This document shows, piece after piece, positions 1-49,336 of a stretch of 49,336 nt of DNA. Under the pieces are notes generated by a model, which worked only from the letters and a program-made list of their open reading frames with translations, did not search any database and was not told the origin of the DNA. Position numbers and translations under genes: made by a program. The stretch spans positions 1 to 49,336 of the IMG/VR virus record IMGVR_UViG_3300009161_000070; one strand, written 5' to 3'. The DNA is from a virus. How positions within the stretch are numbered: position 1 is the stretch's first letter; each line of letters begins with the position of its first letter.

Positions 1-1
1 A

Positions 2-172
2 TTTTATCCAGAAATTGGTGACATCGTATTCTTCAACGACCGTTATTATGAAATTAACTCGGTTATATCTGAGCAGCTACTGGGAGGTCAGAGTGACAAG
101 AACCACAGTATAATTTGCAACGCTCACTATACAAAAATAACTTCATTAAACATTCTAGAGAGAAACAACTAA
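2..172 (+). CDS. Neck protein, gp14-like, C-terminal fragment (5' end outside window)
   Basis: Frame 2 is open from the left edge to a TAA at 170-172 and gives 56 residues beginning FYPEIGDIVFFNDRYYEI and ending ILERNN. The pattern of a structural acidic strand (GDIVFFNDRYYEIN), a hydrophobic stretch and a short polar tail resembles the C-terminus of T4 gp14-type neck proteins, which close the head after packaging and join it to the tail. The next gene, 9 bases downstream, is gp15-like, matching the T4 order 14-15. Only the tail of the protein is visible, so the assignment rests mainly on gene order. It is too short to exclude another neck protein. Confidence 0.6.
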   Translation, partial: FYPEIGDIVFFNDRYYEINSVISEQLLGGQSDKNHSIICNAHYTKITSLNILERNN

Positions 173-181
173 TTTAAATTT

Positions 182-1564
182 ATGGCATGGCGCGGAAATC
201 CAGTTAAACCAATAGCAAACAAACCTTCTAATCCAATTAACTTTGGACCTGAAATGTCTGGCTTGAAAAAACCAGACACGGTCGAAAGAGTTGGACCGGC
301 AGCAGTAAAGAGTCGTGCATTTAACATGCGAAGAGATACAGATAAGCAAAAAAACTTTTCTGTGACTTTGATTGATATAGATAGCACTATATTAACTTAT
401 CTTGATACTGTAATCAACCCAACCATTGTTGACGCTGGTCGTCAAGTTAAAGTTCCAATCAATTATGCTTCTCCAGAAAGATGGAAAGCCATACAAAAAG
501 ATGGATATCTAAGAGACAAAAACGGTAAAGTGCAATGTCCCGTAATTGCATTCAGAAGAAGTACAATGCAAAGAAACGATCAATTGCAAACACTTAATCG
601 TTATTTGCAATATCCAGCTGTAAAACAATTTTCAGAAAAAAATAAATACGACAAGTTTTCAATGCTAACTGGATTTAGCAAGACTAAGGAAATTTATTCT
701 GTAGCAATGCCTGACCATGTTATTATCAACTACGAATTTATTGTTTGGACAGAGCTGGTTGAACAAGGAAATGAAATAATAGAATCTGTAAATTTCTCAA
801 CCGAAGATTATTGGGGAGATAAAAACAGATATAAGTTTAGAACAAGTATCAGTGATTATAATTTTGAAACAGAAGTTGCTGCTGATAGTGACCGTGTTGT
901 AAAAAGTACTTTTAGTTTAATGGTATATGCATATCTATTACCGGATAAATTTGAGAATTATAAGTCTACAGTTGAAAAAGCATTTACTCCAAGAAAAATT
1001 ATATTTGATACCGAAAATATTATTGATATTCAAAACTTGGATGCAGACGGCTTAAAGAAAAAAGCCGAGGATATATTCGCAAAGAAAGCTGCTGGGTTTC
1101 CGACAATGGTTCAATATGCAAATCGCGCAACCGAAGCTTCATTCGCTGTCTTCGGTGCAAGTGCTTCATTTGCCGCCACCGCAAGTCACGTATATCTAGA
1201 CAGCGGTTCTTTAACTGTTGGCACAATGGGACTAACCGGTGGAGCGGGTGGACCGGCAACTGGATCGTTTGGTACAAACTTGATCACAGATGTAACGGGA
1301 TATCAAGCTGTGGATTCATTTGGAATAACCGCAGGAAATGCGGCGCTATGGCTTGTTTCTGTGAATGATGGGACCAATTTCAAAACGAACGAAGTTGCGG
1401 CGACTTGGGACGATACAGTCATCAATTTTTATGTAACTGAAGTTTCTACAATCGGCAATGTGCCGGTGGTCATAACTGCAAATAACGTCGGAGGAGTTGT
1501 AAGTCTAGTGGCCAATCCATTGAGTGGTACATGGACAGTTAAACTCATTCGAATGATTATATAA
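182..1564 (+). CDS. Tail-sheath stabiliser (gp15-like) fused to a C-terminal beta domain
   Basis: 460 residues. Residues of roughly 50-290 follow the layout of T4 gp15, the cap that ends the sheath and joins tail to neck: a strand then KVPINYASPERW (T4 has a VPITYAS motif), a middle INYEFIVWTELVEQ helix region, and the late VVKSTFSLMVYAYLLPD strand. T4 gp15 is about 270 residues. Here about 170 extra residues follow, starting at a KKAEDIFAKKAAGFPTM linker and a TASY-like stretch and ending in a beta domain with GNAALWLVSVNDGTNFKTNEV and a WTVKLIRMII terminus. That domain recurs in the next four genes. Start: first ATG, 9 bases after the gp14-like stop, with no Shine-Dalgarno. The extension could display adhesive domains at the neck; this is inference. 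Confidence 0.65.
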   Translation: MAWRGNPVKPIANKPSNPINFGPEMSGLKKPDTVERVGPAAVKSRAFNMRRDTDKQKNFSVTLIDIDSTILTYLDTVINPTIVDAGRQVKVPINYASPERWKAIQKDGYLRDKNGKVQCPVIAFRRSTMQRNDQLQTLNRYLQYPAVKQFSEKNKYDKFSMLTGFSKTKEIYSVAMPDHVIINYEFIVWTELVEQGNEIIESVNFSTEDYWGDKNRYKFRTSISDYNFETEVAADSDRVVKSTFSLMVYAYLLPDKFENYKSTVEKAFTPRKIIFDTENIIDIQNLDADGLKKKAEDIFAKKAAGFPTMVQYANRATEASFAVFGASASFAATASHVYLDSGSLTVGTMGLTGGAGGPATGSFGTNLITDVTGYQAVDSFGITAGNAALWLVSVNDGTNFKTNEVAATWDDTVINFYVTEVSTIGNVPVVITANNVGGVVSLVANPLSGTWTVKLIRMII

Positions 1565-1572
1565 TATATACA

Positions 1573-1580
1573 TATTTATA
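1573..1580 (+). promoter_or_regulatory. TATTTATA box 4 bases before a start codon
   Basis: An exact TATTTATA lies four bases before the ATG of the 194-residue gene. The same box with the same or nearly the same spacing precedes three other genes in this window (12993, 28082, 44093). If it acts as a -10-type element, the transcript would begin at or next to the AUG. Its activity is inferred from recurrence only. Confidence 0.35.
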
Positions 1581-1584
1581 CGCT

Positions 1585-2169
1585 ATGGCCACGTTTACAT
1601 CAAAAAATGCATATAATAAGTTCTCTGTGATGCAGGGGGGTAATGGATCAAAGGCCAGCGCCAATTCCGCAAGAAGAAAGGCGGAAGAAATATACAACAA
1701 GAAAACATCAGGTTTTCCTAGTCTTGTTCAATATGCAAACAGAGCCGACGAAGCTGCATATGCCGTTTTTGCTATAACCGCTTCGTATGCAGCGACTGCT
1801 AGTTTTTTATATACAACGGTTCCTGTAACAGTGGGTACAATGGATCTTACTGGCGGAATAACCAAAGCATCGCTAGGTACAAATTTGGCTACAACTGTGT
1901 ATTTTCAACAACCTATTGACGTTATAGACGTTAACACAGGAAATGCTGCTATGTGGCTAGTTTCTATAAATAATGGTACTAGTTATAAGACAAACGAAGT
2001 TGTTGCCAGCTGGAGTACTACTACAATAAATTATTATGTAACGGAAGTTTCTGAAATAGGAAGTGTACCCGTTACTTTATCTGCTACCATAGTTGGCGGA
2101 TTTGTAAATTTAGTCGCCACTCCTAGAAGTGGTGTTTGGACAATTAAACTAATGCACACGATTGTATGA
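1585..2169 (+). CDS. Beta-domain structural protein, paralogue of the gp15-like C-terminus
   Basis: 194 residues. From about residue 25 it repeats the C-terminal part of the preceding gene: RRKAEEIYNKKTSGFPSLVQYANR matches KKKAEDIFAKKAAGFPTMVQYANR there, followed by a short TASYAATAS stretch and the beta domain (GNAAMWLVSINNGTSYKTNEV, ending WTIKLMHTIV). It looks like a tandem duplication of the gp15-like tail without the gp15 body. It probably belongs to the virion, perhaps the neck or a fibre attachment site, but no function is known. The stop overlaps the next start (ATGA), so translation is likely coupled. Confidence 0.6.
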   Translation: MATFTSKNAYNKFSVMQGGNGSKASANSARRKAEEIYNKKTSGFPSLVQYANRADEAAYAVFAITASYAATASFLYTTVPVTVGTMDLTGGITKASLGTNLATTVYFQQPIDVIDVNTGNAAMWLVSINNGTSYKTNEVVASWSTTTINYYVTEVSEIGSVPVTLSATIVGGFVNLVATPRSGVWTIKLMHTIV

Positions 2170-2660
2170 ACATACCTCCCAATCCAAAGCCAGTAAATAA
2201 TACGGCAAACAAGAAAACACTGTTTGTAGATAAAGCAGATCATGTAGATTTTGTAGATACGGTAAGAAGCATTGAATTGGCCGCAACAGCGTCCCAATTT
2301 AAAACTGGCGGATCCATTTCGATCCCATCGTTAAATCTTATTGGTGGAGGAGTTACAGGGTCAATGAGCACCAATTTGTCTTCAAATGTTACGGCGTCTC
2401 AAAATATTGACATTATTCCTATAAATAATGGAAATTCAGTAAAATGGTTTGTATTTATAGAGGGCGGAACAAACTCAAGAGCAAATAAAATCGTGGCAAG
2501 CTGGAACAATACAACTGCAACTTATTATAGCAACCAATTTAACGAAATTGGTAGCGTACCTGTGAATTTTGATGTTTATGCATCCGGAAGTAATATTTAT
2601 CTAAAAGCGATACCTGCCACTGGTAGCTGGGTTATGAAACTTATAAGGATGATGGTATGA
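2166..2660 (+). CDS. Beta-domain structural protein, third copy
   Basis: 164 residues. The N-terminal part (NKKTLFVDKADHVDFVDTV) is unlike its neighbours, but the last 75 residues are the same beta domain: GNSVKWFVFIEGGTNSRANKIV, then a G-S-V-P-V strand, ending GSWVMKLIRMMV. A short SLNLIGGGVTGSMSTNLSS stretch corresponds to the DLTGGITKASLGTNL region of the gene before. It overlaps both neighbours by four bases (ATGA), forming a tight coupled cluster. Likely a small virion decoration or fibre-base protein; the function is unknown. Confidence 0.55.
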   Translation: MNIPPNPKPVNNTANKKTLFVDKADHVDFVDTVRSIELAATASQFKTGGSISIPSLNLIGGGVTGSMSTNLSSNVTASQNIDIIPINNGNSVKWFVFIEGGTNSRANKIVASWNNTTATYYSNQFNEIGSVPVNFDVYASGSNIYLKAIPATGSWVMKLIRMMV

Positions 2661-3103
2661 GTAATAACTATGGAATGAACAATCCGTTTATTGTACAAAA
2701 TGGCCTTATTGTTAACGCTGACGCGGTAATAACAGGTAGTATATCATCGTCGGCGGCAACTTTGAACAGATTGATTGTTCGAGACGGTACGACCGCATAT
2801 ATGGATGCCAAGTTGGCCAGTAGCGTGTCGTCTTATAGAGTTATTGATTATTTTACCGGTTCTATAGGAAATAGTGCCAAATGGACACTATCTATAAACG
2901 ACGGTACTAATTTTAAAACAAGTGAAGTAATGTGTATATGGAATCCGACAACGGCGGAATCATCATACGCGGAATATACTACAAACGCTTTAGGTACAGT
3001 TGCAGGATTCTTGTCCGTCAACATTTCGGGTGGAAACGTGAATTTGATCGCTAATCCACTCACAGGTAGTTGGACTATAAAGATTTTGCGATTTATTATT
3101 TAA
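2657..3103 (+). CDS. Beta-domain structural protein, fourth copy
   Basis: 148 residues. It begins MSNNYGMNNPFIVQNGLIVNADAV, a header shared in outline with the next two long fibre proteins (MSNELIIRNGLIVKGAG; MSNEFVARKGLISLKSS). It ends with the family beta domain: GNSAKWTLSINDGTNFKTSEV and GSWTIKILRFII. It is therefore a minimal header plus tip with almost no shaft, which links the short neck-side proteins to the long fibres. The ATG overlaps the preceding stop. The exact role is unknown. Confidence 0.55.
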   Translation: MSNNYGMNNPFIVQNGLIVNADAVITGSISSSAATLNRLIVRDGTTAYMDAKLASSVSSYRVIDYFTGSIGNSAKWTLSINDGTNFKTSEVMCIWNPTTAESSYAEYTTNALGTVAGFLSVNISGGNVNLIANPLTGSWTIKILRFII

Positions 3104-3172
3104 AAAAAGGTTTTTTATACAAGATAGATATATTTATTAACACAACCCATAACTTAGAAAACATAAAAAAAC

Positions 3173-4960
3173 ATGAGTAACGAACTTATCATCAGAAACG
3201 GATTGATTGTCAAGGGAGCTGGAAATATTTCTGGTGACCTTATTTTAACAGGAAGCGTGTATTCACCTTCATTGGCGTATCTAACTGCAAGCTATGCTAT
3301 TACCGCAAGTAATGCAGTGACTGCATCTTTTGCACTAAATTCGCCCGCTGCTACATTGGCAGCAACTGCATCTTATATTTCAACAGCAGTATTCAACAGC
3401 GCATCGCTTGGTTCGGAAACTTCCGCGTCGGTCTCCGCATTGCAAGTTGATTCTGGTTCGTTTTCTACTCGTGTCACCGATCTAAAAACAGATTCCGGTT
3501 CGTTCTCTACACGTGTTACCGATCTAAAGACCGACTCTGGTTCTTTCTCGACTCGTGTCACCGATCTAAAAACAGATTCCGGTTCGTTCTCTACACGTGT
3601 TACCGATCTAAAGACCGACTCTGGCTCGTTCTCTACCAGAGTTACAACACTAGAAGATGCGTCCGGTTCGTTCTCAACTCGTACAACAACTCTTGAAGAC
3701 GCTTCTGCTTCGTTCTCAACACGTGTCACTGGCTTGAAGACTGACTCTGGTTCTTTCTCGACTCGTGTTACAGATCTAAAAACTGATTCTGGTTCGTTCT
3801 CGACGAGAATTACGGATGATTCAAGTTCATTCTCGACACGTGTCACGGACCTAAAGACCGACTCTGGATCATTCTCCACACGTATCACGAATCTAAAAAC
3901 AGATTCCGGTTCATTCTCCACACGTATTACCGACTTGAAGACCGATTCCGGTTCTTTCTCTACTCGTACCACGACACTCGAAGATGCGTCCGCGTCCTTC
4001 TCGACAAGAATCACAAACGATTCTAGCTCGTTCTCAACACGTGTTACCGATTTGAAGACTGACTCGGGATCATTCTCAACACGTGTTACCGATTTGAAGA
4101 CTGACTCGGGATCATTCTCTACTCGTGCAACAACTCTAGAACAAGCATCTGCTTCATTCTCAACAAGAGTGACAGACCTAAAGACTGATTCTGGCTCATT
4201 CTCAACTCGCACGACGACTCTAGAACAAGCATCTGCTTCATTCTCAACTCGCGTTACAGATCTAAAAACAGATTCCGGTTCATTCTCAACAAGAGTGACA
4301 GATCTAAAGACTGACTCCGGCTCGTTCTCGACGCGCATCACGAATATCATCACCGATGCTGCAACCTCACTCGCAGGTTCTGCTTCATACGCTTCAACCG
4401 CCGGTGCCTTGGTAACAACTTCAAATTATACTGTAACTCAATTGACAGCATCTGTCATCAAGGTTACGAACTTGCACGTTACAACCGTAACCAGCTCGAT
4501 TGTATATTCGTCCGGTAGTAACAGATTCGGTCAATTTATTTCCGACAGTCATCAATTCACGGGCAGTGTATCTGTGACCGGATCAATCTATGTTGACCAC
4601 TCTGTCACAGCACACGAGTTGATTATCAACACCGGTGGTAGCGTTCCCGCATCGATTATTACACTTGAAACAACAAGTATTTCTTCAGAAACCGTCGTTG
4701 ATTCGTTCGCTGACGGTGATGGATATGCTGCAAAATGGTTTGTAAATGTTCGTAACGGAACAAACCACAGAACAAGTGAAGTTGTCGCAGCATGGGAAAA
4801 TACTGGAGATATCGTGGCATTCACAGAAACATCGACACTTGATACCGGTGACACAAATCCACTTGTATTGAGAGTTGATATAAGTTCCAACAAAGTAAGA
4901 TTGGTCGCCACGCCATCTACTGGATCATGGGCAATTCGCGCAACAAGACTACTGATGTAA
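3173..4960 (+). CDS. Tail-fibre-like protein with SFSTR coiled-coil repeats and beta tip
   Basis: 595 residues in three parts. Residues 1-91 are a header (NELIIRNGLIVKGAG) with a few TASY units. Residues 92-388 hold 22 units ending SFSTR, mostly 14 residues (consensus VTDLKTDSGSFSTR), with two shortened to 11. Both lengths suit coiled-coil phases, so a trimeric rod is likely. The rest has a VTQLTASVIKVTNLHV strand region and FTGSVSVTGS unit shared with the long fibres, and ends with the beta domain (GYAAKWFVNVRNGTNHRTSEV, GSWAIRATRLLM) found in the four genes upstream. Start: first ATG after an A-rich leader, 69 bases after the previous stop. Probably a side or neck fibre; receptor binding is inferred from the architecture. 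Confidence 0.65.
   Translation: MSNELIIRNGLIVKGAGNISGDLILTGSVYSPSLAYLTASYAITASNAVTASFALNSPAATLAATASYISTAVFNSASLGSETSASVSALQVDSGSFSTRVTDLKTDSGSFSTRVTDLKTDSGSFSTRVTDLKTDSGSFSTRVTDLKTDSGSFSTRVTTLEDASGSFSTRTTTLEDASASFSTRVTGLKTDSGSFSTRVTDLKTDSGSFSTRITDDSSSFSTRVTDLKTDSGSFSTRITNLKTDSGSFSTRITDLKTDSGSFSTRTTTLEDASASFSTRITNDSSSFSTRVTDLKTDSGSFSTRVTDLKTDSGSFSTRATTLEQASASFSTRVTDLKTDSGSFSTRTTTLEQASASFSTRVTDLKTDSGSFSTRVTDLKTDSGSFSTRITNIITDAATSLAGSASYASTAGALVTTSNYTVTQLTASVIKVTNLHVTTVTSSIVYSSGSNRFGQFISDSHQFTGSVSVTGSIYVDHSVTAHELIINTGGSVPASIITLETTSISSETVVDSFADGDGYAAKWFVNVRNGTNHRTSEVVAAWENTGDIVAFTETSTLDTGDTNPLVLRVDISSNKVRLVATPSTGSWAIRATRLLM
3446..4336 (+). repeat. In-frame 42-bp repeat array (22 SFSTR units)
   Basis: Twenty-two tandem units encode VTDLKTDSGSFSTR-type peptides. 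Nineteen are 42 bp. Two (ITDDSSSFSTR, ITNDSSSFSTR) are 33 bp, and the first is a 27-bp partial unit. Variant units carry TTLEDAS or TTLEQAS in place of TDLKTDS. Synonymous differences between units show that the array has drifted while the peptide was kept. Confidence 0.9.
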
Positions 4961-4974
4961 CGGGTATATAGGTT

Positions 4975-5005
4975 GTTGCACCGGTTTATTATAAACCGGT
5001 GCAAC
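4975..5005 (+). terminator. Strong hairpin after a fibre gene, possible terminator
   Basis: Perfect 14-bp stem (GTTGCACCGGTTTA pairing with TAAACCGGTGCAAC) around a TTA loop, beginning 14 bases after a stop codon. The tail is only modestly T-rich (TTTGCATCGGTTTTC), so it may be a terminator, an mRNA-stabilising 3' hairpin or a processing site. The 161-base gap to the next gene holds no convincing ORF. Confidence 0.55.
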
Positions 5006-5121
5006 TTTGCATCGGTTTTCTTGTGGAATGTGAAGCAAGAAAACATGAAAAATAAAATATTTACTATCAGTAATATTGCGATCTCTCTTAACACATGGGA
5101 GGGTAGCAATCGTCTATAACC

Positions 5122-8100
5122 ATGTCGAACGAATTTGTAGCACGCAAGGGATTAATATCATTAAAAAGTTCGAGTTTCAATGAAACTCTTTTTGTAAGCG
5201 GAAGCATATCCAGTTTACAAACCGCCGATCTAACGTCAAGTTGGGCGGCAAACTCAGTAACGGCATCTTATGCATTGACTGCGTCATATTTAGCCGGATT
5301 TATACAATCGGCATCTTATTCGGCAACAGCTTCGTATATAGACTATATAGATGTTAAGAATATAACATCAACTTCAACGTTTGCTGGTACGGCTTCTTAT
5401 TCTTCGCAAGCTCTTACAGCTTCAAACGTATCTTATAGTAATGTATCTGGAATAGACTCAACCAGTAATTTTGCTGGAACCTCCAGTTATTCTTCATATT
5501 CGGCAACTGCGTCGTTGGCAATCAATGCAACCACCGCGTCATATGTCAAAAATGCTCAGTCGGCATCTTATGTATTACAAGCAGTAAGTTCATCATACTC
5601 ACGTTTTTCTCAAACCGCTTCTTATATAGAAAATGCACAAACTGCATCTTATGTAGATTTGTCCCAAACTGCATCATATGTTACGTTGGCTCAAAGTTCA
5701 TCTAGGTCTGTATATGCTGAAACAGCTTCGTATGTTGAGAATTCTCAGACCGCGTCGTATGTAACACTCGCTCAAAGTTCTTCAGTTTCGGCGTATGCTC
5801 AAACCGCGTCGTATGTAACATTATCACAAACGGCTTCGTATGTGGTTCAAGCACAAAGTGCATCTTATGCAAGTAACTCGGTTAGTTCATCATTTTCAAG
5901 TTTATCTCAGACCGCATCGTATGTAAGATTGGCACAAAGTTCCTCGGTCTCTGAATATGCCAAAACCGCGTCATACGTTGTATTGTCGCAAACAGCATCG
6001 TATATTGCCGTGGCTCAAACGGCAAGTTATGTTTTACAAGCGGTCAGTGCTTCGTATGCAACTAGTTCTTCGTATGCATTGTCATCTAGCTATACAAGAA
6101 CTGCATCATTATCTCAAACCGCGTCGTATGTAAGCACTTTAAACCAGTCGGTATCAATTTCTGGTTCTTTGGTTATAACCGGTTCCGTTTCTTATGTTGG
6201 AAACACCGGCGACACATTAATGGTCGCGGCCGGTGACGTTCTTGAAGTAACAGGCTCTTTGTTAGTAACCGGTTCTATTATTTTGACCGGAAGTATGAAT
6301 GTCAGCGGAGGAATTACATCCTCGATATTTGGCACGGCATCATATGCTTCTCGTGGCATGTCGGCGTCGTATGCAGAATCGTCTTCATATACACTCAGCG
6401 CGTCATATGCTCAGACCGCATCTTACATTTTAAATTCTCCAAGCGCATCATATGCGCTTACCGCATCCTATGTACTAAACGCAAAAACCGCGTCTTATGT
6501 ATCATGGGCAAACGTGGATGAATCAACCACAGACACATTTATCGGTACTGCTAGTTACGCCACGAATGCAGCACTTGCTGCTACGGCAACCGGCGTGTCA
6601 TATTCAGGTGTAACCGGCATTGATTCGACAAGCCAATTTGCGGGTACATCATCATATGCATCAAATGCCGAGAACGCCAACACTGCAAATAGTGTTTCAT
6701 ACTCAGGCGTAACCAACATTGATTCAACAAGTCAATTTGCAGGAACTTCGTCGTATGCATCTACAGCTGGTGCTTTAGTTTCTGGTATAAATATCAACGT
6801 TACTCAGTTAACGGCATCTGCAATTCAAGTAACAAACTTGAATGTAATAACGATTACAAGTTCGATTGATTACGCATCGGGCAGTAATATATTTGGAACA
6901 AAATCAACCGATACACACAGATTTACTGGAAGTGTTTTAATTTCTGGGTCATTTAATTTAACAGGAACCGGAACCGCTAATCTGACTGGTTCTTTATTCG
7001 GAACATCGTCTTGGGCTTCAAATCTAGTGTCCGGTACCAAAATAACTTCGTCCGGTATATTATCCACCGGAAGCAATATTTTTGGTTCTGTAACAAACGA
7101 CACCCACAGATTCACTGGTAGTATCTATTTGTCCGGATCCATATTCGTCAATGGAAATGAAGTTGTCAGTGGAGCCGAGACCGCAACAATAACTGGTTCA
7201 CTGTTTGGTACAGCTTCTTGGGCACAAAATCTAGTTGCAGGAACTGCAATTACTGCATCTGCGGTATATGGTTCTGGAAGTAACGTATTCGGTATAAACA
7301 TCGAAGATACTCACAGATTCACTGGTAGTATCTATTTGTCCGGATCCATATTCATAAATGGAAACGAGTTTGTAAGTGGAACGGAAAACGCCAGTATTAC
7401 TGGTTCTCTATATGGAACTTCCTCGTGGGCAAGAAATTTAGTTGCTGGAACAAAGATAACATCGTCCGGTATACTGTCAACGGGAAGTAACACTTTTGGA
7501 TCTGTGCAGTCCGATATGCACAAATTTACAGGTAGTATCTACCTGACAGGGTCGGTTTATATCAATGGAAATGAATTTGTCAGTGGTGGAGAAACAGCAA
7601 ATATTACCGGTTCATTGTTCGGAACATCTTCTTGGACAAGAAACTTAGTAGCAGGTACAAAGATAACATCTTCTGGAATACTCTCAACTGGAAGTAATAC
7701 ATTCGGCTCTGTGCAAACAGATGTGCACAAGTTCACTGGAAGCATATATTTAACTGGCTCGGTTTACATCAACGGAAATGAGTTTGTTAGCGGTGGAGAA
7801 ACCGCTAATATCACCGGTTCACTTTTTGGAACATCTTCGTGGGCAAGAAACTTGGTATCTGGAACAAAGGTCACAGCATCCGGTATCTATGGATCTGGAA
7901 GCAATGTGTTTGGTACTGATTTAGTAGATACACATAGATTTACAGGAAGCATTTATCTATCCGGATCGATATATGTAAATGGCAACGAAATAATTAGTGG
8001 TGCGGAAAATGCCAGTATAACCGGTTCACTATTCGGAACGGCCTCATATGCAACTATAGCAGAAGCTCTTGTTTCTGGTATTAATATAAATGTTAATGTA

Positions 8101-9954
8101 ATAACGGCGTCAGTCATAAGTGCATCATATATAACCGCCAGTAACTTGGTGGTCACGACGATGGTGGCAGAAGTTACTACCATGTCGGTTGATTATCTAA
8201 CCGTACTGTCTGTTATCAGAGGCACGGCTTCATACGCAGAAACCGCATCATATGGGATGCAGACGGTAAGCTCGTCTTATTCGAGATTCTCGGACACCGC
8301 CTCATATAATTTGTTGTCTCAGACGGCATCATACGTTTCAATTTCTCAAACTGCTTCGTATACAACTTTAGCACAAACCGCAAGCTATGCTGCACTTTCA
8401 CAAACGGCCTCTTATATAGATTATGTTAACGTAAAAAATATATCGAGTACGAGTACATTTGCAGGAACATCAAGTTATTCAAGTAAGTCACTGTCAGCTT
8501 CTTATTCTGAAATTGCAACAAGCGCTTCATATGCAGCAGCATCACAGACCGCTTCGTATGTAACATTATCCCAAACGGCCTCTTATGCGGGATTGTCTCA
8601 AACTGCTAGTTATGTTACACTATCGCAAACTGCTTCGTATGTAATAACAGCAAACACAGCGTCTTATGTTGATTACGTAAACGTTAAAAACATAACTTCC
8701 ACTTCGACGTTTGCGGGAACAGCAAGTTTCGCATCTAAGTCGATATCGGCATCATACTCAGAAAATTCTAACACGGCGTCATACGTAAATCTGGCACAAA
8801 CTGCTTCTTATGTGGTGTCAGCAAAGTCCGCTTCGTATGTATCATGGGCAAACGTAGATGAATCAACGACCGATACATTTGTGGGTACCGCTTCTTATGC
8901 CACCATGGCATTGACCGCGTCGTATGTTGCCGGAACTGCTGCAACATCTTCTTGGGCATACAATGCAATAACATCTTCTTATATAGCATGGGCAAACGTA
9001 GATGAGTCCACAACAGACGTATTCGCTGGCACCGCTTCTTACGCAACACTGTCAAAAACATCTTCTTATATTGATTACACGAACGTAAAAAATATATCTA
9101 CAACTTCGACATTTGCTGGAACTGCAAGTTATGCCACCCAAGCATTGACTGCTTCGTATGTTGCAGGAATGGCCAGTACGGCATCTTGGTCTGTAAATTC
9201 ACAAACCGCCTCTTACGTAGATTATAATAACGTCAAGAATATAACCAATGCTTCTACATTCGCAGGTACCGCTTCTTATGTGGCATCCGCATCATATGCC
9301 GATTTGTCTCAGACTGCTTCTTATATAACACTTGCACAATCGGCTTCGTATGTTTCTATCGCGCAGACTGCTTCATACGTTTCACTTTCTCAGACAGCAA
9401 GTTATGTATTACAATCCGTCAGCGCGTCGTTCTCGACAACTGCTTCTTATGCGACTGTTGCCTCTGCTATAGTTTCCACTGCAAATGTAAACATAAATCA
9501 GCTTACTGCGTCCGCAATTCAAGTAACAAATCTAAACGTTGTTACTATAACTAGCTCGATTGATTATGCATCAGGAAGTAACATCTTTGGTACAAAATCC
9601 ACAGACACTCAACGCTTTACTGGAAGTGTAAGCATAACTGGGTCACTTTCTATAAATGGTCCTATTACTATGGCCGGTGTTATCTCCGCCGTTGTTATAA
9701 AGACAACCAATTATACTGTTACAGCACAAGACAATTTGATTGTTTGCAACCACGCAACAACGCCATTCACCGTAACACTTCTTGATGCGTCCACGGCTAC
9801 TGGTCGTGAATTCACTCTCAAGAATAAAGGCGCGGCAGAAGTAACAATCGACGCAACGGGTCTTGGTCTTTTAGACGGAGATAATACTTATACATTGACA
9901 CAATATCAATCTATAAAAGTAATAAGCGACGGCACAACTTGGAACGTAATATAA
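5122..9954 (+). CDS. Giant TASY-repeat tail fibre protein
   Basis: 1610 residues. The header (MSNEFVARKGLISLKSSSF) matches those of the two genes before. Most of the protein is short repeats with a nine-residue period such as QTASYVTLS, interleaved with longer units of the type DYVNVKNITSTSTFAGTASY. Residues 639-983 are five 69-residue units with FTGSIYLSGSIYVNG. The last 85 residues (NYTVTAQDNLIVCNH to SDGTTWNVI) are a beta domain of the kind that ends many phage tail fibres. No enzymatic motif is seen. It is probably a long trimeric shaft with a small C-terminal tip. It is followed after one base by another fibre gene, and the 160-base leader contains no clear Shine-Dalgarno at a usable distance. 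Confidence 0.75.
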   Translation: MSNEFVARKGLISLKSSSFNETLFVSGSISSLQTADLTSSWAANSVTASYALTASYLAGFIQSASYSATASYIDYIDVKNITSTSTFAGTASYSSQALTASNVSYSNVSGIDSTSNFAGTSSYSSYSATASLAINATTASYVKNAQSASYVLQAVSSSYSRFSQTASYIENAQTASYVDLSQTASYVTLAQSSSRSVYAETASYVENSQTASYVTLAQSSSVSAYAQTASYVTLSQTASYVVQAQSASYASNSVSSSFSSLSQTASYVRLAQSSSVSEYAKTASYVVLSQTASYIAVAQTASYVLQAVSASYATSSSYALSSSYTRTASLSQTASYVSTLNQSVSISGSLVITGSVSYVGNTGDTLMVAAGDVLEVTGSLLVTGSIILTGSMNVSGGITSSIFGTASYASRGMSASYAESSSYTLSASYAQTASYILNSPSASYALTASYVLNAKTASYVSWANVDESTTDTFIGTASYATNAALAATATGVSYSGVTGIDSTSQFAGTSSYASNAENANTANSVSYSGVTNIDSTSQFAGTSSYASTAGALVSGININVTQLTASAIQVTNLNVITITSSIDYASGSNIFGTKSTDTHRFTGSVLISGSFNLTGTGTANLTGSLFGTSSWASNLVSGTKITSSGILSTGSNIFGSVTNDTHRFTGSIYLSGSIFVNGNEVVSGAETATITGSLFGTASWAQNLVAGTAITASAVYGSGSNVFGINIEDTHRFTGSIYLSGSIFINGNEFVSGTENASITGSLYGTSSWARNLVAGTKITSSGILSTGSNTFGSVQSDMHKFTGSIYLTGSVYINGNEFVSGGETANITGSLFGTSSWTRNLVAGTKITSSGILSTGSNTFGSVQTDVHKFTGSIYLTGSVYINGNEFVSGGETANITGSLFGTSSWARNLVSGTKVTASGIYGSGSNVFGTDLVDTHRFTGSIYLSGSIYVNGNEIISGAENASITGSLFGTASYATIAEALVSGININVNVITASVISASYITASNLVVTTMVAEVTTMSVDYLTVLSVIRGTASYAETASYGMQTVSSSYSRFSDTASYNLLSQTASYVSISQTASYTTLAQTASYAALSQTASYIDYVNVKNISSTSTFAGTSSYSSKSLSASYSEIATSASYAAASQTASYVTLSQTASYAGLSQTASYVTLSQTASYVITANTASYVDYVNVKNITSTSTFAGTASFASKSISASYSENSNTASYVNLAQTASYVVSAKSASYVSWANVDESTTDTFVGTASYATMALTASYVAGTAATSSWAYNAITSSYIAWANVDESTTDVFAGTASYATLSKTSSYIDYTNVKNISTTSTFAGTASYATQALTASYVAGMASTASWSVNSQTASYVDYNNVKNITNASTFAGTASYVASASYADLSQTASYITLAQSASYVSIAQTASYVSLSQTASYVLQSVSASFSTTASYATVASAIVSTANVNINQLTASAIQVTNLNVVTITSSIDYASGSNIFGTKSTDTQRFTGSVSITGSLSINGPITMAGVISAVVIKTTNYTVTAQDNLIVCNHATTPFTVTLLDASTATGREFTLKNKGAAEVTIDATGLGLLDGDNTYTLTQYQSIKVISDGTTWNVI
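7036..8070 (+). repeat. Five 207-bp in-frame repeats (69-residue FTGSIYLSGS units)
   Basis: Units start at 7036, 7243, 7450, 7657 and 7864. Each encodes the order TKITSSGILSTGSN, a D-x-H-(R/K)-FTGSIY strand, a NGNEFVSG turn and ITGSLFGTSSW. The third and fourth units are the most alike. The same unit is repeated in the 1611-residue fibre gene downstream. Confidence 0.85.
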
Positions 9955-9955
9955 T

Positions 9956-12943
9956 ATGGCTTACGAACGCATAAAATTTGGTGGAAAAATCAGCGGAAGT
10001 TTACAAATCGTAAATGCTCTAGCTGTTACTGGGTCTATTACCGGTTCACTGTTCGGTACAGCTTCGTATGCGGTAAATTCTAACACGTCCAGTTTTGCAA
10101 ATACAGCATCTTATGTTGTAACCGCATTGACCGCTTCTTATGTTGATTATGTCAATGTAAAAAATATATCTTCTACATCAACATTCGCGGGAACAGCCTC
10201 TTATTCAAATCAATCTTTATCCGCGTCATATTCAAATGCGGCAGCAAATTCGTCCACCGCATCTTATGTTCTTCAAGCAGTTAGCTCGTCGTTTGCAACA
10301 AATGCAATCACTGCATCGTATGTTAGCGGAATGGTAGCGTCAGCTTCGTGGGCAGTGAATTCTCAAACCGCTTCTTATGTTACGTGGGCAAACGTATCTC
10401 AAGTTTCAACGGATACGTTCAATGGAACGGCTTCATATGCGACTTTAGCAAAAACGGCATCATTTGCACAAACCGCCAGCTATATTTTACAAGCGGTAAG
10501 TTCTTCGTTTGCATCTACGGCAGTAACTGCATCAAATGTATCATACAGCAACGTTTCTGGAATATCTACTACCAGTGTTTTTTCGGGAACATCTTCATTC
10601 GCAAATACCGCAGGGGCATTGCAATCCGGTATAAATGTAAATGTGACTCAACTCACTGCATCGTCAATTCAAGTCACAAGTTTAAATGTAATAACAATTA
10701 CAAGTTCGATTGATTATGCTTCTGGCAGTAACGTTTTTGGAACAAAAATAACAGATACACACAGATTTACCGGAAGTGTATTGATTTCGGGTTCATTGAT
10801 TGTGAATGGAAATGAAGTTGCCAACGTGTCCGGTTCTCTGTTTGGAACAGCTTCATGGGCATTAAATTCCGTAACGTCGTCGTATTCAAATACAGCCAGT
10901 TATATTTTACAAGCAGTAAGTGCGTCTTTTGCAACAACTGCAAAAACGGCATCATATGTGGCATGGGCTTCGGTATCGCAGACCACAACTGATACATTCA
11001 ATGGAACGGCATCGTATGCAACCTTAGCGAAGACAGCTTCTTATGTGTTACAAGCAATCAGCGCATCATATGCCACAACTGCATCTTATGTATTGAGTTC
11101 ATCATTTGCAACAAATGCGTTGACTGCAAACTCGGCGTCCTTTACTCAGACTGCTTCATACGTAAACAATTTAAACCAGTCTGTAACAATATCGGGTTCT
11201 TTGACTATATCTGGAGCACTCAATTTCAGTGGTGACACCGGCAGTGTGTTATTTTCTAGTAACGCCGACACATTTGAATTCACCGGATCGATGCTGGTGT
11301 CGGGTTCGTTAATTCTAACAGGAAGTATAAGTGTGACCGGCGGAGTTACATCTTCCTTGCTAGGGACTGCGTCGTATTCATCACAGGCGTTGTCTGCTTC
11401 CTATTCATCACAAGCATTAACCGCTTCGTACTCTGCAACCGCGTCATATGTACTACAAGCAATAAGTGCTTCTTATTCGACGACCGCGTCGTTCTCAAAC
11501 AATTCTGCCACGGCAAGTTATGTTTTACAAGCGGTCAGCGCTTCTTACGCATCACAAGCGCTTTCTGCATCATACGCAACAACTTCTTCATATGCGTTAA
11601 CCGCGTCATTTGTAAGAAATGCTTTAACTGCTTCTTATATATTACAGGCTGTTAGTGCGTCATACGCAACAAGCGCATCGTATTCAACAATTGCCGAATC
11701 TATCGTTTCAACGGCAAATATAACGATAAGTCAACTAACAGCATCGTCTATTCAAGTCACAAACTTGAATGTAGTAACAATTACCAGCTCTATTGATTAT
11801 GCGTCCGGTAGTAATATATTTGGTACAAAATCGACAGACAATCAACAATTCACAGGTTCTGTAAAAATAACCGGTTCATTGATTGTCAATGGTTCAATTA
11901 CAGGAACGGCTTCTTATGCGTCACTTGCCGAAACTGCAAGTTACGTATCACTTTCACAAACGGCTTCGTATGTAATAACAGCTCAGACTGCTTCGTATGT
12001 TACATTGGCACAGACAGCTTCTTATGTAACACTGTCTATATCATCTTCATACGCAACATTTGCACTGTCGTCGTCGAGAGCAACTTCGGCATCATTCTCA
12101 TCCACGGCATCATACGCCGACACTGCGAGTTATGTAATCAATTCGGGAACATCTTCGTTCGCATTAACTTCATCTGTGGCATTTACTGCTTCGTATATTG
12201 ATTATACAAATGTAAAGAACATAACATCAACGTCAACGTTTGCAGGTACGGCATCTTATGCCACAGCCGCAAAAACGGCTTCGTATGTTGAAAATGCACA
12301 AACTGCAAGTTACGTTGCGTTGTCACAAACCGCCTCATATGTAACATTGGCTCAAAGTTCATCGGTGTCTGAATATGCCAAGACCGCGTCGTATGTGGTA
12401 GCCGCCCAGACCGCAAGTTATGTTACACTAGCAGAAACAGCAAGTTATGTTACACTGTCACAAACTGCTTCATATGTTTCATTAGCTCAAACCGCATCAT
12501 ACATAACATTCGCTCAAACCGCGTCGTATGTGTTGAATTCAATAACAGCTTCATATGTTGAATGGGAAAATGTCCATGCGGCCACGACAGATACATTTAT
12601 AGGAACGGCTTCTTACGCCGTACACGCGTTAACCGCGTCTTATGTCGCAGGTATGGCCACAACAGCTTCTTGGGCTATCAACGCTCAAACCGCTTCATAT
12701 GTTGCATGGGTCAATGTATATGAAAATACAACGGACGTATTCGTTGGAACAGCTAGTTATTCTAACACCTCACTAACATCTTCGTATTCGTTATTAGCAG
12801 AAACCTCGTCTTATATAGCTACCGCGTCAAATGCGGTATACGCGATAACTGCTTCATATATATTAAATGCACAAACTTCTGCTTATTCAACAACATCGTC
12901 GAACGCATTGACGGCGAGTTATATGGATGGCGGTTTTTATTAA
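9956..12943 (+). CDS. TASY-repeat tail fibre protein without a recognisable tip
   Basis: 995 residues. It begins MAYERIKFGGKISGSLQIVN and is almost wholly TASY-type nonapeptide repeats, with one FTGSVLISGSLIVNG block, a BSG-like SVLFSSNADTFEFTGSML segment (90 bp identical to the next gene) and TSTSTFAGTASY units. Unlike its neighbours it ends inside the repeats (LTASYMDGGFY), with no globular C-terminal domain. It may be a shaft segment joined to another protein, or it may have lost its tip by recombination. The start follows the previous stop by one base, so the two are probably cotranslated. Confidence 0.7.
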   Translation: MAYERIKFGGKISGSLQIVNALAVTGSITGSLFGTASYAVNSNTSSFANTASYVVTALTASYVDYVNVKNISSTSTFAGTASYSNQSLSASYSNAAANSSTASYVLQAVSSSFATNAITASYVSGMVASASWAVNSQTASYVTWANVSQVSTDTFNGTASYATLAKTASFAQTASYILQAVSSSFASTAVTASNVSYSNVSGISTTSVFSGTSSFANTAGALQSGINVNVTQLTASSIQVTSLNVITITSSIDYASGSNVFGTKITDTHRFTGSVLISGSLIVNGNEVANVSGSLFGTASWALNSVTSSYSNTASYILQAVSASFATTAKTASYVAWASVSQTTTDTFNGTASYATLAKTASYVLQAISASYATTASYVLSSSFATNALTANSASFTQTASYVNNLNQSVTISGSLTISGALNFSGDTGSVLFSSNADTFEFTGSMLVSGSLILTGSISVTGGVTSSLLGTASYSSQALSASYSSQALTASYSATASYVLQAISASYSTTASFSNNSATASYVLQAVSASYASQALSASYATTSSYALTASFVRNALTASYILQAVSASYATSASYSTIAESIVSTANITISQLTASSIQVTNLNVVTITSSIDYASGSNIFGTKSTDNQQFTGSVKITGSLIVNGSITGTASYASLAETASYVSLSQTASYVITAQTASYVTLAQTASYVTLSISSSYATFALSSSRATSASFSSTASYADTASYVINSGTSSFALTSSVAFTASYIDYTNVKNITSTSTFAGTASYATAAKTASYVENAQTASYVALSQTASYVTLAQSSSVSEYAKTASYVVAAQTASYVTLAETASYVTLSQTASYVSLAQTASYITFAQTASYVLNSITASYVEWENVHAATTDTFIGTASYAVHALTASYVAGMATTASWAINAQTASYVAWVNVYENTTDVFVGTASYSNTSLTSSYSLLAETSSYIATASNAVYAITASYILNAQTSAYSTTSSNALTASYMDGGFY
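11206..11295 (+). repeat. 90-bp perfect duplicate, copy 1 (copy 2 at 14315-14404)
   Basis: Every base from TATATCTGGAGCACTC to GGATCGATGCT matches the segment 3109 bases downstream in the adjacent fibre gene, including third codon positions, while the flanking sequence differs. This suggests recent gene conversion or exchange between fibre genes. Confidence 0.85.
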
Positions 12944-12992
12944 GATATTAATAAAAATACTCCCAAACTACAAGAAGATGCAAACTTTCAAA

Positions 12993-13000
12993 TATTTATA
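12993..13000 (+). promoter_or_regulatory. TATTTATA box 4 bases before a start codon
   Basis: Exact TATTTATA followed by ACCA and the ATG of the 1611-residue fibre gene, in a 61-base gap after the preceding gene. See the entry at 1573 for the recurring arrangement. Confidence 0.4.
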
Positions 13001-13004
13001 ACCA

Positions 13005-16000
13005 ATGCCAGACAGAATTATACATCTAAGAAGCTTAACACCCGGTTCAACGCCTACCACGTCGTCTCTTGGAGTGGGTGAGTTAGCTATCAATGTACCA
13101 GACGGTAAAATATATTTAAGAAAGTCTGGCAGTAATGGAGACGAGGTTCAAGCTGCAATCACAACAAATTCAAATAATATCGGCAATGTAATATTATCTG
13201 GCAGTTTAAGTATAACAGGATCTTTAAGTGTAAACGGCCCAATTAATGGTACCGCCAGCTACGCTACAACCGCTTCGTATTTGACCGGAACAATTGCGAG
13301 TGCATCGTATGCTATAAATGCATCAACTGCATCACTGGTAAATACAGCTTCGTATGCATTAACCGCTTCATTTTTAATAGGGTCTATTCAAAGTGCATCG
13401 TATGCTCTGAACGCATCGACCGCGTCTTATGTTGAGAGCGCAAAGACAGCATCGTACATATCTTTTAGTAATGTATACGACATAACCAATGCAACTCAAT
13501 TCATCGGAACTGCTTCTTATGCAACAAATGCCACAAATGCCGCAAGCGCATCTTGGGTTCCATTACCAAACAACCTTGTTTCGAGTAGTGCACAATTAGA
13601 AAATAATGGTAGCGTTTCATTCACAAACGCCAGCAATGTAACGTTTGGTCAAATCACGGCAAGTAATGCTCAAATTGTCAATTTGACAGTTCAATATATT
13701 ACCAGCTCTGTTATAGTGACAACCGGAAGCAACAAGTTCGGTAATGCATCAAGCGATATACAGGAATTTACTGGTAGCGTCGAAATAAGCGGATCACTAA
13801 AAGTCACTGGGTCAATAAATGGAAATCTAACTGGTACATCTAGTTTTGCATCCCAAGCATTAAGTTCTTCATATAGCAATTTTGCCAGTACCGCATCATA
13901 TGTTGCGTTTTCTCAAACAGCAAGTTACGTAACGTTAGCTCAAAGCTCTTCGGTATCTGAGTATGCAAAGACCGCATCGTATGTGCAAAATGCGCAAAGC
14001 GCTTCATACGTTGCATTGGCTCAAACCGCAAGTTATGTTACACTTGCACAAAGTTCTTCTGTAACTGAGTACGCAAAGACTGCATCATATGTTACGCTTT
14101 CTCAAACAGCATCGTATGTAGCGTTGGCACAAACCGCAAGCTATATAACATTGGCTCAAACCGCCTCGTATGTAACACTTGCTCAATCTGCTTCGATTGC
14201 GACATCCGCTTCATACACTGTTTCGGCGTCATTCTCTCAAACGTCTTCGCTATCAAGAACGGCTTCGTTTGTTTCAACTTTAAATCAAACGGTAACAATA
14301 TCCGGATCGTTAAATATATCTGGAGCACTCAATTTCAGTGGTGACACCGGCAGTGTGTTATTTTCTAGTAACGCCGACACATTTGAATTCACCGGATCGA
14401 TGCTAGTAAGTGGATCCTTGTTACTGGCAGGAAGTATCGGTGTTACCGGCGGAATCACTGGCTCATTGTTGGGAACTGCATCATATTCTTCAGTCGCACT
14501 TTCATCTTCTTATTCTCAAAATTCAAGTACGGCATCTTATGTTGCATCTGCACAAACCGCATCGTTTGCTCAAACACTGGCAAGCGGAACAAAGATAACC
14601 GCATCTGGTATACTTTCTACAGGAAGTAATACGTTCGGATCTATAACATCCGACGTACATAAGTTTACTGGTAGTATTTATCTATCCGGCTCTATCTACG
14701 TCAACGGTACAGAGTTTGTAAGTGGTGGGGAAACTTCAAACATTACTGGTTCATTGTTTGGTACTGCTTCGTGGGCAAGAAACCTAGTTTCTGGAACAAA
14801 GATAACATCGTCTGGAATACTATCTACTGGTAGTAACACATTTGGTTCAACTCAAACTGATGCACACAGATTTACTGGCAGTATTTATCTATCGGGTTCA
14901 ATCATTGTAAACGGCAACGAATTTGTCAGTGGGGCCGAAACTTCTAATATAACCGGATCGTTGTTCGGAACAGCTTCATGGGCAAGAAATTTGGCGGCAG
15001 GAACAAAAATCACTGCATCAGGTATTTTGTCCACTGGAAGTAACACGTTCGGATCGATCTTGTCAGATATTCACAAATTCACTGGAAGTATCTATCTGTC
15101 TGGTTCAATTTATGTAAACGGCAATGAAGTTGTGAGCGGTACAGAAACCGGCACCATAACTGGTTCATTGTTCGGTACAGCTTCGTGGGCTAGAAACTTG
15201 ACAGCGGGAACAAAGATTACTGCATCTGGCATATTGTCTACCGGTAGTAATATATTTGGTTCTACAATCAATGACCTACACAGATTCACAGGCAGTGTTT
15301 CAATATCCGGATCGCTGATCGTTAACGGAAATGAAGTTGCCAACGTGACCGGTTCTCTATTCGGAACAGCTTCGTGGGCATCAAGAGCAGTAACCGCTTC
15401 AAACGCAAATACAGCATCTTATGTTACATGGGCAAACGTATATGAAACCACAACCGATACATTTGTTGGAACCTCGTCATACGCAAGTGTGGCAGCAACA
15501 GTTCAGTCTGGCATTAACATCAATGCAACAGAAATAACCGCATCTTCTATACAAGTAACAAATCTAAACGTTGTTACAATAACAAGCTCTATAGACTATG
15601 CTTCGGGAAGTAACATCTTTGGTAATAAGTCCACAGATACACACAAATTTACTGGTTCGGTGAGTATAACCGGATCGTTGAGTGTAGACGGAACAATCAG
15701 TGGTACCGCTTCGTTTGCCACAACCGCTTCAAATGTAAACTATGCAAATGTATCAGGTATAACCAGTAGCAGTACATTTGCCGGAACTGCAAGCATTGCA
15801 CTCACCGCATCATATCTACTTGGATCTATATCGAGTGCATCATATGCCGACCAAGCTGCAACCGCTTCATATCTTTTCGGAGCGATTGAGAGTGCATCTT
15901 ATGCACTTAATGCGGGGACTGCTTCATATAATATTTCATCTTCTTACGCATTAAGTGCGTCGTATGCAGTCAGTGCTTCATATGCAAAAACCGCATCGCT

Positions 16001-17840
16001 GTCTTACTCAACCTCAGGTTCAGTTCGTACAGGTGATATTACACTTGCTCCAACAGGTGCAAATAATCCAACAATCACATTTGTTGGAGCAAATACATCT
16101 AGTATACAACTCGAAGTTGCTCAGACGGGAACTGTTGTTTTCAACGGCGACGCTGGTTCATTACTTGAAATCGTTGACAGCTTAAGCGGAAGCTTGTTGA
16201 GTGTTAATGATTTATCTGGATTCCCAATATTTGAAGTATTCAGCGACGACAGAATTGTCGCCGGTGCATATAACTCAAATGCATTTGTTGTAACAGGTAG
16301 TTCTGTTGGTGTTGGTAAATTACCAAATAACGCATTTGCACTGGATATCAACGGAAACACTGCATTGACAGGTTCAATTAATGTTTCCGCAGGTATAACG
16401 GGCAGTTTGTTTGGTACCGCATCAGTCGCCACAAGCATTTCTTCGGGATCTAAGATCAGCGTAGCCGCAATTACCGCATCGGCAGTTTATGCTTCTGGTA
16501 GTAACACGTTTGGTACAAAAATTACCGACGTTCACACTGTAACTGGTAGTATGTATCTATCCGGATCGCTATTCGTAAATGGCACCGACGTTTCAAATCT
16601 ATCTGGAACTGGTTCGTTGTTTGGAACAGCATCATGGGCGGTTAATGCTATCAACATCGCTTCAAGTTCAAAGATCAGTGTTGCGGCTGTTACATCTTCA
16701 TTCTTATACGGTTCTGGTAGTAACATATTTGGAACAAAAATAACAGATATCCATAGATTCACCGGAAGTATTTACTTGTCCGGTTCTTTAATTGTAAACG
16801 GTGACGAAGTAGCAAATCTTTCTGGTTCTCTGTTCGGTACTGCTTCATGGGCGTTAAACGCAATCAACATTGCATCAAGCTCTAAGATCAGTGTTGCCGC
16901 TGTTACCTCGTCGTTCTTATATGGTTCTGGCAGTAACATATTCGGAACAAAAATTACCGATACGCATCGCGTAACCGGTAGTATGTATCTATCAGGTTCG
17001 CTGATCGTTAACGGAAATGAAGTTGCCAACGTGACCGGTTCTCTATTCGGAACAGCTTCGTGGGCGCTAAACGCCGTAAACGTTGCTTCAAGTTCCAAGA
17101 TCAGTATCGCCGCAATCACTGCATCGGTAGTTTATGGTTCCGGTAGTAACGTGTTCGGTACAAAGCAGACCGATTCACACAGATTCACTGGAAGTATTTA
17201 TCTCTCCGGTTCTATCGTAATTAACGGTTCGGAATTTGTAAGCGGTGGAGAAACTTCAAACATCACAGGCTCGTTGTTTGGCACGGCATCTTATGCGATC
17301 ACGTCGTCGTATGTGCTAACCGCTTCGTATGTAGCAAATGCTGCAACGGCATCTTATGCATTTGTTTCTGGTTCTCAAAATTATATATCAAAGTATGCAA
17401 CCAACAATACGTTGGGCAATAGCCGTATATTTGATAACGGAACAAACGTTGGTATCAACACCAACACGCCAAATTATACACTCGAAGTTTCTGGTTCGTT
17501 CGTCGCAACAAGCAAGTCGTTCTTAATCGCGCATCCAACCATAGAGGGCAAGAAGCTGCAACATGGTGTAGTCGAAGGTCCAGAACACTCTGTTTATGTT
17601 CGTGGCAAAATCGATTCTGACACAATCACTCTTCCTGATTATTGGGTGGCGTTGGTACACGAAGATACAATCACTGTTCAATTGACACCAATCGGAACAA
17701 ATCAAAACTTGGTTGTCAAGAGCGTAAGTCTGAAAAAAGTAGTAATAGAAAACAAGAGTAAAACTGCAAAAAATATAAATTGCTATTATTATGTTCAAGG
17801 CGAACGTAAAGACATACCAAAGATCAACGTTGAGTATTAA
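13005..17840 (+). CDS. Giant tail fibre with phage-fibre header, repeats and HGVVEGPEH tip
   Basis: 1611 residues. The N-terminus (IIHLRSLTPGSTPTTSSLGVGELAINVPDGKIYLRKSG) is the header typical of phage tail fibres that attach to a baseplate or fibre hub. Then come TASY repeats, four 69-residue FTGSIYLSGS units (from 14589), and a VEVxxDDR-type block (SIQLEVAQTGTVVFNGDAG to SVGVGKLPNN) shared with the 543-residue fibre downstream. About five more FTGSIYLSGS units follow. The last 120 residues (FLIAHPTIEGKKLQHGVVEG to RKDIPKINVEY) match a C-terminal domain I know from tail fibres of marine T4-like phages. Probably a main receptor-contacting fibre; the receptor is unknown. The start is fixed by the header and follows a TATTTATA box. 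Confidence 0.8.
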   Translation: MPDRIIHLRSLTPGSTPTTSSLGVGELAINVPDGKIYLRKSGSNGDEVQAAITTNSNNIGNVILSGSLSITGSLSVNGPINGTASYATTASYLTGTIASASYAINASTASLVNTASYALTASFLIGSIQSASYALNASTASYVESAKTASYISFSNVYDITNATQFIGTASYATNATNAASASWVPLPNNLVSSSAQLENNGSVSFTNASNVTFGQITASNAQIVNLTVQYITSSVIVTTGSNKFGNASSDIQEFTGSVEISGSLKVTGSINGNLTGTSSFASQALSSSYSNFASTASYVAFSQTASYVTLAQSSSVSEYAKTASYVQNAQSASYVALAQTASYVTLAQSSSVTEYAKTASYVTLSQTASYVALAQTASYITLAQTASYVTLAQSASIATSASYTVSASFSQTSSLSRTASFVSTLNQTVTISGSLNISGALNFSGDTGSVLFSSNADTFEFTGSMLVSGSLLLAGSIGVTGGITGSLLGTASYSSVALSSSYSQNSSTASYVASAQTASFAQTLASGTKITASGILSTGSNTFGSITSDVHKFTGSIYLSGSIYVNGTEFVSGGETSNITGSLFGTASWARNLVSGTKITSSGILSTGSNTFGSTQTDAHRFTGSIYLSGSIIVNGNEFVSGAETSNITGSLFGTASWARNLAAGTKITASGILSTGSNTFGSILSDIHKFTGSIYLSGSIYVNGNEVVSGTETGTITGSLFGTASWARNLTAGTKITASGILSTGSNIFGSTINDLHRFTGSVSISGSLIVNGNEVANVTGSLFGTASWASRAVTASNANTASYVTWANVYETTTDTFVGTSSYASVAATVQSGININATEITASSIQVTNLNVVTITSSIDYASGSNIFGNKSTDTHKFTGSVSITGSLSVDGTISGTASFATTASNVNYANVSGITSSSTFAGTASIALTASYLLGSISSASYADQAATASYLFGAIESASYALNAGTASYNISSSYALSASYAVSASYAKTASLSYSTSGSVRTGDITLAPTGANNPTITFVGANTSSIQLEVAQTGTVVFNGDAGSLLEIVDSLSGSLLSVNDLSGFPIFEVFSDDRIVAGAYNSNAFVVTGSSVGVGKLPNNAFALDINGNTALTGSINVSAGITGSLFGTASVATSISSGSKISVAAITASAVYASGSNTFGTKITDVHTVTGSMYLSGSLFVNGTDVSNLSGTGSLFGTASWAVNAINIASSSKISVAAVTSSFLYGSGSNIFGTKITDIHRFTGSIYLSGSLIVNGDEVANLSGSLFGTASWALNAINIASSSKISVAAVTSSFLYGSGSNIFGTKITDTHRVTGSMYLSGSLIVNGNEVANVTGSLFGTASWALNAVNVASSSKISIAAITASVVYGSGSNVFGTKQTDSHRFTGSIYLSGSIVINGSEFVSGGETSNITGSLFGTASYAITSSYVLTASYVANAATASYAFVSGSQNYISKYATNNTLGNSRIFDNGTNVGINTNTPNYTLEVSGSFVATSKSFLIAHPTIEGKKLQHGVVEGPEHSVYVRGKIDSDTITLPDYWVALVHEDTITVQLTPIGTNQNLVVKSVSLKKVVIENKSKTAKNINCYYYVQGERKDIPKINVEY
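14315..14404 (+). repeat. 90-bp perfect duplicate, copy 2
   Basis: Identical to 11206-11295. Within the same gene, 15312-15379 and 16998-17065 are a second perfect match of 68 bp, so exchange also occurs inside one gene. Confidence 0.85.
14589..15380 (+). repeat. About four 207-bp in-frame fibre repeats
   Basis: Units begin at 14589, 14796, 15003 and 15210. They encode the same 69-residue FTGSIYLSGS unit as the array at 7036-8070; the last unit degenerates after ITGSLFGTASW-like residues. More divergent copies lie at about 16380-17290 in the same gene. Confidence 0.8.
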
Positions 17841-17869
17841 TAAATGTTACAAGATAAAAATTACAACTC

Positions 17870-18535
17870 ATGAGTACAAGACGCGGACCAAAAACAGAAA
17901 CAAGCGGACTTATTCTCTGCCTTGATGCCGCTAACACCAAAAGTTATGTTAGTGGAAGTTCTATATGGACTGACATAAGCAGAAACGGAAACAGTGGTTC
18001 TCTAGTTAATACTCCAACGTTTGTTAGTTCTAGTATATTGATGGACGGTGTAAATGAATATGTTGATATAACAACTATAGATTTTAGACAGACTTTTACG
18101 TTGGAATGTTGGGTAAACATGGCAACGGTCAACAATTTTGCATTTTTTGGTCAAGGTACACCAAGCAATAGTCTCGGATTGCATATTCAAAACGTCGGTA
18201 CTACGGGAGTAAAGTTTGGCATGTTCGGTAATGACACAGAAGTTACGACGCTAACTACGGCTGCAAATACATGGTATCATTATGCTTTTACATACAACCA
18301 CAATAGTCCTTACGGAAAGCAGCTTTTCAGAAATGGTCAGAAATTGAATGGTACAGAGCAACAAACTCAAAGTCAATACGCCGGAACAGGTAATTTTAGA
18401 ATAGGCGCTACATATAGTTCCGGTGGTTCATATGGCAACGGACAATTCGGAATGGTTAAAATGTATAACAGGATTTTGACCAACGCCGAGGTTTTACAGA
18501 GTTACACCTCGTTTAAGTCGAGGTACGGATTATAA
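17870..18535 (+). CDS. LamG-like (concanavalin-fold) lectin domain protein
   Basis: 221 residues forming one jelly-roll domain of the LamG / concanavalin A-like class. Visible landmarks are the SGLILCLDAANTKSY opening with WTDISRNGNSGSLVN, the FTLECWVNM strand, the TWYHYAFTYN strand, the KQLFRNGQKLNGTEQ turn and a closing GMVKMYNRILTNAEVLQ with a basic SRYGL end. That ending is typical of phage and bacterial surface LamG proteins. Likely role: carbohydrate contact as a free-standing adhesin or fibre tip. It lies 29 bases after a giant fibre gene and is followed by a terminator, so it may be the last gene of a fibre operon. There is no signal peptide. Confidence 0.75.
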   Translation: MSTRRGPKTETSGLILCLDAANTKSYVSGSSIWTDISRNGNSGSLVNTPTFVSSSILMDGVNEYVDITTIDFRQTFTLECWVNMATVNNFAFFGQGTPSNSLGLHIQNVGTTGVKFGMFGNDTEVTTLTTAANTWYHYAFTYNHNSPYGKQLFRNGQKLNGTEQQTQSQYAGTGNFRIGATYSSGGSYGNGQFGMVKMYNRILTNAEVLQSYTSFKSRYGL

Positions 18536-18543
18536 TATCTTAT

Positions 18544-18570
18544 ATTCTTCATATATACGAAGAATTTTTT
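18544..18570 (+). terminator. Rho-independent terminator
   Basis: ATTCTTC pairs with GAAGAAT around an eight-base loop, followed by six T residues, nine bases after the LamG stop codon. A second hairpin (CAAGCTT / AAGCTTG) lies at 18577-18596. Together they suggest a transcription break within the 144-base gap. Confidence 0.7.
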
Positions 18571-18576
18571 AAATTT

Positions 18577-18596
18577 CAAGCTTGTTTATAAGCTTG
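18577..18596 (+). other. Second small hairpin
   Basis: Perfect 7-bp stem CAAGCTT / AAGCTTG with a six-base loop, immediately downstream of the terminator at 18544. It lacks a T-run of its own and may be accessory to termination or incidental. Confidence 0.35.
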
Positions 18597-18654
18597 TCAA
18601 GGTTTTAATATTAAAAGAATAAATTTGAACTACAAACCATTCATTTATTCATGT

Positions 18655-18662
18655 TATTTATA
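18655..18662 (+). promoter_or_regulatory. TATTTATA box upstream of a fibre gene
   Basis: TATTTATA within TTATTTATATTTATG, 17 bases before the ATG at 18680 and after the terminator. This is where a new promoter would be expected. Confidence 0.4.
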
Positions 18663-18679
18663 TTTATGTATGATAACTT

Positions 18680-20311
18680 ATGCCAGATATTATAATAATA
18701 CCAAATAGGGGAACACTCAATAACCCAGTCATTCAATTTAGCGGAAGCGCTTCGTCGAGTGTTAGACTAGAGGTTTTGCCGGGCGGCCAAGTATCTTATT
18801 TAGGAAAATCCGGTTCATTATTTAATGTTTCTGATAATCCGAGTGGTAGTGTTGTTGCAATGGCAAACAACGCGAATGCTCCAATATTTGAAGTGTTTGG
18901 TGACAACAAAATTGTTATGGGACAACCCCAAACAAATACTTTGTATGTAACTGGGAGTTCGGTTGGTATCGGCAAAGCTCCAAACACACAATTTAAATTG
19001 GATATATCAGGTAGTGTAGCCATTACCGGATCTGTTGATGTAAATGGAAGTATAAATGGAAATCTAATAGGAACCGCGTCATATTCATCGACGGCATCTT
19101 ATATAATGGGCGGAAGTGGCGCTGCTCTAGTGACTGGATCGACTTATGAAATTACTAGTAGTTGGGCATTGACAGCATCGTATGTAATGGGCGGTGGTAG
19201 CGGCGGTACAACATTAGTGACTGGATCAACTTATGAAATTACTAGTAGTTGGGCATTGACAGCGTCGTATTTAATAGGATCGATTGCAAGTGCTTCGTAT
19301 GCTGAACAAGCTGCAACAGCTGCATATGTTCTCGGTTCAATCGAAAGCGCCTCTTATGCTACAAACGCAGCAACCGCTTCTTATTTATTCGGCGCAATCG
19401 AAAGCGCATCGTATGCTTTAAAAGCGGGAAGTTTATTAGCAAGAATAAATACAGAACTAAATGAAGTTACCGCATCTGCAATATTTTTTAGCGGAAGTCA
19501 ATCTGCTATAAGACTAAAAGTTTCTTCTTCGGGTGATGTAACATTTATCGGAAATAGCCAAGGTGTGTTATTAAACATATCAGACACTTTACCAGCATCA
19601 CTCTGTAAAGTTGAAAATGCCATTGGATTTCCAATATTAGAAGTATTTGCTGATGATAGAGTGCAGATGGGAAGAACCGGAGAAAATGCTCTCGTTGTAA
19701 CAGGCTCTAGAGTCGGTGTAAGAACAAGCAGTCCAGCATATGATTTAGACGTAAGTGGATCCGCAAATATATCTGAAAATATTTTTGTTCCGAACATCGT
19801 TGCAACAGCAATAACATCTTCATTGTATGGAACAAGTAGCTGGGCAAATACTGCAACAAGTATGGCAACTGCTTTTACAGAAGATGCAACATCTTTAACG
19901 TTCACAAAAACTTTAAACATTCAGCAAACCAACGAGCTTGCAACGGTATTAGGGACAGGTGCAGCATCCTCGATAAATATTAACATGCTAAGTGGATCTT
20001 TATATTATTACGCCGGAATCTCGACTTCAAACTTCGCTTTTAATTTTAGAGCAAGTCCATCTCAAACATTAAATTCAATTTTAAGTGTAGGAAAATCTTG
20101 GACAACGGCAATTGGTATTACCAATGGAGCATCTGCATATTATTCAGTGTCTTGTAGTATTGATGGAACCGTGGTAACTCCAAAATGGGCAAACGGTGTT
20201 GTTCCGACAGAAGGAAACGCAAACTCAATCGACTTTTATACATTTTCAATAATCAAAACTTCAACTGCACCAGATTATATAATATTGGCATCGCAAACGC
20301 AATACACATAA
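18680..20311 (+). CDS. Tail fibre protein with duplicated beta modules and phage-fibre tip
   Basis: 543 residues. It opens with a module (VIQFSGSASSSVRLEVLPGG to SSVGIGKAPNTQFKLDISGS) that occurs again at about residues 270-360 (SAIRLKVSSSGDVTFIGN to SRVGVRTSSPAYDLDVSGS) and once in the 1611-residue fibre. Between the copies lie TASY repeats, including a near-perfect 87-bp tandem (ALVTGSTYEITSSWALTASY twice). The C-terminal 140 residues (SININMLSGSLYYYAG to PDYIILASQTQYT) are a fold I recognise from the ends of cyanophage-type tail fibres. Likely a complete fibre with its own tip. It is probably the first gene of a new unit after the terminator. Confidence 0.75.
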   Translation: MPDIIIIPNRGTLNNPVIQFSGSASSSVRLEVLPGGQVSYLGKSGSLFNVSDNPSGSVVAMANNANAPIFEVFGDNKIVMGQPQTNTLYVTGSSVGIGKAPNTQFKLDISGSVAITGSVDVNGSINGNLIGTASYSSTASYIMGGSGAALVTGSTYEITSSWALTASYVMGGGSGGTTLVTGSTYEITSSWALTASYLIGSIASASYAEQAATAAYVLGSIESASYATNAATASYLFGAIESASYALKAGSLLARINTELNEVTASAIFFSGSQSAIRLKVSSSGDVTFIGNSQGVLLNISDTLPASLCKVENAIGFPILEVFADDRVQMGRTGENALVVTGSRVGVRTSSPAYDLDVSGSANISENIFVPNIVATAITSSLYGTSSWANTATSMATAFTEDATSLTFTKTLNIQQTNELATVLGTGAASSININMLSGSLYYYAGISTSNFAFNFRASPSQTLNSILSVGKSWTTAIGITNGASAYYSVSCSIDGTVVTPKWANGVVPTEGNANSIDFYTFSIIKTSTAPDYIILASQTQYT

Positions 20312-20322
20312 AAGGTTTTCAT

Positions 20323-20694
20323 ATGGCACATTTTGCAGAAATAAATTCCGATAACATAGTTACCAGAGTGATAGTAGTTGACGCTGAGTCTGAATCAGAT
20401 GGTGTATACTTTATACAAAACGTACTTGGTTTGAGTGGTCGTTGGCTTCAAACTTCATATAATACTTTAGAGGGAGCGCATCTAAATGATAAAACTCCAT
20501 TGAGAAAAAATTACGCCGGTGTTGGATATACATACGATGAAATTCGTGATGCGTTCATACCACCAAAACCATTTAGTTCTTGGAAATTAAATAAAAATAC
20601 ATGCAGTTGGGAACCACCAGTTCCATATCCGCCAGAAAATGGAAAATTTAGATGGGACGATACGTTATCGCAGTGGATAGAAGAAATAGGATAA
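20323..20694 (+). CDS. Conserved small phage protein next to fibre genes (MAHFAEI family)
   Basis: 123 residues. The ATG at 20323 is chosen over an in-frame upstream one because family members begin at MAHFAEI and because the longer form would overlap the previous gene by 127 bases and add an unrelated basic stretch. The features I know from T4-like cyanophages are all present: NIVTRVIVVDAE, RWLQTSYNT, a KNYAGVGYTYDEIRDAFIPP core, PFSSWKLN, a W-E-P-P-V segment and a closing WDD...W. Its role is not established; genes of this type sit beside tail-fibre genes, so a fibre accessory or tip function is plausible. A weak AAGG lies about seven bases before the start. Confidence 0.75.
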   Translation: MAHFAEINSDNIVTRVIVVDAESESDGVYFIQNVLGLSGRWLQTSYNTLEGAHLNDKTPLRKNYAGVGYTYDEIRDAFIPPKPFSSWKLNKNTCSWEPPVPYPPENGKFRWDDTLSQWIEEIG

Positions 20695-20702
20695 TATAGT
20701 AT

Positions 20703-23700
20703 ATGCCATTTATATCTGCAAAAGCAATCGGATCTGTTTCTACACTTGGTGGGCTTGGGTATTCACCACAAAAGCCACCTAATGTATTTATTGCAACAGG
20801 TGGAACAGTTGCTTATGACGGAGATTATGTGATACACACATTCACAAGCAGTGGAACTTTTACTGTATTATCTGGGTCCGGTGATATAACTACCATGATG
20901 GTTGGCGGTGGTGGTGGTGGTGGATATAATTGCGGCGGTGGTGGCGGTGGTGGCGGCTACATATATCAAAACACGACTGTAACAACTGGATCTTATTCTG
21001 TCGTCATTGGATCCGGCGGAGCAGGTGGAACGATTTCAACAAATGCCGCAAATGGTAATGATAGTACTTTCAACCAATTGACTGCAATTGGCGGTGGTGG
21101 CGGTGGTGGATATACAAATTCCACGGGTAGTATTGGTGGGTCCGGTGGTGGAGCAAGTGGAACTGGATTTGGTCCGTATACACCCGGTTCTGGTAGTGGC
21201 ACATTAGGATATCGTGGCGGATTTGCTACTTTAGGAGGAACTCCTCCGAGTTTGACAAATACTCCAACGCCAACAAACACATTGACTCAAACGGTGACTA
21301 GAACGCCAACGTTAACGCCTTCAAAGACACCAACAAACACTCCGACGAGAACTTCTACATTAACACCAACGCCGACGTCAACTAATACACCCACATTGAC
21401 TCGGACGTTAACTCCGACTACAAGTGTAACGTCAACTCCAACTACAACAGCGACACCAACGAGAACATCTACCCCTACACTAACCAGTACTCCAACGTTA
21501 ACTCCAACAAGAACTCCGACTACAACACGCACTCCAACACTTACATCAACTCCAACACTTACGTCTACACCAACGTTAACTCCGACAAAAACACCGACAA
21601 CAACTAGAACTCCCACGAGAACTGTTACTGCTACTCCATATGCAACGAACACATCGACTCCTACAATTTCTGCTACTTCAACGTTAACGCCAACGTTAAC
21701 GCCAACATTAACTTCCACTCCAACATTGACCGCGACAACAACGTTAACTCCAACATTGACCGCGACAACAACGTTGACAAGTACACCGACACCAACTCCT
21801 ACACTAACAAAAACATTAACTGCAACTCCAACACCGACACCAACGCTAACATCAACTCCTACGCTGACCGCGACGACCACAGTCACCAGTACATTAACTC
21901 CGAGTGTAGATACCCCGTATGGAGGAGTAGTATTCGCAGCAAGTGGAACTTCATATAATTGGACGGTACCGGCAAATATTTATTTTATATCCGTGGTTGC
22001 TGTTGGTGCGGGCGGCGGGTTAATTTCAACCACGGCTGGATCAGGGGGCGCGGGGGGTGGCTCATTGGTATATGGAAATAATATAGCAGTTACTCCCGGT
22101 GAAGTGTTAACCATAACCGCTGGTGTGGCAGTACAAAATGGTGGCGGTAGCAGCAGTCTCGTGGTTCAAGGGGGGGTGACTATTCTGTCGGCAGGTGGCG
22201 GAAGTCGTAGCAACGCATTCGGTACTAGCGGAGGAACTTGGGGTGGAACAAAAGCAACCGACGGCGGAAACGGTGGGGCTGGTGGTGGTGGTGGTGCGTA
22301 CTTCTCGGGACTTGGTGGAACACTTCTTACCACTTCGGGCGGCAGTGGCGGCGCGGGCGGTTATGGTGGCTCCGGAGGCGCAGGGACGAGTGTGGGCGCA
22401 ACTACTGTTACCAACGGAACGTCTGGAGCTGCTGGTGGTGGTGGTGGTGGGAGTGGCGGCGGCGCATTCTCTCCATTCGCCGGTGGCGGGGTTGGAATAT
22501 ATGGACAAGGTTCGAGCGGTGTATACTCCAACGGCAGCGCGGGCAGCGCAGGTAGCGGTGGGAGCGGAGTAACATACGGCGGAGGTCGTGGCAATCCGAG
22601 CGGCGTAGCTGGCGATGGTGTTGTTCGCATCATTTGGGGAATAGGCAGAGCGTTTCCATCGACAAACGTAAGTGCTTTGGAAACTCCAACCCCAACTCCA
22701 ACCCCAACTCCCACACCAACTCCTACGCGCACGTCTACACCTACGTTGACAGTAACATCTACATATAGCCAATTCAGATTTTATATCGGTGCGGGTGGCG
22801 GTGGTGCAGGAAACAATGGTATCGACGCATCATACTCGGCGGCAGGAACCGGTGGCGCGGGTATACTAAATACAATCACCGGTACACCAGCTTATTATGC
22901 AGGTGGTGGTGGTGGTGGAGCATGGCCATCAAAATCCGGAGGTCTGGGTGGCACCGGAGGCGGTGGAGCAGGTAATGTTCTTGGTGTTGGTGGAGCCGGT
23001 ACATCTGGAACAGCTAATACCGGCGGTGGCGGTGGAGCAAGCAGTAGTACCGGTGGAATCACCGCCGGAGCGGCGGGCAACGGCGGAAGTGGTATAGTCG
23101 TTATTAAATACAGAGCTTCATCCGAATTGCTTGGAAATGATCCGTATTTTAATAAAAATATCGGTCTAATTCACTCCGACAATACAAGCCAAAATGCCGG
23201 AAATATCGTTGATGTGTCTGGTAGAAATGAAGTCACAATAAATGACAGTATGTATCAAGGCGCAGAAAGTCCACACGTCAACAATGGTTGGGCGTATTTC
23301 TGGACAGGAAGTAGTTCTACGGTAGCGCAATACACGTCATCGAATGCTTTTATTATATTGTCCAACGGTAGTTCATGGGCGTTTGAAACTTGGTTTTTTA
23401 GAACAAGCACGGCATTAAGTCAATCGTTGTTGGACACCAATCTTTTTAACGTTAGATTAAATGTTCCAACCGATGGAGATATTTCAGTAAATATGACGGG
23501 TAGCGTCGGACAAATATTTAGTGGATCTGCCAGCAAAGTTCAAAAACTTAAAACGTGGCATCATTTGGCTATTACCCACCAAGCGCCAAGTATGTCGATT
23601 TATGTCGATGGACAGCCAGTAGTATCATTTATTACCGGTTCTACATCATACACAAGTTCGGGAGCAAATTTATTAACGGTTGGTAGAACATGGGGAGCAC

Positions 23701-26700
23701 TCACTAATTATTTTAATGGATACTTGTCAAATTATAGAATTAGCACAACCGCTTCGTTATACACTGCCAGTTTTGCTCCACCCAGAGACACTTTGAGTAG
23801 AACAAGCAGCACGCGATTGTTGATTATGCATGACGGCACAAATTTACACGATCAAAACTATTCGGCGTCGTCGGTAATTTCGACGACATTTGATTCGACG
23901 AAATTAAAGCTAAAAACAAATCCATTTTTTGGAGCACTGACAGGTTCATATAATTCTACAATAAACGGATCTAGTATATATTCCGAAACACAGTCTGCGT
24001 ATATTACCACAGACAAATCGTTCTTGACGTTTGATCCAACCGGCGCATTTTCATTAAAATTTTGGTATAATACTAACAAGCTTGAACAAAACACGTTTAT
24101 AAGTGGATCTACTACAAGCTCTTTATATTTGGCATATAATTATTCAAACGTGGACGATTGGATGTATGTTAGTCAAGCAACAACTTCGGCTGGAACAACA
24201 GATTATATTGCTTACACAGGTACTACATATGTAACGGTTGGACTTAGTAATACGTCTTCGTCATTTTCAACGGATGGTGTAAATTGGTCATCACGAGCAA
24301 TCAATGTAACGTTAGATGGGAATTTTGGAGGAATTTTTTATACGGGCAGCGTGCTGCTGGCATATCTATCCTCTGCAACCACGGCAGTGCCGGAAAAAGC
24401 AATATATTCAACAAACAACGGCTTAACATGGGCATCGACGACTGGATTGAATGTTGGAACTGGTAACTTATTCATATACGCGATGGCGTTTGGTAATGGT
24501 ACTTATGTTGCCCTCGGCCACGACAGCGGTGTAGTTTTACCTGCGTTTTTTAGTAGTGCAAACGGAACTGTGTGGACGAGAAGAACCACTCCAGCGGTGT
24601 TTACAGCTAGTATGGGTAGTCCGGGTGTTGCATATGGAAACGGAACTTTTGTTGGTGTTGGTGCTGGTACTGATTACATTTTAAGATCTACTGTCGGTAC
24701 AAGCTGGACCTCAAGTATAAAAATTCCGTCAGATTCACCGGCTAAAAATTTGAGTGCCATTGCATATGGAAACGGAACTTTTGTTGCAGTGGGAAATAGC
24801 AGTACTATATTAAGATGTACCGACAGTGGACTAACTTGGAATACAATCCCCGTTACTCCAAGTAATCTATCTCTGTCCTTTGTCGTGTATACAGGAGAAT
24901 TTTTCGCAGCGGCGGCCGGACGGCACCTAATTACTTCTCCGGACGGGTTGACTTGGACATATAAATTATTGCCAATAAGTATTAATAATGATTTTAAATA
25001 TTTAAATAATAAATTTTATATAAACTCCTCTGCGCCGACAGCTCCGGCAGCTCCTATATATGTACTAACATCGTCGTTCAAATATTGTTTAGATTTTAAA
25101 GCACCATCGTATAGCGGATCTATTGTATTACGAAGCACAGCCAGTATGTTAAGCACAAACTTCAACAATACGATAGTTCCAAATACATGGAAACATATAG
25201 GAGTATCAAAAACGACAGGAAGTCGTTATAGTATATACATCGACGGCACAAATCATGCCGAATTCACAGATTCAAGTTCATTGACAGGCCAAACAAAAAT
25301 TGGACCATTTTGTGGATATCTTTCAGATTTCACAGTGGTTAGTGGCTCATACGACGGAAAAATTCCAACCGGACCAGAAACTGCGTCAACGGATACAGTA
25401 ATACTATTGTCCGGTACAAATCCACCCGCAGTTGACAAAACTGGATTAAATACAGTCATTACAAAAAATATAGATATTTCGAATAATGTCAGAAAAGTTG
25501 GCGCAGGAAGTATGTTCTTCAATGGAAGTTCTTCATATGCATATTCTCCAAATTGGCCAACACATTTTAATGCCAGTATAGATCGCGGGATGAACATGAC
25601 GATAGAGTCTTGGATAAATCCATCATCACTTGGAACGTATCGTCCTATATACAGCACAAATACACTACTAGATAATGGGTTTTCATTTGGCGTAAATACA
25701 AATGGAAAATTAACTGTAAAAAATTACAGAAATTCTGCAAGTTATACTGCAACAAGTTCGACTGTGATTCCAACGGGATCATGGTCAAATGTTGCATTGA
25801 CTATATACTCTGGTTCTAAAATGAGTCTTTGGGTAAATGGCACATCCGTCGGAAGTCCGACCGGCTCGTTCATTTCTAGCAGTGAGCTTGGTTATCAAGG
25901 TACCATTGGCAGTAGTCTGGAAAATAAGACCGCTTGGTCTATTCAAATTTCGCCAACACCTGGTTCACAATCGTGGTCTGATGTTGCATACGGAAATGGA
26001 ACTTTTGTGGCTGTAGCAAACTCTCCGAGTGGCTCGCTAAATGCAGTGATGACATCAACCGATGGCATTACATGGACTCCACGGGCACAAGGTGCTGGCA
26101 GAGGTCAACCATGGAGTAGTCTGGCGTATGGCAGTGGGTTATTTGTGGCTGTCGCGAACGCGCGCTGGTCGTTTACTACCGATCCACTATATATGACATC
26201 CCCCGATGGAATAAATTGGACGGCAAGGTCCACGCCAACTTCTTCTTTAAACTCCTTGACGTATGGAAATGGGCTGTTTGTCGGTGGGACAACTGGCAAT
26301 CTATTCGGCTTTTTAACATCGCCAGATGGTATAAACTGGACTCCGAGGGCAACCGGTGTTCGAGCGTATTTTAATGTAGTTTATGGAAACGGGTTATTTG
26401 TTGCAGTGTCGGACAGTACCTCCATTACCATTTACAGTAATAGAGTAATGACATCGACGGATGGAATCACGTGGAATCTGCAAATGGTCCCAGAATTTAA
26501 TAGTTGGAAATCAGTAGCTTACGGAAACGGTTTATATGTCGCAGTTGCAAATAACGGACTCAATAGAATAATTACATCCCCCGATGGTATAAATTGGACA
26601 CCGCGCAAAGTGGGATTGTCCGCGTATAATAAAATAATTTATGGGAATGGATTGTTCGTGGTATTCGCCGGTGGCACATTACCGACTTTAACTTCAAGTG

Positions 26701-27845
26701 ATGGTATAAATTGGTTGGAACGATCTGCTATATCGCCGGTGGCAAACGGTATCACATCTGCCACCTATGTAAGTGGGTCTTTCGTGGTAGTCGGAGCTAA
26801 TACGGCCGGTGTATCAACAAACCCAAGCGATCTTGGAACATCCTCGTATTTCCACGGATATATGGACGAATTTCGTTATACCGATGATTTTTGTAGATAT
26901 ATAGGCTCGTATACTCCATACAAGCGTCAATTCCAAAACCGCTTGACATCTACGCTGACGCCAACGGCCACGAGCGCGCCAATCGATAAAAAAGCTATAT
27001 TTGGATATGGCAACGGTCCTGTCTCGATGACAAACCTTGTGTCCAACACTGGCGTTGTATCAACAGATACGACTGGCGTTGGCACTGCACGCACCTACCT
27101 CGCCGCTGCTGGCTACGGCACGGACAAGGCGATTTTTGGATATGGTACGACGGCGGGGTACAATCCAAATTATTCCATAACCAATCTGGTGAGTAATACA
27201 GGTGTTGTAGCAACTGATACAACGGGTGTTGGCACTGAACGCTGGTTTCTTGCCGCTGCTGGTTACGGCACCGACAAGGCGATCTTCGGATATGGCTACT
27301 CCTCCACCTCAAATGTTTCAATGACAAACCTTGTGTCCAACACAGGCGTTGTATCAACAGATACGACTGGGGTAGGCACTGCACGCAACGGCCCCGCCGC
27401 TGCTGGCTACGGTACGGGCAAGGCAATTTTTGGCTATGGCGTTGGCGACTGGGGGTATGTCTCGCTGATAAACTTTGTCTCCAACACGGGCGTTGTATCA
27501 ACGGACACGACTGGTGTGGGGTCTGCACGCTACGGCCTCGCTGCTGCTGGCTACGGTACGGGCAAGGCAATTTTTGGATATGGCTCCGACAACAGTGGCG
27601 ATTTATCGATTACAAACCTTGTGTCCAACACTGGCGTTATATCAACAGATACGACTGGCGTTGGCTCCATACGCTACAGCCCTGCTGCCGCCAGCTACGG
27701 TACAGACAAGGCAATTTTTGGGTATGGCTACACCAGCCCGTTGGTCTCAACAGTAAACCTCGTATCAAACACTGGCGTTGTAGCAACAGACACGTCCGTC
27801 TCTGGCACTGCCCGCTGGGGCCTAGCCGCAGCGAGCTACGCTTAA
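20703..27845 (+). CDS. 2380-residue multidomain adhesin (Gly-rich, LamG, propeller-like repeats)
   Basis: Order of parts: residues 50-180 Gly-rich domain; 185-401 Thr/Pro linker; 410-646 second Gly-rich domain; 660-683 short Thr/Pro linker; 693-803 third Gly-rich domain; about 809-1050 a LamG-like domain (WAFETWFFR, WHHLAITH, SIYVDGQPV, GYLSNYRI). A second LamG-like domain (FSLKFWYN ... WKHIGVSK ... YSIYIDG) is split by propeller-like repeats at about 1150-1450, and a third (MTIESWIN ... WSNVALTI ... HGYMDEFRY) is split by another set at about 1745-2045, with units like YGNGLFVAVA and TSPDGINWT. Residues 2097-2380 are six KAIFGYG repeats. There is no signal peptide or catalytic motif. Gly-rich and lectin-like parts suit a phage receptor-binding adhesin; a fused assembly artefact is unlikely because the frame is continuous. 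Confidence 0.75.
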   Translation: MPFISAKAIGSVSTLGGLGYSPQKPPNVFIATGGTVAYDGDYVIHTFTSSGTFTVLSGSGDITTMMVGGGGGGGYNCGGGGGGGGYIYQNTTVTTGSYSVVIGSGGAGGTISTNAANGNDSTFNQLTAIGGGGGGGYTNSTGSIGGSGGGASGTGFGPYTPGSGSGTLGYRGGFATLGGTPPSLTNTPTPTNTLTQTVTRTPTLTPSKTPTNTPTRTSTLTPTPTSTNTPTLTRTLTPTTSVTSTPTTTATPTRTSTPTLTSTPTLTPTRTPTTTRTPTLTSTPTLTSTPTLTPTKTPTTTRTPTRTVTATPYATNTSTPTISATSTLTPTLTPTLTSTPTLTATTTLTPTLTATTTLTSTPTPTPTLTKTLTATPTPTPTLTSTPTLTATTTVTSTLTPSVDTPYGGVVFAASGTSYNWTVPANIYFISVVAVGAGGGLISTTAGSGGAGGGSLVYGNNIAVTPGEVLTITAGVAVQNGGGSSSLVVQGGVTILSAGGGSRSNAFGTSGGTWGGTKATDGGNGGAGGGGGAYFSGLGGTLLTTSGGSGGAGGYGGSGGAGTSVGATTVTNGTSGAAGGGGGGSGGGAFSPFAGGGVGIYGQGSSGVYSNGSAGSAGSGGSGVTYGGGRGNPSGVAGDGVVRIIWGIGRAFPSTNVSALETPTPTPTPTPTPTPTRTSTPTLTVTSTYSQFRFYIGAGGGGAGNNGIDASYSAAGTGGAGILNTITGTPAYYAGGGGGGAWPSKSGGLGGTGGGGAGNVLGVGGAGTSGTANTGGGGGASSSTGGITAGAAGNGGSGIVVIKYRASSELLGNDPYFNKNIGLIHSDNTSQNAGNIVDVSGRNEVTINDSMYQGAESPHVNNGWAYFWTGSSSTVAQYTSSNAFIILSNGSSWAFETWFFRTSTALSQSLLDTNLFNVRLNVPTDGDISVNMTGSVGQIFSGSASKVQKLKTWHHLAITHQAPSMSIYVDGQPVVSFITGSTSYTSSGANLLTVGRTWGALTNYFNGYLSNYRISTTASLYTASFAPPRDTLSRTSSTRLLIMHDGTNLHDQNYSASSVISTTFDSTKLKLKTNPFFGALTGSYNSTINGSSIYSETQSAYITTDKSFLTFDPTGAFSLKFWYNTNKLEQNTFISGSTTSSLYLAYNYSNVDDWMYVSQATTSAGTTDYIAYTGTTYVTVGLSNTSSSFSTDGVNWSSRAINVTLDGNFGGIFYTGSVLLAYLSSATTAVPEKAIYSTNNGLTWASTTGLNVGTGNLFIYAMAFGNGTYVALGHDSGVVLPAFFSSANGTVWTRRTTPAVFTASMGSPGVAYGNGTFVGVGAGTDYILRSTVGTSWTSSIKIPSDSPAKNLSAIAYGNGTFVAVGNSSTILRCTDSGLTWNTIPVTPSNLSLSFVVYTGEFFAAAAGRHLITSPDGLTWTYKLLPISINNDFKYLNNKFYINSSAPTAPAAPIYVLTSSFKYCLDFKAPSYSGSIVLRSTASMLSTNFNNTIVPNTWKHIGVSKTTGSRYSIYIDGTNHAEFTDSSSLTGQTKIGPFCGYLSDFTVVSGSYDGKIPTGPETASTDTVILLSGTNPPAVDKTGLNTVITKNIDISNNVRKVGAGSMFFNGSSSYAYSPNWPTHFNASIDRGMNMTIESWINPSSLGTYRPIYSTNTLLDNGFSFGVNTNGKLTVKNYRNSASYTATSSTVIPTGSWSNVALTIYSGSKMSLWVNGTSVGSPTGSFISSSELGYQGTIGSSLENKTAWSIQISPTPGSQSWSDVAYGNGTFVAVANSPSGSLNAVMTSTDGITWTPRAQGAGRGQPWSSLAYGSGLFVAVANARWSFTTDPLYMTSPDGINWTARSTPTSSLNSLTYGNGLFVGGTTGNLFGFLTSPDGINWTPRATGVRAYFNVVYGNGLFVAVSDSTSITIYSNRVMTSTDGITWNLQMVPEFNSWKSVAYGNGLYVAVANNGLNRIITSPDGINWTPRKVGLSAYNKIIYGNGLFVVFAGGTLPTLTSSDGINWLERSAISPVANGITSATYVSGSFVVVGANTAGVSTNPSDLGTSSYFHGYMDEFRYTDDFCRYIGSYTPYKRQFQNRLTSTLTPTATSAPIDKKAIFGYGNGPVSMTNLVSNTGVVSTDTTGVGTARTYLAAAGYGTDKAIFGYGTTAGYNPNYSITNLVSNTGVVATDTTGVGTERWFLAAAGYGTDKAIFGYGYSSTSNVSMTNLVSNTGVVSTDTTGVGTARNGPAAAGYGTGKAIFGYGVGDWGYVSLINFVSNTGVVSTDTTGVGSARYGLAAAGYGTGKAIFGYGSDNSGDLSITNLVSNTGVISTDTTGVGSIRYSPAAASYGTDKAIFGYGYTSPLVSTVNLVSNTGVVATDTSVSGTARWGLAAASYA
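21255..21905 (+). repeat. Thr/Pro-rich low-complexity linker array
   Basis: In-frame degenerate repeats encoding TPTLTPT, TSTPTLT and TATPT-type units, separating two Gly-rich domains. A shorter copy lies at about 22681-22750. The opposite strand stays open across the array, giving a spurious valine/glycine-rich ORF. Confidence 0.85.
26991..27842 (+). repeat. Six KAIFGYG repeats (about 140 bp each)
   Basis: Six units of 45-49 residues with the order KAIFGYG, variable 5-10 residues, S-x-x-N-L/F-VSNTGVVSTDTTGVG, T/S-A-R and a closing LAAAGYGTD. The even spacing suggests a six-bladed propeller or a Kelch/RCC1-like ring. Base use is visibly richer in G and C than in the preceding adhesin sequence. 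Confidence 0.8.
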
Positions 27846-27850
27846 AACTT

Positions 27851-28021
27851 ATGAACCCTTTAGACATTACAAACAATGCTATGAGCAATCCTCAAACACT
27901 ACAAATGTTATCATCAGTAGGTTTGGTTCCACAAGGCACAACATTATTAGAAGCAGGTAGCAAAGAAGATTTTTTTAAATTTGATCTATATTATAAAATT
28001 ATAAGTCAACTTAAAGCATAA
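27851..28021 (+). CDS. Small hypothetical protein (56 residues)
   Basis: ATG at 27851, five bases after the adhesin stop, reading MNPLDITNNAMSNPQTLQ and ending YYKIISQLKA. It is hydrophilic and probably helical at the C-terminus, with no signal peptide or membrane segment. No family is recognised. Its support is position (the only gene-like frame in a 248-base gap on the coding strand) and gap-free fit behind the preceding gene. It could be a small chaperone for the giant fibre, as many phage fibre genes have one, but nothing in the sequence proves that. Confidence 0.5.
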   Translation: MNPLDITNNAMSNPQTLQMLSSVGLVPQGTTLLEAGSKEDFFKFDLYYKIISQLKA

Positions 28022-28081
28022 ATCATAGTTTATCTAATAATTATATACATACAAATCGCGCATAATACGCTTATTTTATAT

Positions 28082-28089
28082 TATTTATA
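28082..28089 (+). promoter_or_regulatory. TATTTATA box 4 bases before a start codon
   Basis: TATTTATA then ATAT and the ATG of the 523-residue fibre gene, in a 72-base gap. Same spacing as at 1573 and 12993. Confidence 0.4.
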
Positions 28090-28093
28090 ATAT

Positions 28094-29665
28094 ATGTCAA
28101 TTACATTAAAGTCACTAAACGTTAGAGGCACTAGCATCGAATCTGCTTCATATTCACAAAAAGCAGATGTTGCTGACAGTGCTGCATATGCAGCAGTTTC
28201 TAACGTGGCGTACACGGCTTCTTATGTTGATTATAGTAATGTAAAAAATTCAACTCCAAGTTCTTCCTTTGCCGGTACATCGTCTTATGCATTAAATTCT
28301 AGCACGGCTTCTTATGTTGAAATAGCAAATACGGCATCATATGTGTTGTTGGCAAAAAGTTCATCGGTTTCTGCATATTCCGACACGGCGTCGTATATAT
28401 CAATTTCTCAAACAGCTTCGTATGTTGGTTACACAAACGTACAAAATATAAATCCAAGCTCTTCGTTTGCTGGCACGTCGTCGTATTCTACTACATCAAA
28501 AACAGCTTCTTATATAGCATGGTCAAATGTTGATGAGACCACAACCGATACGTTTGCTGGTACAGCGTCGTATGCAAATACTGTAGGGAGTGTAGTTTAC
28601 GGGGCAATCACAGACATATCAAGCTTATCTACATTTGCAGGTACGGCGTCATTTGCTAACACAGCACTCACAGCGGTATCTATTCCATACAGCGCAGTTA
28701 CTGATATTACCGCAACATCGGCGTTTGCAGGAACATCGTCCTATTCAACTATTGCTGCAACGGCGTCATATGTTGCGTGGACAAATGTCAATGAATCTAC
28801 AACCGACACGTTTGTTGGCACAGCTTCATACGCAAACAATGCAACGTCTGCCTCGTATGCATTAACTGCATCTTATATCGCGTGGTCAAATATTGATGAA
28901 TCCGCAACGGACATATTTGTTGGTACAGCATCGTATTCAGCCACGGCATCATATGCTTTAACAGCACTAACAGCGTCATTTGCATTAAATGTTCCAGAAA
29001 CTGCATCGTATGCTGCTAGTTCATCATATTCAGTTTTTGCAAACACAGCTTCTTATACTCTTTTTGCGCTTGAAAGCGGATCAACTCAAAACATAACAAG
29101 TAGTTGGGCAAACAATGCAGTTACAGCATCATTCTTGCTTGGTACAATAGACAGCGCGTCATATGCATTAAATGCAAAAACCGCATCATATCTACTAGGA
29201 TCTATTGAAAGTGCGTCATATGCGATAAGAATAGGAAAAAAGATAGTAAATTCTATACCAATTATTGCAAGTTCAGATCAAATTACATCACTTGTTGGTA
29301 TACCATATGAAACCACAGATTTTGGTAGCGAAGTTTATGTTCGTGCAGATTTAACAGACGTATCATCTTGCAGTTTGTCTCTAACCATAGAAAAGGAAGC
29401 TACTGGCCCGACATCTGTTACTTGCAGCTTATCTGTGCAATATTCGGTTGATGATTCTCTTTGGTATTATCTATCAGCAAATCCAGCTAATCTGCCATCG
29501 GTAGCTATGGACTCAGTCGGGTCTAAGCTTGGAGACAGAGTTGCTATAGTATCAGGTTCAAAACAAATTGTAACATTAAGATTAGTCACCAACGGTGGCG
29601 ATGCTTCAAATAACAGTTCAGTAACAATAGGAAATGTTACATTAAACGCGGTATATGACTTATAA
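28094..29665 (+). CDS. TASY-repeat tail fibre protein with distinct beta tip
   Basis: 523 residues. A short header (MSITLKSLNVRGTSIESASY) is followed by TASY nonapeptide repeats and the longer SNVDETTTDTFAGTASY and SNVKNSTPSSSFAGTSSY units. The final 140 residues (NSIPIIASSDQITSLVG to TIGNVTLNAVYDL) are a non-repetitive beta-rich domain unlike the tips of the other fibres, with QYSVDDSLWYYLS at its centre. Likely another fibre with its own tip. It heads a cluster with two smaller relatives; the next start is three bases after its stop. No Shine-Dalgarno is present. Confidence 0.7.
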   Translation: MSITLKSLNVRGTSIESASYSQKADVADSAAYAAVSNVAYTASYVDYSNVKNSTPSSSFAGTSSYALNSSTASYVEIANTASYVLLAKSSSVSAYSDTASYISISQTASYVGYTNVQNINPSSSFAGTSSYSTTSKTASYIAWSNVDETTTDTFAGTASYANTVGSVVYGAITDISSLSTFAGTASFANTALTAVSIPYSAVTDITATSAFAGTSSYSTIAATASYVAWTNVNESTTDTFVGTASYANNATSASYALTASYIAWSNIDESATDIFVGTASYSATASYALTALTASFALNVPETASYAASSSYSVFANTASYTLFALESGSTQNITSSWANNAVTASFLLGTIDSASYALNAKTASYLLGSIESASYAIRIGKKIVNSIPIIASSDQITSLVGIPYETTDFGSEVYVRADLTDVSSCSLSLTIEKEATGPTSVTCSLSVQYSVDDSLWYYLSANPANLPSVAMDSVGSKLGDRVAIVSGSKQIVTLRLVTNGGDASNNSSVTIGNVTLNAVYDL

Positions 29666-29668
29666 AAA

Positions 29669-29998
29669 ATGTTAAAATATGTACAATTTTTGCACCCAAT
29701 TAGTGGAAGTGAAGCTAGATTAATCAGTATCACCGCTTCATTATCAGGCACGGCATCGTATGCGGTATCGTCCTCATATGCCATAAATGCAAAAGGCCAA
29801 TGGAGCGCAAGTAATTTTACTACTACCGCAATAGACCCAGGAGTTGCCGGTTTTAATACATCCGGTCGTCCCGTTCTATACTCATCCGCACAAAACCAAA
29901 GCCGACTAACATATAGTGACGGACAGATTCGATGGATTTTATTTTCTATAATCCCAATAGTGGTCAATTTTACACACACTTATAATAGTTATATGTAA
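29669..29998 (+). CDS. Small fibre-related protein, short paralogue
   Basis: 109 residues. Residues of about 20-80 (SITASLSGTASYAVSSSYAINAKGQWSAS to a GRPVLYSS segment and DGQIRWI) match the N-terminal part of the next gene. After that the two diverge: this one ends in a hydrophobic IIPIVVNFTHTYNSYM, whereas the neighbour continues for about 160 residues. It may be a truncated duplicate or a small cap protein. The gap to the next gene is eight bases. Confidence 0.5.
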   Translation: MLKYVQFLHPISGSEARLISITASLSGTASYAVSSSYAINAKGQWSASNFTTTAIDPGVAGFNTSGRPVLYSSAQNQSRLTYSDGQIRWILFSIIPIVVNFTHTYNSYM

Positions 29999-30006
29999 CA
30001 ATCCGC

Positions 30007-30819
30007 ATGGACAAACTAAGCATATTTAAAAGCATTATAAGTGGAAGCCGAATGATATTGGTTTCTGCGACCGCTTCATTGTCTGGAACAGCTTCGTATG
30101 CAGTATCATCGTCATATGCTATAAATGCAAGCGGGTTGTGGTCTTCAAGCAGTTTTACTGCAAGTGCACAATCTATTGCCGCGTTTGATACTAACGGAAG
30201 ACCAATATTTTTAACTCCTACCACAAACAATACATACATCGCTATTCAAGATGGTGCGATTGTATGGATTCCAATCACAACGGCAGGTGGAACAGGTAAC
30301 TTTGCTACATACGCTGAAATTTTTAGTGATAACGAATATTTGTTTGTTCAATCGGGTTCAAATTTTGCATTTCCAAGCGCGTCGTTTACTAGCGACGAAG
30401 ATATGGTTCTTATACAAGTAAGTGCAAATTTTGCTATACCAAGCAGTTCATTCTCAAGCGACGAAGATAGAATTTATATTCAATCCGGATCAAACTTTGC
30501 TTTTCCAAGTTCTTCGTTTGCAAGTGATGAATTTATTTCTGATATTGGATCAATAAAGCTGACCGGATCTATGGGTGCAAATTTATCGGTTGCAGACACG
30601 CTGGTAATTTATGAACCATCAACTGTTATTACCGGTTCAATGACATATTCAAATTATTTTGAATCTATAGAAACTTATGAAATTCCCACAAACATTTCAA
30701 GTTCTATGGAATCTAGACCAATAATAGATGCCACAGAATATATAGATACTGTTATATCTGTTACATCGTCGTTATTACCAAGATTCACAGCACCATCTTA
30801 TACAACTGCATCTGTATAA
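30007..30819 (+). CDS. Fibre-related protein with FAFPSSSF repeats
   Basis: 270 residues. It shares its N-terminal TASLSGTASYAVSSSYAINA block and NGRPIFLTP / DGAIVWIPI elements with the preceding gene. Residues of about 110-180 hold three 24-residue units of the form SGSNFAFPSSSFASDED, and the rest is beta-rich with repeated SMxSxxIIxAT-like segments. No known domain is recognised. It is probably a structural fibre component, based on the shared TASY-type block and the location between fibre genes and the eight-paralogue array. Confidence 0.5.
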   Translation: MDKLSIFKSIISGSRMILVSATASLSGTASYAVSSSYAINASGLWSSSSFTASAQSIAAFDTNGRPIFLTPTTNNTYIAIQDGAIVWIPITTAGGTGNFATYAEIFSDNEYLFVQSGSNFAFPSASFTSDEDMVLIQVSANFAIPSSSFSSDEDRIYIQSGSNFAFPSSSFASDEFISDIGSIKLTGSMGANLSVADTLVIYEPSTVITGSMTYSNYFESIETYEIPTNISSSMESRPIIDATEYIDTVISVTSSLLPRFTAPSYTTASV

Positions 30820-30844
30820 AATAACACAACAAAAATAATTTTTT

Positions 30845-31927
30845 ATGAGTTTACCAGCATTAGAATGGCGAAAATTACCAGTGAGAGTACTGCAAGTTTC
30901 TCAATCGTCGGCAAATTCATTGCTAGACAACATATACGATATGTTGACAGGATCGGTGTATCATGATAATACGGCCAGAATTCCCGGTAGTGGTAGTGCT
31001 TGGTATAGAGTAACAAAGTTTGTTACAGGATCAAATACAGAAGCAGTTTTTTGTTTTCCTCCAACAAAAACAGAAATGAGCATGTCTGTGATATTTGCCG
31101 GTAAAGCAACATCCGGCACATCAACGACATTTGCCGCTGCAACTGCTAGTATGGAAAATACCATAGCCGGTGGTTTGTTGTATGGCGCATGTGTTAAAGG
31201 CGCAGAATCTTCATCGTTTTCTCAATGGACAAGTTATTATCCATTTGGTTCAAGTTCAAATTCCACGGGATATATGAAAATAGGTCCAAGTGCTAGTGCA
31301 TTTGGGTTATACGACAAATTAACAATCTACGAATCCAAAGAAGCTATTGCATTAACGATGTATGATTTTGCAGGATCTGCAAATTATCCGTTTTTTGCAG
31401 GGGCAATTATTGACCCAGAACAAAGCACGCCAACGTCGTCTATTGATGCAGAAGCGGACGGTAGATTATATGGAACCGCTGGTTTGTCTGGAAATACTGG
31501 ATTATACAGATATATGCATTCGTCACTGGGCAATCTCTCGGGTTCTCTTTTTGAAACTATTGCATGGGATTATGGTGCTAACGTCGATAATCCAAAATTC
31601 AACGTATTTTTACCAAATAGTAGATTTACTATGCCTTGTGCCAGTGAAAAATTTCCGGCCGTCAATATAGGAAATTTTTATCCCAGCTCAAATTATATTA
31701 GACTCTCTGGAAAATTTGTATCAACTCCTATAAAATGCGGAAGAAAATCTGGAAATGATTTTAGTGAAATTCGCAACTATCTCGGCAGACTGCGCGATAT
31801 ATCGGTAATAAGAGATGATTTTGACAATCAAGTTATACGCGACGAGTATGTTGGCAAATTCCTTGGATATACCATAGCATCGTCACAAACCACTCAAAGC
31901 AATGCGATTTTATTAAATTATTCTTGA
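30845..31927 (+). CDS. Paralogue 1 of the eight-gene WRKLP family
   Basis: 360 residues. It defines the family pattern: LEWRKLPVR at the start, NIYDMLTGSVYHD at about 30-42, a GSGSAW turn, TGSNTEAVFCFPP, FSQWTSYYPFGSS, IYESKEAIAL, AGAIIDPEQ, DAEADGRLYG and a C-terminal YLGRLRDI with IRD and a terminal LLNYS. No catalytic motif or known domain is seen; the strand-turn composition suggests a beta-rich structural or receptor-contact protein. The stretch from about residue 215 to 300 is variable in the family. The start is the first ATG after an ATTTTTT leader, with no Shine-Dalgarno. Confidence 0.6.
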   Translation: MSLPALEWRKLPVRVLQVSQSSANSLLDNIYDMLTGSVYHDNTARIPGSGSAWYRVTKFVTGSNTEAVFCFPPTKTEMSMSVIFAGKATSGTSTTFAAATASMENTIAGGLLYGACVKGAESSSFSQWTSYYPFGSSSNSTGYMKIGPSASAFGLYDKLTIYESKEAIALTMYDFAGSANYPFFAGAIIDPEQSTPTSSIDAEADGRLYGTAGLSGNTGLYRYMHSSLGNLSGSLFETIAWDYGANVDNPKFNVFLPNSRFTMPCASEKFPAVNIGNFYPSSNYIRLSGKFVSTPIKCGRKSGNDFSEIRNYLGRLRDISVIRDDFDNQVIRDEYVGKFLGYTIASSQTTQSNAILLNYS

Positions 31928-31970
31928 GATAATACTTTTTTTAATAACCTAACCAAATATATATACATCT

Positions 31971-33017
31971 ATGAGCTTACAACCACTAGAATGGAGAAAA
32001 TTACCAACCCGTACTTTGCAAGTATCGCAGTCGGCCAGTACAATGTTAAACACTATATACGACATGCTAACAGGCTCCGTATATTTCGACGGATCTGCCA
32101 GAAATATCGGCAGTGGAAGTGCTTGGCAGCAAGTCACAAAGTTTGTTACAGGATCAAACACAGAAGCAGTTTATTGCTTTCCTCCTGTAATAACTGAACT
32201 AAGTCAATCCGTGATCTTTACTGGTAGACAAACATCTGCACCGTCGTCATCAGCAGCATCTCCAACGGCAAGTTTGGAAAACGTCTCGTTTCCAGGCTTT
32301 TTATACGCCGCACTTGCCAAAAATGCAGCATCTGCTTCATTCACACAATGGACCAGTGCATTTCCATTTGGATCAAGCTCAAATTCCACTGGATACACGC
32401 AAATATCTTTAGCGACGAATTTATACTCCGTTACAGATAAAATAACAATTTATGAATCTAAAGAAGCTATTGCTGTTACGTTCTATAGACCAGCAACATC
32501 AATTGTTAACGGTATAATCGCAGGTGCTATCATCGACCCAGAGCAAAGTACTCCAACCTCATCCATCGATGCTGAAACCGACGGTAGATTGTATGGATTG
32601 GTAAATTTTCCAGCAGCAGGAATATCAGCAACCTTTTTTGCTAATAATACTTCATTTTTATCGCAACAAAATCAAACTGTCAGCGCACAAGCCGGTGATA
32701 TAGCAAGATTTGTCGCGTTCAAACCCAGTACTGGATTTACAATGGGCGTTACAACAGACAAGCATTCGGTTGGGTTGACGCCTAGTATCAGATATACAAC
32801 AATGTCTGGTAAGTTTGTAGACACCGCATTAAAGTGCGCCAGATTTGACGACGGTACAGCCACTTCTTATATAGGAAGATTGCGCGATATTACTATGACA
32901 AAAAATACTCCGTTGAATTATATTATCAGAGATAACACCTCCGGAGCTATTTCTGGATATATAATATCCGCCAACGAATCTGGTGTGAATAACGCTGTGA
33001 TGTTAAACCACGCTTAA
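31971..33017 (+). CDS. Paralogue 2 of the WRKLP family
   Basis: 348 residues, starting MSLQPLEWRKLPTRTLQ. All family landmarks are present (YDMLTGSVYFDG, GSGSAW, TEAVYCFPP, FTQWTSAFPFGSS, YESKEAIAV, AGAIIDPEQ, DAETDGRLYG, IGRLRDI). The middle cysteine seen in paralogue 1 (GACVKG) is replaced (ALAKNA), while the first (CFPP) and last (LKCARF) are kept. It ends VMLNHA. A 43-base gap precedes it; the next gene follows after six bases. Function unknown. Confidence 0.6.
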   Translation: MSLQPLEWRKLPTRTLQVSQSASTMLNTIYDMLTGSVYFDGSARNIGSGSAWQQVTKFVTGSNTEAVYCFPPVITELSQSVIFTGRQTSAPSSSAASPTASLENVSFPGFLYAALAKNAASASFTQWTSAFPFGSSSNSTGYTQISLATNLYSVTDKITIYESKEAIAVTFYRPATSIVNGIIAGAIIDPEQSTPTSSIDAETDGRLYGLVNFPAAGISATFFANNTSFLSQQNQTVSAQAGDIARFVAFKPSTGFTMGVTTDKHSVGLTPSIRYTTMSGKFVDTALKCARFDDGTATSYIGRLRDITMTKNTPLNYIIRDNTSGAISGYIISANESGVNNAVMLNHA

Positions 33018-33023
33018 TTTTTT

Positions 33024-34103
33024 ATGGCACTACTACCACCACTTGAATGGAGAAAGTTACCTGTCAGAATTATACAAAGCGCATCATTGTCTACAAGTGA
33101 TGCGTTGAATATAGTTTATGACATGATGACTGGCTCTATTTACTATGATGGATCAACCAGAATAGCTGGCAGTGGTAGTGCATGGACCGCGTCTGGTAGG
33201 TTTGTAACAGGATCTGCGCTTGAAGCATTTTGGTGTTATCCACCGTTGTTGACTAGTATCAGTCAGTCGATCATGTTTGCTGGTAAAAGCACTGCACCAT
33301 TAACTTCCAGTGCGGCGTCTCCGTATCTTCTATCGGGAAGTGGGGAAAATTCATTTGCTAATACTATTCACATGGCGCATATAAAAAATGCGTCCTCATC
33401 GTTTACTCAGTGGACCAGCCAATTTCCATTCGGCAGTGGATCCGCTTCGTCTGGCTATATAAGAGCAGCAAATACCATAAGTTCCGGTATACTGGGGTCG
33501 AAGTTTGTAATATACGAATCAAAAGAAGCACTTGCATTCATGCACTATACACTGGCACCCAATCTTGTTGCAACAATTGCGGGAGCGGTCATTGATCCAG
33601 AACAAACCGACCCAACCTCATCGTTTGATGCGGAGGTAGATGGTAGAATATATGGAATCATTGGTTCATCTGCGGCCACGCAGGTTCCTACTCCAGCAAA
33701 TTCTTTCTCGGGAAATTTATCAGCGTTTTTAACGGCTGCTGAAGCCGCTTATACTTTTTTATCAAATTTTGGCACCTTAAATTCCCAATCCAATATTTCG
33801 TATTCGAAATTTTATAGTTGGTATCCAAATACCACCGCGTTAATCGGCACAAGCACGGATAAATATAGAGCAGATGCTTATATCAATTTTCAATCTTTAT
33901 CTGGTCGATTAATATCCGCTCCACTCAAATGTTATAATAATACATCTCCACAAACATACCTCGGAAGACTACGCGACATAGCCGTAACAAAAAGATTGCC
34001 ACTTGGTGAAGTTGTAAGAGATTTTAACGGAACGATAATAGGATACACACTATCTGCAACAGAAACCGGTGTGAGCGACACGGTCGTATTCAACCACTAT
34101 TAA
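33024..34103 (+). CDS. Paralogue 3 of the WRKLP family
   Basis: 359 residues, starting MALLPPLEWRKLPVRII. It departs most from the family in the N-terminal third (MMTGSIYYDG, EAFWCYPPLLTSIS in place of TEAVYCFPP) and carries the longest variable segment before the closing LGRLRDI (PTPANSFSGNLSAF onwards). It retains FTQWTSQFPFGSGS, YESKEALAF, AGAVIDPEQ and DAEVDGRIYG, ending VFNHY. Starts six bases after the previous stop behind a TTTTTT leader. Function unknown. Confidence 0.6.
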   Translation: MALLPPLEWRKLPVRIIQSASLSTSDALNIVYDMMTGSIYYDGSTRIAGSGSAWTASGRFVTGSALEAFWCYPPLLTSISQSIMFAGKSTAPLTSSAASPYLLSGSGENSFANTIHMAHIKNASSSFTQWTSQFPFGSGSASSGYIRAANTISSGILGSKFVIYESKEALAFMHYTLAPNLVATIAGAVIDPEQTDPTSSFDAEVDGRIYGIIGSSAATQVPTPANSFSGNLSAFLTAAEAAYTFLSNFGTLNSQSNISYSKFYSWYPNTTALIGTSTDKYRADAYINFQSLSGRLISAPLKCYNNTSPQTYLGRLRDIAVTKRLPLGEVVRDFNGTIIGYTLSATETGVSDTVVFNHY

Positions 34104-34119
34104 AAAGAAATAAAATATT

Positions 34120-35208
34120 ATGAGTTTACCGTCACTACAGTGGAGAAAATTGCCAACAAGAATAACACCTTATTCTACAACAACCTTTACAGCATCTCTT
34201 ATATTAGATACAATATACGATATGTTAACAGGATCTGTTTATTTTGACGGTTCAACTAGAATTGCTGGCAGTGGAAGTGCATGGAGCGCATCTGCTAAAT
34301 TTCAAACCGGTTCAAATACAGAAGCTGTTATTTGCAGACCGCCAGTGTATACGGTGATCAGTCAATCTATAATATTAAGTGCTACGAATCACTATGGCCC
34401 ATCAAGTAGTGCGACTCCATTCATGTGCACCGGTGAAGTTTATAGTGGCTCATATATCTATATGGCATGTGTAAAGAATGCATCTGCCTCATTCACAGAA
34501 TGGACAAGTCGTTTTCCGTTTGGATCCGGTTCTTATTCTACTGGATATGGAAAAATTTCTGGTACAGCGCATATGTCTGCCGGTGAAAGATTAACTGTGT
34601 ATGAATCAAAAGAAGCACTTGCTGTGATGTTTTCCAATCCTCAATTCGGCGGAATAGTTCTAACTGCTATCGGTGGAGCTATTATTGATCCAGAACAAAA
34701 TACAACAAGTGTAGACGCCGAAATAGACGGTAGATTATATGCGATTGCAACGTCCGGTGTTCCTATAACAGCTGGATATGGGGTAGCACCGGTATTTTTA
34801 ATAGAAGGAGGGTCGCAGAGTGGAAGTTTATTTACACATAGAAACGAAGCAAGTGCCGCTGGTGCGGGATATGCCAGATTTGTTGGATTTTATCCACAAC
34901 AACAGGCGTCGATGAGTATTATAACTCAAAAAACAGGTTTTACTAATGTTGCTGGATATAATCCATATTATGTTTTTAATACGCCATACAGCGGAAAATT
35001 AATACAAAATCCTATATTATGTGCAATATCTGGCAGTGCTACAAATTTAAATTATTATCTAGGAAGATTGCGTGATATCAACATCACAAAAGCACTACCG
35101 TCAAATCAAGTAGTCAGAGATAGTTCTGGTAGCATTTCTGGATTTACATTAGCATATTCAGAAAACACAGTGACAAACGGCAACACTGTGTTGTTTCCAT
35201 ATAACTGA
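34120..35208 (+). CDS. Paralogue 4 of the WRKLP family
   Basis: 362 residues, starting MSLPSLQWRKLPTRITP. Landmarks: YDMLTGSVYFDG, GSGSAW, TEAVICRPP, MACVKNAS, FTEWTSRFPFGSGS, YESKEALAV, GAIIDPEQN, DAEIDGRLYA and LGRLRDI. The variable part contains SLFTHRNEASAAGAG and RFVGFYPQQQ, a sub-pattern (hydrophobic-T-H then FV-F-x-P-Q) also seen in paralogues 5, 6 and 7, so even the variable part has a common fold. Ends VLFPYN. Confidence 0.6.
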   Translation: MSLPSLQWRKLPTRITPYSTTTFTASLILDTIYDMLTGSVYFDGSTRIAGSGSAWSASAKFQTGSNTEAVICRPPVYTVISQSIILSATNHYGPSSSATPFMCTGEVYSGSYIYMACVKNASASFTEWTSRFPFGSGSYSTGYGKISGTAHMSAGERLTVYESKEALAVMFSNPQFGGIVLTAIGGAIIDPEQNTTSVDAEIDGRLYAIATSGVPITAGYGVAPVFLIEGGSQSGSLFTHRNEASAAGAGYARFVGFYPQQQASMSIITQKTGFTNVAGYNPYYVFNTPYSGKLIQNPILCAISGSATNLNYYLGRLRDINITKALPSNQVVRDSSGSISGFTLAYSENTVTNGNTVLFPYN

Positions 35209-35232
35209 TATTTATTAATACTTTAAAATTTT

Positions 35233-36324
35233 ATGGCATTACCATCATTACAGTGGAGAAGATTACCAAGCAGACTTATAGCAACTAGCTCTGTAGATAC
35301 TAGTGTTTTTCTTAATACTATATATGACATGTTGACTGGATCGTTGTATTATGATGGATCATCCAGAGTAATCGGTTCTGGCAGTGCTTGGAAAAATACT
35401 ACAAAATTTATTACCGGTTCAAATACAGAAGCGGTTTATTGCTTTCCTCCAACAAATACAGCAATGAGTCAATCTATCATTTTTGCTGGTAAAAATTATT
35501 TCGGTGTGTCAAGTAGTTTTAACGTTCCACTCGTAATAAACGGAGATACTCCAGACTTTACCACAACCGGACGTGATATATTGATGGCAAATGTCAAATT
35601 AGCACAATCCGAATCATTTACTCAATGGACAAGTTTATATCCATTTGGTTCAAGTTCATATTCTACCGGTTATGCGCCATTAACTAAATGTAATTTATTT
35701 AGTGCGCTTCAAACACCAAAAATAATTATATATGAATCAAGAGAAACTATGGCGGTAATTGTATCATTTCCAAACGCATACTGTCATGTCACTGTGGCTG
35801 GGGCTATCATTGATCCAGAACAAACATCGGCGGGTATAGATGCAGAAATTGATGGTAGATTATATGCAATCGCAACTTCCGGCGGAAGCACATCGACCGG
35901 AACTCTTGTTTCAGGATTGAATCCTAATTTTATGACGTTTTCTACCGATTCAACGGCAGTAAATTCAGGTTCTTTATTTAGTCATAGCACAACCGCAATT
36001 GGTGCATCCGCGCATTATCCAAAATTTGTTGGATTTATACCGCAGCTACAGTCTACATTTACAATTATGGCCGAAAAACAGAATACTACGACATCAACGT
36101 ATCCTTCATTTTCCGGAAAAACTATTCAACTTCCAATAAAATGCACTGGAAAAACAAATAATTATTATCTAGGAAGACTCCGCGATATAAATAGTGTAAA
36201 ACCCTTTTTATTAAACCAAGTTATAAAAGATCAATCAAACAATGTTGTTGGATATGCAATTGCAGCAAGCGAATATGCACTTCCAACTACGCAAGTTTCG
36301 GCGGTTTGTTTACCATATAACTAA
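35233..36324 (+). CDS. Paralogue 5 of the WRKLP family
   Basis: 363 residues, starting MALPSLQWRRLPSRLIA. It has YDMLTGSLYYDG, GSGSAW, TEAVYCFPP, FTQWTSLYPFGSSS, YESRETMAV (rather than YESKEA), AGAIIDPEQ, DAEIDGRLYA and LGRLRDI. The N-terminal half has an extra loop (NGDTPDFTTTGRDIL). The variable part contains SLFSHSTTAIGASA and KFVGFIPQ as in paralogue 4, its closest neighbour. Ends VCLPYN. Confidence 0.6.
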   Translation: MALPSLQWRRLPSRLIATSSVDTSVFLNTIYDMLTGSLYYDGSSRVIGSGSAWKNTTKFITGSNTEAVYCFPPTNTAMSQSIIFAGKNYFGVSSSFNVPLVINGDTPDFTTTGRDILMANVKLAQSESFTQWTSLYPFGSSSYSTGYAPLTKCNLFSALQTPKIIIYESRETMAVIVSFPNAYCHVTVAGAIIDPEQTSAGIDAEIDGRLYAIATSGGSTSTGTLVSGLNPNFMTFSTDSTAVNSGSLFSHSTTAIGASAHYPKFVGFIPQLQSTFTIMAEKQNTTTSTYPSFSGKTIQLPIKCTGKTNNYYLGRLRDINSVKPFLLNQVIKDQSNNVVGYAIAASEYALPTTQVSAVCLPYN

Positions 36325-36339
36325 AATATTTAAAAATTT

Positions 36340-37386
36340 ATGCCATTACCATCATTACAATGGAGAAAATTACCAGTACGTTACTTAGGTGTAACGGCAT
36401 CATTTAGTGCAAACTTTATATTAGAAAATATATACGACGTATTAACTGGTTCGTTGTATCATGACGGTTCTGCCAGAGTAATTAATAGCGGTAGTGCATG
36501 GAGTGCCTCTGGAAAATTTACAACAGGTTCTAACGTAGAAGCAGTTTATTGTCGCCCACCGGTAAACACAATCTTGAGCCAATCTGTTATTTTTTCTGCA
36601 AAAAATGCGTTGGTGCCTTTTAGCAGTGCAACACCCCCAGTAGTAACAAACGAAACTGCATACAGTGCATCGGTTGTTCACGTTGCATGTGTGAAAAATG
36701 CGACAGGATCGTTTACAGAATGGACAAGTCAATTTCCATTCGGAACAGGTTCTTATTCTACCGGATACGCCAGAGCAACAAACATTTTTACTACCAACAC
36801 TAAGTTGGTTATGTATGAATCAAAAGAAGCACTGTGTGTGAATTTTATAAACCCAGCAAACAACGTATCGCAGATAATTTTGGCGGGAGCTATAATAGAC
36901 CCAGAACAAGCAAATCCCACTTCGTCACTGGACTCAGAGAATGATGGTAGAATGTACGCGGTAATTACCAGTGGAGTTTCTACGCAGACTCCGACTTCGC
37001 CAAGCGCCACGTTTTTATCGGGATCGGGTGAATTTCTTACACACAACTTGAGTGCAAATACAACTACAATTGGAGTTTCCAGATTTGTTACATTTTTACC
37101 ACAACAAAACTCTACAACGGGAGTGTATACAAAGAGACCTAGTACATCCGTATATGGCCCGACATATACAACATTTAGCGGAAAAAATGTTCAAAATCCG
37201 ATGTATGTTTTAACCGTCGGCCAAACGCCTTATGATCTTTTCGTTGGCAGATTGCGCGATGTAACAATCGTAAAAGGTGGACCAACAAATCAAGTTATGA
37301 GAGATAATTCAAATAACATAGTAGGATTTACATTAGGAGCAAGTGAAATTTCAGCTACACATGCTGTGCTATTAACTTATATATAA
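36340..37386 (+). CDS. Paralogue 6 of the WRKLP family
   Basis: 348 residues, starting MPLPSLQWRKLPVRYLG. Its segment VVHVACVKNATGSFTEWTSQ is identical in protein to paralogue 8, two genes away, although the codons differ. It has YDVLTGSLYHDG, EAVYCRPP, YESKEALCV, AGAIIDPEQ, DSENDGRMYA and VGRLRDV. It lacks the third family cysteine near the closing motif (MYVLTV in place of an I-K-C-like segment). It is followed eight bases later by an unrelated 69-residue gene. Confidence 0.6.
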   Translation: MPLPSLQWRKLPVRYLGVTASFSANFILENIYDVLTGSLYHDGSARVINSGSAWSASGKFTTGSNVEAVYCRPPVNTILSQSVIFSAKNALVPFSSATPPVVTNETAYSASVVHVACVKNATGSFTEWTSQFPFGTGSYSTGYARATNIFTTNTKLVMYESKEALCVNFINPANNVSQIILAGAIIDPEQANPTSSLDSENDGRMYAVITSGVSTQTPTSPSATFLSGSGEFLTHNLSANTTTIGVSRFVTFLPQQNSTTGVYTKRPSTSVYGPTYTTFSGKNVQNPMYVLTVGQTPYDLFVGRLRDVTIVKGGPTNQVMRDNSNNIVGFTLGASEISATHAVLLTYI

Positions 37387-37394
37387 TAAATCAT

Positions 37395-37604
37395 ATGAAA
37401 GCAATAGAAGATCAAATACAAAGTTGTATCGAATCGGTTGGATCAAATACCGTAGCGTACATGGTTATACCAAACTATTGGTTTGGTTATAATTTTACAA
37501 AACCGGAAAACGTAGAATTTTCGGGACATGACAGCGAAAGCATGGTTGCATATGATGCAGACGGAAATTGTTTAACCATCATGATGTCGGCTAGAATAAT
37601 CTAA
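37395..37604 (+). CDS. Small hypothetical protein interrupting the paralogue array
   Basis: 69 residues (MKAIEDQIQSCIESVGS to MMSARII). It has a predicted helix at the start, then strands around YMVIPNYWFGYNF and DGNCLTIMMSA; no signal peptide, no family recognised. It is the only member of this stretch that is not a WRKLP paralogue. Gaps are eight and 17 bases, so it is transcribed with its neighbours. It could be a partner of one paralogue or a remnant of an insertion; the sequence does not decide. Confidence 0.5.
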   Translation: MKAIEDQIQSCIESVGSNTVAYMVIPNYWFGYNFTKPENVEFSGHDSESMVAYDADGNCLTIMMSARII

Positions 37605-37621
37605 CAGTTATATAAAAATAA

Positions 37622-38665
37622 ATGAGTTTACAAGCATTACAGTGGAGAAGATTACCAACTAGAGCAATACCATTTGGTGCAACAATTACGTCATCGTATT
37701 TGTTGGATACAATATATGATATGCTCACTGGTTCTTCATACTATGACGGCACAGCAAGAACTGCTGGCGTTGGTAGTGCATGGCAAGGAGTTACAAAGTT
37801 TGTAACTGGGTCAAATACGGAAGCGGCATATTGTTTTCCACCAACAAAAACAATAATGAGTCAGTCTGTTATTTTTTCCGCGAGAAGTATAACCGGTGCA
37901 TCCAGTAGTGCAGTGCCAGAAGTTGTAACAAACGAAGGTGCGTATGCAACGGACCTTGTATTTGGTGCGTGCGTTAAAGGTGCAGATGCGGCTTCATTCA
38001 CACAATGGACCAGTTTGTTTCCATTTGGGTCTGGTTCTGTTTCTACAAAATATGCACAATGGTTTAGATTAAGTTTACTTAGTGCCGGATCTAGATTTAC
38101 GATGTACGAATCAAGAGAAGCATTGGCTGGTGTAGTATACAACCCAACCGCTGGTAGTACAAACATAATTTTATTGGGATCTATCATTGATCCAGAACAA
38201 AGTGTAACATCCGTTGATGCGGAACTTGACGGTAGATTGTATGGCGTCGCGACGAGTGGAGTTTCTACCAGTGGAACTTATACCGTAGCAACTAATTTTT
38301 GGACAAACAACGGTGCATTTCTCACTCACAACACAACGGCAAATGCCGCGAGCGTTTCTCCGCCAAGATTTACTATTTTAACTCCACAGACAGGTTCAAC
38401 TTTACCCGTTGCGGTAATTAAACCGTCAGCCGTAATAGTAAACGTTCCGACTACAACAAATTATTCTGGAAAATATGTAAGAAAAACAGTAAATTGCGCA
38501 ACTTCAGGCAGTTTTAATTTTCTTGGAAGATTGCGAGACATGACATGGATAACTGCATTGCCATCAAATGAAGTTGTTAGAGATCAATCAAACAACGTTC
38601 TTGGATACACACTGGCCGCATCAGAAATCACAGCAAGTGCCACACTGCTATTAAACTATTCTTAA
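37622..38665 (+). CDS. Paralogue 7 of the WRKLP family
   Basis: 347 residues, starting MSLQALQWRRLPTRAIP. Landmarks: YDMLTGSSYYDG, a GVGSAW variant of the GSGSAW turn, TEAAYCFPP, GACVKGAD, FTQWTSLFPFGSGS, YESREALAG, LGSIIDPEQ, DAELDGRLYG, LGRLRDM and an ITASATLLLNYS end. The variable part includes FLTHNTTANAASVS and RFTILTPQ, as in paralogues 4-6. Seven bases separate it from paralogue 8. Confidence 0.6.
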   Translation: MSLQALQWRRLPTRAIPFGATITSSYLLDTIYDMLTGSSYYDGTARTAGVGSAWQGVTKFVTGSNTEAAYCFPPTKTIMSQSVIFSARSITGASSSAVPEVVTNEGAYATDLVFGACVKGADAASFTQWTSLFPFGSGSVSTKYAQWFRLSLLSAGSRFTMYESREALAGVVYNPTAGSTNIILLGSIIDPEQSVTSVDAELDGRLYGVATSGVSTSGTYTVATNFWTNNGAFLTHNTTANAASVSPPRFTILTPQTGSTLPVAVIKPSAVIVNVPTTTNYSGKYVRKTVNCATSGSFNFLGRLRDMTWITALPSNEVVRDQSNNVLGYTLAASEITASATLLLNYS

Positions 38666-38671
38666 AATTTT

Positions 38672-39745
38672 ATGAGTTTACCTGCATTAGAATGGAGAAA
38701 ATTACCAGTACGTATACCTACCGCATCGTACTCGGCAAATTATTTATTGGATACAATCTACGATATGCTGACCGGTTCTTTGTATGTAAACGGAGCAACT
38801 AGAGTGATTGGTAGCGGCAGTTCGTGGAGTGCGTCTGGAAAATTTACAACGGGTTCAAACACAGAGGCGGTGTATTGTCGTCCACCTTCTCCAAATACAT
38901 TTTTAAGTCAATCTGTTATTTTTTCGACAAAGAGTTCCACCGTACCTTTTAGTACGGCCACTCCTCCTGTGATAACAAATGAAGCTGCGTACAGTTCATC
39001 CGTAGTTCACGTAGCGTGTGTGAAAAATGCAACGGGATCTTTTACAGAATGGACAAGTCAATTTCCGTTTGGATCAAGTTCATATTCCACTGGATATGCC
39101 AGAGGCTTCAACGCTGTTTATTATGCATCAGCAAGCAAAATATCTATTTACGAGTCTAAAGAAGCAATTGCAGTATCTATATACAGTCCAATAACCGCAT
39201 CGTCTTGTATTATTGCTGGCGCTATTGTAGATCCGGAAACAGAAGGTGTAACTTCATCATTTGATTCGGAGCAAGACGGTAGACTGTATGGTGTTGCTTC
39301 CAGTGGGTGTACTTTTGGTGCAGCGGTCAATACAGCAACTCCTATGTCAACCACGTTCTTGACACAGGCCGCAAACGCAGCTGTCGCAGGTGCATTTTTG
39401 TCGCACGACTCAACTACATCCACAAATACGCTCGGTTATCCAAAATTTGTGATATTTAAACCAAGAGATAATGCGATTTATACCATTTCAAAAGACGGAC
39501 TTTCAAATTCTACATATTACAATTCGGCATCGCTTACCTTGTCTGGAAGCATTGCGCAGTCAGGAATTACTTGTTATGATACAACCAATTTAAAATTTGT
39601 TGGTAGAATAAGAGATATAACTGCGGTTAGATCTCAATATAATAACACGATAGTAAGAAGTCCGGCAGCAGCAATTATTGGTTACGCTATATCACCAAGT
39701 GAAGTCACTGCTTCCAATCATACGGTATTGCTTAATCACAGCTAA
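38672..39745 (+). CDS. Paralogue 8 of the WRKLP family
   Basis: 357 residues, starting MSLPALEWRKLPVRIPT, the same opening as paralogue 1. It has YDMLTGSLYVNG, GSGSSW, TEAVYCRPP, VVHVACVKNATGSFTEWTSQ (shared with paralogue 6), YESKEAIAV, AGAIVDPET (a variant of DPEQ), DSEQDGRLYG and VGRIRDI, ending VLLNHS. It is the last gene of the array and is followed by a hairpin. Confidence 0.6.
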   Translation: MSLPALEWRKLPVRIPTASYSANYLLDTIYDMLTGSLYVNGATRVIGSGSSWSASGKFTTGSNTEAVYCRPPSPNTFLSQSVIFSTKSSTVPFSTATPPVITNEAAYSSSVVHVACVKNATGSFTEWTSQFPFGSSSYSTGYARGFNAVYYASASKISIYESKEAIAVSIYSPITASSCIIAGAIVDPETEGVTSSFDSEQDGRLYGVASSGCTFGAAVNTATPMSTTFLTQAANAAVAGAFLSHDSTTSTNTLGYPKFVIFKPRDNAIYTISKDGLSNSTYYNSASLTLSGSIAQSGITCYDTTNLKFVGRIRDITAVRSQYNNTIVRSPAAAIIGYAISPSEVTASNHTVLLNHS

Positions 39746-39772
39746 ACTGCGGCGGCATCATTTTAAATAAAA

Positions 39773-39800
39773 AAACACTATATAAAGTGTTTATGATTTT
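39773..39800 (+). terminator. Possible weak terminator after the paralogue array
   Basis: AAACACT pairs with AGTGTTT around ATATAA, followed by ATGATTTTTTC. The stem is only 7 bp and AT-rich, but it stands 27 bases after the last paralogue stop, in a gap of 75 bases. It may mark the end of the array transcript. Confidence 0.45.
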
Positions 39801-39820
39801 TTCATAATATATATGTATAT

Positions 39821-40111
39821 ATGGAAATACCAAATAAACCAAATACAATAGCTCCGCAAGAAGGCGTCAAGTTCAACGAAGAAGAAATGAATGAACTCAA
39901 TTCTATTCGTCGGGCTTATGAACAAATCACATTGGCCCTTGGCCAATATCAGATACAAAGAAAAGAAATAGAAGGCAATGAAATGAAAACATTTGCCGAA
40001 CTAGGAAAAACCGAAGAAAAAGAACAAGCTTTTCTTCAACAAATCTTAGCAAAATACGGTGAAGGTACCGTCAATCAAGACACAGGAGTATTCACCCCGA
40101 AGAAGGCTTAA
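39821..40111 (+). CDS. Small coiled-coil protein upstream of the sheath gene
   Basis: 96 residues. A central helix (NEEEMNELNSIRRAYEQITLALGQYQIQ and following Glu/Lys-rich residues) with coiled-coil spacing is followed by a conserved-looking tail, ILAKYGEGTVNQDTGVFTP. I recall similar small proteins with a YG-G-T-hydrophobic-x-x-x-TG-F-TP ending in T4-like aquatic phages, of unknown function. Its place just before gp18 is where T4 has terminase genes, but it is too short and unlike gp16 to be called a terminase subunit. A scaffold, chaperone or assembly role is possible. Confidence 0.55.
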   Translation: MEIPNKPNTIAPQEGVKFNEEEMNELNSIRRAYEQITLALGQYQIQRKEIEGNEMKTFAELGKTEEKEQAFLQQILAKYGEGTVNQDTGVFTPKKA

Positions 40112-40198
40112 GTATATACAATATAATCCAACAATAATCTAAATATCTACAAATTATATTTTTTGTTATATTTTAATTGTTTTGAATTATTTTGCACC

Positions 40199-40243
40199 TA
40201 TTTATATCAAGACTTTCTCGTATTGTCTAAAATTTAACAGGAG
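40199..40243 (+). promoter_or_regulatory. TATTTATA box and AGGAG leader of the sheath gene
   Basis: TATTTATA at 40199-40206 and AGGAG at 40239-40243, with the ATG 12 bases after the AGGAG. This is the only gene in the window with an AGGAG upstream of its start and the box well upstream, so it has a normal untranslated leader. The 144-base gap contains no ORF. It fits the need for very high sheath expression. Confidence 0.45.
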
Positions 40244-40255
40244 AAAAAATAACAT

Positions 40256-43243
40256 ATGGCACTAGAACAAAATGGCACATTCCAACCGAGCGAAAGAATC
40301 GTCAGTCCCGGCGTATTCACTCGTGAAATCGATCAATCGTTCCTTGCACAAGGAGTAGCAGCTATCGGCGGCGTCGTCGTGGCTCCGTTCCCAAAAGGAC
40401 CGGGTTTTGCACCTACAACGGTAACAAGCGAAGCTGATCTTAACGCAATCTTCGGTGAACCCGATGGCGTCCTTTTTGGACCATACACAGCCCAACAATA
40501 TATCCGTCAGCAAGGTCAAGTGACCGTTTGCCGCGTCGGTGGTTTGGGTGGATATGAACAAGATCAAGCGCTTATCGTTTCGGCGATACCCGGTGCTTAT
40601 GACAGATACACAGAATCTGGTTCAATCACTGGTAGCAGTGTTGGATTCACCGTAACAGAAATTTCTGCTGGTAACTTCAACGTTGAAGGATCTGTACTAG
40701 CCACTTTCTTAAGTGGATACTATGTTGGTTCTACACAAGTAATCGGAGCAATCAGTGCATCCGTTAACAATGTTGTTTATACTGGTTCTGCTCTATTGGG
40801 CGGATCTGTTACTGCTTCGTTGAGCAACTCATTGTTGCCACACAATCCAGCTGACACATTGACACTGCAAGCTAGAATTACACGCGGTTCTGTTGGTGCT
40901 TGTGGATACACATACTCGTTCGCAGGAAAAGTTACCGGTGATTACGGAACATTCGATGTTGATTCTTGGACCGCTGACAGTGTTTCTTCTGAAGATGCAT
41001 GTGGAAGTGGCTCATCTGCCGCTGGTCGCGATGAAGTTGTATTGGCTGTTCTAGCTAACACCGCATATGACCGTGGTCAAAACCTATACGGTTTCAGTGG
41101 ATCTGTGCTAACAGCAAAAGATACATCTGTTGTCGGAACCGATTTTAGACTAGAACTAAACGAAACCCACTTCGATCTAGATATGGGCGTTTATACATCT
41201 GGTTCATACGGCACATACGAATTCTCAATTGATCCAACAAGCACATCATACATCACATCTGTGTTCGGTACTGATGCAGAAGCTGGCTTCACGTCAGTTG
41301 CAGCTGGTCAAAAAATTGAAGCTGCTTATACCTACAAACACTTCAACAACAAAGCTGCTGAAATCGTTGCTGATATCTCCGTTTCTGGTAGCTGGAAGAT
41401 CGAAGTATCTAGCCGCAATGCTATGGTATTCGCTGACGGTGTAACACCAGATGAAAGCGATTCACTGTTTGATTTACGTCAAGCTGAAACACCATTCATC
41501 AAATCTCAAAAAGTTGCTCCATTCAGTGGATCCGTTGGTGCTCCAACCGCAGCTTCTTACGATTTGTTCAAGATTCACACCTTGTCTGATGGTACAAACA
41601 CAAACACTCAATTCAAAGTTGAAATTTCGAACGTAAAATCTGCCGGATCAATCCCAGGTTCTAAATACGGAACATTCACATTGTCTCTACGTTCATTCAC
41701 GGACGCTGACGCAAAGCCAAGTGTCATTGAACGCTACGACAATCTAAACCTAGACGAAACAAGCGCAAACTATGTTGCTCGTCGTATCGGCGATGTATTC
41801 ACATACATCAACTACAACGGCAAGATTCTTCAATTCGGTGATTACAACAATATCAGTAAATACATCCGCGTTGAAATGGCAACATCGCCATGGCCAGTAG
41901 ATGCAATTCCATTCGGCTTCGGTGCATACGCTTCACCAATTAGTGGTGACTATGCTCGCTTGGGTAAGGTTCCAGTAATGCAATACACCAGTGCTTCGAT
42001 TTACTCGGCTCAACCCGGTCGTTATGCTTCTGGTATCGTGTTCCAACCAGCTCCTTCAACAGCTGACGCTGAACTAGCTGCTCTATATCCAAACGGTTCA
42101 TCCGCCGGTGCTGAACTAGACAACAAACAATACTTCGCTCCAGTTCCATACGGTTATAGCGTCGGTCATAATGTTGAATTCAGTCTAGAAGATAACTGCG
42201 GACTAAGCCCAGTTTATATTGCGTCTCAAGAAAACACAAACGTTAAGAAACGCCGCTTCGTCCTTGGTTTCCAAGGTGGATTCGATGGTCAAAGCCCATC
42301 TGTTCCAGTACTAAGTGGTAACGACATCATCCCAACCAACCAACAAGGTTTGGATTGCTCGACAAACGTTTCACGTGGTTCTTACGGATACAAACAAGCA
42401 ATGGCTGCATTAAGTAACGCCGACGAGTTTGATTTTAATCTAATCACAACTCCTGGTATAAACTATCAATATAATCCATATCTAGTATCATTGGTACTAG
42501 AAGTTTGTGAAAACCGTGGCGACGCATTCTATATCATGGATATCGCTCCAAATCAAGCCGCTGGCGCAGCCGCTATCGAAAACGTAGTGTCTATGGCTTC
42601 GCAGTTTGATTCAAACTACGGTGCTACATACTATCCTTGGGTCAAGATCGTTGACACAAACTCTAACAGAGTAATCCCAGTTCCTCCTTCGGTTGTTATG
42701 ATGAGCGTATTCGCCGCTAACGACCAAGTAGCTGCTGAATGGTTTGCTCCAGCTGGTCTAAACCGTGGTGGTATTCCTGCCGCAGTTCAAGTAATCGACC
42801 GCTTGACACACTCGGAACGTGATAGTCTATACGAAGGAAGAGTTAATCCAATCGCCGCCTTCCCAGGTCAAGGTATCGTAGCATGGGGCCAAAAGACCCT
42901 GCAACGTCAACCTTCCGCATTGGATCGCATCAACGTGCGTCGTCTATTGATCGCGTTGAAGAAGTTCATCGCTTCTTCATCAAGATACCTAGTATTCGAA
43001 CAAAACGTTGCATCAACACGCCAACGCTTCTTGAACATTGTGAATCCATATTTGGATGGTGTTCAACAACGTTCCGGCTTGTATGCCTTCAAGGTAGTAA
43101 TGGACGAAAGTAACAACACACCAGATCTAGTTGACCGTAATATTCTATACGGCCAAATCTATCTAAAACCGTCGCGTACCGCAGAATACATAATTTTGGA
43201 TTTTTCAGTACTTCCAACGGGAGCTACTTTTCCAGGATCCTAA
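40256..43243 (+). CDS. Tail sheath protein (gp18-like), enlarged
   Basis: 995 residues; T4 gp18 has about 660. The N-terminus (SPGVFTREIDQSFLAQG, then TVTSEADLNAIFGEP and QYIRQQGQVTVCRVGG) and the C-terminal third (LNRGGIPAAVQVIDRLTHSE, RINVRRLLIALKKFI, LYAFKVVMDESNNTPD, YIILDFSVLPTG) are typical of contractile phage sheaths, which stack as rings around the tail tube and contract to drive it through the cell envelope. The extra length lies between residues of about 115 and 540 and includes TGS/SGS-rich beta stretches like the fibre genes. Codons use C at third positions more than the neighbours, consistent with high expression. Start supported by the family N-terminus and AGGAG. Confidence 0.9.
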   Translation: MALEQNGTFQPSERIVSPGVFTREIDQSFLAQGVAAIGGVVVAPFPKGPGFAPTTVTSEADLNAIFGEPDGVLFGPYTAQQYIRQQGQVTVCRVGGLGGYEQDQALIVSAIPGAYDRYTESGSITGSSVGFTVTEISAGNFNVEGSVLATFLSGYYVGSTQVIGAISASVNNVVYTGSALLGGSVTASLSNSLLPHNPADTLTLQARITRGSVGACGYTYSFAGKVTGDYGTFDVDSWTADSVSSEDACGSGSSAAGRDEVVLAVLANTAYDRGQNLYGFSGSVLTAKDTSVVGTDFRLELNETHFDLDMGVYTSGSYGTYEFSIDPTSTSYITSVFGTDAEAGFTSVAAGQKIEAAYTYKHFNNKAAEIVADISVSGSWKIEVSSRNAMVFADGVTPDESDSLFDLRQAETPFIKSQKVAPFSGSVGAPTAASYDLFKIHTLSDGTNTNTQFKVEISNVKSAGSIPGSKYGTFTLSLRSFTDADAKPSVIERYDNLNLDETSANYVARRIGDVFTYINYNGKILQFGDYNNISKYIRVEMATSPWPVDAIPFGFGAYASPISGDYARLGKVPVMQYTSASIYSAQPGRYASGIVFQPAPSTADAELAALYPNGSSAGAELDNKQYFAPVPYGYSVGHNVEFSLEDNCGLSPVYIASQENTNVKKRRFVLGFQGGFDGQSPSVPVLSGNDIIPTNQQGLDCSTNVSRGSYGYKQAMAALSNADEFDFNLITTPGINYQYNPYLVSLVLEVCENRGDAFYIMDIAPNQAAGAAAIENVVSMASQFDSNYGATYYPWVKIVDTNSNRVIPVPPSVVMMSVFAANDQVAAEWFAPAGLNRGGIPAAVQVIDRLTHSERDSLYEGRVNPIAAFPGQGIVAWGQKTLQRQPSALDRINVRRLLIALKKFIASSSRYLVFEQNVASTRQRFLNIVNPYLDGVQQRSGLYAFKVVMDESNNTPDLVDRNILYGQIYLKPSRTAEYIILDFSVLPTGATFPGS

Positions 43244-43254
43244 TTACTAATACA

Positions 43255-43287
43255 AAAGGGTGGAGCACTTGCTCCACCCTTTTTTTA
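43255..43287 (+). terminator. Rho-independent terminator after the sheath gene
   Basis: Perfect 12-bp stem AAAGGGTGGAGC / GCTCCACCCTTT with loop ACTT, followed by a run of T residues. It begins 12 bases after the sheath stop and just before the endonuclease start at 43295. This is a strong terminator, so the endonuclease needs read-through or its own promoter. Confidence 0.85.
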
Positions 43288-43294
43288 TTTTATC

Positions 43295-44101
43295 ATGGAT
43301 CTTAACATCAAACCTACCGTTATACACAAGGTATGCGAATGGACCAAAAAACCGTTTATAGTGGATTGGAGACATCGAAATCAAAGATTTATAAATAGGC
43401 AAGCAATGTATGATTGGAGAAAATCTCAAAACAGAGAGACTGTAAATTGTTTGAATTGCGGAACTCCGTTTGAAAGATACAAAAGAATATTACATCCACG
43501 CAGTAAAAAACTTACTCAATATTGTTCCAATATATGTAATATTACATCGAAAGAAAAAAAAGAAAAACTTAAAATTTGGGGCATGTCGGATAAAAATCAC
43601 TGGAATGATGTTTCGGTTCAATCTAAAGTAAAAACTACAAAATTAAAAAAATATGGAGATGAAAAATATAATAATCCAGAAAAAAGTAAAAAAACTTGTT
43701 TTGAAAAATACGGAACAGATTGTTATTTTGACAGTAAAGATGCGATAAAATCGAACGGAAAAAGAATTTCGAAGTTTCAACAAAAAACATACGATTTGGT
43801 CTTACAGAATTATCCAGACGCTTTGCTCGAAGAATACCTAATAGATACCAGATGCTCAGTTGATATATTCATACCATCCATAAAAAAGGTAATAGAATGT
43901 TATGGAGACTATTGGCATTGTAATCCAACTCTTTGTAACTCCAGTTATTATAATATGTCGGTACACAAAACTGCGCAAGAAATATGGGATAGAGATAAAA
44001 TCAAGGTTGATAAATTGATATCTGCCGGATACACTGTTGAAATTATATGGGAGAATTCTAATAAAAAGTTAAAACATAAAGACAAACCCTTATATTTATA
44101 A
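43295..44101 (+). CDS. Homing endonuclease, Vsr-like fold, with zinc-ribbon-like and KYG repeats
   Basis: 268 residues. Cys52, Cys55, Cys77 and Cys81 form a zinc-ribbon-like set. Two KYG units follow (KLKKYGDEKYNN at 117-128, TCFEKYGTDCYFD at 134-146). Such units are common in the DNA-binding parts of phage homing enzymes. The C-terminal half has the Vsr/PD-(D/E)XK layout: CSVDIFIP with Asp190, IECYGDYWH with Glu201, WDRDKIKVDKLI, and GYTVEIIWE at 245-253. It starts eight bases after the sheath terminator. Likely a mobile homing gene placed beside an essential gene; cleavage of a site in or near the sheath gene of intron-less relatives is inference. Confidence 0.7.
   Translation: MDLNIKPTVIHKVCEWTKKPFIVDWRHRNQRFINRQAMYDWRKSQNRETVNCLNCGTPFERYKRILHPRSKKLTQYCSNICNITSKEKKEKLKIWGMSDKNHWNDVSVQSKVKTTKLKKYGDEKYNNPEKSKKTCFEKYGTDCYFDSKDAIKSNGKRISKFQQKTYDLVLQNYPDALLEEYLIDTRCSVDIFIPSIKKVIECYGDYWHCNPTLCNSSYYNMSVHKTAQEIWDRDKIKVDKLISAGYTVEIIWENSNKKLKHKDKPLYL
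44093..44100 (+). promoter_or_regulatory. TATTTATA box 5 bases before a start codon
   Basis: TATTTATA then ACCAT and the ATG of the 200-residue gene. It overlaps the last codons of the preceding endonuclease gene, an unusual place for the motif to be kept by chance. Confidence 0.4.
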
Positions 44102-44105
44102 CCAT

Positions 44106-44708
44106 ATGCAAATTTTATTAAAGGATTTAATCAAAGAAGCGGAGGAAGCGGACAAACCAGCACCATTGCAAATACAGTGTTACGTGGATATGGATGGAGT
44201 TTTGGTGGATATGAACAAAGGATTTAAAAAAATATCCGGCGGGTTTACTCCAGAAGATTTGCATACATCCCCAGAACTAAAAGGTGATAAAAAAGCAGCA
44301 AAGAAAAAGTTTTGGCAATTGATCAACAACACACCAAACTTTTGGTTGAACCTAGAACCTATGCCAGACGCAAAAGTTTTATGGGATTTTATAAAAGATA
44401 ATTTCAAAACTCCACCGGCAGTTATTTTAAGTGCTGGTCAAGGTGCCGATATCGCTCAACAAAAAACAGCATGGATTCGCAAGAACATTGATCCAAGTGT
44501 TAAAGTAATAATTGCATCAGTCGGAGAAAAGAAACCAGAATATATTCTTCCATCAAAAGGAAGAGTGACGAATGTATTGGTTGACGACATGGAAAAAAAT
44601 ATAACCGCGTGGGACAACCAAGCAGCACATCGTATTGGCATATTGCACACAAGTGCCGCAAGTAGCATTAATCAATTGAAAGCTTTTATACCAGATGAAC
44701 AACATTAA
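44106..44708 (+). CDS. HAD-family 5'(3')-deoxyribonucleotidase-like protein
   Basis: 200 residues. The CYVDMDGVLVD motif at 25-35 supplies the HAD nucleophile Asp28 and acid Asp30 (DxDGxxxD). PPAVILSAGQG at about 108-118 fits motif II, with Lys residues later (VGEKKPEYIL), and TNVLVDDMEKN near 160 fits motif IV. This matches the NT5C/5'-nucleotidase group, which removes phosphate from deoxynucleoside monophosphates; phages use such enzymes in nucleotide metabolism. The substrate is inferred. The first 12 residues (MQILLKDLIKEA) resemble a T4-type capsid-targeting leader. The stop overlaps the next gene by 14 bases. Confidence 0.65.
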   Translation: MQILLKDLIKEAEEADKPAPLQIQCYVDMDGVLVDMNKGFKKISGGFTPEDLHTSPELKGDKKAAKKKFWQLINNTPNFWLNLEPMPDAKVLWDFIKDNFKTPPAVILSAGQGADIAQQKTAWIRKNIDPSVKVIIASVGEKKPEYILPSKGRVTNVLVDDMEKNITAWDNQAAHRIGILHTSAASSINQLKAFIPDEQH

Positions 44709-44943
44709 GCTAAAGTCTTTGCTTTTAAAAGAACAGCTTGAGGTTGCTGACCTTCATGCTTTAGAATCATTGTCTAAAAACTTTGTAAAATCATTGATTG
44801 ATGCAAAAGTTATTCAGCATTATCACAAGGATCTAACAGCCGCCGACGTTGATAGTTCGCAGTATATAGAAGATATTTCAGAAGTTGTTCGCAACGAAGT
44901 TATCAAGTGGGTTAACATGGCAAACGCAAGAGGTGGCAGATGA
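44695..44943 (+). CDS. Small hypothetical protein in the nucleotide cassette
   Basis: 82 residues, mostly helical (NNIKLKSLLLKEQLEVADLHAL, later YIEDISEVVRNEVIKWVNM). It overlaps the 5'-nucleotidase-like gene by 14 bases and the next gene by four (ATGA), so it is tightly coupled to both. The start is the first ATG in that frame. Its opening KLKSLLLKEQ parallels the LLKDLIKEA of the gene before. No domain is recognised; a small adaptor of the neighbouring enzymes is possible. Confidence 0.5.
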   Translation: MNNIKLKSLLLKEQLEVADLHALESLSKNFVKSLIDAKVIQHYHKDLTAADVDSSQYIEDISEVVRNEVIKWVNMANARGGR

Positions 44944-46196
44944 ACTATCCATTATATAACGAAACTCTTTGTGACAAGGTATGGGACATCAACGAAGATG
45001 GTCCAAGAATCAAGCAAGATGTTCGCACCGGTCTATTGAAGGTTGCGTTAGATTTTGTTAAAGAATTGAAAGCAGAAAAGCAGATCAACATAAAAGCAGA
45101 AGACGTTGTTATAATTGGGTCAATGACCAATTACAATTGGACTCCACATTCAGATATAGATTTGCATATCAAAACAGATTACTCAAAACTTGATATGTCC
45201 AAGGAAGATGCGCAAACTATGTTTGATGCTATAAAAACAACGTGGAACTTGAAGCATGATATAACCATGAAGGGACATGATGTTGAGCTATATGTCCAAG
45301 ATATACACCACGTTGCTGTTTCTGCATCTGAGTATTCGGTGTTAAAAAACAAATGGTTAAAAGAACCAGTTAAGCAAAAGCCAAATTTAAACAAAGAGCT
45401 TATCAAGAAGAAATATAGAGAGTATCACAAGAAAATTAACTCTCTCGTAAAATCTAATGACGACGCCGGTCTTAAGAAATTGTCACAAAAACTGTATAAA
45501 TACAGACAAGCAGGACTAGATTCAAAAGGTGAATTATCTGAAGAAAACATCGTTTTTAAGATTCTAAGAACTACTGGAAGTTTAGATAAATTAAAAGATA
45601 ACATCGATTCAATCTATGACGATAAGGTTAGTGTTAAAGAAGTTGCTATCGACAATCAATCACCGGCAAAACAACTTATTAGGGCGTTTAACGCACCCAG
45701 TGATGTGCAAATTGACATTATGGCGTATGGACCAAATACAGTGAGCATTGAATCTCTTTTTATAAAACCGGAATATCGCGGCGTTGGTAAAGGGTCGGAG
45801 ACTCTGAAGCAACTCGCAAATTTAGCAGATAAATTCGGTGTAGCGATTGAACTAGAAATTGGTGCAGATGAAGCCGAGATTGATTTAGTGAGATGGTATG
45901 AAAAGTTTGGATTCAAACCGGCAAGAGGCTATTGGCGTAGAGAACCCAATGTAAAAGAAAATGTATTAGATGAAGGTGCCGGTGATATCGCATATACTGT
46001 TTTTATAAACGCGGTAAACTCATTTCAACGCCCAGATAGAAATGGAAATACAATGACAATGTATGTAACTCCATCACCCGCCCAAATGAAATTTCTTAAA
46101 GGACAATCTGGTAGTTTCATGAGCGGTAGATCTAAAGTTTACTTCATTGAGGATCCATACGAACATAACAAGATAAAGTTTACTTGGAGATTTTGA
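44940..46196 (+). CDS. Nucleotidyltransferase fused to a GNAT acetyltransferase
   Basis: 418 residues in three parts. Residues 1-220 are a polymerase-beta-type nucleotidyltransferase: IIGSMTNYNWTPHSDIDLHI at 58-77 has the GS and D-x-D metal-binding motif (Asp72, Asp74), and DVELYVQD at 114-121 supplies a third acidic residue. Related stand-alone proteins occur in T4-like and aquatic phages. Residues of about 240-335 are a GNAT N-acetyltransferase: YRGVGKGSETLK at 279-290 fits the acetyl-CoA loop, with LVRWYEKFGFKP at the end. A last 70-residue beta domain (DIAYTVFINAVNSF to KIKFTWRF) is unknown. The target of either activity is unknown. It starts inside the preceding stop, with a GAGG about six bases before. 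Confidence 0.7.
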   Translation: MNYPLYNETLCDKVWDINEDGPRIKQDVRTGLLKVALDFVKELKAEKQINIKAEDVVIIGSMTNYNWTPHSDIDLHIKTDYSKLDMSKEDAQTMFDAIKTTWNLKHDITMKGHDVELYVQDIHHVAVSASEYSVLKNKWLKEPVKQKPNLNKELIKKKYREYHKKINSLVKSNDDAGLKKLSQKLYKYRQAGLDSKGELSEENIVFKILRTTGSLDKLKDNIDSIYDDKVSVKEVAIDNQSPAKQLIRAFNAPSDVQIDIMAYGPNTVSIESLFIKPEYRGVGKGSETLKQLANLADKFGVAIELEIGADEAEIDLVRWYEKFGFKPARGYWRREPNVKENVLDEGAGDIAYTVFINAVNSFQRPDRNGNTMTMYVTPSPAQMKFLKGQSGSFMSGRSKVYFIEDPYEHNKIKFTWRF

Positions 46197-46200
46197 TAAA

Positions 46201-46971
46201 ATGAATACATTCGAGGATACACTTTTAAAACACAAAAAACTGTTGTTTGAACATTTTAATTTGAATGAATCGGAAAACATGGTTTCCGAGATGGACAAGC
46301 TGATAAACCATTTAAAAGATAAGAAAAAAGTGTTATTTGTCACAACTAGCAACCGTTGGGTTGGAGATAAACAAAAAGCAAAAAGCACAATTTTGGCAGA
46401 ATATATATCGGAGCAGTTGGGCAATGCCACGGTAATAGACGCAAGTAAATTAAAAATATACGACTGTGAAGGTAACGTAAGTAAACATGATGGAAATAAT
46501 TGCGGCGTAAAAAAATCCGAATTAAGGGATGCTGAGAAAAATCCAACGGGTAATCATAGATGTTGGTGCAGTTATAATAACAAAGATGACCAATTGTGGG
46601 AAATAACCAAACCTTTATTTGAAGCAGATGCAATTGTATTTTTTGTTAGCACTCGTTGGGGGCAAACCAATGGAATTTATCAAAAATTGATCGAACGTCT
46701 CACTTGGCTAGAAAATCGCCATAGTACCTTAAAAGAAGATAACATCATAGCAGATAAAGAAGCAGGACTAGTTTTAATTGGACAGAATTGGAATGGATCT
46801 TCTGTTGTTGACGTTCAAAAACAAGTATTGAAATTTTTTGGATTTAAAGTACCCGATGTATTGAGTTTCAACTGGCAATATACACAAGATGCAAAAGATG
46901 AAACGGCAGATAGTTATAAAGCAGCTCCAAAGCAATTTGAAAAAGATTTCGGTGTTAAGATAAAAGATTAA
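46201..46971 (+). CDS. Flavodoxin-fold (NADPH-dependent FMN reductase-like) protein
   Basis: 256 residues. After a helical N-terminus, KKVLFVTTSNRWVGDKQKAKS at 42-62 fits the phosphate-binding loop of flavodoxin-fold reductases. ADAIVFFVSTRWGQTNGIYQKLIERLTWL at 142-170 fits the second strand and the flavin-binding loop; AGLVLIGQNWNG forms the next strand. The fold fits reductases that use FMN and NAD(P)H. An insert with Cys89, Cys101, Cys121 and Cys123 is not usual for the family and could bind a metal or flavin-redox partner. The role in infection is unknown. It starts four bases after the fusion gene and ends before a strong terminator. Confidence 0.6.
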   Translation: MNTFEDTLLKHKKLLFEHFNLNESENMVSEMDKLINHLKDKKKVLFVTTSNRWVGDKQKAKSTILAEYISEQLGNATVIDASKLKIYDCEGNVSKHDGNNCGVKKSELRDAEKNPTGNHRCWCSYNNKDDQLWEITKPLFEADAIVFFVSTRWGQTNGIYQKLIERLTWLENRHSTLKEDNIIADKEAGLVLIGQNWNGSSVVDVQKQVLKFFGFKVPDVLSFNWQYTQDAKDETADSYKAAPKQFEKDFGVKIKD

Positions 46972-46985
46972 AGCGATTTATGAAT

Positions 46986-47018
46986 AAAAAAAGCCCCGAT
47001 TTCTCGGGGCTTTTTTTT
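46986..47018. terminator. Bidirectional rho-independent terminator
   Basis: AAGCCCCGA pairs with TCGGGGCTT around TTTC, with A-runs on one side and T-runs on the other, so it can terminate both convergent genes: the flavodoxin-fold gene on plus and the EF-hand gene on minus. It ends 23 bases from the EF-hand stop. Confidence 0.85.
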
Positions 47019-47041
47019 AAGTGAATTATTTATTCACGGAG

Positions 47042-47257
47042 TTATTGCTTTTTCTTACCAGCGGGAGGAGGCGGCAACTTTGCTGCATCTTCGGGGGTAA
47101 CCTTGGCGCGTTCTTCCTTGTCCAACTTACCATCCTTGTTGGTGTCATACTTTGCAACGATTGCTTTTTGCTCATCGGTCAGCGGCGGGCGTTCCTTCTT
47201 TTCTGCGGCTACAACCGACAATACCGATACTAGTGCTAATACGATATACTTATTCAT
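47042..47257 (-). CDS. Secreted EF-hand protein, small
   Basis: 71 residues. A short signal peptide (MNKYIVLALVSVLSVVAA, likely cut after residue 18) precedes a charged segment and one canonical EF-hand loop: Asp38, Asn40, Asp42, Gly43, Leu45, Asp46 and Glu49 are all in place (DTNKDGKLDKEE). A lysine/proline tail (LPPPPAGKKKQ) follows. Calcium binding outside the cytoplasm is therefore well supported. I recall similar short proteins in Verrucomicrobiota and Planctomycetota, so a host origin is likely, but this is from memory. It is an unusual passenger for a phage; it opens the minus-strand block and has a possible promoter upstream. Confidence 0.7.
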   Translation of the reverse strand: MNKYIVLALVSVLSVVAAEKKERPPLTDEQKAIVAKYDTNKDGKLDKEERAKVTPEDAAKLPPPPAGKKKQ

Positions 47258-47274
47258 ATATTATTTTGGGTTAC

Positions 47275-47330
47275 GTCAACCGTAATTAGTTGACAATATA
47301 TATGAATATACGATCCATGCATAAAGTCAA
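47275..47330 (-). promoter_or_regulatory. Possible promoter and inverted repeat of the EF-hand gene
   Basis: On the minus strand TTGACT (47325-47330) lies 14 to 16 bases before AT-rich -10 candidates (TATATT at 47305-47310, TATTCA at 47303-47308). Nearer the gene there is a perfect inverted repeat GTCAAC-N8-GTTGAC (47275-47294), an operator-like site. Spacing is not optimal, so the promoter is weakly supported. The gap of 98 bases has no ORF. Confidence 0.3.
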
Positions 47331-47355
47331 TACTATTTGCACTATATTAACTCAT

Positions 47356-47784
47356 TTATTCTACCCACTCACCAATCCGTTTTAGTTCTTTTTCAACAAG
47401 GAACCAGTCATCTTTTTCAAATCCCGCCTTGTCGTCAAAAATAATGTTTATATAAAACTTTTTAGAAAAATCGCACATTTCATTACTCGGACACTCTGGA
47501 TTATTATTTACATATTTGAAATATACTCCTTGTTTCTCAAGTTTATCTAGTGCTTTTGCTACGGTTACTATATGAGAACTACTCCATAGAATAAGTACAA
47601 TGTCTTTTCTTTTACTCAAATTCTGCAACACTTTGATTGCATTGGGTAGATACTCTATATTATCTTTATTTAAAGAGTGTTTCCCTTGAATAATAGTATC
47701 GTGTAAATCTACACAAATAAAAAGCTTTTCCCAATTTCTAGTGGTTTTATCGTTAAATGCTTTTTCTATGTTAAATACGTTCAT
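47356..47784 (-). CDS. HAD-family phosphatase-like protein
   Basis: 142 residues. ICVDLHDTII at 23-32 has the DxxDT nucleophile region of HAD hydrolases, with Asp26 as nucleophile and Asp29 offset by one from the usual DxD spacing; DIVLILWSSSHI fits motif II, and NIIFDDKAGF fits the acidic motif IV. The size matches small HAD proteins of the BT0820 type. No cap domain is visible. It lies downstream of an unknown gene on the same strand with a nine-base gap. The non-standard first motif makes the activity uncertain; the substrate is unknown. Confidence 0.55.
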   Translation of the reverse strand: MNVFNIEKAFNDKTTRNWEKLFICVDLHDTIIQGKHSLNKDNIEYLPNAIKVLQNLSKRKDIVLILWSSSHIVTVAKALDKLEKQGVYFKYVNNNPECPSNEMCDFSKKFYINIIFDDKAGFEKDDWFLVEKELKRIGEWVE

Positions 47785-47793
47785 AAAAAATAA

Positions 47794-48081
47794 TTAACAT
47801 CCCATTTTATCAACTGCTTTTGAACACATTTCTTGCCACTCGGCGACATCAAATATATCAGGTCCAAACTTTGCGTCATATGACAATAAAACTTTAGACT
47901 CATATATTATCTTATCATTATCTTTGGAATCAAATACAAACAAACTTGCTTGACGAGTTCCAGTACGTTGCACTTCACATTTGAATCGTCGGTCTAGAAT
48001 AGCGACCCAAATCAACAAAGAATCACCCCTGCCGTCAGTTTCATTTATTTCAATATTATAAACTGCAAGCGGTTTTTTCAT
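47794..48081 (-). CDS. Hypothetical protein, beta-rich
   Basis: 95 residues (MKKPLAVYNIEINETDGRGDS to WQEMCSKAVDKMGC). It shows alternating strands (AVYNIEIN, LLIWVAIL, RFKCEVQR, ASLFVFDS) and a helical tail. No family is recognised. The ATG overlaps the end of the endonuclease gene by four bases (ATGA), so it is cotranslated and travels with it. A function cannot be assigned. Confidence 0.5.
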   Translation of the reverse strand: MKKPLAVYNIEINETDGRGDSLLIWVAILDRRFKCEVQRTGTRQASLFVFDSKDNDKIIYESKVLLSYDAKFGPDIFDVAEWQEMCSKAVDKMGC

Positions 48082-49336
48082 AAGTTTTTATTGTTATATA
48101 TCCATTTACTATGTCCACAGTCCCAAATTCTGTCAAAGTTATTCATTTTCATATTCTCCCACTCTGAAATAGATTTGTCAAATGATAATAACTTTCTTTC
48201 TAATTTTCCTTTTTGCCAATTTATACGGCTTTGAAGAGTATCATAGTTGTCTATGATATAATGATAGTTAGGTGGAGTGTTTGAGTGGAAGTTGAATCCT
48301 AGTTTAACATATGTTTCTCCGGAAAAGTATCGGCGGTCGCTGTATGCAGATACTACAATCGATGGGTGGGTTAATATAAAATATTCAAACAGTTTTGTTA
48401 AGGCATTGTCAACTTGATAGCCTAATTTACTACAGTTTCTTGTTATTTCCCACTGAGTATCTTTTTTGAATTTAGACCTCGTGAAAGTTGTCACATGAAT
48501 CAACAATTTATTATAATAAAGACCGAGTCTTACTTCCGCATTATCGTTGCCGTCTAAGTGGTTGTCTTTTAAAAAGTCTGCTTTGATATTAGGCGATATT
48601 TCTTTAATTTCACACTCGCTTGCATTAATACACTTCGCAGTTGTTAGTATTTTCTTTAAGATAGATTTTACTATTTCTACTTGGTGGTTCCACTCGCTTT
48701 CAAATATATGAACCAACCGTATTCCTTTTGTCAGACACATTTTCGTCTTATTCAAGTGGTAGTTTTTATTTTTTGATCCAGACACCTCCGAGTGCCAATA
48801 CACTCCGTTTGTTTCTATTGCTATGTTTTTATTGGGTATGTATATATCTATCTCAAGCGGGGACAAGATTGCTCTGTTATTCGACACGATTGCCTCGTTG
48901 GGAAGTATCTCTTTTATAAAATCCTCAACTCCACTTTGAAATGTAGACGTATTTTTATCACATGCCGGACATCTTAAATACTGTTTAGTAAGATCATAGT
49001 CATGTTCGCCGCTACATCTTATACATTTAAATCTGTATGGACGATTATATTTTACCGTTACGCCGTCGTATTCAGACAAATCAAAAAGCGGCACGAAGTT
49101 TTTAAACTTATCGGATTCGCAAAATTTTTTAAACATTGAGAGTTTATGTGTATGTTTAAACGTTGAACTCTTTCCTCCGAATTTGACATTATCAGATTTT
49201 GATGCGTGTACCACTCCATATTTTTTCAAACACGTCTCCTTATATTGTTTTTTATATTCTTCAGTTTTTCTATAGTTATCAACTCCATATTTTTTTAAGC
49301 AAGTTGACTTTATTTTTTCAACGTTATTATAATTTG
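48078..49336 (-). CDS. Homing endonuclease, Vsr-like (EDxHD-type), 5' end outside window
   Basis: The frame stays open to the right edge. A start at 49229 (TTG) is not credible, because upstream codons continue with a KYG unit (TCLKKYGVDNYRK and KETCLKKYGVVHA), so the gene begins beyond the window. At least 418 residues are visible. A zinc-ribbon-like CIRC...CPAC set precedes the nuclease: SGVEDFI, LEIDIYIPNKNIAIETNGVYWH with acidic residues and His, then LNKTKMCLTKGIRLVHIFESEW, the layout of Vsr-like homing enzymes. A further 200 residues (LGLYYNKLLIHVTTFTRSKF onwards) form a second domain of unknown role. It shares the KYG units with the plus-strand endonuclease at 43295, which suggests a related origin. 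Confidence 0.7.
   Translation of the reverse strand, partial: NYNNVEKIKSTCLKKYGVDNYRKTEEYKKQYKETCLKKYGVVHASKSDNVKFGGKSSTFKHTHKLSMFKKFCESDKFKNFVPLFDLSEYDGVTVKYNRPYRFKCIRCSGEHDYDLTKQYLRCPACDKNTSTFQSGVEDFIKEILPNEAIVSNNRAILSPLEIDIYIPNKNIAIETNGVYWHSEVSGSKNKNYHLNKTKMCLTKGIRLVHIFESEWNHQVEIVKSILKKILTTAKCINASECEIKEISPNIKADFLKDNHLDGNDNAEVRLGLYYNKLLIHVTTFTRSKFKKDTQWEITRNCSKLGYQVDNALTKLFEYFILTHPSIVVSAYSDRRYFSGETYVKLGFNFHSNTPPNYHYIIDNYDTLQSRINWQKGKLERKLLSFDKSISEWENMKMNNFDRIWDCGHSKWIYNNKNL

Follow-up and report, generated by a model that had tools for sequence, protein, structure and literature searches.

The window analysed here is a stretch of 49,336 nucleotides of viral DNA (IMG/VR record IMGVR_UViG_3300009161_000070, positions 1 to 49,336). 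Near its start five consecutive open reading frames were confirmed on the plus strand, at 182-1564 (460 aa), 1585-2169 (194 aa), 2166-2660 (164 aa), 2657-3103 (148 aa) and 3173-4960 (595 aa), with the starts of genes 3 and 4 overlapping the stops of genes 2 and 3 respectively. The five products (proteins 1 to 5) have in common a homologous C-terminal domain of about 120 residues, copies of which lie at 1202-1561, 1816-2166, 2310-2657, 2744-3100 and 4595-4957. Homology was tested by tblastn with protein 1 as the query against the window's own record, and all four other proteins were matched in their C-termini. The top match was protein 2 (E 1.7e-55, 57% identity, residues 287-459 of protein 1) and the remaining three gave E values of 2.9e-23, 3.0e-21 and 4.5e-14; the other ORFs of the window are without the domain at E<1e-3. 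Residues G385, W390, G397-T398, W409, L442, A444, P446, G449 and W451 (protein 1 numbering) are invariant in 5/5 copies. The tblastn matches and this five-way alignment bear out the proposal of an earlier note that one domain ends five consecutive genes. The ‘minimal protein’ of which that note also spoke can be recognised in gene 4 (148 aa) but not in gene 2, the product of which is alike protein 1 over 173 residues including the linker. Searched as whole proteins against PHROG and Pfam, the five gave chance or low-complexity matches only.

The window opens in the 3' end of a neck gene (2-172, plus strand, cut by the window start) with the in-frame C-terminus FYPEIGDIVFFNDRYYEIN...LERNN, which matches a 157-aa protein found between the gp13-like protein and gp15 in the relatives L014, L030 and L001. 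The gene order in relatives is gp23 (E 7e-74), gp13-like (phrog_211, E 1e-10), gp14-like and gp15; the gp14-like gene, there and at 2-172, is so called by position only, and its protein has no match in PHROG. The downstream end of the neck-to-sheath interval is marked by the tail sheath gene gp18 (40256-43243, plus strand; phrog_23 tail sheath, 3e-75). At 995 aa this sheath protein is unusually large.

Protein 1 is a gp15-type tail terminator with a C-terminal beta-sandwich domain. Its body comprises residues 1-285 (182-1036), with the terminator fold at 59-258, and is followed by a linker, KKAEDIFAKKAAGFPTMVQYANRATEASFAVFGASASFAATAS (1040-1201), that is also present in protein 2 and contains ASF/ATAS motifs resembling the downstream fibre shafts. 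Taken alone, the window's protein 1 reached no match of E 1 with the gp15 family profiles PF16724 and phrog_227, whereas PF16724 was matched by 6 of its 16 relatives (best E 7.1e-8) and phrog_227 (tail sheath stabilizer) by 8 of the 16 (best E 1e-4). An hhalign comparison of A3 with T4 gp15 gave E 2e-5. Residues 61-252 of the protein 1 model superpose on T4 gp15 (4hud, Z 12.1; 4huh, Z 12.2), which was the top match in both Foldseek and VIA, with many other terminators also matched; residues 1-58 and the loop at 134-177 are without a confident model. The C-terminal segment of the body is conserved, with K266, R271 and K272 invariant. Sequence, gene position and fold thus agree with the gp15-like body claimed in the earlier note, and the similarity to tail terminators on which that claim turned is present. 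T4 gp15 (PF16724; PDB 4hud, 4huh, 3j2m) resembles protein 1 in body fold and in its position after gp13 and gp14, and at the head-proximal end of the tail it is hexameric, as presumably is protein 1. However, T4 gp15 ends at 272 residues whereas protein 1 continues with the linker and the 120-residue beta-sandwich.

About 39 IMG/VR contigs carry intact fusions of the gp15 body to the domain, which amount to 27 distinct proteins. In each of the 27 a single open frame encodes both parts, and a frameshift or assembly artefact as the source of the fusion was rejected. The fusions, which belong to uncultured T4-like phages, form one clade (support 100/98) within which no loss was seen, and the tree indicates that the fusion arose once; it is kept in 17/17 diverged lineages with conserved core positions. 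More distant gp15 relatives have other C-termini or none, and genome contigs yielded two distant gp15 bodies only, both in bacterial MAGs (one Flavobacteriaceae) and both without the domain. It had been suggested that an extra domain on a terminator is unusual; this was overstated, as additions are found on other gp15s of the family, on the gp15 of S-SM2 and on the terminator of phage 812. In phage 812 (PMC12886913) the terminator likewise has an added beta-sandwich and the neck is decorated by separate proteins, which are not reported to share the terminator sandwich. That sandwich binds sheath proteins, and there is no evidence of its identity with the domain in the window. By analogy with it, the domain of protein 1 might be a sheath lock, packed against the uppermost ring of the sheath so as to reinforce the joint between neck and tail. 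The size of the window's sheath protein and the persistence of the fusion throughout its clade are consistent with such a role, but the same domain is also borne by fibres that have no sheath role and by the four proteins encoded alongside, the long and variable linker that precedes it has no confident structure, unlike a packed lock, and sheaths are also capped by gp15s with quite different C-termini. A sheath lock is considered unlikely.

In an AF2 model of the whole of protein 1 the C-terminal domain had a pLDDT near 45, so it was modelled separately; residues 341-460 alone gave a pLDDT of 93.7. Among solved structures this model is best matched by T4 gp9 in its C-terminal domain (1qex, residues 165-281; Z 12.2, 2.8 A, 107 residues), and further matches were obtained with the Klebsiella phage KP1 baseplate chain 9f4a_LA (Z 9.8) and with the C-terminal domains of the Acinetobacter phage tailspikes Fri1 gp49 (Z 10.3) and vB_ApiP_P1 (Z 9.8). 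At the sequence level the domain aligns weakly but in register with the gp9 C-terminus (hhalign E 0.0014), and the C-terminal part of phrog_967, the profile of the gp9 ‘tail fiber protein connector’, was matched in three relatives (E 4e-4 to 0.025). Comparison with the gp9 C-terminal family PF23618 gave a best E of 0.12, from 1 of 49 members. The domain is accordingly described as gp9-C-like and not as a member of PF23618. T4 gp9 is a baseplate trimer with N-terminal domains of its own, whereas the domain described here sits on a neck terminator and four neighbours; protein 1 has no gp9 N-terminal domains (no PF07880), its N-terminal part being gp15. A sequence search of the PDB with the domain profile returned a glucanase module alone (E 0.38, judged spurious), and a wider profile returned nothing useful from the same database.

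The domain is one of a large, previously known family, members of which cap fibre and baseplate proteins in cyanophages and in uncultured phages, and profile comparison of the domain (A4) with cyanophage fibre C-termini (A5) gave 98.7% and E 3e-16 over 84 columns by hhalign. Cyanophage members of the family include S-SM2 SSM2_107, the S-TIM5 tail fiber and S-SSM7 SSSM7_233; all are fibres or baseplate proteins and none is fused to gp15. The product name of SSSM7_233, ‘baseplate wedge tail fiber protein connector’, was rejected as evidence for gp9, as the protein has the domain and no gp9 Pfam match. The S-SM2 fibre was among the top BFVD structure matches, and its gene lies in the neck gene cluster, directly following gp13-14-15-16.

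The earlier note had regarded the domain as a fibre tip. This stands in so far as the domain ends phage fibre proteins elsewhere, but among solved folds the nearest is that of the gp9 C-terminal domain in T4, a socket that the long tail fibres join coaxially (PMC3004832). Because of this fold, docking of fibres appears at least as likely a function as that of a tip, although in most carriers the domain forms the distal end of the fibre and not a socket, which counts against docking. The distal position, together with the tailspike matches already described, would also suit a module exposed for binding or decoration, for instance of sugar-binding type, that helps the virion to adhere to surfaces and holds no fibre, and trimeric carbohydrate-binding modules (CBMs) are known on the neck-passage structures of lactococcal 936 phages (PMC6669499). 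Yet the domain matched no sugar-binding family, its nearest solved fold is a connector and in A-1(L) the CBM at the distal end of the neck fibre failed to bind the host (PMC10966104). We regard a binding module as doubtful, if still a serious candidate.

Proteins 2 to 5 are, on phylogenetic grounds, old paralogues, three of which (3, 4 and 5) keep orthologues across phages: L001, L002, L003 and L094 for protein 3 (clade 99/98), L001, L002, L004, L008 and L093 for protein 4 (98/95) and L004, L008 and L093 for protein 5 (100/99). Viral contigs scanned with the domain of protein 5 and with protein 2 gave no relatives. Protein 2 consists of a piece of gp15 body (residues 3-18), the linker and the domain. 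Its N-terminus matches the gp15 loop at 148-168 with a score reached by 0 of 2000 shuffles, and the gene looks like a copy of the gp15 fusion that has lost most of the body. This retained fragment would fit an origin in which modules were shuffled within a locus rich in fibres, fusion and paralogues arose incidentally and the domain does little on gp15. Modular exchange is common here: the different small motif in which other gp15s of the family end is found again in L047, in the gene that follows. Such an origin is nevertheless quite improbable given the retention of the fusion in all 17 diverged lineages with conserved core positions and the separate orthologous lines maintained by genes 3, 4 and 5.

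Proteins 4 and 5 begin with related motifs, FIVQNGLIV and LIIRNGLIV respectively, and protein 5 continues with a shaft of S-x-S-F-S-T-R repeats. The first long TASY-repeat fibre (5122-9954, plus strand) has an N-terminus of the same type, EFVARKGLIS, and a different C-terminus. A gene with the N-terminus (F/L)(I/V)(V/A)-x-N-G-L, a form of the motif relaxed after a stricter one had found 23/39, follows the gp15 fusions in 39/39 cases and other gp15s in 0/36; it begins 0 of 998 background ORFs. Since the contrast of 39/39 with 0/36 is confined to a single branch of the tree, it represents one event and not 39.

That the domain is displayed at the neck follows most naturally from a body of gp15 type and from the place of the domain at the end of phage fibre proteins elsewhere. 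We infer this display from the known position of gp15; docking, its stoichiometry and any role in host contact are inferences too. The explanation that we tentatively prefer, rating it a little short of an even chance, is that the gp9-C-like domain of gp15 is displayed at the neck, where it holds or caps fibres encoded by neighbouring genes. Besides the folds of body and domain, the N-G-L gene that regularly follows the fusions and the place of the S-SM2 fibre gene in its neck cluster speak for this explanation. Protein 1 would be a hexameric terminator that locks the sheath end and meets the head-closure ring, and the flexible linker followed by a compact beta-sandwich would place six copies of the domain outside the tail-head junction as neck-level sockets or caps for the fibrous proteins of adjoining genes. 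Fibres with the N-G-L N-terminus may dock on the domain in the same coaxial manner as the long tail fibre of T4 on the gp9 C-terminal domain, and proteins 2 to 5, with the domain on shorter or longer stalks, may be adapter or decoration units arising from gene duplication. As gp15 is hexameric and T4 gp9 trimeric, an arrangement as two trimers or as six monomers has to be supposed, which counts against docking.

The fusion is most likely a variant of known neck decoration, of which a literature search found no earlier report; the search also gave no paper on neck fibres fused to terminators or on an immuto virion proteome. T4 likewise has neck fibres beside gp15, the whiskers and collar of fibritin (wac), the gene for which lies next to 13-14-15. 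Fibritin, however, is a separate coiled-coil trimer on gp13 and not a fusion, and no match to it was found when the proteins were scanned against Pfam and PHROGs. A fibritin loop touches gp15 in T4 (PMC3004832), but the whiskers bind gp13 (PMC12270204), which counts against docking on gp15. The bead-chain neck fibres gp82-gp81-gp80 of A-1(L) (PMC10966104) are likewise made of small co-encoded proteins and anchored at the neck, although their anchor is the pentadecameric gp5 and not the terminator; the domain HMM found nothing in the A-1(L) record, neck fibre genes included.

In a more elaborate form of the docking explanation, which we think improbable, the terminator would itself be the neck-fibre anchor, with a gp9-type socket on gp15 and proteins 4 and 5 chained head to tail up to the final long fibre. 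An N-terminal N-G-L plug and a C-terminal socket domain on each unit could then give bead-chain neck fibres of variable make-up, and capture of the domain would have shifted the point of fibre attachment from baseplate to neck. Little is understood about neck appendages, and a terminator joined covalently to a fibre socket would be a direct means of fixing fibres at the neck. Should docking be borne out, fibre assembly could be predicted for many uncultured T4-like phages from the succession of plug and socket domains. Five genes left without a confident name by PHROG and Pfam profiles gain names and roles from the analysis, and a similar small beta-sandwich appears to be in use at the baseplate (gp9), at fibre tips and at the neck.

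The five genes at 182-1564, 1585-2169, 2166-2660, 2657-3103 and 3173-4960, all on the plus strand, are genuine, and the encoded proteins (proteins 1-5) end in a common domain, as the earlier note had claimed; it spans approximately 120 residues. In tblastn searches of the window's own record protein 1 matched proteins 2-5 with E values of 1.7e-55, 2.9e-23, 3.0e-21 and 4.5e-14, and alignment of the five gave 17 invariant columns, nearly all within or adjoining the domain. No further open reading frame of the window carried the domain at E < 1e-3. Genes 2-3 and 3-4 overlap by 4 bases, start on stop, an arrangement consistent with co-translation.

The body of protein 1 had been read as a tail terminator (gp15), an identification upheld by several lines of evidence. 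The window copy by itself is too diverged for a Pfam match, but 6 of 16 relatives matched PF16724 (T4 gp15; best E 7.1e-8) and 8 of the 16 matched phrog_227 (tail sheath stabilizer). T4 gp15 ranked first in a PDB search with the body profile (E 0.04), gave an E value of 2e-5 in a profile-sequence comparison and was the first PDB match of the protein 1 model (Foldseek 3.3e-6; VIA Z 12.1-12.2), residues 61-252 of which superpose on 4hud. In relatives, gp15 is preceded by genes for the gp23 major head protein, a gp13-like adaptor (phrog_211) and, at the gp14 position, a 157-residue protein, in that order; the window starts inside the gene for the 157-residue protein. Whereas the sheath gene comes only a few kilobases after gp15 in cyanophage S-SM2 and Microcystis phage Mel-JY01, 38 kb of mostly fibre-like genes separate the two in the window. 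The sheath protein (40256-43243; 995 residues) matches sheath profiles only over approximately its last third (residues 649-992), and has a large extra N-terminal part outside that match.

The fold and family of the domain are established. Profile comparison linked the domain with the cap found at the C-terminus of fibre proteins from cyanophages and others (98.7%, E 3e-16), and the S-SM2 version as query found relatives encoded in 317 IMG/VR stretches; named carriers are annotated as tail fiber or baseplate wedge proteins. Modelled alone with 49 relatives (pLDDT 93.7), the domain has nine strands and no notable helix. Its best solved match by VIA-align was the C-terminal domain of T4 gp9 (1qex 165-281; Z 12.2, 2.8 A, 107 residues), followed by the C-terminus of the Acinetobacter phage Fri1 tailspike (Z 10.3), which was top by Foldseek E-value, and by the vB_ApiP_P1 tailspike and Klebsiella phage KP1 chain 9f4a_LA (Z 9.8 each); further tail fibres and tailspikes excepted, the remaining rows were at approximately Z 5 and below. 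Matches to the C-terminal end of phrog_967 (E 4e-4) and, by hhalign, to T4 gp9 (E 0.0014) were weak but in register, and comparison with PF23618 (E 0.12) did not place the domain in that family.

Body and domain occur in one frame in 27 distinct proteins from approximately 39 contigs. In the body tree these form a single clade (support 100/98), every member of which has the domain, showing that the fusion arose once and has been conserved. Outside the clade, gp15 ends in a GE-x-GW-x-AYD motif (384-388- and 462-residue forms), in another domain (Flavobacterium phage immuto, 463 residues) or with little C-terminal addition (Mel-JY01, 333 residues); S-SM2 gp15 has 333 residues against 272 in T4. 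A gp15 relative on the related contig L047 (L047:8001-9349) ends in a 'YGEDGWMAYDTNYHYIYVNNRWLR' motif that is repeated in the next gene (73 residues), a parallel to the window pattern with a different module. The C-terminus of gp15 is thus a site of module addition in several phage lines. On another contig (L042:8061-9122) gp15 is split over three frames, as are the domain genes, possibly through sequencing frameshifts.

Genes 3, 4 and 5 each group with their own orthologues from other phages in the tree of domains (support 99/98, 98/95 and 100/99), and their order is preserved in phages that have them. Genes 1 and 2 are placed together in an unresolved region of that tree. Residues 3-18 of protein 2 match residues 148-168 of the gp15 body (window score 50; 0 of 2000 shuffles as high); since it retains this short piece, protein 2 is best read, from sequence, as a duplicate of the gp15 fusion stripped of most of the terminator body.

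All 39 loci that have the gp15 fusion and sequence beyond it contain, within 4.5 kb, a gene whose product starts with (F/L)(I/V)(V/A)-x-N-G-(L/V). This start was absent from 36 loci with domain-less gp15 and from 998 background open reading frames. A stricter form of the motif, found in 23 of the 39, was relaxed once the missed genes had been read and seen to differ slightly. As the fusion arose once, the linkage counts as a conserved feature of a single clade, not as 39 separate events. The same type of N-terminus is present in proteins 4 and 5.

Tail terminators are hexamers between neck and sheath (PMC12886913), a fibritin loop contacts gp15 in T4, and the T4 long tail fibres join the gp9 C-terminal domain coaxially (PMC3004832). 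In the most likely reading the domain, placed after a variable linker, would be displayed on the outside of the neck, where it would act as a fibre socket or cap, and proteins 2-5 would be extra units. The neck attachment or decoration system suggested in the earlier note stands in part: terminator identity is secured, whereas neck display and a socket or cap role are proposals. The hexameric terminator would have to be reconciled in symmetry with the trimeric state of gp9. The main alternatives are that the domain is an exposed binding module, that it locks the sheath as the phage 812 terminator does (PMC12886913), or that the fusion reflects module shuffling without function. Protein 1 would be a variant of known neck decoration; both component families were already known, and no description of their combination was found in the literature searched.

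Between the fibre genes and the sheath gene lie eight consecutive paralogous genes (30845-39745; approximately 347-363 residues, MSLPxLEWRKLPVR...; 39-51% identity to the first), three of which were tested and gave no PHROG match. A 2380-residue protein (20703-27845) combines low-complexity repeats of the TPTPTNTPT type with numerous copies of a 'AAAGYGTDKAIFGYG...NLVSNTGVV' repeat; on the related contigs L014 and L022, genes that lie upstream of gp15 have a comparable repeat. Endonuclease-like genes were seen at 43295-44101 (homing endonuclease family, phrog_3339, 1.7e-8) and, judged by eye only, at 48078-49334 on the minus strand, and a putative 5'-3' deoxyribonucleotidase gene at 44106-44708 (phrog_2643, 2.5e-19).

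Follow-up and report, generated by a model that had tools for sequence, protein, structure and literature searches.

The window, the whole stretch of DNA analysed here, comprises positions 1–49,336 (49,336 nt) of IMG/VR virus record IMGVR_UViG_3300009161_000070. Eight open reading frames (ORFs) lie in tandem on its plus strand at 30845–39745, each encoding 347–363 residues without internal stops. Neighbouring genes are 6–43 bases apart; a single wider gap, of 235 bases, contains a 69-residue ORF. The array is bordered by TASY-repeat fibre-like genes on one side and by a tail sheath gene on the other. The features of the locus are as follows, with counterparts in a related contig, L001.

28094–29665, plus strand: TASY-repeat fibre-like protein, 523 aa; upstream neighbour, kept in L001 (92%)
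29669–29998, plus strand: 109-aa protein with an N-terminus like that of the following gene product; possible adaptor
30007–30819, plus strand: TASY-type protein, 270 aa, the array's upstream neighbour; candidate stalk or adaptor
30845–31927, plus strand: array gene 1, 360 aa, with its own AlphaFold model; orthologue at L001:10001–11107
31971–33017, plus strand: array gene 2, 348 aa; orthologue at L001:11149–12195, 83%
33024–34103, plus strand: array gene 3, 359 aa; the most divergent orthologue pair (56%, dS about 2)
34120–35208, plus strand: array gene 4, 362 aa; in the family alignment, orthologue in L001
35233–36324, plus strand: array gene 5, 363 aa; in the family alignment, orthologue in L001
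36340–37386, plus strand: array gene 6, 348 aa, with an AlphaFold model; top PDB matches 8rk3_G and 8rk3_K
37395–37604, plus strand: small ORF, 69 aa, between array genes 6 and 7; conserved at L001:16576–16782
37622–38665, plus strand: array gene 7, 347 aa; in the family alignment, orthologue in L001
38672–39745, plus strand: array gene 8, 357 aa; in the family alignment, orthologue in L001
39821–40111, plus strand: 96-aa protein, adjoining the sheath gene in relatives
40256–43243, plus strand: tail sheath protein, 995 aa; matches PHROG 23 (tail sheath) at E 3e-75

The 69-residue ORF differs from its L001 counterpart with a pS of 0.44 and a pN of 0.11. It has no Pfam match and is possibly a chaperone or adaptor for the array. 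Most genes between positions 182 and 46201 of the window, including all eight array genes, have no Shine-Dalgarno motif and carry an AT-rich leader before the start, for example TTAAAATTTTATG. The tail sheath gene departs from this pattern (AACAGGAGAAA). Starts of this type behind AT-rich leaders are known from Bacteroidota, and the leaders may offer a clue to the host.

The eight array proteins align over their full length, are 39–55% identical and share about 70 invariant columns, a similarity far above chance. The preliminary description of the locus as eight tandem paralogues of 347–363 residues thus holds: all are intact, lie on the plus strand and can be aligned end to end. The motifs that it listed as fixed are strongly conserved but not invariant. 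WRKLP alternates with WRRLP, YDMLTGS with YDVLTGS, and GSGSAW with NSGSAW and GVGSAW; likewise, YESKEA alternates with YESREA, IIDPEQ with IVDPET, and GRLRDI with GRIRDI and GRLRDM. The variable middle exists as well but is mainly located in the third quarter of the proteins, at alignment columns 226–350 (approximately residues 207–310), where paralogue identity is 0.23–0.29. Lesser variable patches occupy columns 101–125 and 151–200. Identity is 0.48–0.71 in the N-terminal blocks, 0.74 in columns 126–150, 0.66 in columns 201–225, and 0.41–0.47 at the C-terminus.

The family has no match in Pfam, PHROGs or the PDB sequences, and tblastn against 50,697 phage genomes returned no match either, so that it is as nameless in these collections as first described. 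No relative turned up in 84,980 genomes of bacteria and archaea. Relatives are found only in two other IMG/VR contigs. L001 (90.6 kb) contains eight copies in the same order and with the same flanking genes as the window, and L002 (9.4 kb) contains a complete copy plus the end of another, which lies at the contig edge. Further scans of viral sequences, using the central block, the copy from L002 and a neighbouring gene as queries, recovered the same two contigs and nothing else. Among 28 records searched whole, the family is present in L001 and L002 and absent from the 26 other related phage records, some of which are fragments. The best sheath segments of some relatives that lack the family are up to 79% identical to the window sheath. 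As far as these collections show, the family is restricted to a narrow phage group, since L001 and L002 alone hold relatives.

In a phylogenetic tree, each array gene of the window groups with its positional counterpart in L001, with 100% bootstrap support for every pair. The eight copies are therefore older than the split between the window and L001, and their order has been kept since. All eight orthologue pairs display a dN/dS of 0.08–0.21, indicating that every copy is under purifying selection. No whole-gene positive selection is seen in these pairs, as dN/dS is well below 1.

These data bear on the proposal, made in the preliminary description, that a conserved scaffold with a variable region reflects antigen or receptor switching. 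In such a scheme, one copy would be expressed at a time and the others would serve as a store for antigen-like variation. Besides the scaffold and the variable region, a local conversion that genes 6 and 8 may have undergone at columns 101–150 would fit it. However, all eight ORFs are intact, face one direction and are separated by short gaps; they have one-to-one orthologues in order, and purifying selection acts on each. In addition, no inverted repeats of at least 20 nt were found within the array region. Purifying selection, one-to-one orthology and the lack of such repeats together argue for coexisting subunits, and we regard switchable cassettes as highly improbable.

The array is more divergent between the two phages than its surroundings. 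The dS between the window and L001 is 0.25–0.5 in neighbouring genes and 0.56–2.0 in the array, with a peak at gene 3. In gene 1, dS jumps at codons 182–300, forming a mosaic inside the gene. With a dS above that of the flanks, the array seems to have a longer history than the genes around it; exchange of alleles explains this best. As judged from a comparison of two genomes, alleles of the array genes have probably been exchanged between related phages. Such exchange is usual for host-contact genes. Gene conversion among the paralogues was also considered, but is not general. Array genes 6 and 8 are closer to each other than to their orthologues in a single block, and four blocks of gene 3 give an ambiguous picture. 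Genes 6 and 8 may have undergone local conversion at columns 101–150 and also have a 212-nt stretch of 80% identity (36564–36775 and 38893–39104).

The tail sheath gene at 40256–43243 places the array in the tail cluster of a contractile-tailed phage (myophage). The sheath has matches in 2583 phage records; among cultured phages, Microcystis phage Mel-JY01 and Flavobacterium phage immuto have the most closely related sheaths. Upstream lie long TASY-repeat proteins and, at 20703–27845, a gene for a 2,380-aa protein that combines LamG with glycine-rich domains; the gene at this place in L001 encodes 1,804 aa. Homing-endonuclease-like genes (PHROG 3339) lie directly after the sheath at 43295–44101 and on the minus strand at the window end (48078–49334).

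The slot upstream of the sheath contains different genes in related phages. One relative, L014, carries seven tandem LamG lectin-like paralogues in this slot (L014:228–5404), six of which match Pfam PF13385 (Laminin_G_3). Phage immuto carries two to three tandem LamG genes, and other relatives with similar sheaths have collagen-like fibres in the region. None of the eight array proteins matches Laminin_G_3 in a Pfam search. The adhesin-type genes in the same slot of relatives support a host-contact role for the array, and the tandem lectin genes point to a module for interchangeable adhesin arrays.

AlphaFold2 models of array genes 6 and 1 were built with 17 sequences, with a pLDDT of 66.9 and pTM of 0.76 for gene 6 and a pLDDT of 71.7 and pTM of 0.80 for gene 1. 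In a Foldseek search of 350,542 PDB chains, the top two matches of the gene 6 model are 8rk3_G (E 0.013, prob 0.90) and 8rk3_K (E 0.042, prob 0.94). For the gene 1 model, 8rk3_K is the sole good PDB match (E 2.4e-4, prob 1.00, TM 0.47/0.53); the next match, with an E of 0.32, is a thousandfold weaker. The 8rk3 structure is the baseplate of Pseudomonas phage JBD30. Within the set of JBD30 baseplate proteins, the chain lengths of 305 and 317 identify 8rk3_G as gp48 (307 aa) and 8rk3_K as gp47 (318 aa). The models, of moderate confidence, superimpose on these chains with a TM of about 0.5 and an rmsd of 7–11 Å, so that a shared fold is claimed and not close kinship. Among the best BFVD matches (E 3e-5 to 3e-3), every named one is a phage protein, and several carry the annotation virion structural protein; they include proteins of Xanthomonas phage FoX4, Burkholderia phage KL1, Achromobacter phage AchV4 and Bacillus phage G (gp371).

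At the sequence level, hhalign of the array family against gp47/gp48 gives a probability of 0.2–0.3%, inside the column-shuffled null, and profile–profile comparison with the phage G families is negative. Any kinship with gp47 and gp48 is thus seen in the fold alone. The preliminary description had named a clear match to a known fibre as a point against its reading; such a match exists for the predicted fold but not for the sequence. Overall, it is quite likely that the array proteins share the fold of JBD30 gp47 and gp48, as the models suggest. Two other candidates were dropped. A gp47-profile match in phage immuto (E 4e-4) is confined to about 50 residues in a protein of 463 aa and was attributed to chance. 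A 387-aa gene of Acidovorax phage ACP17 has the length of the BFVD match and lies near baseplate genes, but is a single copy with no sequence link.

Each bent tail fibre of JBD30 consists of three gp47–gp48 heterodimers, whose subunits have similar folds and jointly form a surface embracing the type IV pilus (PMC11445458). The two proteins are homologous to each other (profile probability 98.5%, E 3e-15). Phages of Xanthomonas, Brevundimonas, Burkholderia, Sphingomonas and Clavibacter, and another Pseudomonas phage, likewise have an adjacent pair of the gp47/gp48 type behind the tape measure gene. The same fibre reading has been proposed for Pseudomonas phage Lydia (PMC11946847). In Bacillus phage G, three tandem paralogues, gp371–373 (L104:29965–32568), match the gp47 profile (89%, E 2e-6), suggesting that this phage probably has a fibre of the gp47 kind. 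Their annotations consist of gp numbers or virion structural protein only.

Such annotations among the fold relatives are compatible with a structural, non-adhesive role, in which the array proteins would decorate the tail or brace it at the baseplate periphery. The lectin-type genes in the slot of relatives and the divergence of the array relative to its flanks both fit host contact better, making a purely structural role very unlikely. Alternatively, each paralogue may form its own homo-oligomeric baseplate adhesin, the set widening the host range. Tandem, intact and divergent copies under purifying selection fit such independent tips, tandem LamG lectin genes occupy the same slot in relatives, and Ackermannviridae are an established case of several spikes on the same virion (PMC11414711). 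However, the predicted fold matches subunits of a heteromeric fibre rather than trimeric spikes, and independent tips would not require the conserved order and copy number seen in two phages. We therefore consider them rather unlikely, although a more serious alternative than the structural role.

The reading that we prefer, with somewhat better than an even chance of being correct, is that the eight genes encode coexisting adhesin subunits of the distal tail of the virion, with the gp47/gp48 fold and probably co-assembling into hetero-oligomeric arms or a tuft. It draws on the tail context, the fold, the heteromeric precedent, the coexistence of the copies, the slot and the allele exchange. 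The proteins would be eight virion proteins of the distal tail, as context and fold suggest. By analogy with JBD30, the different paralogues would probably combine to form hetero-oligomeric arms or a tuft of adhesins, a proposal based on that precedent, the conserved order and the selection on all copies. The conserved N-terminal scaffold would anchor the proteins and mediate contacts between subunits; loops of the variable third quarter, which is under lower constraint, may touch the host. Diversity would arise from gene duplication and allele exchange between related phages rather than from on/off switching. A stricter version, in which one ordered hetero-oligomeric fibre has a fixed place for each subunit as an eight-part JBD30 arm, appears unlikely. 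If real, such a fibre would contain more distinct paralogous subunits than any phage fibre known to us. The earlier reading is thus partly supported: its suggestion of receptor binding or a heteromeric structure is the better half, given the tail cluster and the predicted heteromeric-fibre fold.

Knowledge of the gp47/gp48 fold comes so far mainly from a single phage that binds pili; the array adds to it an unnamed family that neither Pfam and PHROGs nor sequence searches detect. Here a contractile-tailed phage carries the predicted fold in an expanded set of eight conserved copies. This raises the testable questions of whether the copies co-assemble and whether copy number tracks receptor breadth.

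To our knowledge, the spikes of Ackermannviridae do not belong to one full-length paralogous family in tandem. These phages resemble the array in bringing several adhesin genes together on one virion; in them, as many as four tail spikes form a branched complex that recognises polysaccharides. The LamG (Laminin_G_3) arrays of L014 and immuto occupy the same slot as the array and likewise consist of tandem paralogues of one domain, but belong to a recognisable Pfam family, PF13385.

JBD30 gp47/gp48 (PDB 8rk3 and 8rk5; Casadabanvirus), which have homologues in other siphophages, resemble the array in predicted fold, in being adjacent paralogues in a tail module, and in length (307–318 versus 347–363 aa). 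JBD30 has two such genes, whereas the array has eight, and no sequence similarity is detectable between them. JBD30 is a siphophage with the pair behind the tape measure gene, while the window belongs to a myophage with a different gene order. The JBD30 receptor is the type IV pilus; a pilus receptor for the array is conceivable but not indicated, and seems doubtful.

Phage G, a giant phage, is similar to the array in its tandem paralogues gp371–gp373 (three, about 280–290 aa). They differ in their lower paralogue identity (29–30%), in having three copies, and in showing no sequence match to the array family. With two copies in JBD30, three in phage G and eight in the array, tandem duplication appears to be a habit of this fold. 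The array forms an unnamed family and is probably an unusual eight-copy version of a known kind of tail-fibre subunit. Seen alongside the three-copy set of phage G, it suggests that heteromeric fibres may generally arise by duplication.
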